NCBI GenBank assembly: GCA_016647705.1
Contig: CM028330.1
Coordinates: 46,342,397-46,406,396, forward strand
From: Eucommia ulmoides
Lineage: Eukaryota > Streptophyta > Magnoliopsida > Garryales > Eucommiaceae
Direction of reading: 5' to 3'
DNA length: 64,000 nucleotides
Of the stretch, positions 1-64,000 are shown in pieces; the stretch's first letter is position 1, and each line of letters begins with the position of its first letter. A program made the translations under genes and the position numbers. The notes under the pieces were generated by a model. It was not told the DNA's origin, did no database searches, and was given only the letters and a program-made list of their open reading frames with translations.

Positions 1-103
1 TTGGCTAGATTTTTCTTGAAGTGTTTTAAAGTGTTTGTATTTTTAATGAAATTGTTTCTTCATGAAACATAATAGTGCCTTTAGGCATGTGTTATGCACT
101 AAT
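1..103 (+). mobile_element. Decayed Helitron-type 3' end
   Basis: The segment at about 75-103 matches the 3' end of the large Helitron at 23,818-23,846 at about 24 of 29 positions by eye. It has an imperfect hairpin (GTGCCT/AGGCAT), then GTTATG and a CTAA terminus at 99-102 followed by T. Plant Helitrons end in CTRR and insert between A and T. Part of the same sequence recurs near 25,460-25,620, so it may be embedded in a larger repeat. The element's body lies outside the window. Confidence 0.45.
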
Positions 104-229
104 AATTTGGTACCAGTATATTGTATAATTTTATTATTGTCGATATATTTATTTTAATTGGTTTGTAATTAATATCCCTCTACATCTCACTTCTAGGAAT
201 GTATATGGTTTTTTTATTTTTATTTTTTT

Positions 230-775
230 TGCCCCATTTTTTTTGACATATTTGATTTGTTCTGTTCTCACATGTGTGCTCCCAATTCTATTCCCCATTT
301 TATTTTCTATTTGTGTGCGTTGTTCATGTTCATTAATTTTCCATTTTTAGACTAAAATTATGAGAGCATATTGGTTTCTATCCAATGAAAACTATTTTCC
401 ATTTTTTTGTTCCATTTTGATTTTTCTACATGTTTCATTTAGATTGATATGTGACAAAAATATGGAGTTATTTCTCTCTATTTTCATTATTTCTAATTTG
501 TGATGCATTTGGAATATATAAATTGTCAATTATTTTCTCTTTTCACATTTTTTTATTCTTGTCTCCACCTTCTCTTGTTGCCAAGCACATCTATATTGTT
601 GTTGTTTTTTCTTTTTTTGACTCATTTTTTGAACATATATGACAATTTTTGTTCCTATTTCTATGCGCATGTGTTCCCAATTTTATTCCTGATTTTGTTT
701 TTTTTAATAATGTGCGTGCATGCATGTTCATCTTCATTAGTTATCTATCTTTTAGATTAAAATTGTGAGACCTAC
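230..775. repeat. Degenerate tandem duplication, unit about 385 bp
   Basis: Positions about 240-370 and 618-770 match in order. Both have a TTTTGA(A)CATAT stretch, then an ATGTG(T)..TCCCAATT segment, a GTGCG..GTTCAT segment, and finally TTTTAGA(C/T)TAAAAT. No convincing coding capacity was seen; the reading frames here are low-complexity and rich in Phe, Leu and Ser. Confidence 0.45.
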
Positions 776-805
776 ATTATTTTACAGATATTGAACTGGG
801 AAAAT

Positions 806-2280
806 GTAACGACCCAGTTTCCTAAGGCCACTACTTGATTTCTTCATTTTATTTCTATGGAGAAATAGAGCCGAATGACAAATCACTCCACCATCACGCT
901 TCCACTGCGCCACTCTGATAAAATTAATAATAATAATATATTTTTCCAACTCAAAAGTCAATGATTGTATATAACTAACTATTCCATAGCAAATCTACAA
1001 AATTCAAACACTTCCTGATCAACATCTGTCCTGACTGTCTCAAACTGTCACATCACTCCCTGACTCTATCTAATGCTAGCAGTGAACCCGTTTCTAACTG
1101 AAGTACTTGAGACTAAATATTTTATCGGTGTACTATCTTCATAATATAAAAATAATTTATGGATCAAATATATTTATCAAACACTACTTTTCAAAATAGA
1201 ATATAACCACAGTGATATTTTTGGAAACAAAATATAACCAACCACACTGAACAGTATCGAATTCCCACAAATAATCATCATAATAAAACAACTAAATTTA
1301 AAGTAGCTGATTAAATCACTTTTATATAATAAAATACTACAACACATACTTCCTTACTAACTATAGGATCGTTTCACCTCACGATCGGAAATTATAACGG
1401 TACCGTAACCTGTACAACTTACAATATAAGGTTGTCATTTATGTCAGAACTATTCAATATCTCCAATGGTAAGAGCCAACACGTGGTATAAACCACCATA
1501 TCATGATGATAATTATCATTGTCAACAATAACAACAATAATCACCTGCAGGACTTGCCCTTCTGTCAGGTTACAATATAACGTCCTACATGACATGCCCT
1601 CTTGTTAGAACCAACAACATCCTGCAAGACATGCCCTCTTGTCGGGATCACACTACGGCATAGTCGGATAATAATAAAAATTACTTTTCACGTTGAACCA
1701 TTTATTTGATCCATTTAACATTATCAAAGAATCCATTTTAATAAACTTTTTCTTTCACATTTTAGTACGAAAAATATAATTGAGTAATTTACATAGAAGA
1801 TAGTATACTCACCTTGATTTTTGCGCTTCTTAATATACTACTGTCGTAATACTAACGTTGCCGGCATTGTCTATGAACTTAACAACGACAGGTTATAAAC
1901 TAAAAATTTATATAAATAAATCTAATATACAATAAAATGTGTGAAATGCGTGACACTAAAATGAAATTTTTTTCATTCCCAAATTTTCTTAATTATACGA
2001 AATTTATTAAAATTAAACGCCCTATTTTCTTAACCCAATATTCATTGCACGAACTAATATATTATAACTACATTTGCAAAATTTATCAATTAATAATCTA
2101 ACTACAAAAAATAATATTAGTTGACTATTAACAATATTACTAGTCAATGAAATACTAAAAATATCATTCGAATCAAATTTATAATTTTTTTTTTAAATTA
2201 AATTCTTTACAAATTAAATGGTTATATTTATAAATATAACCCCACTATATTTCTTAAGTCCCCCCACACATATATGTATG
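806..2280. repeat. Unclassified repetitive DNA, possibly LTR-derived
   Basis: The stretch opens with TGTAACGACCC, a start seen in many plant LTRs. It contains three roughly 35-40 bp degenerate units at 1,543-1,650, each with a CCT..ATGCCCT(C)TTGT core. I could not find a matching second terminus or a target duplication, so LTR origin is a guess. No gene is visible. AT-rich sequence fills 1,680-2,270. Confidence 0.3.
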
Positions 2281-3081
2281 TGATGAGGGTATTTTTAGGC
2301 ACCACTGAGTCAGCATCTAGGACTCAACCACGTGTCCGTCCTCGTAGTGACATGGACACATTCCGGAATCAGCATCGCTACGTTGGAACATACGTCGACC
2401 ACGACTCCTCCCTGGAATCTCTTTTACATCCAAGGAAAGAACAAAATGTCATATAGGGACGTGCCTCCTTGAACTCTACGCCATGCCCTAGAGGGCCAAC
2501 TTTAGGAACTTAGTCGTTTACCTTGATCGGCTCCCCCATTTCAGTTCGCTTCTCCTCTAAGACTCTACAGATCTCTGTTCTCTTCTTTCAATTCACCACC
2601 ATAGGCTTGACAGAGACCCGTAGGCTTCGTTAAATGGGCCCAAAAGCCCAAGCCCAATTATTACCTCCTAAACGCCCCAGATTATCGGATAAACACATGG
2701 TTTTAGCTAATTAACCGTGTTTAAACTCGACTAATCATCTCTAATGCCTATATATACCAGGGGTTATGCAAGCCCGAGGTACGCTTTATTTTACCCGCGA
2801 ATGCTTTGAGTTTATTTGTTTACTTGACGCATTTTTGTACCTCTTCTTTCTAAACTCTTATTCTCATGCCGAAGGGCTTTGCCGGGATAAATTTCGGTCC
2901 GAGCCTTCTGCAAGTACCACTTATCGAGGAGCAAGATTCTGGGCATAGCATGTCAGTCCTCCTATGACTCAACACAACTCACGTAAGGAATTTTCAACCG
3001 TCGACTTCACCTCAATAAGAAGACCCACTTGTCATCCGATTGGACCATACTCGATATGTGTACTATTTTTATACACCAACA
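2281..3081 (+). repeat. Left LTR of the gypsy-like fossil
   Basis: It aligns along nearly its whole length with 5,224-5,985. Shared blocks include GGGTATTTTT, CACGTGTCC, GTAGTGACATG and AACACATGGTTT. It ends in a CAACA stretch before the primer-binding-like sequence. Confidence 0.75.
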
Positions 3082-3360
3082 ATTTGGGGGCGTTGGCCCC
3101 TTCTAGGTTAGCGCCCTAGGAGAGGGGCACTAGCCCCAGCTAGGCCAGTGCCCCTGGCTCGATTGTGGCCAGCGCGCCCCTACCGAACGGTCATCCATCG
3201 TGTGCACCCGTTACCCCTGGGGGGGCCGTCCACAGCGCACACCCCCGTAGGGCACGTCTCTATTTTCTCCACGGTGAACGTTATTCCATGCTAACGGCTT
3301 GTTCATAGTGAACGAGTGTTGCCCTAAAAATCGAAGAAATTCAGGGTCACCTTGCCATTA

Positions 3361-4195
3361 GGGGTGTTCAAAAAAATCGGCAAGCCAAAAAATCGAACCA
3401 AACCAACAAAAAAAAAAAAAATGGAAAAAATCGCCACTACAAAAAAAAAAAAAAAACGCCCTCCTTGGTTTACTTTTCTTAAAAAACGCACACCCGGTTC
3501 AGTCTACTGTTTTAGGGCTTGTGAACCGCGGTTCACATTGAACCGCACCGAAGACCCCAAAACGACATCGTTTTAGGGTATTTATATATACAACAAGATA
3601 GAAATTAGAAACCCTAGCCGCCTCACTTGTCACTTCAACCTCAGTTTACTCCTTCATTTCCCGTCCTCTGTCTCCTTCTAGCCAAACCCTAATCGCTATC
3701 GCAATGTTTGTCGACGTCCTTCTCCCAGCCGCGAGAACAGATCGTAACCCTAAATCGCAACCATCGCAGCCCCAATCGTACCATGGCAACCTTGATCACA
3801 AGATTCGCAACCCTAATCGTCGTAAGAACCCCGCCACTTGAACGCTCCGAGATCGAACCATTGAAATTCTAGTTTAGTAGCTCACAAATCCATCATCGCC
3901 TTAGCAGATCCGTATGTTTATCTATATTTGTTATAGATCTAGTTTGTGTGTTTGAGTTTTGTGTTGCTGGTTTCTATTTCTGATTTTGTGTGATTTTTGC
4001 CTGCGGTTGTTTTTGTTCCTCATTCTCCTGAGCAAAACCGCAACGCACCGACCCCGACATAAACCACAGGGAGCGATTTTTTTAACACATGGAAACTGAA
4101 CCGTCAAGGAGCAGTTTTTAGTATGTAAAAACCGAGGACCTCAGTTCAGGGACCAAAAATCGCCAAAACCGCACCGAATCGCACCGTGAACACCC
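3361..4195. mobile_element. TIR element with TTA duplication and UTR-like cargo
   Basis: The terminal inverted repeats GGGTGTTCA and TGAACACCC are flanked on both sides by TTA (3,358-3,360 and 4,196-4,198). A 3-bp TTA duplication fits the PIF/Harbinger superfamily; the GGGTGTTCA terminus is also seen in plant hAT-like elements. The element interrupts one of the tandem units of the LTR fossil. Its interior lacks a transposase. It does contain an AAACCCTA-type box and a TATATA stretch followed by C-rich leader-like sequence, resembling a plant promoter and 5' leader. Confidence 0.65.
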
Positions 4196-4366
4196 TTACC
4201 TACCGTGCTACCTGATCCCAAACCCCCGCCATATGGGGGCCTATTTCAAATTGACTCCTCAGAAAGAGTCAACTGTGGGAAAAGTGTCGTCTTGAAAATG
4301 AAGAAATTCGGGGTCACTTTGCCGTGCTACCTAACCCCGGATCCCGGTCATATGGAGGCCTATTTC

Positions 4367-4947
4367 TAGAGGAGGGCAACTGGTGGATTGGGCCAAAATT
4401 GTGAACCAAACCAATACTAGGCAGGTTAGATTAGTTTGAACCGTGGACCGTCCAATAATGTGCGGTTTGGGGCAGGTTGGATTGTGCGAGTTAGTTAGTT
4501 TAAACCGTGGGCTATCCAATAGTATATAGGTTGAGCCTATTTTTGGGTTGGGCTAATTAGAATGGTGGATTGCTTTTGAAATATAATAAATGTTGCTAAA
4601 AAGAAAAAACCATTATATTACAAAAATTTGTAGAAAATTGCAACAAAATTATAGTAATACAAAAACAAGAAAAATATTATAATGTAATTTGTAAACCATC
4701 ACAAAAATAGAAAAAAACGAATTACAAAACGTACAAAATAAAATCTAAAACAACGTTGTTTTGTGTACTCGGGCGGACGGATTGAATCCATAAGAACATG
4801 GGTCAAACCGTAACCCGCCCACACGTGTGGGTTTCAAGATTTAACACTCATGCAATGCACGGGTTAGTATTAGGCAATTTTTTTGTTGTGGGGGTTTGGC
4901 AGTTTGGGCGGGTTTTGTGGGTTAATCTGATCCGTTGCACACCTCTA
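4367..4947. mobile_element. hAT-type non-autonomous transposon
   Basis: It begins TAGAGG..GCAAC and ends GTTGC..CCTCTA. It is flanked by a perfect 8-bp duplication, CCTATTTC, at 4,359-4,366 and 4,948-4,955. The 8-bp target duplication and TAGRG-type ends are the hAT hallmark. It is 581 bp long with no transposase coding visible, and it is inserted in the interior of the LTR fossil. Confidence 0.85.
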
Positions 4948-5223
4948 CCTATTTCAAATTAGTTCATCAGAAAAAACTAATTGTTGAAAAAGTGCCGCCC
5001 ATAAAATTGAAGAAATTCGAGGTTGCCTTGTCGTGCTACCTGATCCTGGACCCCGACTATATGGGGGCTTATCTCGGATTCACTCCCCAAAAAAAGTTTA
5101 CTCTTGGAAAAATGTTGATCAGAGGTGTTTCTCATACTTTGAAGTCTGTTGGATACCCATTTCAGCCAGAAATTGATATCCTTAACCGTTTCACTTCCCT
5201 CCTTTTACAGGGTTAGGGGAAAC

Positions 5224-5981
5224 TAATAAGGGTATTTTTCAGGCATCACTTAGTCATTATTTGGGATCCAGTCACGTGTCCATCCTTGTAGTGACATGAA
5301 CATATTCTAGAATCCGCAACATCACGCTGGAACATACACCGACCATGACTTCTCCCTAGAATCTCCTTTGTACCCAAGGAGGAGCAAGGTGCCCCACAGG
5401 GACGTACCACTCTAAGCTTTGCACCGTGTCGTAGACGGCCAACTTCAGGAACTTAGCCGTTCACCTCGACCAACTCCCCATTCCAGTTTTCTTCTCGTTC
5501 AAGACTCTACGAATTTTCACTCTCCTCCACCAGCTCACCACCAAAGGCCTGACAAAGGGGGCTTCGCCAAATTGGCCCAAAAGCCCAAACTCAGCGATTA
5601 TCTTCTAAACGCCCTAGATTATCGGCTAAACACATGGTTTCAGCTAATTAACTATGTTTAACCTTGACTAATCATCTCCAATACCTATATTTACCAAGGG
5701 CTATGCAAGCCTGATGTATGCTTTATTTTACGTGCGAATGTTTGAGTTTATTTGTTTACTTGATGCATTTCTATATCTATTTTCTTTGAGCTCTTATTCT
5801 CACGCCGGAGGGGTTTCGCCGAGATAAATCCCGGCCCGAGCCTTTTGCAGGTACTACTCCCCGAAGAGCAGGACTCCGGGTACAGCAGATCAGTTCTTCC
5901 ATGACCTAGTACAACTCACGTGAGAAATTTTCAATCGTCAACTCTACCTCAACAAGAAGACTCACTTGTTATCTGACTTAA

Positions 5982-5985
<4 letters not shown>
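5224..5985 (+). repeat. Right LTR of the gypsy-like fossil
   Basis: This is the direct repeat of 2,281-3,081. The last roughly 80 bp of the left copy are replaced here by a CA/TA microsatellite. Confidence 0.75.

Positions 5986-6043
<58 letters not shown>
5983..6043. repeat. (CA)n(TA)n microsatellite
   Basis: About 20 CA dinucleotides run directly into about 10 TA dinucleotides. It replaces the end of the right LTR of the fossil to its left. Confidence 0.97.
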
Positions 6044-6306
6044 TTATAAATCAGGACATATTTACATTTTGAGACATTTTGAGCCGTTGGATCGAATATC
6101 TTACGGCTGAGATTACATTTTGAGAGATTTTATATTTGAGACATTTTAGGCCATTAGATCGATATCCAACGAACAAAATTAAATGATACCAGTAGACATT
6201 TTTTGCCATCCGATCAGATTAGATCAAGGGTTGATATTTTTTGATCATTTTTGACCGTGAGATCGTTTCGATCCAACGGTTGTGGTTGACTATTTTTTTT
6301 TAAAAA
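6044..6306. other. No gene seen; GAGACATTTT and GGATCGA repeats
   Basis: Several degenerate copies of GAGACATTTT(G) and of a (C/G)GTTGGATCGA-like motif are present. No open coding exon is seen. It is the presumed flank just before the Helitron. Confidence 0.5.
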
Positions 6307-6412
6307 TCTCTCAAGTCACAACACTATAATTTCTCTATCTACAAATAAATCCCCCAAATCTCTCACAATCCCGCCAAAATCGCAACAGCCTAATTTGCTC
6401 TCTCAAATCTTT

Positions 6413-6419
6413 TATATAG
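6413..6419 (+). promoter_or_regulatory. TATA-like box of the Helitron gene
   Basis: TATATAG lies just before a C- and T-rich, leader-like segment with splice-like signals. It is the best candidate core promoter for the plus-strand Helitron transcript. This is inferred from position and sequence only. Confidence 0.35.
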
Positions 6420-6501
6420 CCATCTTCATTCCCAAAGTGTGAGCTCCACCTTACCTCTTCAGATCATCCCCAATCCATCGTCGCCGTCAGTCTCGCCAAT
6501 T

Positions 6502-6986
6502 CCAGCTCATCCGCTACTACCGTCGCCGTCGTCGCCTCGCCATCTCCGTCGCCTCCGTCGCTATCATCATCTCCTCGAACGAACGTTGCCTTCAGGTACG
6601 GTTTTCACCGATTTGCTCCGTTTCATCTCAGATCTGTAATCAAGAATTGACATACGATTTTCTTCTTTCATTTCATCTTCAGCCCATCCGCTACTGCCGT
6701 CGCCGTCGTCGTCGCCTCGACATCTCCATCGCACCTGCAATTTCCGTTGCCTTCATCGTCTCCTAGAACAAACGCTGCCTTCAGGTAGTATTTTATCCAA
6801 TATCCTTCGATTTTCTCCGATTCATCTCAGATCCAGAATCAAGATTGACCTCCGATTTTCTTCTTTCATTTCGTGGCAGAGGAATCGATCCATATTTTCT
6901 CAGTTCGCCATCCCGTTCCATCGCCATCGGAGATTCGTCATCTCAAGAAATCAACCACCGAATCATTGATTCTCCCCCTTCATCAG
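6502..6986 (+). repeat. Tandemly duplicated leader exon plus intron
   Basis: Two adjacent units (about 6,502-6,682 and 6,683-6,880) share order and sequence. Each has a CATCCGCTACT start, a run of CCGTCGCC-type repeats, a CTTCAG followed by a GTA donor-like site, a TTCATCTCAGATC stretch, and a pyrimidine-rich tract ending in CAG. A third, more diverged exon-like piece follows with CATCAG/GTACCG near 6,986. I read these as repeated 5'-untranslated exon-intron units of the Helitron transcript. The last donor could pair with an acceptor at about 10,200, just before the proposed start codon. Confidence 0.55.
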
Positions 6987-7259
6987 GTACCGCTGTCGCT
7001 ATCGTTTGAATATATCTTTGGTTTGTGTGTTATGGTTTTTGATGAATGCATATTTGAGGTAGATATATGATGAGACCTGATGTTTCTCGAGCTAATGAAA
7101 ATGTTCTGTTCAAAATCAAATGAAAACTCGAATGAAATGCAAGACGAACCCTAACTTTTCTAATGATAGTTCTTAGAATAAGTACAAATACAACAATTAA
7201 ACATGACTACGAAACAGAAGTCATCTACAAAGATAGAGGAATTAAACATATAAACTTAC

Positions 7260-7391
7260 TTTAATACATAGATTTCCAGTGCAAATGATTTGCTGGATCT
7301 TTCCTGGAACAAGCATTGACTTGAACAGAGCAGGCAGATCAGATGCCCTATCTGGCATGTGAAGATCGCCCAATGCCAATATCAGCACCAT
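7260..7391 (-). pseudogene. VPS29: Captured exon 1 of VPS29 (retromer subunit)
   Basis: On the minus strand, 44 codons run from ATG at 7,391 to a GTAAGT donor at 7,259. The translation begins [11 protein letters not shown] and continues through [18 protein letters not shown]. This is the N-terminus of VPS29, the metallophosphoesterase-fold subunit of the retromer complex, including the GDLH segment. The 44-residue exon matches the expected exon 1 end of plant VPS29 (after NLCIK). No exon 2 (which would encode the HDYL..IVRGEFDE region) is found at lower coordinates, so this is a fragment, although its own reading frame is intact. It lies inside the Helitron, antisense to RepHel, probably within the 5'-leader intron. 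Helitrons are known for such gene-fragment capture. Confidence 0.88.
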
Positions 7392-8073
7392 CTTTGTTAG
7401 ATTTTTTCTGAATCACCTGCCCAATGCCATCCGCTACTGCCGTCGCCAATGACCTACAATAGGCTCCAGGATGTGTTGCATATCTCTGTATCTTGTGGAA
7501 ATTTACTCTAATAACCATTCAACTAAGTATATGGATAGTCCATGCAAAGGAAATTCTACCATAGAGGACAAGAACTGTTGTGGCACGAAGAAAAGATAAA
7601 AAATACGTGTTGCATTGTAGTAACCAAATATGTGTTGCATTGTAAGAAATTAAGTGTAGTTGCTCTCTTTGTAATGATGTGAATAAAAGTTTGTAATGAC
7701 AAAAACTTTCTTTTCACTATGAATGTTGAATTTATGCATGATTGTAAGGTTGGTTTTAAGTTAAGGATTGCATTTTATGTAGATCGGTTTTAGATTTTTC
7801 ATGTACTTATCTCGAATTCAACCTAAGAAACTCTTCTTTTCTTTTTTTCTTTTCATGTATTTATAAATTTATTATAAATACATGAACACACAGAACGTAC
7901 ATCTCAGTGCAAGAATATAACCATGGTGCCATTTGTTTCTTTGTTCCCTCTTATCATTTAGGTTTCTTTGCAGCTTATAAGGGAATAATAAAACCAAGAA
8001 TCTTATTTGATACTCTATAGTAGAGTTGTATAGATAACCAAGAACATGTTTAAACATAGAACTAAGAGAACAT

Positions 8074-9170
8074 AAACACCATGGTGCCATTTGTTTAGTG
8101 TTTATGTTCTAAAACAACTGGGAACAAACACAATATGCAACCTAAGAAAATTTGAATTGTTTTATTCCCAACATTTTTAAAAACAACTTTCTGTGTTTAG
8201 AACACCATTTTCCAAATTTTTGTTACAATTAAAAACGTTTCTGGGAACAGAAGCAGAAGTCTAGAAACAGAATCAATAACAAATGCTACCTCAGTGTCTG
8301 TGATTCTGTTTAATGTTTCTACTTAGCGTTTCTTTCGTTTTTGGGTGTTTAGTGAAACAGAAACACTTACACGCGAGAAATAGAAACATAAACATTGAAC
8401 AACGTTCTTTGATTGAATTCTTTTCTTCTTTTGAATAAGAAGAATAGTTTAAATAACAGTTTCTGTTCCGATTGATCTATGTAACCATTTTATGAACACA
8501 ATGTTGTAAAAAATGCTGATTTTCTCATATTCAGAGCCAAAATCATGGAAAATTGTTTTACTAAAGTATCAAGAATATCTGGAAAAAAATTATGCATTTC
8601 TTTAATTCTTTGATGGCGTTTGTTTAGTGTTTATTTTTAAAGGCAAATCAAGATTGATGGCATTTGTTTAGTGTCTATGTTTCTGTTTAATGTTTCTACA
8701 TAGCATTTATTTCATTTTTGAGTGTTTAGTGAAGTAAAAACACTTACACTTGAGAAATAGAAACAGAAACAGTCCGTCGATAGTGGCCTGATCAGGTATA
8801 TTTTGCTTCTTCGGTGTATGTATTTGAAAAATGCTGATTTTCTCAGATTCATATTATATTCAAAGCCAAAATCATGAAAAATTATGTAAGTGAAGTATCA
8901 AGAATATCTGGAAAAAATTAATCACTTATTTGATTCTTTGATGACGTTTGTTTAGTGTTTATTTTTAAAGACAATTCAGGAATGATGACATTTTTTTAGT
9001 GTCTGTGTTTCTGTTTAATGTTTCTGCTTAGCGTTTGTTTCGTTTTTGTGTATTTAGTGAAGTAGAAATATTTACATGCGAGAAATAGAAACGGAAACAT
9101 TGAACAACCTTCTTTGATTGCATTATTTTCTTCTTTTGAATAAGATGAACAATTTAAAGAACAATTCTTG
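8074..9170. repeat. Cluster of related MITE-like segments
   Basis: At least three diverged copies (about 8,080-8,400, 8,608-8,775 and 8,936-9,100) share a GGCATTTGTTTAGTGTTT-like start, a TGTTTCTGTTTAATGTTTCT block and a CACTTACA(C/T)..GAGAAATAGAAAC block. Similar ends occur in the ankyrin gene introns (26,582-27,017 and near 29,100). They resemble Tourist/Harbinger-type MITEs. No coding capacity is seen. Confidence 0.5.
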
Positions 9171-10200
9171 GTAATTATGAAATGATGAAACCGACGTTTT
9201 ATCATTGGTAATTACTGTATTGACTTCAATTTCCTTTTGATTCAAGGCAGGTTTTTCGCTCAGATCCTGCTGCCATTTCATTAGACCTCACTGATTTGTG
9301 GTCGTTCTTAATTTTTTTTTGTTTTCTTTCTCCTCGCATTTGTTTGCAGATTTCTTACGGATTTCAGGTTCTTCAATTTGCCGTTTGCCCTTTCTCAATT
9401 AGAGTTTCCAACGTTGTTGCCCACCTGTGAGTACTGAGTACCCCTGTTTTCCTTATCTATTATTCACTTGCACAATTACAATTCAATTTCTATTGTGAAG
9501 TCAATCGCCATCGGTGATTATGAAATAATAATAATAATATTATTATTTTTCTTCATTTTCTCCATATTAGCAATCAAAAAAAATTTAGAGTATTGGAGGG
9601 TAGAAAACTCATTCGTCACAATCTTAGATACAAGGTCAAACGTTCTCCAGTTACCAAATCTGGACAACTATAATGGTAGGGGGTTATTATTTAAGTTAGC
9701 GTGTGTATAGCACGTGTATGCTTGCATTGCTACAGAGACGTTGATCACCACTACAAACCACCGTCACCAACCACCACTAACAGTCATCATCGACCATGTT
9801 TGAGCACCGCCGTTGATCATCGGATCATTGAGATAGAGGGAGGCGAAGGAAATAGGAATTTATAAAATGAAAATTGATAGTTGGTCAATGCTCCTGATTA
9901 AGCAATCCAATTCATGTTTTAACCTTGAGGAGGGGTACTATTTTCACCGACCACCGTGAACCGATCACAACACGACATGTGGCAAGGTAGGGACCCCAGA
10001 GAGGTCGGCTAACCGGTCAATGTCTATCTAACATGATGAGTAGACCCCCGGCCCATACCGTTCACGCACGAAGTATAGATCCAATTTCTGTTTCTGTCAT
10101 GCTGCCATTTGAGTCTGCATCAGTTTTGTTTTTTGTAAATTACGCAAATCTTTATTCACTAATTTGATCAAATATTATTATTTTGGTTTTATTTTTGTAG
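9171..10200. other. No gene recognised; probable leader intron of the Helitron
   Basis: The stretch contains a TTGCCGTTTGCCC leader-like segment (about 9,375) and a CACC/CCAC-rich segment (9,745-9,800). Neither gives a protein I recognise. It ends in a pyrimidine-rich tract with TTTTTGTAG at about 10,200, which can serve as an acceptor. Confidence 0.35.
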
Positions 10201-10217
10201 GTTATTAACTACTGCCA

Positions 10218-10510
10218 ATGGATAAAATAACTCTTTACGGAAATGTAAATTTCATTATATATCAAGTTTTTAATTTTTTCTTTAACAATGAATCTTGATA
10301 ATCATTTTTGTATTTTCATGCAGAAAACTACTGAATTGAATGAAACGGTTTGGTCAAATCATTCTTTATTAAAAATACTCCATTTAACCATTTAATTTAT
10401 TATTTTATATTTATATACATAAATTTTGACAGGTTGAATTTCTTCAACAAAGAAATGTCCAAGTTGAAGTTCACACCGAACAAGAATACAACGCAATGTG
10501 TATTTCAAGA
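10218..10510 (+). CDS. Proposed first coding exons of the Helitron protein
   Basis: Three short open pieces have splice-like borders, all in phase 0. The first is 10,218-10,244 (ATG, MDKITLYGN, then GTAAAT). The second is 10,324-10,347 (after TGCAG, KTTELNET, then a weak GTTTGG donor). The third is 10,433-10,510 (after GACAG, 26 residues starting VEFLQQRN, then GTAAGG). They lie on the RepHel strand 2.5 kb upstream of the five-exon array, after a good acceptor at about 10,200. I do not recognise the sequence. The assignment rests on phase agreement and position. Confidence 0.4.
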
Positions 10511-10608
10511 GTAAGGATGCTATAATTTTGTTGAGTAATTTTTTTTTATTATTTCAAATCTTTCTATTGATGTGGTATATTTGTACCATTAATGATTGTT
10601 CATTCTTA

Positions 10609-12420
10609 TTTGATTTTGGGCAAATCCCCTTTAAGCCCTATTACTATTATCTTACTACCACCTAACCCCAATCTAATTTTAATATGTTTTAAGTGCAAGC
10701 TCAACATAACATCTTCTTTTTCAATTTTATAAAATTGAATCAGTTGTTAATCATGTGGTTAGTTCATATTAAGATAAAGTAGAAGTGTTTACTATAAGTT
10801 GTGTGATATAAGTTGGTAATGTAGTTCTACTTCTTTAATAGGTTATAAATTATGATTGGCTTGGATCTTCTTTTAACTGTTTGTGGTAATGCATTTCATT
10901 CTTATAAGGATAAACATTTGGCCATGCAAAAGAAAGAAGCAAACTACAAAGGAAAAGGAAAGGGAAAAGAGAATGTCCCTTCTAATGTGGTATGTATGCG
11001 TTATTTATTAAATAGACGATTGACTATTTTTTAATGATCGAACATGGTTCATTCTATTTCCACACACCATGTTTATCTCATTATTATACTTTGCAATTAT
11101 TTTATCCGTTATTTACAACAACAAAAAAATCTCCTATTTAATCCTAATTAAAATTAATTTTAATAAAATCCTAATTTTATAAAGTTGATTATTGGTACAA
11201 AAAAATTATTCATAATTCATTCTTATTTTATTTTGGGCAAATCACCTGTAACCCATATTACTTTTACCTCACTATTACTTAACCCTAATCTAATTTCACA
11301 CCCTCATATTGAGGTGAGAAATTTATATGTTTAAGTTCAAGCTCAATATAACATCTTTTTTTTTTTTTTTTTTAATTTTATAAAATTGAATGAGTTGTTA
11401 AGCATGTGAAATCTAGGGAATGTGGTTAGTTCATATTAAGATAAAGTAGAAGAGTTTAAGTTGGTAATATAGTTCTACTTCTTTAATAGGTTATAAATTT
11501 TGATTGGTTTGAATCTTCTTTTAACTATTTGTGGTTATATATTTCATTCTTATAAGGAAACAAACTACAAAGGAAAAGGAAAGGGAAAAGAGAATGTCCC
11601 TTCTGATGTGGTATGTATGCGTTATTTATTAAAATTTCTTTATGAATGGTCATAGTATTATTTCGTAATTTTATTAGATAGATGATTGATTATTTTTTAA
11701 TGTTCGAACATAGTTCATTCTATTTCCACACACCATGTTTATGTCATTATTATACGTTGTAATTTTTTTATTTTTTATCTACAACAAAAGACTTGAATTA
11801 CATTAAAAAATAATTTCTTATATTTAATCCTAATTAAAATTAATTTTAATAAGATCATAATTTTATTAAGTTAATTATTAGTACAAAAAAATTATTCATA
11901 ATTAATTATATAGAGAGAATCTTGACCCCCGCTCACTTTTACCTTACTATTACTTAACCCCAATCTAATTTTAAAACATACATTTTACACCCAATGTGAT
12001 AAATGCATATGTTTAAGCGCAAACTCAACATAACATTTTTTCTATCAATTTTCTAAAATTGAATGAGTTGTTAAGCACGTGAATTCTAGGAGATGTGGTT
12101 AGTTGATATTAAGATAAAGTAGAAGGTGTTACAAGGGCATTTGCCCTTCAAATTTGTGTGATATAAGTTGGGAATGTAGTTTTACCACTTTAACAAGTTA
12201 TACATTTTGATTGCTTTAGAAATTCTTTTAACTATTTGTGATTATGCATTTCATTATTTTAAGGATAAACATTTGACCATGCAAAATAATGAAGCAAACT
12301 ACAAAGGAAAAGGAAAGGAAAAAGATAATGTCCCATTTAATGTGGTATGTATACTTTATTTACTAAATTTTCTTTATGAATGGTAATAGTATTATTTCGT
12401 AATTATGTTAGATAGATGAT
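10609..12420 (+). repeat. Three tandem units carrying a lysine-rich exon
   Basis: Three direct copies, spaced 648 and 707 bp, each hold a short exon-like segment between an AAG acceptor and a GTATG(T) donor. They are 10,909-10,989 (27 codons), 11,557-11,610 (18 codons; the copy lacks the first part) and 12,264-12,344 (27 codons). All are open in phase 0 and encode a basic stretch of the type NYKGKGKGKENVP. The sequence around each exon (for example GATAAAGTAGAAG and the TTTAACTRTTTGTG block) is also conserved. They fit as amplified internal exons of the Helitron gene, giving a lysine-rich, probably disordered segment. Their use in mRNA is inferred. Confidence 0.6.
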
Positions 12421-12589
12421 TGATTGTTTTTTTATTATTGAAATGGTTAATTTTATTTTCATACACACTGGTTATTTAATAATATAATTTTTGCAATTTT
12501 TTTATCTGTTTTCTAAATAGATAAATACTTAAACTATACTGAAAAAAAAACAAAAAAAAAAAAAAAACTTTTTTTTTAATCCTAATTAA

Positions 12590-13068
12590 ATGAAGGGATT
12601 TCATAATTAATCACATACAGTGAATCGTGATAGCAAAATTACACTTTTCTCTCCTATCTCATTCTATATCCATAACAATCGTGGCTAATTTTTTCCAAAT
12701 CTCTCCGAATCCCACATATCTATCTACCTACACACCATAATCATTGTGCGTACAACTCGAAGCCATTTTATGATCGATCAATTGTTGCCTCGATCTGGTA
12801 CCTTTGATATTGATCTCAGATTCAGATCCGGATCCATATCCAGTTTACGATCGATCTTGATTTCTAATCTTATATCCGTTGATCTATGTGTGTTGATCAT
12901 TGTTCGCGATCCGTCGTCTCCGTCACTATCTCCATCAAGAAAATAAATCAAATCATCACTTAAATTTACAAAATAAAATGTGTTAAAATACTACAAACAG
13001 TCACTAATCTCTAACTATAGTTTGTTATAGTTATTTGATTTTGGTAATTGTGTTACGATTATATATAG
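12590..13068 (+). other. No firm gene; leader-like sequence before the exon array
   Basis: The pyrimidine-rich stretch at 12,640-12,740 is followed by GATC-rich sequence (12,770-12,920). The first intron copy of the five-unit array begins near 12,945. It could hold an alternative start or an untranslated exon. No protein is recognised. Confidence 0.3.
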
Positions 13069-14871
13069 AACATATCAAAAGCTACTATTGCACAACGAGT
13101 TAGAAGGGAACGTGAGAGATTAAATCGTCTAACGATGTGTCCTGCAATTGGTCAATCATCTACAATTGCAAATCCACAAGCACCCATGGTTGTGGACATC
13201 TTCCAGAATCAAACTACTACATTAGTGGTGGATTCCGAAACGAGAGGTGCTGTTCATGAAGAATCTATAGTACAAGATGAACAGGTATGTTTTTCTCTCT
13301 GTGTTTCGAATAAAATGAATCAATAAATCACTTAAATTCCAAAAAAAAATTGTGTTAAATTACTAAAAACAATCACTAATATCTAACTATAGTTTCCTAT
13401 AGTTATTTTATTTCAATCAATAATTGTATTACAATTATATATAGAAAATATCAAAAGCTGCTATTGCACAACGAGCGAGAAGGGAACGTGAGAGATTAAA
13501 TCGTCGAACGACGTGTCCTGCAAACGGTCCATCTATGATTGCAAATCAACAAGCACCAATAAACCAGGACGTCTTTCAAAATCAAACTACCACACCAATG
13601 GTGGATGCTGAAACAAGAGGTGCTATTGATGAAGAATCTATTGTGCAAGATGAACAGGTGTGCTTTTCTCATTCATTGTGTTTCTAAGAAAATGGATCAA
13701 TAAATCACTTTAATTCCAAAAAGAATTTTTGTTACACTACTAAAACATTCACTACTCTTTAACTATCGTTTCCTATAGTTGTTTTATTTCAATTGATAAT
13801 TGTATGACAATTACATATAGAACATATCAAGAGCTACTATTGCACAACGAGCGAGAAGGGAACGTGAGAGATTAAATCGTTGGACGATGTGTCCTGCAAA
13901 TGGTCCATCTATGACTGCAAATCCACAAGCACCCATGGTTGTCGACGTCTTCCATAATCAAATTACTACACCAATGGTGGATAATGAAACAAGAGGTGCT
14001 ATCGATGAAGAATCTGTTGTGCAAGATGAACAGGTGTGCTTTTCTCATTCATTGTGTTTCCAAGAAAATGAATCAATAAATCACTTCAATTCCAAAAAGA
14101 ATTTTTGTTACACTACTAAAACATTCACTACTCTTTAACTATCGTTTACTATAGTTGTTTTATTTCAATTGATAATTATATGACAATTACATATAGAACA
14201 TATCAAGAGCTACTATTGCACAACGAGCGAGAAGGGAACGTGAGAGATTAAATCGTCGGACGATGTGTCCTGCAAATGATCCATCTATGACTGCAAATCC
14301 ACAAGCACCCATGGTTGTCGACGTCTTCCAGAATCAAACTACTACACCAATGGTGGATACCGAAATGAGAGTTGCTGCTGATATAAATTTACCTTCTGAG
14401 GCCAATATTGATGAAGAATCTATAGTGCAAGATGAACAGGTGTGATTTTCTCATTGTGTTTTAAGAAAATTAATCAAAACATTACTTAAATTTCAAAAAT
14501 AAAATATGTAACTACTAAAAACAATCACTAATCTCTAACTATAGTTTGTTACAGTTATTTTAGTTTAATTGATAATTGTATTACAATTATGTATAGAAGA
14601 TATCAAAAGCTGCTATTGCACAACGAGCAAGAAGAGAACGTGAGAGATCAAATCGTCAGATCACGTGTCTTGCTAATGGTCCATCTATGACTGCAAATCC
14701 ACTAGCACCCGCGGTTGTGGATGTCGTTAACAATCAAACTATTACGTCTATAGAGGGTCCAAGAAATATTGATGAAGCTTTCTATGCTGACTCAAACTTA
14801 AATTCTACTCGCAATCTCTGTGAAGAATCCAGAGTGGAAGTTGAACCACCTATTTTATTTGAACGTATATG
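13069..14871 (+). repeat. Five tandem copies of one RepHel exon
   Basis: The exons lie at 13,069-13,284, 13,445-13,657, 13,821-14,033, 14,197-14,439 and 14,597-14,871. Start-to-start spacing is 376, 376, 376 and 400 bp, and the introns are repeated too. Each exon follows a (T)ATAG acceptor and the first four end in GAACAG before GTRTG or GTGTG. Each encodes ISKA(T/A)IAQR(A/V)RRERER followed by NR..(M/T)C(P/L)A and a QAPMVVD-like stretch, then an acidic EESIVQDEQ end. The first four are phase 0-0, so copies can be gained or lost without shifting the frame. The middle copies are nearly identical, including introns, which points to recent unequal exchange. The fifth has a diverged tail that joins the RepHel body. 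Confidence 0.88.
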
Positions 14872-17800
14872 GTAAAAAAAATATCCCTTAATCATTTAGG
14901 TTGTTATGATCAAATGAATGAATCTAATTTTTCTTTGATGCAGGCCAACGTCTGCGGATGAATATCTTGATGTAAGTCAAAATAATGATGACTTAGAAAA
15001 TTTACCAATCAATCATTTGAATGGTATAATTTCTAATCGTCATAGTCTCGGCCAAATGGATGTTGTTTGTACTTACTGTTCAGCTTTGCATTGGATGGAT
15101 GAAAGATTGTCAAAATCAACCACAACGCGTCCTTTATTTGGAACATGTTGTTTACAAGGTAAAGTTAAATTACCTTTGCTAACAATACCACCTCCACATA
15201 TTAAAGCGTTATTTGATGGTGGAGATGCTAAGTCAAAATCATTTCGTCGTTACATTCGAGAGTACAACGCAACAAATGCTTTTACAAGTCTCGGTGCTAA
15301 ATTAGATCAAAGGGTATTTAGCGGAAGAGGTCCAACATAATTTACTATACATGGTGAATTGCGCCATCAAACGGGATCATTGATTCCTGAACACGGACAA
15401 AATCCAATTTACTCTTAATTGTATATTTATGATCCTGCATATGCTCATAGCGTTAGATGTCGGAGAAATCCTCATTTGAGAAATGATGTTTTGCAAATTA
15501 TTCAAGATAGTTTGTTGCAACACAATGCCTTCACGGATAAGTTTCGTCAGGCTCACGCAATTCTAAATCAGATGGATTTGAATATGCAAACTTTGCCTGC
15601 TATTCTCCAGTACAATGCATCTACAGATCGTCGACGGTATAATTTGCCTGCAACAGATGAGATAGCTGTAATATTACCGGGGGATGGAACTCAGTTTTGT
15701 GGTATGAGAGATATTGTTCTACATTTAAGGGGCGGTAATGAATTAATGCGAATTAATGAATGTCATCCGGCTTATTTACCGTTGCACTATGTTTTGTTGT
15801 TTCCTTTTGGTGAGCTTGGATGGGAACCCGGATTTAGACAATGGGATGCGTTAAATGGCCAACATATAGATGATCGATTAACTCAGATGCAATTTTATAG
15901 TTATCGATTATTTGAAAGACCGACCGAGTATTCAACGATTTTAAGGGGTGGAAAGTTATTCCAAGAATTTTTGGTAGATGCTTGGGCTGCAACAGAGCAA
16001 AATCGGTTGAATTACTTTCGACTTAATCAATCAAATCTACGTGGTGAACTATATCAAAATCTTACTGATTTACCATTTGATGGGTTGAGACCTGATCAAA
16101 TAGGTAAGCGAATAGTTTCGCCATCTTCATTTATTGGTGGTCCAAGGTATATGTTTGAAATATTTCAAGATTCAATGGCTATAACGCGGCACAACCATCA
16201 TCCGGACGTTTTTCTAACTATGACTGCAAATCCGGATTGGAATGAAGTAACTTCAACCTTATTACCGCATCAAATGCCAAGTGACCGCCCAGATTTGATT
16301 GCCCGTGTTTTTCAACAAAAAAGAATTGCTTTGATGAAAGAGGTTGAAAACACTCAAGTTTTCGGGAAAAAGGTTGCCCATGTTTTCACAATTGAATACC
16401 AAAAAAGAGGTCTTCCACATATGCACTTGCTTATTTTTCTTGATGGTCCACACAAAATTCGAACGTGTGCTCAAGTGGATCGAATAGTTTGTGCAGAATT
16501 TCCTAACTCAGAAGAAGAACCAGAACTTTTTGAAACTGTCAAGAAATGTATGGTGCATGGGCCATGCGGTGCTCGAAATCCACAAGCTCCTTGCATGGAA
16601 AATGGTAGATGCACAAAAAGGTATCCACGGGTTTGGGCAGATGAAACAACCATGGATCAAGATGGTTATCCAATTTACCATCGTCGTAATGATGGTAAAG
16701 TTTATACTGTTAGGGGACAAGAACTTGATAATAGGGATGTTGTTCCTTACAATCCATACCTTTCAAAAATGTTTGATTGTCATATTAATGTTGAGGTTTG
16801 CGAGGGAATTAGATGCGTGAAATATATTCACAAGTATATCTACAAAGGTGGCGATCGAGGTACATTGACTTTGGGAGAAATAGATGAAATCAAACAATAT
16901 CTTGATGCAAGATACATTGGACCATCAGAAGCGGCTTGGCGACTTTTTAGTTTCCCTTTACATGAAGAGATTCCAACTGTTGTTCGATTGGAACTCCATC
17001 TGCCTGGAATGTATCACGTTCTTTTCAATCCTAATGAAACTATGGAAGCTATTATTTCTAGGGCTCAATTACAAGTATCAACACTAACGGGTTATTTTGC
17101 CTATTGTGCAGCACATGAAGATGCGCGTGCGTATACTTATCAGGAGTATCCCCAACACTTTGTTTGGAATAAAAATGAAAAAGTATTGAAACCAAGACAG
17201 AGGGGATTTGCTATTGGTAGAATGTACTTTGTACCTCCTAATTCGGGTGAACGATTTTATTTGCGTCTGCTATTAACAGTTGTCAAAGGACCAAAATCGT
17301 TTAAGTGTTTACGTACAGTGGACAACTTTGAACATGCAACATTTAAGGCTACATGTGTGGCAATGGGACTCTTAGAAGATGATAGTGAATGGATACAATG
17401 TCTTCAAGAAGCGTCTATAATGAGAACTGGTCATCAGTTAAGGAGATTATTTTGTATACTTCTTACTCAGTGTTCTCCGGTAAATCCACATGAATTATGG
17501 GATCGATTTTCAATGTATATTTGTGACGATATTCCACATAAACTTCGCACATCATTTGCAATTTCTGATCCAATTGAAGAGCAAATTAAAGATTATGGTT
17601 TATATCTTTTGAATCAGCTACTGCAAGAATCAGGCAAAAGTTTAATCGATTTTCCATCAATGCCACTACCGGTAGAAAATTGGAATATGGATGTTGGAAA
17701 TAGGCTAATATTGGAACACAGACAATTACAACATAATGCGCAACAATTGAATGTTGACACCAACATTGAACGCCTTAATGTTGAACAACGAGTTTCTTAT

Positions 17801-19230
17801 GAAGCTATAACTTCCTCTGTATTTGCTAATCGAGGAACTATGTTCTTCCTTAATGGTGGTGCGGGTACTGGAAAAACATTTCTCTATAATACGGTTGCAA
17901 CAAAATATCGTAGTCTTGGTCATATTGTTGTTGCAGTCGCATCGTCTGGTATAGCATCGCTATTGTTAGAAGGAGGTCGAACAGCACATTCTACATTCCG
18001 TATTCCGTTGGATATCCTTGATAATTCAGTGTGTGGATTTAGTAAACAGTCGTTGTATTCCGAGTTGTTCAGGGAAACCAAACTTATCATTTGGGATGAA
18101 GTTCCTATGCAACATAGGTACTGCGTTGAAGCTGTCAATCGCACGTTGCAAGATATTCGCGATAACAAAAAACCATTTGGGGGTATAACCGTAGTTCTTG
18201 GGGGAAATTTCAGGCAGATCTTGCCTGTTATACCCAAAGGAGTCCGCCAACAAATTGTTGCTGCGACATTAAGACGTTCTAACCTTTGGAAAGATGCTAA
18301 TGTCTTGACTTTGGAATTAAACATGCGCTTAAGCAGCACAAATAATAGAAATACTAAGTTTTCAAAATTTCTACTATAGGTAAATTTTAAATATTATTTT
18401 TGTGAATACATATTTACTTATAGATAGTAACTAAATTGGGCATTATTGTTTTAATATTTCAGATTGGAAACAATCCACAAGAAACAATACAATTGCCATC
18501 AACCATACAAAGTTGCCGTAATATGGATGAATTAATATCAACTGTTTATCCAGATCTTAATACACCGGGTATTGTTACTCCTACGTTTCTAACAGAATGT
18601 ACAATTCTTTCTGCGCGAAACAATGATGTAAGTGTTGTAAATTCAACTGCATTAGACAGATTTCCTGGAGATACAATTACATATTTAGCTGCGGATAAAA
18701 TTTCTGAAGATGATGGATCTAATCCTCAAATTACAAATCGGTATCCTAATGAATATTTGAATTCATTAGACCCTCCTGGGTTGCCCCCGTTCAAGTTAGA
18801 TCTGAAGGTAGGTTCTCCAATTATGTTGCTGCGAAATATCGCACCGAATGAGGGGCTTTGTAATGGCACAAGATTGATGGTTGTAAGATGTGCCTCGCGT
18901 GTAATAGATGCTCGAATTTTAATTGGTGAAAAAGTTGGAAATATGGCATTCATTCCCAGAATTTCATTGACACTGTCAAGTACTGAATTTCCATTCCAAA
19001 TGACAAGACGTCAATTTCCAGTTCGTTTAGCGTACGCCATGACGATAAATAAATCCCAAGGACAGTCAGTCAAATTTGTCGGAGTCGACTTGACCACACC
19101 GGTTTTTAGTCATGGCCAACTTTATGTCGCTTTATCAAGATGTACATCTTTCGATCGATTAAGTATCCTACTTCCTGATCCGGGATCTTTATCAACTACG
19201 AATATTGTATATCCTGAAGTTCTGTTATAG
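13069..19230 (+). pseudogene. Helitron RepHel protein (Rep endonuclease plus Pif1-like helicase)
   Basis: This protein nicks, replicates and unwinds Helitron DNA. After the five repeated exons, the body runs 14,944-18,379 and 18,463-19,230 with a GT..AG intron between. Visible are a CTYC/ALHW/CC zinc-binding-like region (about 15,065-15,165), the Helitron N domain, the HUH motif PHMHLL (16,414-16,430) and the two-tyrosine segment YIHKYIYKG (about 16,822-16,848). The helicase has Walker A GGAGTGKT (about 17,854-17,877), Walker B WDE (about 18,091-18,099), NKSQGQS (about 19,047) and LYVALSR (about 19,120). In-frame stops interrupt it: TAA at 15,338, TAA at 15,416 and TAG at 18,377 directly before the donor. 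The usual GGDFRQ helicase motif reads GGNFRQ. The long remaining frames (986 and 256 codons) suggest recent inactivation. Confidence 0.92.
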
Positions 19231-19324
19231 TTTGTCTTAAAAAAAAAGGTACCACAATTAAGCATACAATTATATTAATTTTTGTTTAAATGAGCAAAAC
19301 AATAATTCGAATTTTATTTTACAG

Positions 19325-19579
19325 GATTGGGAGGAAATGGCTCGAGAGCTTGGACGAGTAAATAAGAGGAATTTATTAAAATGGGGATTTAAACAAGAGG
19401 TATTCAATTATATTTATTGTTTCAAACTAAAATAATTAAATTTATTGCCTTGATTTTTTTTTTTAACTAATTTGTATATTTGTAAATTGTAGATTATTGT
19501 GGTGGTTCCTAATTGGCCAAGCTACATTCGCATCTCTCTCCAAACATTCCGAAATGTGATGGAGAGAATTTATAGTTAA
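19325..19579 (+). CDS. Two short coding-like exons downstream of RepHel, unknown
   Basis: Exon 19,325-19,399 follows TTTACAG and ends before GTATTC (25 codons, starting DWEEMAREL and ending GFKQE). Exon 19,493-19,579 follows a TTGTAG acceptor and ends in TAA (29 codons, with IIVVVPNWPSYIR). Both are phase 0 and open. They may be a second product of the Helitron, a downstream exon pair of an alternative RepHel transcript, or a captured gene fragment. I do not recognise the family. Confidence 0.4.
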
Positions 19580-21680
19580 GTGCTTCTATAAAATTGAAAT
19601 TGATGTTTTTTAAAATTATTATCGAAGTTTTTTAGAAATGGTGGATTATAGATAGATGTAATAATTTGTTATTATTTTGTTATTTAGGTGGCCACGATGC
19701 TTTCATGCCAGACTATTAAGAAATTAGTTGTACTCAGAACAATTCAGGTAAGTTCCTGAACTTCAATTCAGGTAAGTTCAACTAATTTTGTTTTTCTTTT
19801 TTCAAACATCAATTCTTTGGTTAATGAAATATTGTTACAAACATTACATTGGTTATTTGTCACGTCTGTTATTGTTGTTTTCATGCTTCAATGTGCCAAT
19901 TTTTTATTTTTTTTATTTTTAATTTTGAACATCACTTCTTTACTTAAAGGAATATTATTACAAGCATTACTTTGTTGGTTATTTGTCATGTCTGTTATTA
20001 TTGTTTCCATTTGATAAACAAAGTTGACTATATCAAATTCTCTTTAAATTTTGTAATTCGTCCTTACAGTTTTAAGGTGGATTTCAAAACAATCATTTAT
20101 TATTTTTAGAATTGGTTGTCTTAATTTCAAAAAGTAAGTGAAATCCTAGGTAATGTTGAATAAATAAAGTTTATTTCGTAAAAGTAATTGTGTATTGTTT
20201 GAAATGGTTGAGTTTATTTCACAAAGAGTGGAGAAATTACAAATTATAATATTTTTTCTTTGTCCAAATTTTAAACTGTATTTTATATTGGTGTTTGATT
20301 GTGTTATTATAATTAAATTGTGATAATTTTGCTATTTATTATATGGAATTTTATTCAATGTTGTTAATATTGGCTTACTAATGTAAAAGTTATTTAAAGT
20401 AATAGTTACTTTAATATTTAGCAACCCTTTCGGTAGATATGTGAGCTATTATTTGGATTTTAAAATTAAATGAAAATTTCTTTTATGATAGTATTCTACC
20501 ACTATTTAGTTATAACTAAATAGTGACCAAAAAACAAAAAGAAGAAATTTTTCCTATTTGAGTTACATTAACTATTGAATGAGAATTTTTTGCAATTTTT
20601 CTAATTTACTTTTTCAATTGATTTCAGTATTCACTAATTTCTGTTCATGCAATTCGTACGTCTTCTACATGATTGCCTTTCCATTTCGTTTCAATTTCAG
20701 TTTGTTCAAGTTATCTCTGATTTTAATAACATGTAAGATGATAATGCACGCTCTTTCTTTTGTTTCCAATCACATTTGCTTGATGTTAACAGTGATTTTC
20801 TTACCTATTAACTCGAATGTGAAATTTAATGCTCCTTTTGATATTTGAAGGGGAATTTTTCCTATTTGATTTGCATTAACAATTTCGGTCAATAAATGAG
20901 ACAAATTATAGCTAAATATGTAACTCTTTCAAATTTTTGGTTAAAATAGCAATATCACATATATTATCACAATTTTAAAGTAGTTCAATGAAAATACGTG
21001 ATTTATCAATCAATTTCATTACAAATATCAAAATTTTGTAATAATTTCTTATAGTAAACTTATGATTTAGTTTTTACCATTTAAAAATGTTGTGTTGAAA
21101 ATTTAACGAAACATATTAGCTTTCGCACACAACTATACTCTCATTAAAGATAAAATAATGCCTTTAAATAATGGATAATTTATTTCACTTTTGAGGTCCA
21201 ATTAACATTAACAATTTTTTTCATATTTTATTTGATTTTTATAGCATTAGATTGAATTCTATGATTGCTTAAATATGGTAAATTAGATTACTCTAAATAG
21301 TTGGGGTACCATCATGAGGTAATTGTGTTATTTTTATTGTTTAATTTAATTCAACTTATTGTTGTCACTATATTATTAATTTGGTCTCTTATTTATTTGT
21401 ATTTCTTATTTGTCGATATATATACATATGTCACTTCAATCATTTCAAATTTTGAGTAACAAAATTTATGGTTTTAAAGTATGTTTAAGGTAATTTCCAG
21501 TAGTCCTTAATCGTGGATTTATTTTTTTATTTATTTGTCTTCAATATTATACTAATTTATTTGTTCGTCCAGTTGACAATTATTGTGTTTCTTTTTCATT
21601 GGCCGAGATACATATGTTTGTCACTTCAAATATTTCAAAAATTTTTGAAGAAAATTTATGATTTCCCCATAAAATACGCA
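19580..21680. other. AT-rich Helitron interior, no gene; short duplications
   Basis: A duplication of about 120 bp lies at 19,806-20,010 (GGTTATTTGTCA..GTCTGTTATT in both halves). A block around 21,400-21,660 (TATTTGTCTT, AATTTATTTGT, GTCCAGTTGA, then CACTTCAAATAT) recurs at 22,610-22,770. No convincing exon is seen. Confidence 0.4.
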
Positions 21681-21681
21681 A

Positions 21682-22107
21682 AAAGAGAGGCAAAAACAAT
21701 ATGAAAAGTATGGTAATGTCGGAAGCCAAAGTATGGTCTTAGGAATGAATTGACTGATTTGGACTCTCCAAATATCAATATTTTTGGATCCAAGTCTTCA
21801 TACTGTGAAGACAGCAAGCCATATATGGACCATGATGTAGGGTAAATCTAATACCACCGAATCCACCACTTCAGGATTTTTTTTTATATGGTTATAAAAA
21901 TCAAGTCAGATTGTATTTATTTATTTTTTTCACCTGTTTTTGTTTGTTATGATCGATAGCAAATATTATTATTTGAAGACCAGATGAAAAGTTTACTGAT
22001 CTTGGCATGTGGAAGCCTGAGAAAAGACTCAGTATAGTGTACATTGCCGATGACAATATTGTAGCCACTTGGAGATTAGCACTCAAGGAAACTATTAGCA
22101 TCCCAAG
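21682..22107 (+). pseudogene. Captured fragment of an unidentified plant gene, two or more exons
   Basis: One exon-like stretch ends at 21,841 before GTAAAT. Its last 98 nt encode NELTDLDSPNI and continue through SKSSYCEDSKPYMDHDV. The next, 21,979-22,107, follows an AAG acceptor, ends before GTAAAC and encodes DEKFTDLGMWKPEKRLSIVY followed by a DDNIVATWRL segment. The donor leaves two bases and the acceptor supplies one, so the frame is kept across the intron. That phase agreement argues for true coding ancestry. Upstream, a second frame (KERQKQYEKYGN) is open to about 21,745, so a frameshift near there is likely. I cannot name the gene. It lies inside the Helitron downstream of RepHel, so capture is the simplest reading. 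Confidence 0.55.
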
Positions 22108-23289
22108 GTAAACATGTTTATAGAATGTTCAGAATGTCGCGTAGAAATACCAAAAAAAACTTATAAACTGACCAGTAGTACCCTATTAATGGGTATGTAA
22201 TAGCCACATATATAATATATTGCAATAGTATATAGGTTTTCTCGATTGTAACTTGCATAGTCAAGAAAAGGATTATTGTTTATGACATGATTGTGTTAGT
22301 TATTGTTGTGTTTCATTGTCATTGATCATGTTTGTTAATGTGTTTAAAATTTGGAATGTACTATTTTTTTTAGTTTTTGTTCTGGTACCTGTTGAACAGT
22401 TGCTTCTTGCCTGCTTCCTGTGTTTTTAGAAATATTATCATTTTTTTACTTATGCATTTAAATGAAATCTAATTATTTGTCATTTTTTTCTTTCTACGCA
22501 GTGATAATTTTTTAACAAGATTATTAAAAATGGAGTTATATTTGTAATATTTAGTGTAAATTTCAATTGTTTAATATGCTCTAATGTCGTCTTTAATTTT
22601 TGGTTTAAGAGTCCATGTTTAAGGTAATTTTTCCTAACCATGAGTTGACTTATTTATTTGTTTGTCTTAAATATGATTATAATTTATTTGTCCAGTTGAT
22701 AATTATTATGTTTGATTTTCACTAGACGATATACAAATATGTGCCACTTCAAATATTGAAGACAAATGGAGAAATCTATGGCTTGACACAGTATAATTAA
22801 GGTAAGTTCCAGTAGCCCTGGGTGGTGGGCTCCAGTGTCCTGGGTGGTGGACTTATGTTACTAAATTTATAATGTATATACATAGTTATTATTCGTCGTA
22901 TTGTTAAATTTTATATTGTAGATTATGGTCTTATTGTTGTATGATATGATTGTGTTCGTTGTTTTCGCACTTGATTGATATTGGTTGTTTGTCAGTGTTG
23001 TGTTATAAAACAGGAGTTGATAATTTCGAATGTCATATAAATAGAGGGAGTTATGTCCAATTTTTGTTTTTTTACATTAATTATTGATCGTCTTCAATAT
23101 TTGAATAACTTTCAAATATTGGAGTGTGTCGTATAAACAAAGTAAATTATGTCAATATTTTTAATTTTTTAATGGTACTTATTCGATAGGGAACATGGTT
23201 GATTCATTGCCCAAACTAGAAATGTTTATTTGATGTGAAGCATGGCTGATTCATTGTCCAAAACTAAGCAATATGAATGAAATACAAGT

Positions 23290-23418
23290 GCATCAAATGT
23301 TAACAGTAATGTTAACATTGATAGTAATACTAAAAATTCAAATCTTGGAGGTTCATCTATGCGGAATATGACTGAAATTGGAAGTGGGATGAGTTCGAAT
23401 AAAGATCCATCTGGCTAG
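23290..23418 (+). pseudogene. Possible terminal coding exon, Asn/Ser-rich, unknown
   Basis: A 43-codon open stretch ends in TAG and encodes ASNVNSNVNIDSNTK, then an SSMRNMTEIGSG stretch ending KDPSG. Low complexity makes this weak. It could be the last exon of the captured gene at 21,682-22,107 or of another fragment. Confidence 0.25.
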
Positions 23419-23816
23419 AGACGGATAATTTGAGAATTTTCAAAATGCTACAAAATCAAGTTGATCATCTATTAAAAAGCTGATCATCAAAAGTAGAAAA
23501 TATTTTTTCTTTATATAATTTTTTAAACTCAACATGATATTAGTCCTAAGGGTTGTTTGGTTTGCAATTTCATTTCCAAAGTACTTGGAATGTATATTAA
23601 TAGGGTAATTTAATTAATTTTAAATAAAAAAAAAATTAAAGTAAAAGATAAAAAAAATTACAAATTGTGGTATTATTTTAATAGATAAATATCTAGGTTA
23701 TTAGATAGTGATATTTAAATGCTTATTATTGTTGATTTTTAATAAAATATGTGTAGAATGTTGTATAAATAGATGAGCTTATATTGGTTTCTTTTAAATT
23801 CAATTTTTTTTCCGCT

Positions 23817-23845
23817 CGTGCCTTCAGGCACGGGTTATGCCCTAG
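23817..23845 (+). terminator. Helitron 3' terminal hairpin and CTAG end
   Basis: The hairpin stem CGTGCC/GGCACG (23,817-23,822 and 23,827-23,832) has a loop of about 4 nt. Ten bases later the element ends in CTAG at 23,842-23,845, followed by T. This matches the structure used for ending rolling-circle transfer in Helitrons. Confidence 0.88.
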
Positions 23846-23887
23846 TATATATATATAGATGGAAGAGAGTGGAGTCACGTACCAAGT

Positions 23888-23889
<2 letters not shown>

Positions 23890-23940
<51 letters not shown>
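23890..23940. repeat. (GA)n microsatellite
   Basis: About 25 GA dinucleotides, starting about 45 bp past the Helitron 3' end. Confidence 0.97.
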
Positions 23941-23943
<3 letters not shown>

Positions 23944-26038
23944 TAGATAGGAAGAGATGAGAGAACCCAAACTATGTATATGTATAGGTGGTACAAACTA
24001 CAAACCACTTAAAATTTCTGTTTCATTTTTTTAAATGGTTGGTGGCTTGATCTAAAGAGGCCACGTTTTCTTCCCTTTTCCATCTTTTTTTTATTCAAAC
24101 ATTATCAATTCCATCGCAAGGCCCTTAACTTTTGTAAGGTTGACTAGACCTTTTATGTTAATTACATAAAGATGACTAGATCTTTTAGGTTAATTATATA
24201 TATAACCTCCAAGATAATTAATTATACATATAATCCAAAATAAATTGATAAATATTTATTAAAAAATCTAAAAATCTTAAAAGTATATTTTTAAATTTCA
24301 AAGTAACCCCTAATTAATTTTTTTAATGTTAACGTATTAATTTCCAAAGTTCTTAGAACTAAATTTTTTAAATAGACTCTTAGAAATTTTAAAGTAAAAT
24401 TTAAATAACACAATAGACTCCATTATTTTTTAAATGTCCTAAAATACAAATAAAAAATATGCACACATAAAATTTGGGTCTTACAGAAAATAATTTATAG
24501 ATTACTGGGGGCATTTGTTTAGCATTTAAGTGTTGGTTGATTAGTGTTTGAACAAAAAAAAGAAATAAAATGTTTAAAAATTATGATGGATTGTGTTACA
24601 TATAAAAAAGTGTAGTGCGACTTTTTTAAAGTAAAAATTGTGGTGAATTAATGTTGAATTTGGGTTATTTACATATTTGAGTTCTAATTATTAAAAAAAG
24701 GGGGCTCAAAAATGTAAGTATGGTTGAAGAAGAAGAGAACAACAAAAGGAAATCTAGAATCTCCACATGAGACATAAGTGTGATTTTTTCTATTTTCTAT
24801 TTTTTAAGGTTTGAAATCTTCAATCTATTCCAAAAAATGGGTTTTGAGTATAAAATTTTTCTGAGAAGTAATAAATATATTTACATTTTGTTGATTATGT
24901 TTATTTGGTCTCTATATATTTCTGCAGTTGGTTTGTTTCAACTCCCGCCTGAAGAAGAAAAAAATTTGAGGTATGATCTTCAATCTTTTGTCGATTTTGA
25001 AAATCTCCATAAGGTAATGAAATATTAAGGTGTTATTCGTTTCTTCAAGTTTTTGAAGTTTTAGTATAATATCCAATATATGGTTTTCCGTTGAAGATTT
25101 AGTTGGATTTTTTTTTTGGGTCATATTTAGTTTGATTTCAAATCTAATGTTTATATGTTGCGTAGACTATCTATAAAGGGAGAGATGAAAAAGAGTATAG
25201 AATATTTGTAATTAACTGCAAGCGAATGATTTCTTCTCTTTGTCGGTCGGTGATGCCATCAACCACCAAACCTATCTTCATTCTAGCAAAATAAACTAAT
25301 GACCGCCCTATGATAGCTCCACGATTGGAACACCCATCAACCACCAACTTTCCATTGAAACCTCGACCAACTATCGATTGCGTTTATGTTCATGAGATTT
25401 ATTTTAAGAAATTAATTATTGTCATAAAAAGTTAAATTTTGAATGCATTTTATGGAAATTTCTGTTTGGCTAAAAATGTTTGTACGTGTAATGAAATTGT
25501 TTCTTAATTAAACATAATAGTACGTTTTGGCATACTGGTATTTTGATCGTATAGTTCTATTATTGTCGAAAATTTTATTTTCATTAGTTTATAATTCATT
25601 TTAAAGATTAAATTCGAGATATAATTATAGAATATTATTGAATTTTTTTTAAGGGATAAAGGCGATTATTCTTCTATTGTTGAATTCGTTTTTATAGTCT
25701 CTATTTTTACTTACATTTTAAATTTTAACAAAATACCATCAGAAAATTCAAAATACTATTAGACACATGTTATATTCTAGCATATATATATAATAAAATA
25801 TAAAATGATGTACTTCCAAACTATATTCTCAAAAGATATTTTTGTATAAAAGATACTATTCAATATTAAAATTTCTTTGCGTAAATATTAAAATTATCTT
25901 AAAAAAATAAAATTATATTTTTCAACCTGAGCCTTCAGACACACACGTGATATACTTTAGTTTTTATAATAAATTAAGGGGGGCAAAAAGAGGCTACATT
26001 GTTTTAGCACATAGAGATGCTATTTTACAGTCCCAGTC
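23941..26038. other. AT-rich intergenic DNA with decayed Helitron-tail motifs
   Basis: The stretch at about 25,460-25,620 repeats the sequence at about 30-170 (GAAATTGTTTCTT, AAACATAATAGT, TTATTATTGTCGA). Two further Helitron-tail-like motifs occur: ACACATGTTATATTCTAG at 25,763-25,780 and a GCCTTCAGACACAC..CTTTAGT segment at 25,931-25,961. No gene is seen. Confidence 0.4.
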
Positions 26039-29000
26039 TTAGGAAACACTTGCCCTGCTCATTTCAAGTTGAGTCGCCGCCGTGTTGATTGCATCGACAA
26101 CTTCCATCTTCCCGCTACTCACCACTTCATCAATGGGAGTCCGCTCATGGCTGATCAAGAAATAGAAACCGCATACAAAAATTATGGTTCCATTTTTTCA
26201 GTGTTTCTATTTCTAATTCTATTTTTTTTCCTGATATTGGGGGAAGTCAGTTTTCAATTCGCTCATTTTTAAAATTAATTTCTACGAATATAGCTGAAAC
26301 AGTTCTAAAATTCTAGGAACAGAACAACGGAATCAGTTTTCAATTCGCTCATTTTTAAAATTAATTTCTAAGAATATAGCAGAAACAGTTCTAAAATTCT
26401 AGAAACAGAACAACAGAATCAATTTTCAATTTGCTCATTTTTAAAATTAATTTCTACAAATATAGCAGAAACAGTTCTAAAGTTCTAGGAACAGAACACC
26501 AAAAGATTTTTATGTTCCCAAATTAAATATTTTCCAAGTTTAGTAGAACATAAACAAAAACCCTAGAGAAGTGTTACCTAAGGCCCCGTAACCATTTGTT
26601 CCATGATTTATGTTCCCGTTCCCAATTATGAGATTAATGTAAAGAGACACGTTTGGTAAAAATGTTTCTGTTTCCAAATTTTAGGGTAATTCGGGAGTAA
26701 TTTTCAAATTCCTTAAGAATCAGAGAAAAAAAATATTGATTCTTAGTCACTCCCACAAAACTATTCCCACTATCACCCCATTAGTCACCATCATTCCGCC
26801 AACAACCACACATTTAAAGGAAAAAAAAAAGAACAATTATTGTAACCAAACGTGTTTCTTGTTTCTGTTCTCATAAATTAAAAGAAACTATTTTAGGACA
26901 ATGGTTGTTACTAAACATTTTTTTATTCCCAGAATACTCCAGAACGGAAACAAAATTCCCATCTCAGTTTATTGGAAGTCGAAATAGAAAAGTAGAAACA
27001 CTTAACCAAACGCTACCTAAATAACTGTGAACACAATGAAAGAGATAAAAAATAACACACCTGTTTAGAGCAGATACAATTGCGCCAGAAAGAATCAAAC
27101 TCTTGACCACCTACAAGTGCAAAACCATTCTCGTAAACAAAAAAAATAGACGAAAAACTTGAAATGTGTTGTTGATGAGGAAACAAAAGTATTACCCCAA
27201 TGTGTCCGTTGAGGCAAGCATAATGAAGAGGTGTATTCTTCTCTACATTGGAAGCATTAACATCCTGTTGGCGACATCAACTAACTTTGAGTTGGTGAGA
27301 CTCAATAAACGAAAACAGAAACAAAACACGAGAATCAAATAATCATGCACGCGCGAGATGTAAACCCTACATGGTTTATCTAATTTAGACTATGTACAGA
27401 TCAAACTCTACACATCCAACAGAAACACAATCTTCCTCAACCTTAATAATGAGGTTAAAATAATCTATATACCAGTTTGGGAAGGGGGAGGAGGAACTAC
27501 TAAAAAATAAAGATTGACTTATCATTCATTTGCACCTTAAGGTTTCAATTTTATCATATTACCACCAAATTTTTTACATCTATGTTAAAGTCACTGAACC
27601 ATGTAATATTTCGGGGTAGATTAACTAATAATTGTACTTAGTTTAACTTTTCTCCTCATGGATGGCACTTCAGCTTGAATAAATGGGTAATCGAACCAAA
27701 CCAAATGGTTCGGTTTGGAAACCGATTAAATGGTTTTGGTTACGACCTAGATTTTGGAATTGAAAACCGAAATGATTTTGGTTTTGAGATAGTAACCGTG
27801 AAACTAAACTACGTAATCAGTATTTTAAATATATTTTTATTATATATTACCTTCACTTTTTTATTTATTTACATTTTGACCTCTAGTGTGTGTATATATA
27901 TGTGTGTGTTTTATAGGATTAATTAGGTTTCAATAATTTCTTCTTGTATTTTAGTTATATTTTTATTTATATATAAAAAATAGTTCACGGTTCTATGGTG
28001 GTTTTGGTTTTATATAAATTTAAAAAACCTGAACGATTTTGGGTTTTTGATTTTGCATAAAATTAAATAGTTAGGTTTTAAACTATTTTGTAAAAAACCG
28101 ACGGTTTTAGCTTTGATTTTGATATATGCCCAACGGTTTTGGTTTCTAGTTTAACAAATCCAAAACCAAACCGTTGCCATCCCTACTGCTTGTTGTCATC
28201 ATTAAGAATGTTTCATTTAGATTAGCACAAAACCTACCACTAGATGGAGCAAATTAAATGGGTATGTTTTCCTAACTAAACTCACTACTGTAATCAACAT
28301 TGAAACACCTCATGAAAACTGTTGACAACCATTATCACCAATACAAGCCCTGTTATGTAAAGAAATAAAGCTCATCCATATAATGAAATGCAAATATATA
28401 ACCACTTTAGTGTATAGAGCAAGCATATGAATTATTCTAAGAAAATGGTTCTTTTACCACTCCATTACTGATAAGATACTCAACAACATCCAGATGTCCG
28501 TTCGCAGAAGCCATATGAAGGGCTGCAAGCATATCGAAGAAATGAAGTCAAATACAGATGAAACCTACAGCAACGTGAGCGGATATAAATAAAATACAAG
28601 TACTCCTACAGCAACAATATAATCGGAGACCTTTTATGCCAATGATCTTGTTCAGCAATCATGAATTAAAAAAAAATAAAAAATGCTACACGTATTAATT
28701 CCAATTTGTGGAAATTGCTACTACTCGTGTAGAATGAATTATTTCTAGCCACTTCAAAAGCCAATATAACCAGTTTTAGCCACACAAGTGATGTGACCTA
28801 ATTCAGTGAGCGGAAAGTAAACTCGAAGCCTTACGAGGAGCAAGGAAGCACATAAATGATATACACCATGGGTACAACCCAATATGAGACTATTATAATT
28901 GATTTGATGACATTAAACCTAACTGAGGGGATGACTCTTAATCAATCACTATACCGTAAATGGATTCACGTAGCCAACCCTACTTAAGTGGAACAAAGGC

Positions 29001-31025
29001 TTAATTGTTGTTGTTTGCAGAAAACAACGAACAACATAAATCTGGGAAAGAATTTTGTTCTGAGAATCTAAGAACAAAACAAAAATAGATTTCTCAGCTC
29101 CCATAGAAACACTTAACAGATGCCACCTAAGAGACCAATAGAGATAAGATAAGTTTACAACCATATAGCATATATTATATGTTTCTATTTGTATTATATG
29201 ATACAGTTGACAAGGGGGAAAAGACAACGTATATTGGCTCTGAAAACCAGAAATTTAATTTAGGCAATGCATTTGTTATTTAGTTATAATGGCTACTTAG
29301 AGCATCTCCAAGAGATTCTCTATATTGATATTTTAGTTAAATTAGAGAGACCTTAATTGAAAGCTAAGCTCCAAGAGTAGGTTTAGGGAGAGGAGATTGG
29401 CTATGCAAAAGTAGAAAACCACATTTAACTCCTGTTATTCTCTCTTCATTCATATCATTTATTTTAAATATATTAGATACATATAAAAATAAATATAATT
29501 GTAGTTAAAATGGGGCATATCTAATCCATAATTCCCTATTAACAAAAATATAGGGATTATGGTTGCACCTGCTCTTAGATTGGCGGGGCCTCCTCATATG
29601 GGCTCCTTCCTCAACATAGGGAGCATTATTTAATGAAGCTCCAATGGCCTCCCTGACCATCTCCAACAATATTACTTATATATTTGTTAAAATAGGGAGT
29701 GAAATGAAAGAACTAGAGAATGATAAAGCAATTTGCTCCAACAATATTCCCAATATTAGCTAAAACTATTTTTAAATTATTATTTGTTTTTAAAATAATA
29801 ATTTTAAATTATATAAATAGAGAGACAAAGAAAAAGAAGAGAGATAATAGAGGGAACCACAATGTGGTCCTCTACACTTGGAGAGTCAAATGTGATCTCT
29901 CTAAAATAAGGAAGAAGATAGGGAAGCTCTTGGAGCTCGCAAATTGCTTATATACTCCCTATTTCAACTAAAAAATTAAAATTTGGAAACTCTTGGAGAT
30001 GCTTAGCCAGCCATACGCCACCACCCCACTCATCACCACTTAGAGGTTGGGAAGTTCACTCTCTAGATTTGAGGGAAAAGATGGAGCAAACTAAACAATT
30101 TGTAGCATAGGGAGTGTTGTTGAAATAAGCACTTAAAAAAGTGACTAGTCTAGGACGGTCTTGGGACTCCCTTAACCCCAAAAGTCAGTTCGTGAGATGA
30201 GGCTTTCCCTTACACTTATAACTTAACTACCAACCTCTTCCACATTTGATGAGGGATAAGCCCAACAATATCCCCTCACGCATCGGGCCTTTGATCGACT
30301 AACTCTCGACCTTGTGGCTATTGAGCCAGAGTTATTGTAACTTGAGCTCTAATACCAGCTTAGGGTGATCTTGGACCTCTCGTGAGATGAGACTTTCCTT
30401 CCCACTTATAACCTGACTACTCCACATCCAAGGTGGGATAAACCCAACAACTCCCTCATTTAGTTTTGTACAAAAATGACTCAGCATTATAGGGAGTATC
30501 CTTAAAGATGCAACTGAAAAATTAGATTGAACCATATCAAAATGGAAATTGGCAGTTTTGAAACTAGGCGGAATAACAAACAATTGAGTAATTAAACAAA
30601 TTAACCTGTTCGTCCTTGTGAATCCCTTGAATGAAGAGAAACACCAGCAGAAGCTAAGTTTTTCACATCATCAATATCATTGTATCTAGCTGCCTGTTAA
30701 ACAAAATTTCGTCAGCTCAAGGGCAACAACGCTGCGAAATTTAATTACGAAAATTATATTATCAAGCACAACGATCATGTTTTAATCAATGAGAACAGGA
30801 GAAAGGATAAAAAAAAAAAAAAAAAACCCGCAAACTTCTCCATTAATCTCAAAATCTATCGCGATTTGTAATATTAGCCTTAGTGCCCCAATCAAGAATC
30901 GGGAATCGTTGAAGTATCACGATGTAATAAAAAATAGAATTTACGGGTACCTCTAGCAAGGCCTCGACGTCCTCCGGCGTCGTCTCCGATGGACTCTGCT
31001 CTGTCGAATTCAGTTGCGCCCCCAT
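26039..31025 (-). CDS. Ankyrin-repeat protein, 152 aa, six exons, intact
   Basis: Exons, in transcript order: 30,951-31,025; 30,606-30,693; 28,458-28,522; 27,196-27,264; 27,061-27,110; 26,039-26,150. All introns are GT..AG and all phases agree, giving an uninterrupted 152-residue protein from MGAQLNSTEQ to a TAA at 26,039. Ankyrin units: about residues 22-50 (EAARYNDIDDVKNLA), 51-82 (GRTALHMASANGHLDVVEYL), 83-115 (KNTPLHYACLNGHIGVVKSL) and a capping partial unit 116-140 (HERTPIDEV). Small soluble ankyrin proteins of this type occur across plants and resemble fungal YAR1-like proteins. Ankyrin units bind other proteins; the partner here is unknown. There is no signal peptide or membrane segment. 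Introns 2, 3 and 5 contain transposon remnants. The start codon is chosen because it is the first ATG and lies in a GC-rich first exon. Confidence 0.93.
26248..26500. repeat. 86-bp tandem repeat, about three copies
   Basis: Units start near 26,248, 26,334 and 26,420. Each has TTTTCAATT(C/T)GCTCATTTTT, AATTTCTA..AATATAG, and GAAACAGTTCTAAA followed by TTCTAG(G/A)AACAGAAC. The array lies in intron 5 of the ankyrin gene. Confidence 0.92.
26582..27017. mobile_element. Tourist/Harbinger-like MITE in intron 5
   Basis: TAA flanks both ends (26,579-26,581 and 27,018-27,020). The ends are imperfect inverted repeats: GGCCCCGTAACCATTTG on the left and the complement of CTTAACCAAACGCTACC on the right. 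It is 436 bp long with no coding. A 3-bp TAA duplication fits PIF/Harbinger MITEs. Confidence 0.55.
27658..28185. mobile_element. Possible hAT-like MITE in intron 3
   Basis: The right end reads GTTGCCATCCCTA and the left end carries GGATGGCA, so the ends are partly inverted. The interior has AACCAAAC/GGTTTTGGTT-type self-complementary stretches, as seen in plant hAT MITEs. No clear 8-bp duplication was found. Confidence 0.4.
29301..30003. mobile_element. TIR element or MITE cluster in intron 2
   Basis: AGCATCTCCAAGAG at 29,301 is inverted as CTCTTGGAGATGCT at 29,990-30,003, with TAG next to both ends. An internal CCTGCTCTTA near 29,570 could instead be the end of a shorter, roughly 280-bp element with TTA flanks. 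Internal CATCTCCAACA-like repeats suggest nested or multiple copies. These ends are typical of plant Harbinger-like MITEs. Confidence 0.6.
30130..30480. repeat. Dispersed repeat with two internal copies, intron 2
   Basis: GTGAGATGAG(G/A)CTTTCC, then CACTTATAAC(T/C)T, then GGGATAA(G/A)CCCAACAA occurs twice (about 30,190-30,270 and 30,380-30,455). The pattern is a common plant dispersed repeat, probably LTR-derived. Its family is not determined. Confidence 0.45.
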
Positions 31026-31226
31026 TGCTCTTCGCGGCGTTTGTGCGACAGAACCAGTACGGCAGTAAGCATTTGCGAGTTCACCAATGTTTTAACCGGG
31101 TTTGGGCAATGCCCGAACTTGGCCCAACCCAAATTCATTAGGGCCTGGCCTGATGGTCTGTTCAATCCAAACTATGGCCTTTGCAGTTTATTGGGAAAAA
31201 TCCATTTAGTTTTTTTTTTTTTTTTG
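31026..31226 (-). promoter_or_regulatory. Likely promoter region of the ankyrin gene
   Basis: Only about 200 bp separate the start codon from the Harbinger-like element. On the minus strand there are GGCC(A/C)-type boxes (TTGGGCC and AGGCCCTAA), similar to site II/GGCCCA elements of plant housekeeping promoters. No clear TATA box is seen. The proximal promoter may therefore extend into the transposon. Confidence 0.35.
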
Positions 31227-32430
31227 GGTTGTGTTTGGGAATAGGATTTGGAGAAGGGATTTAATTTATTAAGAGGATTTAATTATTTTGTTTTGACAAA
31301 TTGCTTATTTGGATATTTATGGGAAAGAATTTGTAAAATCATTTTATCGTAAAAAAAGATAAAATGAGTCATTTTGAAATCCATTTGATTTAGGTCTCAT
31401 TTGCGAAATCCATCGAATGAAGGATTTGTGAAATAGAGCCCTTGTCTTCGCGATTTTGTCTTCGCTCCTAAGACCCTATTCCTTCTGCTTCTTCGTCGTC
31501 CATCGTCTTCGTCTTCGTTGTTGTCCATCGTTTATTCGTCACCACTTATTCGTCGTTTATTGTCTTCCTTCTTCTGTTTTTTCGTCGCCGTCATCCATCT
31601 GCGCCACCATCTTCCTTCTTTTGCTTCTTCATCGTCCATCGTTTTCTTCTTCATTGTCATCCACCATTCTTCGTCGCCGTCGTCCACCGTTTCTCCATCA
31701 GTTACTATCGCCGTTGTCCATCGTTCTTTGTCACCGTCACCGTCGTTATTTAGGTTCGTTTTCATTTGTTCTCCATGTTTCTTGCTCAATTTGGTGTAGA
31801 TCTAAGTTGGTTTGTTTCAAAATCTAGCTAGATCTAGGTTTGTTCTTCCAATTTTTTGCTAGATCTAGAGTGGTTCTTTGTTAGTTTGTGCTTTTGGTGA
31901 ATCAATTAGGGTTCCATTTTCTATCTACATCTATTGGTTTTTACTATAGATCTAGGATTCTTTGCTATATTGTGCATTTTGTGAATTTTTGTGCATAAAA
32001 TTATAAATTTATTATCTATATTGTGCATTTTGTGAATTTTAGTAGTAGGAAGTATGATTTTCTTGGACATTTTATGGTGATTTGTGGTGTATTTTGTAGA
32101 TTTCGGTAGTAGTGTTAACTGATGAATTTGTAGTGTATTTTAAGCAATTTGTGATCATTCTTATCAATAATTATGAATAATTTTGTGGTGTTTTTATTTT
32201 ATTTTAATCTCTACAAGAGTAATGAATCAACATATCGTGCAAGAAATTGTAAGCGCCCAAGAAACGAGGAAGAGGAAGAAGAAATGGATGTAATAATGCT
32301 TATGCTTACAAATGATTATGATTCGGCTATACTACTTGTATAAATATTATATTATACCTAGGGAGCCCTCCAATGATTTTGAGTTTGAACGAAGAGCCTT
32401 TTTAAATTGATATATTAAGACGATGATGTT

Positions 32431-32694
32431 GAATGTCTTGAACAACTACGTGTTAGCAGACAATGTCTTATGAAATTATGTCATATCTTGGAAGATAAAT
32501 GTCAATTGAAACGGGCAAAATATGTCCATGTTGAAGAGGCTATTACAATGCTTCTCTATATTCTTGGGCACAACCTAAAATATAGGGTTATACATAATAC
32601 TTATTATCGTTCCAAAGAAACAATACATAGGCAGTTTAACTGTGTTCTTCTTGTTGTGATAAGATTGAACAAATATTACTTGAAGTTTTTCTAA
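32431..32694 (+). pseudogene. Harbinger transposase N-terminal fragment
   Basis: The open stretch encodes CLEQLRVSRQCLMKLCHIL, then a KYVHVEEAITMLLYILGHN region, then RSKETIHRQFNCVL. This matches the N-terminal helical domain of plant HARBI1-like transposases, where SVEEQVAMFL, HNLKNRVI and RSGETISRHF are usual. The frame ends at 32,694, before any DDE catalytic motif, so this is a truncated transposase. Confidence 0.8.
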
Positions 32695-32819
32695 AATTAC
32701 ATAATACCTCCCGCAAATTAGTTTTCATACTGCATGACATCTTGCTTTTTCCTCCCTACTTGTAGTCTCATAATGATGTCAAACAATTTCGTTGGAAAAT
32801 CATACCTAATTAGGATGAC

Positions 32820-33281
32820 ATAGTTGACTTGTGTGCAAAATACCGAGCTACGGGAGACGTTGCTGAAACTGCATTTGATATAGATGATATCATGTCTATG
32901 AAGAATGCAATTGGTGATGACGACAAAGTAGAATCTACTAATCATGAAACTAGTAGCTCTCAATGGACAAAGCGTGAAAATTTAACATCACCTGTTACAT
33001 TTCCACCAAAGAAGAGATGATGAAAGAAGGATAAGAGGGATAAGATGGAAGATGCAATGGTGAGGTTGGTTGATACTGTAGAATCTTATTTTAAACTAGA
33101 GACCTCGACCACCCCAATGAAGTTTCTTGAAGTTGTTAGTGCAATACAAGGGCTTGAAGATGATGTCCTTTACTGTGCATTGAATTGGCTTCAGGAAGAT
33201 GAGAAGAAGTTTGACACGCTTAAAAACCTCCCGGAAGAGTACAAGAAAAATTACCTCTTAAAAAATTTGCCGAAACAATAG
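32820..33281 (+). pseudogene. Harbinger Myb/SANT-like protein, C-terminal fragment
   Basis: Two pieces in one frame, separated by stop codons at about 33,018, encode an acidic and Ser/Thr-rich linker and a C-terminal helical domain (MEDAMVRLVDTVESYF, then IQGLEDDVLYCALNWL, then a KFDTLKNLPEEYKKNYL tail). This fits the second protein of plant PIF/Harbinger elements, which helps carry the transposase to DNA. The N-terminal DNA-binding part is absent. Confidence 0.65.
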
Positions 33282-33912
33282 ATTGACCAATTGTGGATTG
33301 TTCAATTTTTTTTTTCTTAACTTGTTTTTAAGTTATTTTTTGGGGTAATTATGTCTACTTACATTTCTCGTGAACAATCATGTTTAATTTTCTTTTTGTG
33401 GACAACCATGGTTAATTTTGTTTTTGTGGACAATCGTGTCTAATTTAGATTTGGAGAATGTTAATCTTTTGCATTGAATTTATTATTTTGAATTATATTA
33501 GAATGTTGTTAAATATTTGTTTAAGCTTAAAAATAAATGGGCTTGTAAATTCTGTTTACAAATAATTTATCTATCCAAATAAGGGAATTGTAAATTTCAC
33601 GATCAAATATTTCAGCTCAAATAGTTATCCAAACAAGAAATTTGTAAATGATGAGATTTCAAATTTTAGGATTTTGAAATCCCATCATTTACAAATCCAT
33701 TGGATTTGTCAAATCACTTACCCAAACGCAACCTTAAGTCCTATTTTTATGATTTTGATGATTCAATTAACTTGTATGTTTGATTGAATTAATATCATTC
33801 TTAAAACATGTTTACAGTATATTAATCAGAATAACTATTAGACTAAGATAATGAGTTGATGAAATGAGAAAGAATATGAATGGTCAAGAAGATGTCAATC
33901 AGAGACATAATG

Positions 33913-33919
<7 letters not shown>

Positions 33920-33996
<77 letters not shown>
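33920..33996. repeat. (AC)n(TA)n microsatellite
   Basis: About 25 AC dinucleotides are followed by about 14 TA dinucleotides. Confidence 0.97.
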
Positions 33997-34000
<4 letters not shown>

Positions 34001-35623
34001 TATTTTTTTAAAAAAAAATTGTATTCCTAAGGTAAAACAGCACTCATATTGATAAATTCTTGACAATCTGACTAGGATTACTCACTGCACAAAAAATTGA
34101 TCTTATATGCATTTATGTGTGTGATCATGTGCTTAGGATTATTTTAAAATTATCTTAATATGAATTTAACAATCTAAGGTAGCTAGCTAGAATCAGTTGA
34201 CTGACCTAAAATCTGTCAACTGATTGTACCTATTTTTTGAAAGATCGAAAAACTTGAAAAATAAGATGAAACCAACGACTATTTGATACAAAGACCACAG
34301 ATCTGTGTAATGAAGCAAAACGATTGGCTGATTAGAAAAATCGATCGACTGGTTAATACAGATTCACAGAAGATTTCATATGGTTAACTGGTTATAGGGA
34401 ATTGTCGACCAATTGAGGCCCAAAAACCTTGAGAAAGAACTTCAAACGCTCGACCGAATTCAAATTAGTTAACCGATCTGTGTTTATCTTTCGAGGCCAA
34501 GGATGGGGTCGAACAATTATTTATCGGAATACTTGATCCATATACCAATCAATCAAATGATAGTTTTCTTAGGGGGTTTTCCTTTGTTATAAATCCACAA
34601 ACAACATCTCTTAAGGGCATAACTTGATGTTACTTGTCTTAGTTAAGGTGTTGTTCCTTGCTTTCTCCTATAATGAAGGAGGAGAGGGCTTTCAATCTTG
34701 ATCTTCGTATTTGTTGGAAAAAATTCCTTTCTTTATCGGATCAAGACTGAAATTCTTCTTGATATTTTCAAATCAATTGAACATTTTATTAAGATCTTTT
34801 TACCTCAATTTTTCTGATTAAATATTTTTAAATTATTTTTTGGATGGTCTAAAATTATTTTAATTACTTATAGATATTTTCCATATTACAAATCAAGGGG
34901 TTTATCAAAAATGCATTTTGGTTCTTAAACTTTCCGATTCCATACATTTTTTTTTTGGTAAAACTTTCGTTCATATTCTTTTGGGTTGATCTTTGAAAGA
35001 TCTTGGGCATAAAATTGCACATTTTTTAATCTATATTCAGAGTCAAATTAGCTATTGAAACATGTCATATAGGTAGGAATCATGGAAGCAAATCTAGTAA
35101 GATTTGAACCAAAGTGGCCGTTAGAGCCTTCTCTTAATATTGCCTTTATTATAACCTGTGTTTTTCAAAGAAGTTTAAAAAGAAATATTGAGATCTTGAG
35201 AGATATTTTGAAAGAGTTTTGAGCTTCAAAGTTTGATTTTTTTTAAATAAAGAGAAAGAGATCAAAATAAAAAAGAGAGAAAAAAAGTGTACTGTAAAAA
35301 TCTATGAAAATTTTCTACATTCTTGAAGATTTCGATAAAAGTTTTTCCAAGAAAAAATCAATCAGATTCTAATCTTACATTGCAAATCATTCTACGACAA
35401 TTTTTGGTAAGATATTTCTGATTTAAGTATTAAATCTCCATATGATAGGCTAAAAACTATGCCTAATTGGTTTATCATTATCATTGAATCTTAAGCTTAT
35501 TTCAGAAATCAAATTGAAATTTGATAAAATCGTTTTATGAAGAAATCACTAATATTTATTATTAAAAATTATGTTTTGGCTTTAAAACTATTTGTTTTAT
35601 CTGGTATATGTGATTATGTATTC

Positions 35624-37710
35624 TGTTGGCCTAGTAGAATACTCAAGAGGGGGGGTAAATTGGGTAATTAAAAAATTTATCAGAATAAAATTTGAATAAA
35701 TCAAATAATTAATTTTAAGCTTAAATTAATTATTATCTTTATAACACAGTGGAATAATATGATCAATCTATGTGTACATCCAAATAACAAAAATAACAAA
35801 GTAGTAATGTAGCACACAAAAGATTTATACTGATTCACCAAGTTACTATTGGCTAATCCAGTCCCCCGAGCTCTATGGAGGTCGCACCCACTAAAACTAG
35901 GATTCCTTTAAAGGTAGGAACTAAACCCGTACACCGATTCTTTTACAAACTCAGAATCAACCTTTACAATATCCTTTTCTCAGGCTAAGGAAGAATATTT
36001 ACTTTTTACAGGTTAAAGAATAACCTAATTCTCTTTAACACTTAGGCACAAGAATCAAAACCTCTCAAAACACTCAAACTATCCTTTTCATAGGTAAGGA
36101 TAGAACCTTTACAAATCACTCACAACGCAATTCTTATCTATGAAGAATCACTATTTCAATCTCTTTACAAGAAGAGACTGAAACCCGACTACCCTTAATT
36201 AAATATCCCCAATGGTATTTAACCCGTCACAACTTACCAATACAAAAATTGATAAGAAGTAAATCTTACTGAGAGCTTCTATCACCCAAGATAAACACTA
36301 ACTCAATTAATATCCCAACTAATGATAGAAATACGTGAGATACAAAAATATGATTTCAATAAGATATAGGTAGCAAATTGGAGCACGTAATCAGATTCAA
36401 GAAATTGTTTGAAAAAAATATTTTCTTCAAAAATCAGAAATAATTTCTAAGATCAATTTCCAAATATTGAATAATAAACAAACAATAAGCAATATGGAAA
36501 GATCTCACCCGGAATCCACCGAAAGAAAATAGTATTGCAATGTAACTTCAAATCAGTAGCAACAATGATCAACAAATAATTTTCTTAGAAAAACTCACTC
36601 AATTCTCAATAAAATATCTCTTAGAAAAGCTTACTCAAATGGATAAATTCTGATTTCTCTTGATAATAGATAGATTCTCTCTCTTAGAATGATTAGTCCT
36701 AAATAAAATTCGCAGGTCTATTTAAAGGAAGATGTAATCAACCTTGTAACGGCTAGTTTACATGTATTATGACAAATAAAAGCTCTTATAGACCCCTTAT
36801 ATCATAAGGACTTCATTTAGGTTCAATTTCACTTAAAAACATCTTTCAAATCTCTCAATTAAACCCCCAAAGTATTTCCCAATCTCAATTAATAAGAATA
36901 AAATCTATTTCAAGTACTAAATTGAGAAATATTAATATTTAATGAACCATATTAATAGGATTTAATTAGTATATGAACCATATCTTAAATATAGATAATA
37001 TCCCCTAAATCTATCCCAAATCCCAACAAAAAATAGCTACTTTTGGATATAATCTCGGATTAAACAGTATCCTGAAACAGTGAGTTCGGTCGACTGCCCA
37101 GTTGATTGCCCAATTCAGGTTGTAGCCAAGCTATCGCCGCTGCGTGTATAGGTCGACCATCCGGTTGACTTGTAGATTCAGAGAGTTCTTCCTTCTTTCA
37201 CTGGTCGACTTATCAGTTGACCCCTTGATTCAGAGAGTTCAGCCTTCTTTCACCGGTCAACTCACCAGTTGACTGCTGTCACTGGATCTCTTCTTTGAAT
37301 ACGTTTTTAACTCATTTTCTTTTAAGATTTCGCCCCTTTAACCATTTTCTTCTCTTGATTAGGTCCACTAATATTTTTATATTCCATTTTAGTTATTCAA
37401 AATTATTTCTTCTTATTTCACATAGCAGAAAATAATTTAACTTAATCAAAACACACATAAAAGATAAAATACATTTTGTATCATGTGTGTGTTCCTAAAT
37501 GGGATATTAAGAGTTAAGATTCACCTGAGTTCTTTTCCCTAATTTCTTCAAACTCTTAATTCTTCATCATTATCTTGACATCTTTATTTAGCATCCATTT
37601 AATTTGACGTCTTCATTGTTGGAACTTTAAATCACTGAAACACTTCAATTAAACATTAGTTCCACCAAAACATCAATATTTAATTGTTCATCAAAATTTT
37701 AAGATCAACA
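35624..37710 (-). repeat. 3' LTR of SIRE-like fossil 1
   Basis: This is the direct repeat of 41,844-43,939. Shared landmarks include the G-run near the TGTTGG end, CCCCCGAGCTC, and a cluster of GTCGAC(T)/GTTGAC motifs around 37,085-37,275. A polypurine-like tract (on the minus strand) sits just right of it. Confidence 0.9.
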
Positions 37711-38025
37711 ATCTCTACCTTTTTTATGATGACAATTAACTTTGATGTTTTCTTTAAAATAAAATATAACAACACTTCCCCTAAATCCAAGGACGAGTTC
37801 TTTAACTCATTAAAGCATCATAATGAAGATTTCAATAATGCACAATTTAAAAAACACTCAATTAAGCACATTTTTTTTTTTTTTTTTTAAATTATTCTCA
37901 TCACTAACTTCTCCCTTTAAAAAAAATACTTGATTAAAACACAATTTTAGAATACTTCCCATTAATACAACAAACATCACTAATTTCTCTCCTTTTGTTA
38001 TTTTCAAAAACAAATTTAGGGAGAA

Positions 38026-38064
38026 GGGGGGGGGGGGGGGGGGGGGGGGGGGGAGGGGGGGGGG
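38026..38064. repeat. Poly-G tract, 39 nt with one A
   Basis: A nearly pure G run (C run on the minus strand) lies inside SIRE-like fossil 1, near the polypurine side. Such a length is unusual and prone to replication slippage and to sequencing or assembly error. Confidence 0.97.
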
Positions 38065-38506
38065 ACCCACACAAGTAACTCTAGGCATTCATATAATATT
38101 TTTGAAAGAATAAACCTAAAGTAATTAAATCCATATATATATAACTATTTTAAAAGCACATTGGATCAACTCATAAATTTAACTTTTAAAAATCAAAACT
38201 CATTTTAACAAATTAACTTTTAAGCACAAAACATTTATTAAGCACATAAATATCACAACAACTCAATTTTTGAAAGAAATTGAAAATCATGTAACACATC
38301 AAAACCATTTTCAACGAATACGATGTGGATCATCATTAGAGATAATAAATCTAACTAATTAGATCAAGTCTAGGTAATTCATCAAAATTTAAACACTAGT
38401 AGTCAAGGAAATCCAAATAACCTAGATTAACTATTACAGACCAAAAAATATAGTTGTGGATCTTATCTGAATAACAACACACCAACAAAATCTAATGAGG
38501 GCTCTG

Positions 38507-39646
38507 TCAAGAGAAATGGTAGTAAAGTCCAATCAGATTAGTGGCTGGCTGTTGCGGATATGGAACCCATGGCTGAATGATTGGTCTAGGAGTCATCTGC
38601 TGATGAAATGGTGTTGAAGGAACTGCTCCAGATAGCCCAACTCCAGATGGTCCTGCTCTTGATAGTCCTGCTGTAGTAGGTCCTCCAAAGGACTGCTGTG
38701 CTCCATACATAGGATGTCCAGCAAAATGTGGTTGAGCACTATATTGCTGTTGGTAGGTATGATGAGATGACTGCATATATTGAAACATCTGTTTTAGATT
38801 TTTCGTGATTTTTTCGAATCCAACTTCTATGTTTGTATTCATCTAGACCATTTTATTTTCTAGCCCAGTAATCCTCTCATCCATCAAATCCGCATGAATT
38901 CTCAAATCATCAATCTGATCATGAAGAAAGTCCATCTTCTGATCCATGCTTATCTCTCCTTCATTTTCTTCTTCCTCGTCTGCAGCCTGAACTCTCTGCC
39001 TTTTCTAAGTCCTCTTCTTCACCCATCTATTTCCTCTGAACTTATACCCCATCAACGAAGCATTCTGAACATTGATCCATCCTGGTGTGGTTGTCAAAAA
39101 CCTCTGCTCATTAGGATCAACTATTATTCCAAAGTTATCAAATATCTTCTGGAGTGCATCTGCATAGGGTAGTATTCCCGAGGGTTTGTGAACATGATGC
39201 CTCATATGGTCCATCATGATATGGGCTAAGTCCAACTTTCTCCCTTCCACAATTTCGTTCATCAAGTACAAATCAAAGTTATTCACATTAGCATGACTTC
39301 CCCCTCTAGGCACAATCGAATAGGTCAGCACTAAGTGAAGAAATCGATGCTCAATGGACAACGAACCTGCTTTGTCTTCCTCTAAATCAAAATTTTCCAT
39401 AATTGCCCTTCTATTGAAATTTATTGAAAGCCAATGAGGGGTATTATATGGAAATACATCTCCTTTAGGTATTCCCAAAATGTGGCTTAATAATACCGCA
39501 TCAAAACGAATTACTTTTTCTTTAACAAAAGATTTAATCTCAAGATTATTATAGGTCATATTGCTGTAAAACATCCGTACCCATATTGGCATCCACTCTT
39601 CTTTTTGATTGACAAACTCAATCCATCCCAAATTTCTAAAATACAC
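38507..39646 (-). pseudogene. Extra coding remnant of SIRE-like fossil 1
   Basis: A 213-codon stretch (39,005-39,646) has a globular composition (FVKEKVIRFDAVLLSHILGI, then a PHWLSINFNRRAIMENF region). It resembles the putative plant transposon protein domain often carried by non-autonomous LTR elements. A Gln/Pro/Gly-rich stretch (38,507-38,842) continues on the same strand. It is part of a fossil and not a host gene. Confidence 0.6.
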
Positions 39647-40377
39647 TTCAATATCAATGTTTTTTCTCTTTTAACTCAACAAAATCAGTGGGTTTGCAGC
39701 CTAACACCCTACGATTGACAAATTTATCATTGTATTTTCTCTCAACCTCTTCAATTTGAAAGAAAACATTGTCAAACTTAGCCCTATTTGCACGATTCTT
39801 GATTCTAGGCATTTTTTACACATCTAAAGCAACCAATCTAGAATGTATCAATGAACTAAAGCCAAACAACCAATTAATCCGAAAATAATCAAACAGACTA
39901 AGGCCAATCAATAAGAACAGCCGAAACCCTAGAATGGGAGAAGACCAACCTGTTTCGCGAGAGAGAACACGTTCAACACAAAAATTCGAGCCTTAGACTT
40001 ATTGATTTAACCAAAAAATCTTCAAATCTGAGCTGAAATGGATTGATTTTGTGTAATATAGGCTTGGACGAACTTGGGAGATGAAGGGTTTTGAGAGAAG
40101 AAGGGTTTTAGGGTTAGGATGAAATGAAATAAATAAGTCAGGTTTTTTATATCCCGACACGATCAGTCGACTGATTAACTCAGAGTGACTCTCGGTATTC
40201 CAACCTAAAATCTCCGATTGATTGATAAGTTGACTGCTCTCTTCTGTTTTGATCAATTTTGTGTATTTAAACCTAATTTGATCCTTTTAGCTTAAATTTT
40301 ACCTCTTATTTTGATCCACATATATTTTAAAAATATTTACTCACACACACACACGCACGCACATACATTTCAAGCGT

Positions 40378-41640
40378 CTAAATTTCAAAATGAATAGGCA
40401 CAGTCTCCCTTACAAAATTAATAAATTTAAACTTTAAATTTTTTGACATACCTGGATCATCTTTGGGAGCAAGTGGTATGTGTACCTTAGGTGGATTACT
40501 AATTTCTGATTTGACATCATTTGATTCCACCAATAATTGATTTTTTACCTTGATTTTCCTCGTCTTAGAAACAACAGTTCTTTGAGCTGATTCAATAAGA
40601 ACCTTTTTGCCTTTGTTTGGTGCTTCATGCTGCTTTGGCACAACTTTGTAGATGAATCTTTTCTTGTGTTGGTATTTTTCCATTTGTTGTGGGTATGCTT
40701 TGTCAGCTCTCATGTATTGAGCTTGTTGCTTATGTACTCTTGTATTTGACACGTGCTGATTCTTCTTATTAGATACATTGAACCTTGGTTCTCTCTTTGG
40801 CACGACATATTCATTGTATCTTCTTGTCTGGTTATATCTCCTTGTCCGCACGTGATATTTATTGTACTTTCTACTCTGTTTAAATCCCCTTGTTGGTACT
40901 TGGTATTCATTGTATTTTTGTGTGAATCTCTGATTTGTACCTGCACCAAATTTTTCTCTTTTTGGTAACTAGTTATTTCTAGATCCGACAGGGTAATCAT
41001 GCAATAAATAACAAGAGTTCTCATAATGTCCAAATTTACCACAATAAAAATACTTAATACTGCTAGTACACCTCTTCAAATAGTCATTGCTTCTTACCAG
41101 AGCATAATATTTTCTGCGATTTTGAGAAGCAGCTTTAGTAACTATTGGTTTTTCAAAACATTTAGTACTCTCAACATCCTTTAATTTATCCATTGCTGCT
41201 CTAAGCACCTTTTGAGTCTTCTCAAGTAACCATTCATTGGTACTAACATTTACCTGTAGACCAAAATTCTTTTTATGCATAAATTCAAGATCATTCATAA
41301 GAATTTGACACTCATTTTCAACATAATGGATTTTCAAATGAGCTCTATCAAGCTCACACCTTGTATTATCCAATTCAATACTCAAGATCTCATTCAAAGT
41401 TTCAAGATTTTTTCTTTTAAATTCATTATGTTGAAGATCATAAAAATCATTTTTCAAAACCTTAGTCTTATCCTCAAGAGACTCAACTTTATCATACAAC
41501 TTACTGATTTCAGATAAAGTATTTTTAAACTCAACAGTTTCAAAATATTTGTCCAAATTCTTTTTCTTGAGAGATTTGATAGTACGAAACTTCTTATTTT
41601 CAAGAGTTGCAATCTTTTACTCTAGTTTAAAATTCTCTTT
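40378..41640 (-). pseudogene. Gag-like remnant of SIRE-like fossil 1
   Basis: The remnant has a coiled-coil-rich region, then a zinc-knuckle-like motif (YCGKFGHYENSC, near 41,025-41,060), then a basic Arg/Gln/Tyr-rich tail. This order is typical of copia Gag in the SIRE lineage. The region is broken. Confidence 0.7.
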
Positions 41641-41843
41641 TCCAAAAACATAAGTAAGAGCAATAAGCGTCTCAATAACTTTATCTGTATTCTCATCATT
41701 ACAAATAATATCAGACTCATGATCAAAACAATGACTATTAGGAGAGACAGAGTTAATAGTAGCACTCATAATATCAGAATCAAAACAATCCATATGATCT
41801 TTGTTAGCTAATAAATTTGAGCTAAACCAGATCTGATGTCAAT

Positions 41844-43939
41844 TGTTGGCCCAGTAGAATACCCAAGAGGGGGAGGGGGGGGGTGAATTGGGTAATTAAA
41901 AAACTTATCAAAATAAAACTTGAATAAATCAAATAATTAATTTTAAGTCGAAATTAATTATTATCTTTATAACACAGCGGAATAATATGATCAATCTATG
42001 TGCACACCTAAATAGAAAAAATAACAAAGTATTAATACAGCACACAAAAGATTTATATTGGTTCACCAAGCTACTCTTGGCTAATCCAATCCCCCGAGCT
42101 CCACGGAGGTCGCACCCACTAAAACCAAGATTTCTTTAAAGGTAGGAATCAAACCCGCACACCAATTCTTTTACAGGCTCAAAATCAACCTTTGCAATAT
42201 CTTTTTTTCAAGCTAAGGAAGAATCTCTACTTTTTACAGGCTAAAGAATAACCTATTTCTTTTTAACATTAAGGCACAATAATCAAAACCTCTCTAAACA
42301 CTCCAACTATCATTTTCATAGGTAAGGATGGAACCTTTACAAATTACTCATAACAAAATTCTTATCTAGGAAGAATCACTACCTCAATCTCTTTATAAGA
42401 AGAGACTGAAACCCGATTACCCTTGATTAAATACCCCCAATGGTATTTAATCTGTCATTACTCACCAATACAAAAATTGATAAGAAGTAAATCTCACTTG
42501 GAGCTTCTACCACCTCAGATAAACACTAACTCAATTAATATCCCAACTAGTGATAGAAATACGTGAGATACAAAAATTTAGTTTCAACAAGATATGGGTA
42601 GCAAATTAGAGCACGTAATCAGATTCAAGAAATTATTTATAAAAAATATTTTCTTCAAAAATCAAAAATAATTTCTAAGATCAATTTCCAAATATAGAAT
42701 AATAAACAAACAATAAGCAATATGGAATGATCTCACCCGGAATCTACCGAAAAAAAATAGCATTACAATGTAACTTCAAAATCGGTAGTAGCAATAATCA
42801 ACAAATGATTCTCTTATAAAAGTTCACTCAATTCTCAATAAGATATTTCTTAGAAAAGCTTACTCAAATTGATAAATTTTGATTTCTCTTGATAATAGAT
42901 GGATTCTCTCTCTTAGAATGATTAGTTCTAAATAAAATTCACAGGTCTATTTAAAGAAATATGTAATCAACCTTATAATGGCTAGTTTACTTGTGTCATG
43001 ACAAATAAAAGCTCTTATAGACCTCTTATATCATAAGGACTTCATTTAGGTTTAATTCCACCAAAAAACATCTTTCAAATCTCTTAATTAAACCCCCAAA
43101 GTATTTCTCAATCTCAATTAATAAGAATAAAATCTATTTCAAGTACTAAATTGAGAAACATTAATATTTAATAAACCATATTAATAGAATTTAATTAGTT
43201 TATGAACTATATCTTAAATATAAATAATATCCCCTAAATCTCTCTCAAATACCAACAAAAAATGACTACTTTTGGATATAATCTCGAATAAAATAGTATC
43301 CTGAAACAGTGAGTTCGGTCGACTGCCTAGTTGATTGCCCAATTCAGGTTGTAGCCAACCTATCGTTGCTGCGTGCATAGGTCGACTGCCCGGTCGACTA
43401 GTAGATTCAGAGAGTTCTTCCTTCTTTCACCGGTCGACCTATTAGTCGACTCCTTGATTTAGAGAGTTCAGCCTTCTTTTACTGATCAATTCACCAGTTG
43501 ACTGTTGTCACTGGATCTTTTCTCTGAATACGTTTTTAACTCATTTTCTTTTACAATTTCGCCCCTTTAACCTTTTTCTTCTCTTGATTAGCTCCACTAA
43601 TATTCTTATATTTCATTTTAGTCATTCAAAATTATTTCTTCTTATTTCACATAAGAGCAAATAATTTAACTTAATCAAAACACATATAAAAGATAAAATA
43701 CATTTTGCGCTATGTGTGTGTTCCTAAATGGGATATTAAGAGTTAAGATTCACCTGAGTCGTTTTTCCTAATTTCTTCAAACTCTAAATTCTTTTTCATC
43801 ATCTTGACATCTTCATTTAGCATCCATTTAATTTGACGTCTTCATTATTGAAACTTTAAATCACTGAAACACTTCAATTAAACATTAGTTCCACTAAATC
43901 ATAAATACTTAATTGTTCATCGAAATCTTAAGATCAACA
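41844..43939 (-). repeat. 5' LTR of SIRE-like fossil 1
   Basis: This is the direct repeat of 35,624-37,710. It is next to the primer-binding-like sequence at its left edge, which sets the minus orientation. Confidence 0.9.
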
Positions 43940-44476
43940 AACTCCATTTTGATTAAATCAAGATTTATAAATTCACGAATACTGGCAACTATATTTTGAA
44001 TCGTGAACACTTCTATCACCTAGTTCGAGCTATCAATTGAGGCTATCATTATAGGTGTTCATAGAAGCTCTTCATTTGTGGGAAAATAAAGATTTTTTTT
44101 CTTCGTATTCGTGTGAGGTTGTAGCTTAGACATAAGTATAATTGGTTTGGGTGAGACTGTAATTGAGTATAAAGGAAAGTTACTCAATGGGAATTGTGCG
44201 GGTTTGATCTCATTAGGAAAGCGAATCAGAAGGGTTTAGCAGATTGAAATCTCTGCGAGAGCTTAGGGGAATAGACGTATGGAAGAGTAGTTTGCCGAAC
44301 AACTATGAAATATCTGGTGTCACTTGTTTCTATCCCTATCTATTTATGTATGCTTAGTTTAAATGCTTCTGCAATTAATCAAGATTAAATCAACTAGGCT
44401 TAATTAATTTGATTAAAAAATTTAGAACTACCCAATTTAACCACCTTCTTAGGTAGACTTTTGGACCAACAATTGG

Positions 44477-45779
44477 TACTAGAGCTAAATTAGCTGATTA
44501 GGTTTAATATCCTAGCTATAAAGATCACATGGTACACATTATGGATGATTTCTTGTGTATTATTGCAAATAACTATGTATTTTCTTCTTGTTTTGATATG
44601 CCAAATAATTTGTGTTCCGTTAATGGATAGTGAAGAAAAAAATTGTTCATCAGTCAATTTAAAAACTAATTGCCATACTACTTTCTCTTGAAATCTCACA
44701 TGCACATATTTTTTTGTCTATCTAGCTATTTGTTTCCTTGAACCTTCCTGTACTCATTGCTTTGATTATACCAATGACGTCTTCCAAGCTGTTTAATTTG
44801 GATCTATATTAGTTGCTCGATTTCACGGCTCTCGCAAAATACTGATCTAATCCCGCAGAAGAGAGATTAAGCACAACCTTTGAATATGATTCTTAAGCTG
44901 GAGTAGGTGGTCATTTTTTTTTTTTTTTTATTTTATTTTATAAAATCCTCTTTGATTCACTTAGATGTTAGGCACAATGATAAGTTATGAGTCAATGGGA
45001 GAGAGCTTCTTCTACTTAGTACTTTAGGTGATAAAGGTGTGATATACAAGTTCTCTAAAATCACACAGGACCTAGAGGGTTAGGATTTGTTTACACAGGC
45101 AAAGGACAGTCCTGAAATCCTAACTTTCCATAACTTAAAAATTCCTAAAATGAAATAAAACTAAGGGAATAATCATGTCATTTTTATCAAGGTAGCGAGC
45201 TACTGTCCAGACATTTCGATTTGTTCTCAAAGTTCCAAACAATAGACTAGGCATCTAAACGGTTGTGTAGGTCGTCCAAATGTGTGGCCTTTTGCCTATA
45301 AAATGTCCAGACGTTCGAAGGGATCATATGGATGCTGTATGTGTCCTAAATTTCAAAAACCCATTTTTTTTTTACCAATTTTATCTTTGAAAAATATGTT
45401 GGGTTTGTGTAAGTGCTATTGTGTGTGTCCATTAATGCACGTACCTAGTCAGGATTTGCCAGAATGCTTGAAGATATTCTTTGAATGCATCGACAGTTTA
45501 TTCTTCAATCTTAGACAGTAGAGGACCCACTAATACCTCACAAATAATTGCACAAATAAAATACAATTTGATATGTCACCGAATTATATTGGAACAAAAA
45601 TTAGGGTCCTAACACTCATTGGAATATATAATGTTTGGGTTAACGCACCTCAGATTTCCATAGCGGAAGAAGTAGAGAATCGGGAAGAAGATAAAAACAA
45701 GTTTCATCCCTTCCTCTCTAAGTCGTCCAAATCTATTCATTTTGAAAATGGTTTTTCAAGGGCATTTCTAGGCACCGAT
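44477..45779. other. Unassigned repetitive DNA
   Basis: CCAGAC(A/G)TTCGA-like motifs recur at about 45,207 and 45,308, as seen in some plant LTRs. No gene or clear element border was recognised. Confidence 0.35.
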
Positions 45780-46655
45780 TTTGAAAAACTTATTGGGCCG
45801 ATTTTTTGTTAAAAACGGGGTTGCCACCTAACATGGGGTTGAATGGTATGCTAGGTCACTGGGATTTTGGAAATTTATATTTCATTTTGAAATGGCCTAT
45901 GTTTTGACTTCCATAGGTCAATATACCAGAGATATTTTCTATGTTCGGGAGTCGGTTATGCTCGGGGAAGGTGTTAGAAACTCTAAGACACTTGTCTGAA
46001 GACGGTACCTCAGTATAAATAGATATTCATTGTTAAACACCATCCAAGCAGGTTTCTGTAATTTATTTAAACAAAATAATTCCCCTTTTTAATTTATTTA
46101 TTTATTTATTTATTTTATGTATTTTTTACATGATTTAATGAAAAACAGGTAAATACTACAACTACTACTAGTTAGCGACACCCAATAACAATTTATATAC
46201 AGACATATATGTAAATATGCATTCTATACTAAATGAAATGTAAATTAAAACTAAGTTGTTTGGATATGTGACCGAACCCGCACGTGGTTTGCCTACGTAT
46301 CTCAGATCATTAAGTATTAGGTCATCACGTAGTTCATTCTGATTAGGGTAAAGGGAATGGTTTATTGTTAAAGGTATGACTGAACCCTTATAGGTTACCT
46401 ACATACTTTGGGTAGTTATCAAAGATCAGGTCAGACGTAGTTCATTCTTGTCTTGCTGAAAATTGGATTCATTATTAGAGGTGTGACCAAACCCTTATGG
46501 GCTGCCTACGTACTTTGGGTGGTTACCAAAGATCAGGTCGAATGTAGTTCAGTCTTGTTACGTTTGAAAAACCTGGGTTGGTTTAGTTTAAGGCTGAGTT
46601 AGTTTTAGTTAAAGACTAGTTTGTTTAGTTTGTTTTGGTTGATTATTAGTTGTTT

Positions 46656-46850
46656 TGGTTGTGAACAACCTGAATCACAACCTTAATTAGCTATCATTAA
46701 TAGTTTTTAGAGTTGTAAACAACCTAAATAACAACCCTAATTAGGTTTATTAATAGTTTTTAGAGTTGTGAAGAACCTGAATCACAACTCTAATTAGGTT
46801 TATTAACAATTTTTCAAGTTGTGAACAACCTGAATCACAAACCTAATATA
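46656..46850. repeat. Four tandem 60-bp units in the Ogre-like LTR
   Basis: The unit is GTTGTGAACAACCTGAATCA, then CAAC(C/T)(C/T)TAATTAG, then a TTAATAGTTTTTAGA stretch. There are four diverged copies in tandem. Confidence 0.9.
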
Positions 46851-49800
46851 TACATAAGAACCCTTTGATTTTGTCTAGAACCTTAAACAAACTCCTTTGC
46901 TTTTGTTAGTTTAAAAGTGAAAAGAAATACCATATACTTATGTCAGTTCTACTCGTAACTAAAGAAAACAAGATGGTTTCCGAAGAAGAATCACATATAT
47001 CTTCGAAGGAATAGAGGCCTTCCTTTTGTTATAAGTTCTTAGACACAAGGTCATCGATGTAGTACATAAATATATATGTATGTAGGTGTCAGTCCACAAG
47101 CCAACCTATTAGTGTGTGTTTTGTTTAGCTAAAAAAGAAAAGAAATATGATGTTCTTGGGGGAATCGTAGAAACTATGCACAACTCATGATGTGATAGAA
47201 GTTTTGTTTGAATCCTCACATGTTCTTAACATGTAATCGGATGATTTGATGTTTTTGAATTTTCTTGAATGTTTTTTACTGTTCTTGAGATGCTTGAAAT
47301 GGTTTTGTATAATTTGCCTAGTTTGGTTGTTATAGTTAAGATTAAGTGTTTGTTTGATGTTCTTGACAAAATCAAAAACTTGTTTGGTTGTTTTATGGGT
47401 TTTTTGTGTTATGTACATGAAAGTAAAGTGTGTTATCTACATGATCCTACTATATACAAGAAACATATACATGATTAACCAAAAATAATAGGGTGTCTTA
47501 TAGGAACATAGCTACTTAGGGGATATGGTTTTCCCTAAGTGTTTACCACCTTCCTCCTCCTTGACCTTCTTGGTTGGTGGTTGATTGATAGTTTATTGGT
47601 GGTCGTTGATTCCTCGAGTTCTTAGCCAAGAACCCAAGAACACCTTACTTAGGGGATGTGGTCATCCCTAAGTAGCTAACCTCATTTCCCTCCTTGCTCT
47701 TCTTGGCTCGGTGTTGATCGGTGATCGTCGATACTTAGAGTTATTGTTCTAAGAACTTCAAGAACACCTTCTAAGGCCATATTTTGGTAGAATAACGACG
47801 TGTTATTTGAGAAATATGCTTGAGAGGCCTTGGACCCAAGATAGTTACTCGAGTTTAGAGAGAGAAACTAGGCCTTCAAGACTTGCAAAAATAAGAGGGG
47901 TGGTCCTATATTTATAGACCTGGGGGCTTGCATATTGGCCAATGCTCAGGCCAATCCAGGTTGTTCTCTGGGAGGTGTTTGGACTAAGGGACTACTTGTC
48001 TTTCCTTGGTTTTGTTTAGCTTAGAACAAATTTAGGATGGGAAGTGGGATTCTTAAAGATTTGGTAATTATTAACAATCATTTTATCTCCTTCAATCAAA
48101 TTCCTTGCACATGGGTGCATTTATGACTTGATGTGATGGATCTGGTTCGGTTTAGGGGCTAAGTACCAGTTAGATTCACCATTTCGGTTTGGTCGTCATA
48201 AATGCATCCAAGGTGCATTGAACCTAGTATTGAGGTGTTACTTTTCATTATGATAAGTGATCATTCATTGCTTGGTGATCACTTCAATGGTTAGGTTTAG
48301 ATGGAATCAGGTTAACTTGGCTTGTAATCGTCAGTTGATTTCCAAGTATCTTAGTTACCCTTAGATATTTTGGTGAAAATATCTAGGTTCAATGTATCCA
48401 CCCCTTCCATTTCATCCCTAAGAATTTAATTCTTGATGGTATGTGCATTTAAAGTATTGCTTGGAGGACACACATCCAGTTTAGTTTCGGTAACGGGTTG
48501 TCACGATTTAAGGTTTTCAGTTGGTTCTAAGATATTTTACTTAAAATATCTAGATACCTTGATTGTTTTATTGACATGTCATTCCAAGCATTTAATTCTT
48601 TATGGGATAGGCATTCAATTCTCATTGAATGCTTTACTTAGGTGGTGAACCGAATTGGTTTAGTTTCGATAACGGTTGGTCGTACTGTTAGTGTCTTGGT
48701 TCCCTTCCTTAGCTATTTGGTAGGAAACTTATATGAAGGTTCCTTGGTCATTATAAAGCATCAATTGTGGGCCTTAAATTATGGCTATGCCCTTGATTTC
48801 TTGGGCCTACGGTGGTTTGTCAAGACTACTTGGATTTGGTGAAAATCCAAGTCAATCCCAATCCTTAAGTCACCTTGTGATTTAGGATTTTGTCATGACC
48901 TTTTCAAGACTTTAGTATGTAATGTGGTTCTTGGTAGTATGTAATGTGGTATGCATGAAAGAAGTAATTTTTTTTGGTGTTAAATTGATATGATTAAGTG
49001 AAAAATAAATGTTTCAAAATCGGGGGGTAAGTAAGTTAATTGTTTGAAATGTCCTATAATTTAAGGGTAGTGAATTAGATTTATTCATACTAAATACGAT
49101 TTGATAAGAATAAAACTTTAGTGAAGTCATTTTAGACCTTCTTAAATCATGGGAATTTCGAGGATGACCTAAAACTTTTACTTAGTTGTATTTTGTCAAA
49201 TTCAAAATTTTTACGTTTTTTGTCATGTTTTTTGTTGTTTTTGTGTAGTATGTAGTGTGATCTCAGGTAGAAATTCATTCTCTTTAAACCCAAGTTTAAA
49301 ATTTATCTAAACTTGTACTTGATCCGACACTAATTAAGCAGGACAAAATACGGTGTCTACTGCTTCTCATCTTTGTCATGCGAGTTTACTCGTAATGACA
49401 AGGAAAAAGACACTAACATTTTGTTCCACATGCATGAAAAGACATTTATTTAAAACTATCCTTAAAGATGGAAACATACCTGATCCTTGAGGATTCGACC
49501 AGGATAGCGATTAGTCACTTCTACCAATGTATACTTTATAGGTTGACGGATAATCAACCTTGGAAGACTACGTTAGAAGGATGGCGACGCATCTGATTCC
49601 TGTTTATCTACACTCCTGGAAGATGGCGATATACCTAATCCTATAGGGCATGGTGATGACGACACTTTGTAGGAGCCCTTTCGATGACGAGGCTGTTGTT
49701 GTATGGTACTGTTGATTGCTATTACAGTTTTGGTTGCCATGGTTGTATTAGCTATTATCGCATTTGGTTGCTAACATAGTATTGGCTGCTATTATAGTGT

Positions 49801-50734
49801 TGGTTGTTGTCTTAGTAATGGTTGTTGTTATAGTACTGGTATTGGTTGTTAGTATTAGTATTAGTTGCTATCAGTATTGATTGCTAATATAATAATGGTT
49901 GCTATCATAGTTATGTTCCTTAGGAAGGTGTTCACAGTACTTGGCCCTAATACTAATTCATTGGATGTCTTACTTAGTATTGTCTTGCTGGCTGTGTCAT
50001 TTAATATTGTCTCACTAGTGGTCTCATTTAATAATGTAAATACTGCTCCTAAAGGATGATGCACGATCAATTCTATGGGAGGCAGAGAAGATGACAATCG
50101 GTTAATCGATTCCTGGTTGCAAAGAAGATGACCCCTAGTCAACTGACTCTTGGTTGTGGAGAAGATGACACGTGGTTAACCAACTCTTGGTTGTGATCAT
50201 ACCCAAAAGGCTCTTCTACATATCTCAAATTAATGAGAATCAGGTCACATGTAGTTCTAGCATGGTGTAAATTTAAAATACTGTCTCGTTGGCTGTCTCA
50301 TTTATCTGTTTCGCTAATTGTCTCGCTTAATATTATCTCGTTGATAGTCTCATTGATCATCTCTTTTAATATTGAAAATACTGCTCCTAAAGGATGATGC
50401 GCGATCAATCTTATAGGAGTTGGGGAGGATGACACTCGGTCAATTGGCTCTTGGTAGTAGTGAGGAGGATGACGCTTGATCAATTGTTTCCTAGTAGTGG
50501 TGAGGAGGATGACACTCGGTCAATCGACTTTGGGTTGGGTGGAGGATGACATTCTGTTAATCGTCTCTTGGTGGCGTGGAGGATGACACACTGTCAATCG
50601 TTTCCTGGTAGTGAAGAGGATGATGCTCAATCAATCATCTCTTGGTAGTGAAGAGGATTCGGCTTCGGGTAGCGTGGAGGATGACACTCTGTCAATCGAC
50701 TCTGGGTAGTAATAGTAAGGAGAATGATGCTTGG

Positions 50735-52429
50735 TGATAGCGAATTATTCGTCACTCCAATACTACAAGTGTACGGGTCAAGTTTTAATAGTATAGGAAG
50801 AGTAAGGGTTGTTATATCTATAGGGATTGGTTTAAATTGTCATTAAGTACCACAATTATCGTAGCTTAGCTTTATTTAGGCGATCAAATTTTTGGGTTTT
50901 TATAAAAATAAACTAAAATAAATATAAATACAAAAATAAAATAAAATATGGATTATCTAGGCACAAATGTTCTAGGGGCTTGATTTCGTCTCGTTATTCT
51001 CATGTTTTCCTATTAAATAATTATTAGTTAATTTCGTTTATTTAATAATTAAGGTCCCCGTACTATTGCTCTTTCACTATATCTCCTAAAGCGTCAAGTG
51101 AGAGAATATGTAAATACTTCAATACTAATATCCCTATCTAGTATTTAGGTGAAAACATTTGTTCAACTCGACCTTATAGATTACGCAAACTCTAAATATC
51201 TCCCGATCTATTAAAGTTTACGTTGTGTTTAACCTAAGTCCGAACCCGAGATTACCTCTCTTGAGTGTCAAATCTCAAGTTCCTTAATTCAACCAAAATA
51301 CTGTATGTGAGTATAAATTGAAAGCATTAAGAAGACAAATATAATTGAATAGAAAACCTAGTTGGTAAATCTAGAACTTGATCACCTCCCGATTTTGCAA
51401 AATCCTAAATTCCCAACTAGATTACTTAGGTGTTGATTTCCTCCCGGAATCATAACAACCTAAATTATGCACTCTCAATTTCGGTTACGAATTCAATTTC
51501 TCCCGAGTATAAAATTTACAACCTAAAATCACCTAATTCACTAGCCACATGAATCAAACACATTAAGCTTAGGAGATGCATAAAATGGAATTAAAACTAA
51601 CAATTAACAAAATAGTATAAACATGGTTCAAACGAGACTACATCAAGCCCTAGATTAAATTATGAACACAACATAGATAGATCCATAACCAATATTTTCG
51701 ATAAAATCATAAATATAAACATGTTTGATACTATATTACAAATACGAATTTAAATCAAGATTAGGGAGAGACAAGGGAAGATAAAATACTTATTTAGGGG
51801 TTGAGCTCTAAATCTTTAACTCCAAGTGCCACCAATGGTATTTTTCTCTTCAATTTCACATCAAATTGCGACCATCCGATTTTTTTTTGGGCTCAAAATT
51901 GCCTCTAAATGGTGTTTTCCTCTCCCCAAAATTGTTTATTTCTCTCCCAATTTCGTCTCCCCTTTGGTTTGAGCCAAAAAGGGGTATTTATAGGGCTAAA
52001 AGTAGGGTTTTTGGGTTAAAGATGATGCATATGGCACTACAATGCATGTTTTAGAGTGCTGCAGTGTGCTATGGGCGGAAACTAGCTCATTAACACTGAT
52101 GCAGCGCGCTTTGGACAACGCCGATGTCTGGTTTGTAATTTAGCCGTAACTTTCTCGTCTGAACTCCGATTTAGACGATTTAAAAAGTTATAGAAATTTA
52201 AGATGTAGATATATAACTTCCATATTTTGAGTTTTTCCAAAATCAGATTAAATTGTGGTTACAAATAGCATTGAATTTACTGCACCTGTATACATTTTGC
52301 ACCGTTTCTCCTATTTATTTGTAATCCTACAAAACACAACAAAAACACATTAAACAAACAAAAAATTCTTGAAAACACACAAATATTTAAATTCAAAAGT
52401 ACTTGATTTGTTGGTAAATAAATCACTCA
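50735..52429 (-). repeat. 3' LTR of the Athila-like fossil
   Basis: This is the direct repeat of 55,224-56,930. It shares AGCGAATTATT, AAGAGTAAGGGTTGT and TTTGTTGGTAAATAAATCA. Confidence 0.93.
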
Positions 52430-54041
52430 TTAAATATCTCCAAACTCAAACGTTTGCTTATCCTCAAACAAAAGAAAATAAAATAAAAGACAAAACAAAT
52501 CAAGTACTAAAAACCTAATGATAAAAATGTGAGTTTCGTATCGAATCAAGAACCGTGCAATAATCTCAGCAACCACAAAATTCTTCAAGCTCAAAGGAAA
52601 TGCACATATTGAGATTATATAGAATTTTGACTTTAAGTATCAATTTCAACCCACTCAAGACTCTAGAAGTGTAAGTGCGTGCAAATACACTCTCACCCAA
52701 CCAAACGAGCCTCAGATTTATTTATGTGCTAAGAGGACAATGAACAATTTCTAGATAGCGAATGAAAGAACAACCATAAGCTTATTTTTCGTGTCACTCT
52801 CCACTAATTATGTAGGTACATGTGTCATGGGAGATCAAAAGGACTTTGCAGGTTGTAATGTATGGTTAGGGTAAAATGTATATGAAAATGTCATTTTTAG
52901 GCTTAAATCACCCTAGGCATGTATCACAACTCTTGGATATTATAAGATTTTCTAGAAAAATTCACTGACTCCCCCTTTCGTTACATGTATTATTTCAATT
53001 GATCCCACAAGGTATTATTCACAAAACCAACTAAAACACACAATAATAATTTTTTTTAGAACATAGGTAAGAACCACACCCCCAAACTCAAAATCAACAT
53101 TGTCCTCAATGTTTCAAGAAAATACAAGGTGGAAGGTGGGAATACTCACTACTATACTGCAACAATTTTTTTTTTTTTTTTTTTTTTTAACATAAACAAC
53201 ACAAATACAAAATGAAACACACATCCCAATCCACAAATGACGTTTCAAATATAGCCCATGCTAGTCCTTATGCTCAATGATCCATGTAAACATGTCAATT
53301 TGTGATGGGTTTAGGAAGTGGAAAAACATGTGGTGGGTTGATGCACAAATGTGGGAAGTGAAAGAATTAGGCAATAAGGCTCAATGGGGTTAACGAAGGA
53401 TAAACAATTTTTCAGAGATAGCTTCAAAGGCCCAAATGATCCAAAAAGAATGCCTAAGTCATTTCTCCAATGACACAACCTAAGATTTCGCCTCAAGTTT
53501 CACTCAAATGGGTTCTAGTGTTCATGAGATGTCAAAGCCTACCTACAACACATAAATGTTTTTCGAGTACCCAAAAGGCCAAGTGATTGTGATTTATGGT
53601 GCTCAAGTGTAATGAGTTGAGAGTAAATTTCAATTAACACAAGTCAAGAACACATAAATATCAATGCAATACATTTCAAATGACCTAAGAGAACATCAAG
53701 TGTCTATACTCATCATCGATATCAAGTTATTTCATCTAAACAAAACTCACAATTCCAACAACTAACAAAAGGAAAAACAAACTAAAAACATGGCCAAAAG
53801 AACACAAGATGTAGGACAAAATCACACACATAATCATTTCCTAACCTATCACCTATACGCCAACATGTGTCTTACCGCCAAACTCAAAGTCAAACATATA
53901 TTCAAATTAAGCACAAGGGAATAAGACATGTACCTGGGAGGCAAGACAATCTCACCTACTAGCGCGGTTGGCGGTGATGTTTCGGGAAAGGTGACCGATG
54001 TGGGACTTTTTTCATAGCTTGTATTCGTAGGGTCTATTATT

Positions 54042-55006
54042 TTAAAACTTGGGTTTCCTTCTAAGAAGCGCTTGATTTAATGTCCTCGGCTTGGGAATGA
54101 AGAAGGGCTCATCAAAGAGTGGCTTCCACCCATAATATATGTCATATAACACAACATATGGGTCTTGGTTCAGAATGCCCTCAAGCTTGGCGAGATATGG
54201 TAATGTTCGGCACGTGTACTCAACATGATTTGGCTCCGGCTTGTGTGTTTGGTTGGCTTGAATGAATGTTTCTAGGAGTGGTGGAAAACAAGTGAACCAC
54301 ATCAGATCTTCATAAATATGATTGTCTTTTACCGGTGGTGGCATAACAATGTGGATCTCAAACAGTGAAGACTCACAATTATCATCTTGTGATTCTTCAT
54401 CGTCGCTCAATTCTTGGTTTTTTTTCCTTATTTGAATCATCGTCACAAAACACACCCAAGTTCTTCCCGCTTGTATTTGGGTTTCTCCTGGTGATATATG
54501 GATATGGCTTGTGTGTGTCTTAGTGCCACTGTTTTTTATTTGGCCTCAATATAGCTAGCAAGTTGACCGATTTGCATCTCGAGAGACTTTACGGTTGTGT
54601 CGATATCAGTGCAGGTCATCTCAGTATTATCAAGATGGTCCTCATGCTTATTGAGATGGTTAAGAGTTTCCCTCTAGAAAATTTGAGTTTTCCCCATGAA
54701 CGCAGCATATATTTCTTCCACAGTGGGGGAAGACTCTACAGGTTGGTCTGAGATGTCAATCCATGGCGCCAAAATATTGGAATTATCCCCCAAGTTTTGG
54801 TAACTTGTTGAATAATTCCAACTCTGACAATCAAAATTGGCCATGTCTTCCAACAACCAATGGGCTTCGTCTACGATTAGTTCGTAGAAAGAGGTGGTAC
54901 CATTTCTTTCTTCAACCCACGTTCTTGTTGCAGCTTGTAACCCGTTGAGGAAGTTCAGTAGTTGACACTCTTTTGAGAAACCATAATTGGGGAACCGAAT
55001 GAACAA
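54042..55006 (-). pseudogene. Gag-like remnant of the Athila-like fossil
   Basis: The first part (54,674-55,006) matches the FP..G(F/L)..E..L..F(Y/L)NGL pattern of plant gypsy Gag. It is followed by a low-complexity acidic region (54,042-54,455). The rest of the polyprotein is missing. Confidence 0.65.
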
Positions 55007-55223
55007 CTCCTTATATCATTCCTAAGCATAATAAAACGACTCAGAATCTTGTTGAGAAAATTATAAGAGGACTTGTTGATGAGCTATCTCCAAGGACCTC
55101 GCAAAACAAACAAAATTTGAAAACAAAAATTAGAAAAAAAATGCCTAAATTAAAATCAAGTTACTTATTCACAATATTAACAACAATATAAAGTGCCAGT
55201 CCCTAGCAACGGTGCCAAAAATT

Positions 55224-56930
55224 TGGTAGCGAATTATTTATCACTACAATACCGCAAGTGTACGAGTTGAGTTTTAATAGTATGGGAAGAGTAAGGGTTG
55301 TCATATCCACAGGGATTGGTTTAAATTGTCGTTAAGTACTGCAATTATTATAACTTAACTTTATTTAGGCGATCAAATTTTTTGGGTTTTTATAAAAATA
55401 AACTAAAATAAATATAAATACAAAAATAAAATAAAATATGGATTATCTATGCAAAACTTTTCTAGGGGCTTGATTTTGTCTCGTTATTCCCATGTTTTCC
55501 TATTAAATAATTATTAGTTAATTTCGTTTATTCAATAATCAAGGTCCCTGTGCTATTGTTCTCTTACTACCTCTCCCGAGCATCAAGTGAGAGAATATGT
55601 AAACACCTGAATACTGATATCCCTATCTAGTATTTAGGTGAAAATATTCGTTATACCCAACCTTATAGATTACGCAAGCTCTAAATATCTCTCGATCTAT
55701 TAAAGCTTACATTCTGTTTAACCTAAGTTCAAATCCGAGATTACCTCTCCCGTGTATCAAATCCCAAGTTCTTAATTCAACCAAAATACCGTATGTGAGT
55801 ATAAATTGGAAGCATTAAGAAAGTAAACACAATTGAATATAAAACCTAGTTGGTAAATCTAGAACTTGATCACCTCCTGATTTTGCAAAATCCTAAATTC
55901 TCAACTAAATTACTCAGGTATTGATTTTCTCCCGGAATCACAACAACCTAAATTATGCACTCCTAATTCCGGTTACGAATTCAATCTCTCCCAAGTATAA
56001 AATTCACAACCTAAAATTATCTAATTCATTGGCTACATAAATCAAACACATTAAGTCGAGGAGATGCATAAAATGGAATTAAAATTAACAATTAACAAAA
56101 TAGTATAAACGTAGTTCAAACGAGACTACATCAAGCCCTGGATTAAATTACGAACACAACATTGATAGATCCATAACCAATATTTTCAATAAAATCATAA
56201 ATGTAAACATGTTTGATACAATATTACAAATACAAATGTAAATCAAGATTAAGGAGAGAAAAGGGAAGAAAAAATGCTTATTTTGGGGTTGAGCTCCAAA
56301 TCTTCTACTCCAAGTGCCACCAACGGTGTTTTCCTCTTCAATTTTGCATCAAATCGCCATCATTCAGTGTTTTTCTCGCCCAAAATAGCCTCAAAATGGT
56401 GTTTTCCTCTCCCATAAATCGTCTTTTTCTCTTCCAATTTTGTCTCCCCTTTGGTTTGAGCCAAAAAGGGGTACTTATAGGGCTGAAAGATAGGGTTTAT
56501 GGGTTAAAGACAATAAATATGGTGCTGCTATGCACGTTTTAGCATGCTGCATCGCGCTATGGGCATAAACTGGCCTATCAACACTGATGGGAGGGCGTTG
56601 CAGCGTGCTTTAGACAACGTCGAGCTTTAGTCTGTAATGTGGCCGTAACATTCTCGTTTGAAATCCAATTAAGGTTATTCAATAAGATATGGAAAGCTAA
56701 GATGTAGATCTACAACTTCCATGTTTTGAGTTTTTCGAAAAACAAATTAAATCGTGGTAAAATATTGCCTTGAAGTTACTGCACTAGTGTGCATTTTGCA
56801 CCGTTTCTCTCATTTATTTGTAATCCTACAAAACACAACAAAAACATATTAAACTAACAAAAAATCTTGAAAACACAAAAATATTTGTATCTAAAAGTAC
56901 TTGATTTGTTGGTAAATAAATCAATCATCA
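55224..56930 (-). repeat. 5' LTR of the Athila-like fossil
   Basis: This is the direct repeat of 50,735-52,429. The primer-binding-like sequence is at its left edge. Confidence 0.93.
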
Positions 56931-57216
56931 CTTGATCAATCGTCTCCAGGTAGTGGTTGTGAGGAGGATGACACTCTATTAATCGTCTCCTGGTAGTGAG
57001 GAGGATGACGTTGGATCAAATATTTCCAAGTTACGTGAGGAGGATAACGTTCGGTTAATCGGCTCCTGGTGGTGTGGAGGATAACTCTTGGTCAATCGTC
57101 TCTAGGTCAAGTAAATAGTATGATGCTCAGTTAATTATCTCTAGGTAGTAAGGAGGATGACGCTCGGTCAATCATTTCTATTTCAAGTGTAGTTCAAATT
57201 TGTGTAGTATATTAAT

Positions 57217-59553
57217 TGTTGGCCCAGTAAGCTACCCTAGAGGGTGTGTGAATTGAGTAGTATTAAAAATATCAGAATATAACAATTAAAAAAATCAAAC
57301 AATTAATTTTATCTTAAAATTAATTATTATATTTTATAGCAGCGGATCATATATTATCAAATAGGTGCACACCCAAACAATAAAATATAAACAATGTAAA
57401 TAATACAGCACACAGAAATTTATATTGGCTCACCAAGTTACTCTTGGCTAATCCAGTCCCCCGAGCTCCGCGGAGAGTCGCACCCACTAAACTCAAGATC
57501 CCTTTAAAGGTAGGAACCAAACCCTCACAATGATTCTTTTCGCAGGCTTAGAATCTACTTTTACAATTTCTTTTCCCAGGCTCAGAAATAACCTCTTCTT
57601 TTTCATAGGCTCAAGAATAACCTATCTTTTTACAGGTTAAAGATTAACCTAATACAGGGAGAATCATGACCTAATCCTTTTTATACCTTAGGCTTAAGAA
57701 TTAAACCTCACAAACACTCTAAGTATCATTTCCCAGCTAAGGATGAAACATTTATAATTCACTCACAAATTTAAACAAGGAAGAATTAACACCTAATATT
57801 TTTATACCTTAGGCAAACATCAAAACCTAAATCATTTTACCGGAAGAAATTAAAACTAGCTACCCTTGATTAAACACTCCCAGTAGTATCTAATCTGATA
57901 CTCAACTCACCAATTAAAAATAATTGATAAGTGATTTTTCCACTCAGAGTTTCTGTCACCCTAGATAAATTCAAACTCAATTAATATCCCGATACTAGTG
58001 ATAGAAAAGTGAGAATTTCAAAATCTGATAAATAAATATGGGTAGCAAGCAATTAAGCACATAATCAGATTTTCTCAAGAAATTGTTTCAAAAATAATTT
58101 TCAATAAAAAATCTGGAAAATAATTTCAAAATCAAATTCCAAATAATAAATAATATAATCAAGCAACAATTAATAATAAGTAATTTGGAAAGATCTCACT
58201 AGGATTCCACCGAAAGAATAATGATTAGAATAGTAATGAAACTTCAGATCGGTAGTAGCAATAATCCACAACAAATATTTCTCAAGAACAAATCTCAAGA
58301 AAGATTTTACAATGCACTCAGTATGATTACTCTTAGAAAGCACAAGAGCTGAATAACTCATAATAGTTTGGATTCTCTTGATTAATTATCCTATATCATG
58401 TGAAATCCGCATGTCTATTTAATGCCTCTCAAAACAAGCCCTATAACGACTAGTTCCCATAAATCATGACATTTAATTACACCAATAGACCCTCTATATC
58501 ATAATGATTCATTCTTGGTATAATTCATTTAAAATATCTCTTAAAATATTCAATTAAGTCCCTCAAACTTTTACTCAATCTCAATTAGATAAGATAGAAA
58601 GAATTTATTGTACCAAATTGAGAAATATCAAAACTACTTGAACCATATCTATAGGGATAATTAAATATTAATTAAATAACTTAAAACATATCAGATCCCT
58701 AAGATATCTCACATATCTTAACCATAAAACGACTAGTAACAGCTACTTTTTGAATAAAATCCAAAATTCCATAAATCCTGAAACAACTCCATCTGTCGAT
58801 CGACTAAGACCCATCAATCGACTGCCCAATTCAGGACGTAGCCAAGCCAAAAACTCTTCGCCCATCAGTCGACTGCCCATCCATCACCCGTCGACGGGAT
58901 GATTCAGAGAGTTTCATAAGTCGACCTATCTGTTGACTTAGAGATTCAGAGAGTTCATTCTCTGATCACAAGTCGACTCACTTGTTGACCTAAAGATTAA
59001 AAAACTTCTTGTTTTGAGCTCAGGTTAACCTACCTGTCGACCGAGAGATTCAACAACTTTATTCATTAATCACCAGTCGACTTACCTGTTGACTGAGAGA
59101 TGCTAAAATCCTCTCCTGAAATCGTTTTAAATCTAATTTCATCGACATTTTCGTCATTTTAACCAATTTCTTTTCTCTGTTAGCTCTATTAAATCTTAAA
59201 TTCAATTTTAGTAAATTATCTTTATTTCTTTTTTAATTACACATGGGAGCAAATAATTTAACTAATTAGGATCCTATAAAAACATACATAATTTTAAAAA
59301 ATATTTTGTGTCGTGTGTGATCCTAACCAGGATACATTAAGAGTTAGAATTAAACCTGAGTTTTTTTTTCTAGGTTCTTCAATTTCTTCAAACTCTTAGT
59401 CTTGCATCATCTTTGTCATCATCTTTAGCATTGTCACAATTTCTTCATGATTATTTTTATCACTGAAACTAATAAACTGAAATACTCAATAAAATCGTTA
59501 GTTTGACTAAAAATATCAACCTTTAATTGTCCATCAAAATCTTAGAATCAACA
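57217..59553 (-). repeat. 3' LTR of SIRE-like fossil 2
   Basis: This is the direct repeat of 61,290-63,585, with a GTCGACT motif cluster at 58,795-59,100. Confidence 0.9.
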
Positions 59554-61289
59554 ATCTCCCCATTTTTGATAATGACAATTAACTTTGATATTTTTTTCAA
59601 AACAATAATGTAACCATACTCCCCCCAAATCCGAGAATGGGTTCTTTAACTCATTAAAGTAAAGTAATAAAGATAGTCATAAGATTTTCAACAAAGAACA
59701 AATTTCAATATATACTTAACACTCCCCCTTAAGATATTCAACAAGATAATTCAAGCTCCCCCTTGAGACAATTTCTTAAAACATCAACTAATTCTCCCCC
59801 TTTGTCATCTCAAAAAAAAAAAAAAAAAAAAAAAAAAACAAACTGGGGAGGGGAACCAAAAACATCAATTCTTAGCATGTAATCTCCCATAATATAAGTG
59901 TAAACAATCTAATTCATTCTAAGGGGAAAAAAAAACTAAGTATGTAAATTATTTTGATAAACATGCAATAATTTTAAGAGAACAAGAAAATATGTAAACC
60001 AACACAGGTCTTAGAAATTCTTACCAACTCATTTAAACTTACTTTTTTACTTATGGCATGGTCTCCAGAAATCACATGACTTTTATCTTTATGTATTAAA
60101 GACATAAATTTTTAATTTATTCCCTATCATGTGTTGAGAATAGCCACTTCCTAGGAACAATGTTTCCTTGCAAATAGATATTTATTTGATAACCTGCAAG
60201 AAACACCTAAAAGAGTTCCAAGGTGGTACCCAATCTAAGTGGGTCCGATCTTGTTAGTCGGGACAATCTTAGTTCCCTTGAGAACTCAAACGTGCTTGCA
60301 ATTAAATATTCTTGAAAAACATTTACGAATATTATGCCCCACAACATTAGATTTAAAACATCTAACAAGATCTTTGGTTTCAGAAAAGAATTTATGAAAA
60401 CGTTTTTGCTTAAGATTTTTCTGAAATCCAATACCGACTTTATCAAAGATACCACATGAACTTTCCAAAAACATTTTCAAATTATTCTCATGGCCGTTGA
60501 ATTTGAGAACTATTGAATATAAATCCGACATTTTGGATTTTAATTCAACGTTTTCATATTCATAATCCATCACTTTCTTGTTTAATGTGTTAATTGTACT
60601 TTGAAGGGCATTAATTTTTTAATACTGAATTTTATAATCATGCGAAAGTTCTTGATAAACATCAAATAATTCATCAAAATCTAAAGGGCAAGAACTTGAA
60701 CATTTTGATACCTCAAATTCAGTGGCCATCAAAGCAGGCATAGACGAGTCATTACTGCCTGATTTTTCTAAGCTACTCGACTCCGAGTCATCCCATGTGA
60801 CTTTTGTTGATTCAAGTAATTGGAAATGATATTGAATCGAGTGTACATCTCTTGAATCGATTTAGTTTCTTCCATTCTGAACAATTCAAATTTCCTCATA
60901 AGAGCGTTAATTTTCGATTGCTTCACTTGACTTGTCCCTTTGTGGGTAACTTGTAGCTTGTCTCACATCTCCTTCGTTGATTTACAACATGAAACTCTTG
61001 AGTATAGAGTTCATAGAAAGTTTCTACTTATCAGAAGCAGTTAGCTGCTCTTTCTTATTCTCGACTCTATTTTCTATTGGAACAAACGGACCATCCTCGA
61101 TTGTTAACCATACATCATAATTTGTGGCCTGAAGGAAGGCCATCATTCTGTCTTTTCAGAACAAATAATTTTTACTTGCAAACAACGGTGGTCGGTGCAT
61201 AGACTGCCCCTCAGTTAGTGTGCCTATTATGTGCGTCATGTGATCTTTGTTAACTAAGTGTGTCGAGCTAAACAAGCTTTGATGCCAAT

Positions 61290-63585
61290 TGTTGTCCTAG
61301 TGAATTATCCAAGAGGGGGGTGAATTGGGTAGTATTAAAAATATCAGAATATAACACTTAAAAAATCAAACAATTAATTTTATCCTAAAATTAATTATTA
61401 TCTTTTATAGCAGCGGATTATGTATTATCAACTAGGTGCACATCCAAACAACAAAATATAAATAATGTAAATAATGCAGCACACAAAAAATTATACTCGT
61501 TCACAAAGCTACTCTTGGATAATCCAGTCCCCCGTGCTTCGTGGAGAGTCACACCCACTAAACTCAAGATTCTTTTAAAGGTAGGAACCAAACTCTCATA
61601 ATGATTCTTTTTACAGGCTTGGAATCAACCTTTACAATTCTATTTCCCAGGCTCAGGAATAACCTCTTCTTTTTCCCAAGCTCAAGAATAACCTATCTTT
61701 TTACAAGCTAAAAATTAACCTAATTCTATTACATGGAGAATCACGACCTAATTCTTTTTATACCTTAGGCTCAAGAATTAAATCTCACAAACACTTCAAG
61801 TATCATTTTCCTAGGTAAGGATGAAACCTTTATAATTCACTCACAAATTCAATCAAGGAAGAATTAACACCTAATCTTTTTATACCTTAGGCAAAGATCA
61901 AAACCTCAATTTGCTCGTAGTATCTAATCCGACACTCAACTCACCAATTAAAAATAATTAATAAGTGATTTTTTCACTCGGAGTTTCTACCACCCCAGAT
62001 AAATTCAAACTCAATTAATGTCCCGATACTAGTGATAGAAATTGAGAATTTCAAAATCAGATAAATAAATATGGGTAACAAACAATTAAGCATGTAATAA
62101 GATTTTCTCAAGAAATTGTTTCAACAATATTTTTCAATAAAAAATCCGAAAAACAATTTCAAAGATCAAATTCCAAATAATAAATAATATAATTAAGCAA
62201 CAATTAATAATAAGTAATTTGGAAATATCTCACCAGGATTCCACTGAAAGAATAATGATTAGAATAACAATAAAACTTCAGATCGGTAGTAGCAATAATC
62301 CACAACAAATATTTCTCAAGAACAAATCTCAAGAAAGATCTCACAATGCACTCAGTATGATTACTCTTAGAAAGCACGAGAGTTGAATAACTCAGAATAG
62401 TTTGGATTCTCTTGATTAGTTATCTTATATCATATGAAATCCGCATGTCTATTTAAAGCCTTTTAAAACAAACCCTATAGCGGCTAGTTCCCATAAATCA
62501 TGACATTTAATTACACCAATAGACCATCTATATCATAATGATTTATTCTTGGTATAATTCACTTAAAATATCTCTTAAAATATTCAATTAAGTCCCTCAA
62601 ACTTTTACTCAATCTCAATTAGATAAGATAAAAAGAATTTCATGTACCAAATTGAGAAATATCAAAACTACTTAAACCACATCTATAGGGATAATTAAAT
62701 ATTAATTAAATAGCTCAAAGCATATTAGATCCCTAAATATCTCACATCTCTTAACCATAAAACGGCTAGTAACGGCTATTTTTTGAATAAAATCCAAAAT
62801 TCCATAATCCTAAAACAACTCCATGTGTTGACTGACTAAGACCCATTAATCGACTACCCAATTCAGTATATAGCCAAGACAAAAACTCTTCGCCCATTGG
62901 TTGACTTCCCATCCATCACCCGTCGATTGGACGATTAAGAGAATTTCATAAGTTGACCTATCTGTTGACTTAGAGATTCAAAGAGTTCATTCTCTAATCA
63001 CAAGTCGACTCACCTGTTGACCTAGAGATACAGAGACTTCTTGTTTTAAGCTCAGGTCGACCTGCCTATCGATCGAGAGATTCAACAACTTCATTCATTA
63101 ATCACCGATCGACTTACCTGTCGACTAAGAGATACTGAAATCCTCTCCTGAATTCGTTTTAAATCTAATTTCGTCGACGTTTTTGTCCCTTTAACCAATT
63201 GTTTTTCTCGGTTAGCTCCACTAAATCTTAAATTCAATTTTAGTTAATTATCTTTATTTCTTTTTCAATTACATATAGGAGCAAATAATTTAACTAATTA
63301 GGATCCAATTAAAACACACATAATTTTGAAAAATATTTTGTGTCATGTGTGATCCTAACTGGGATACATTAAGAGTTAGAATTTAACTTGATTTGTTTTC
63401 CCTAGGTTCTTCAATTTCTTCAAACTCTTAATCTTGAATCATCTTTGTCATCATCTTTAGCATTGTCACAATTTCTTCATGATCATTTTAATCACTTGAA
63501 CTAATAAACTGAAACACTCATTAAAATCGTTAGTTCCACTAAAAACATTAACATTTAATTGTCCATCAAAATCTTAGGATCAACA
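61290..63585 (-). repeat. 5' LTR of SIRE-like fossil 2
   Basis: This is the direct repeat of 57,217-59,553. The primer-binding-like sequence is immediately to its left. Confidence 0.9.
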
Positions 63586-64000
63586 TCAATATTTGGTGGA
63601 ACAAGTTCTTAGTTAGAGAAACTGATTCTTAGGTCGTTATATTAATGTAGGATTGAAAATGACTGAGAAAATTCACACGGGCAGATACCCTTGGGGAAAC
63701 TTGACACCTAGTGGCATTTCTTAGCCACTTCCCGGGGGAAAGTTTAACCTTGGGTAAAATATGCCTCAGTCATATACTAGGGCTCCGTGATGCTTGTTTA
63801 TGTTTGGGATTGTATAGTTTAGATCGATATGAGTTTTATATCAAGAAACTCTTTATGGAGAAGATCTGATATAATGTGCCTTAGCTCCAACTAGGGCGAG
63901 TCCCGTCTCAGCTTTTAGATTAAGAAACCGGATATAATGTTCCCTAACTCTAGTTGGGGAATGGGACTATCTCATGAGTATTTAAAGGATGTGGTAGATC
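63586..64000. other. Unassigned DNA to the window end
   Basis: Two degenerate copies of a GATATAATGT(G/T)CC(T/C)..AACTC or CTCCAACTAGGG motif lie at 63,868-63,960. This may be a continuation of the Ogre-like fossil beyond the copia insertion. No gene is seen. Confidence 0.3.

Follow-up and report, generated by a model that had tools for sequence, protein, structure and literature searches.

The window, a stretch of 64,000 nucleotides from Eucommia ulmoides, contains a Helitron whose RepHel gene lies on the plus strand, with two sets of tandemly multiplied exons (A and B) upstream of the part encoding the Rep and helicase domains. The features of this gene and element are listed below, in which the labels u1 to u6 refer to the unit lineages of six-unit relatives.

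10218..10244, + strand: candidate for the first coding exon (ATG), ending in phase 0, placed by inspection only
10433..10510, + strand: candidate exon VEFLQQRNVQVEVHTEQEYNAMCISR, phase 0-0, placed by inspection only
10909..10989, + strand: exon A1, phase 0-0, Lys/Gly-rich (KGKGKGKENVPSNV)
11557..11610, + strand: exon A2, phase 0-0, with an in-frame 27-nt deletion relative to A1
12264..12344, + strand: exon A3, phase 0-0
13069..13284, + strand: exon B1, 216 nt, phase 0-0, AG before and GT after; lineage u1
13445..13657, + strand: exon B2, 213 nt, phase 0-0, AG/GT flanks; orthologue of u3 in six-unit relatives
13821..14033, + strand: exon B3, 213 nt, phase 0-0, AG/GT flanks; u4 of six-unit relatives
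14197..14439, + strand: exon B4, 243 nt, phase 0-0, AG/GT flanks; as B2/B3 plus 30 nt; u5 of six-unit relatives
14597..14871, + strand: exon B5, 275 nt, phase 0-2, AG/GT flanks; leads into the zinc-finger exon; u6 of six-unit relatives
14944..18379, + strand: zinc-finger-like segment, Rep (HUH) and first helicase part of RepHel; frame with in-frame stops
18463..19230, + strand: last RepHel exon (Pif1 2B domain), its start chosen by inspection of the acceptor
23815..23845, + strand: Helitron 3' end, hairpin and CTAG, then T; from sequence inspection and genome matches

The assignment to a Helitron RepHel gene, made in the initial annotation, is borne out by Pfam matches to Helitron_like_N (PF14214, E=8.2e-52), PIF1 (PF05970, E=5.2e-74) and the Pif1 2B domain (E=1.1e-18), all located 3' of the B array, in which a Rep (HUH) domain is fused to a PIF1-type helicase as in autonomous RepHel Helitrons. 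Moreover, a search of the PDB returned Helraiser, the reconstructed bat Helitron transposase (PDB 7lcc), with which the window shares the RepHel core; residues 58-972 of the frame 15419-18376 align to Helraiser residues 303-1221 over 915 residues (E=3.4e-189). The window copy does not encode an intact transposase, owing to three nonsense codons in its RepHel frame (15338-15340, 15416-15418 and 18377-18379), and other genomic copies have an open first RepHel exon; for instance, in four matches of the window's own type a frame of 1162 residues is open, starting at the zinc-finger exon. RepHel relatives were also sought in viral contigs, where there was no match to the patterns used. At the 3' end of the element, a hairpin (CTCGTGCC TTCA GGCACGGG, one mismatch) is followed by CTAG and T at 23842-23846, which is the Helitron arrangement of a hairpin and CTRR before a T. 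In the genome, 39 of the 40 scored matches to this end, all except the window itself, stop at query positions 205-219, the predicted end being at position 200 and followed by TA-rich flank. The 5' end of the element seemingly lies near 6040, beside an AT run, with no clear TC on inspection.

Other features of the window were recorded in passing. Inside the Helitron, 3' of RepHel, a minus-strand frame at 21904-22128 (within 21656-22128) matches ABC2_membrane (PF01061, E=1.4e-4) at 21.9 bits, which is under the curated cut-off of 26.9, and the neighbouring frame presumably resembles the end of a plant PDR transporter; PDB searches on the 21656-22128 minus-strand region gave no match, and this region is possibly a captured host gene fragment. 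Segments 28-173 and 25473-25599 are 72% alike, the first carrying GTGCC...GGCA and then CTAAT, which resembles another Helitron 3' end. A putative plant transposon protein of the Transposase_32 family (PF20167, E=8.9e-17) is found on the minus strand at 39008-39670, and four related long repeats, about 68-91% alike, occupy 35624-37715, 41844-43944, 57214-59553 and 61287-63585.

The initial annotation described five consecutive B exons with a period of about 376 bp that includes the intron, and this is confirmed by Tandem Repeats Finder, which reports an array of intron-plus-exon units at 12937-14745 on the plus strand (period 376, 4.8 copies, 84% matches, score 2178), and by the exon coordinates, whose start-to-start spacings are 376, 376, 376 and 400. 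Its description of the first four exons as symmetrical and open likewise agrees with the AG/GT flanks, the frames and the stop counts; each of the five exons is open in a single frame, with 1-10 stops in each of the remaining five frames, and in base shuffles of the five exons all five were open in 0 of 20000 trials, a control that ignores the common ancestry of the copies. The near-identity of the third and fourth copies, intron included, also holds, since B3 and B4 units are 94.4% identical in the exon and 96.9% in the intron, as against 74-90% and 78-88%, respectively, for the other pairs of units. Insertions and deletions in exon B span 3, 9, 30 or 39 columns, except that 23 columns differ at the 3' end, at which exon 5 uses a different donor; in the intron they are 1, 2 and 4, except that the first intron copy is without its start. 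The five-exon array in the window is therefore real. Judging from splice-site flanks and reading frames, the units would be spliced as listed, and the predicted splice from 14871 to 14944 keeps the frame (...FERI-W-PTSADEYLD..., ERIWPTSADEYLD) and leads into the zinc-finger-like segment.

Exon A (DKHLAMQKKEANYKGKGKGKENVPSNV) is a second phase 0-0 exon, located upstream of B and tripled together with its introns, which the initial annotation did not report. Among 20 elements, three A exons are present in 14, two in 4, one in 1 and none in 1, not all of them intact. The leader also contains a tandem duplication (6503-6872), the units of which contain TTCAG/GTA, and a further tandem duplication lies upstream in the same element at 8293-9166. 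The several separate tandem duplications, namely those of the A exons, the leader and the B array, indicate that the 5' half of the gene grew by them.

Sister elements were collected by a DNA search of the 947 Mb genome with one unit pair; the best 40 of 140 first-look candidates were scored and all 40 were examined, and because candidates were scored best first, the sample favours the window's own type. Five units like those of the window are found in 26 elements (window included), six in 11, and other losses in 3. The five-unit calls were made mostly by exon lengths and acceptors, and for L034 (in which unit 1 is short by one base) and L035 by unit-by-unit matching; in one six-unit element, L047, the units are widely separated. 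As to the remaining three, L044 is without u3 and L046 without u3 and the head of u4, so that unit loss seems to be recurrent, and only u2-u5 are present in the fetched stretch of L048. The copy-number variation among sister Helitrons that the initial annotation proposed to look for is thus observed, with five or six units as a rule, fewer in single elements and four in one element of a sister family. None of the 40 elements scored, the best of 140, is single-copy, so single-copy sisters are ruled out for these elements and the array survives the comparison that the initial annotation had proposed as its test. Taken as a whole, that interpretation stands in part: the RepHel identity, the exon phases and the variation in copy number hold, and it overlooked the threefold upstream exon and the three nonsense codons.

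The same survey bears on the suggestion that the array arose in assembly or is a stretch in decay that is not spliced. In favour of this, the window's RepHel frame has three nonsense codons, and many sister units are decayed as well; among 185 unit exons, a set taken without u2 of six-unit elements and without elements with four detected units, 42 carry stops, 11 have no AG, 7 have no GT and 7 are frameshifted. Unit arrays, some of them partial, nevertheless occur at at least 39 other places in the genome, which rules out an assembly artefact; 12 of the 26 five-unit elements have every unit open, AG at all acceptors and GT at each of the donors checked (the first four), and the open 1162-residue frames described above belong to this same type. 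Decay or artefact is therefore an extremely improbable account of the array. The 24 young arrays compared differ by a mean of 2.0%, whereas units within the window array differ by up to 22% in the intron, and most of the array is thus older than the burst of young arrays.

A second search, using the zinc-finger exon, in which 150 of 587 candidates were scored, revealed additional groups, with identities of about 80%, 68-70% and 64%; long open frames were found in many of them. Open RepHel frames, about 1160-1200 residues in length, are numerous in several related Helitron groups, which suggests recent activity in the genome. The sister family was read upstream in one element only (L050, from the 80% group), over 3.5 kb, where one A exon and four B-type units are found. 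The first three B exons of L050 are 108, 180 and 201 nt long and phase 0-0, with the donors CAACAG/GTGTG and GAACAG/GTGTG (alternative donors being possible in unit 1), and the last, of 92 nt, ends in ATATG/GTAAAA like that of the window. Unit heads of L050 and the window are alike (NISKAAIAQRARRERER in unit 2) and the tails have diverged. The third unit of L050 is recurrent; among 150 scored matches to it, 77 lie outside the 40 arrays of the window's own type, two of these matches being pieces of one unit. The amplified exon array is a family trait, and one element of the sister family shares it.

The change between six and five units can be followed closely. When 66 units, taken from 12 of the 40 elements, are placed in a tree, they fall into six orthologous lineages that extend across elements, and the five-unit type is nested among six-unit elements, nearest to L037 and L038; the lineage absent from it is u2. 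When the majority bases are compared between five-unit elements (24) and six-unit elements (10), a single crossover accounts for 45 of 46 diagnostic sites, the exception being column 54; the five-unit intron agrees with the intron preceding u2 up to column 148 and that of u3 from column 172, which is 2 nt before the exon. The unit tree and the diagnostic sites argue that the five-unit type arose from the six-unit type through one crossover that deleted u2. In all 14 elements having u2, its acceptor is TG or TA, so a crossover between columns 148 and 172 would have replaced a unit without AG by one with AG. Even so, u2 need not be simply dead, since an in-frame AG three bases inside the exon, present in 6 of 7 u2 copies (L036 is without it), is a possible acceptor through which u2 could still splice; no claim is made that the acceptor fault drove the change. 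The six-to-five transition is a nearly base-resolved exon loss within a transposon gene that later multiplied.

Whether the array is maintained by selection was approached through divergence, for which the initial annotation had proposed a comparison of exon with intron and an estimate of dN/dS. The first 60 nt of the window B exons are less variable than the introns (7/60 against 38/129, p=0.0096); exon positions beyond these 60 nt are more variable (66/153 against 38/129, p=0.019); pairwise dN/dS among window units is 0.42-0.81. With changes in single elements as the neutral yardstick for differences between subfamily majority sequences, the array gives N8:S6 between subfamilies against N361:S85 among singletons (p=0.039), a weak test that rests on 14 changes, and for RepHel, taken as control, the ratios are N16:S23 against N598:S169 (p=1.5e-6; 14 of 20 elements, window included). 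The unit count omits L034, L044, L046 and L048, in which the scan gave neither five nor six units, together with L035, six unit sequences that are frameshifted or divergent and one that is short. For the 20-residue head alone, the selection test is non-significant (p=0.36 and 0.24). All 11 unit majority sequences are open and contain no stop, as against 25 stops among 446 singleton changes. Changes between subfamilies are rarer in exons (14/1158) than in introns (23/650, p=0.0014), a contrast given little weight because 13 of the 23 intron changes lie in the crossover-bearing intron. Altogether, the selection tests on the array lean weakly to constraint.

These results can be set against a neutral ratchet, according to which the 5' part of the gene is prone to duplication, phase 0-0 exons are no more than tolerated in a disordered region, and unit number has no function. 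The further tandem duplications at 6503-6872, 8293-9166 and the A exons are what such a process would leave behind, beyond its head the exon is more variable than the intron, and the signals of selection on the array are weak; however, unit heads are conserved between the two families while the tails are not, the majority sequences are free of the stops that singleton changes introduce, insertions and deletions within exons are multiples of three, and both families carry multi-unit arrays. On this evidence, a purely neutral origin of the unit number is regarded as quite unlikely.

As to what a unit encodes, an AlphaFold2 (AF2) model of unit 4, for which the five window units were supplied, has a helix at residues 4-23 (pLDDT about 85) and nothing confident after it, the blocks after residue 20 falling below 60 (mean 57.7, pTM 0.27); in this model each B unit consists of a basic helix and a disordered linker. 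No Pfam family reached the cut-off for the four units scanned (B1, B2, B4 and B5), and a PDB search with B4 returned no solved structure at the cut-off, with Helraiser not listed at E<=10. A likeness to the STPR domain, which consists of 23-residue repeats, was considered and rejected, because the window period is one exon of 71-91 residues and because of the same Pfam result; the literature search found no paper combining Helitron and STPR. Helraiser residues 10-86 themselves form an Arg-rich tandem repeat (offset 42, 21/35 identical, above the 0.414 maximum of 5000 shuffles), followed by a segment at residues 115-202 that matches the zinc-finger-like segment of the window, so that both proteins have a repeated basic segment before the zinc finger; Helraiser differs in that about 115 residues lie ahead of its zinc-finger segment. 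Homology of the two repeats was nonetheless rejected, since in local alignments of four B units with the Helraiser repeat the score is equalled or exceeded in 43 to 208 of 500 shuffles, a likeness no greater than that of composition.

In the available part of one study, Helraiser proteins truncated of their N-terminal 489 residues show no binding to single-stranded DNA, and a putative nuclear localization signal (NLS) is placed at the Helraiser N-terminus (PMC4778049). The available text of another report describes the first 110 residues of Helraiser as disordered and presents FENG8, the transposase of the active wheat Helitron Xuan-Feng, with RepHel in seven exons and an N-terminal domain of 638 residues, in which a zinc-finger-like motif lies at 311-337 and the first 264 residues are predicted to be disordered save for two helices (PMC13286980). 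FENG8 resembles the window gene as a plant RepHel split by introns with an enlarged N-terminal domain bearing a zinc-finger-like motif; an exon array or protein repeat is unmentioned in that text (PMC13286980). Tandem repeat blocs in rice Mothra Helitrons vary in number between orthologous copies, for which unequal crossing-over or slippage was proposed, but those repeats are in non-autonomous elements and, in the part of the report available, no repeated exon or reading frame is mentioned (PMC4683698).

The initial annotation regarded such amplification as not known for Helitron proteins, a remark that has to be qualified in view of the Arg-rich tandem repeat of Helraiser; at the level of exons, no array was found in the literature searched. 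Host genes offer familiar examples of a symmetrical exon copied along with its intron, the copies often being spliced in a mutually exclusive manner; here the gene belongs to a transposon. The literature searched on Helitrons and exon duplication contained no report of a symmetrical-exon array in a Helitron gene, and that on internal exon duplication in transposases or transposons likewise yielded none. Repeated Arg-rich N-termini in Helitrons are known already, and what is new, as far as no report was found, is a symmetrical-exon array in a Helitron gene with four to six units, in two families and with a near base-level record of unit loss.

The reading that we favour, and consider probable, is that a symmetrical exon encoding a basic helix and a linker with an acidic end was multiplied with its intron in the RepHel gene, that unit number shifts by unequal crossing-over, and that the helices add contacts. 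A phase 0-0 exon for a basic helix, a disordered linker and an acidic end would have been multiplied along with its intron, the product being a series of basic helices before the zinc finger and the Rep nuclease-helicase; unequal crossing-over between units would alter their number, and as the exon is phase 0 at both ends, the gain or loss of a whole unit keeps the frame. The observed parts of this reading are the array, its phases, its occurrence in sisters, the six-to-five change with its breakpoint and the open majority sequences. If the N-terminal domain of Helraiser, required there for binding to single-stranded DNA, is taken as a guide, the helices may contribute further contacts, with such DNA or with a partner. 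Alternatively, the units could serve nuclear import or protein contact rather than DNA binding, the repetition providing avidity for a host partner. The basic motif of the B unit, IAQRARRERER, and the putative NLS of Helraiser (PMC4778049, available part) are consistent with this proposal, but one NLS would do in our judgement, so five copies need another reason, and we hold it to be somewhat unlikely.

Helitron transposases are known for their Rep-helicase core, and to our knowledge the long N-terminal extension of those of plants is little understood. With the multiplied exon, this extension consists of countable exon units, the number of which differs between subfamilies of one genome, so that its role becomes testable through unit number. 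A broader proposal is offered tentatively and is, on balance, doubtful: the Helitrons of this plant would keep an array of phase 0-0 exons, each encoding a single basic-helix unit for binding, and change its count by recombination between intron-exon units without harm to the frame, the unit with an altered acceptor having been swapped out and the five-unit type having spread (26 of 40 elements, in a sample that the query favours). If this is true, unit number would be a heritable setting of the binding strength of the transposase.
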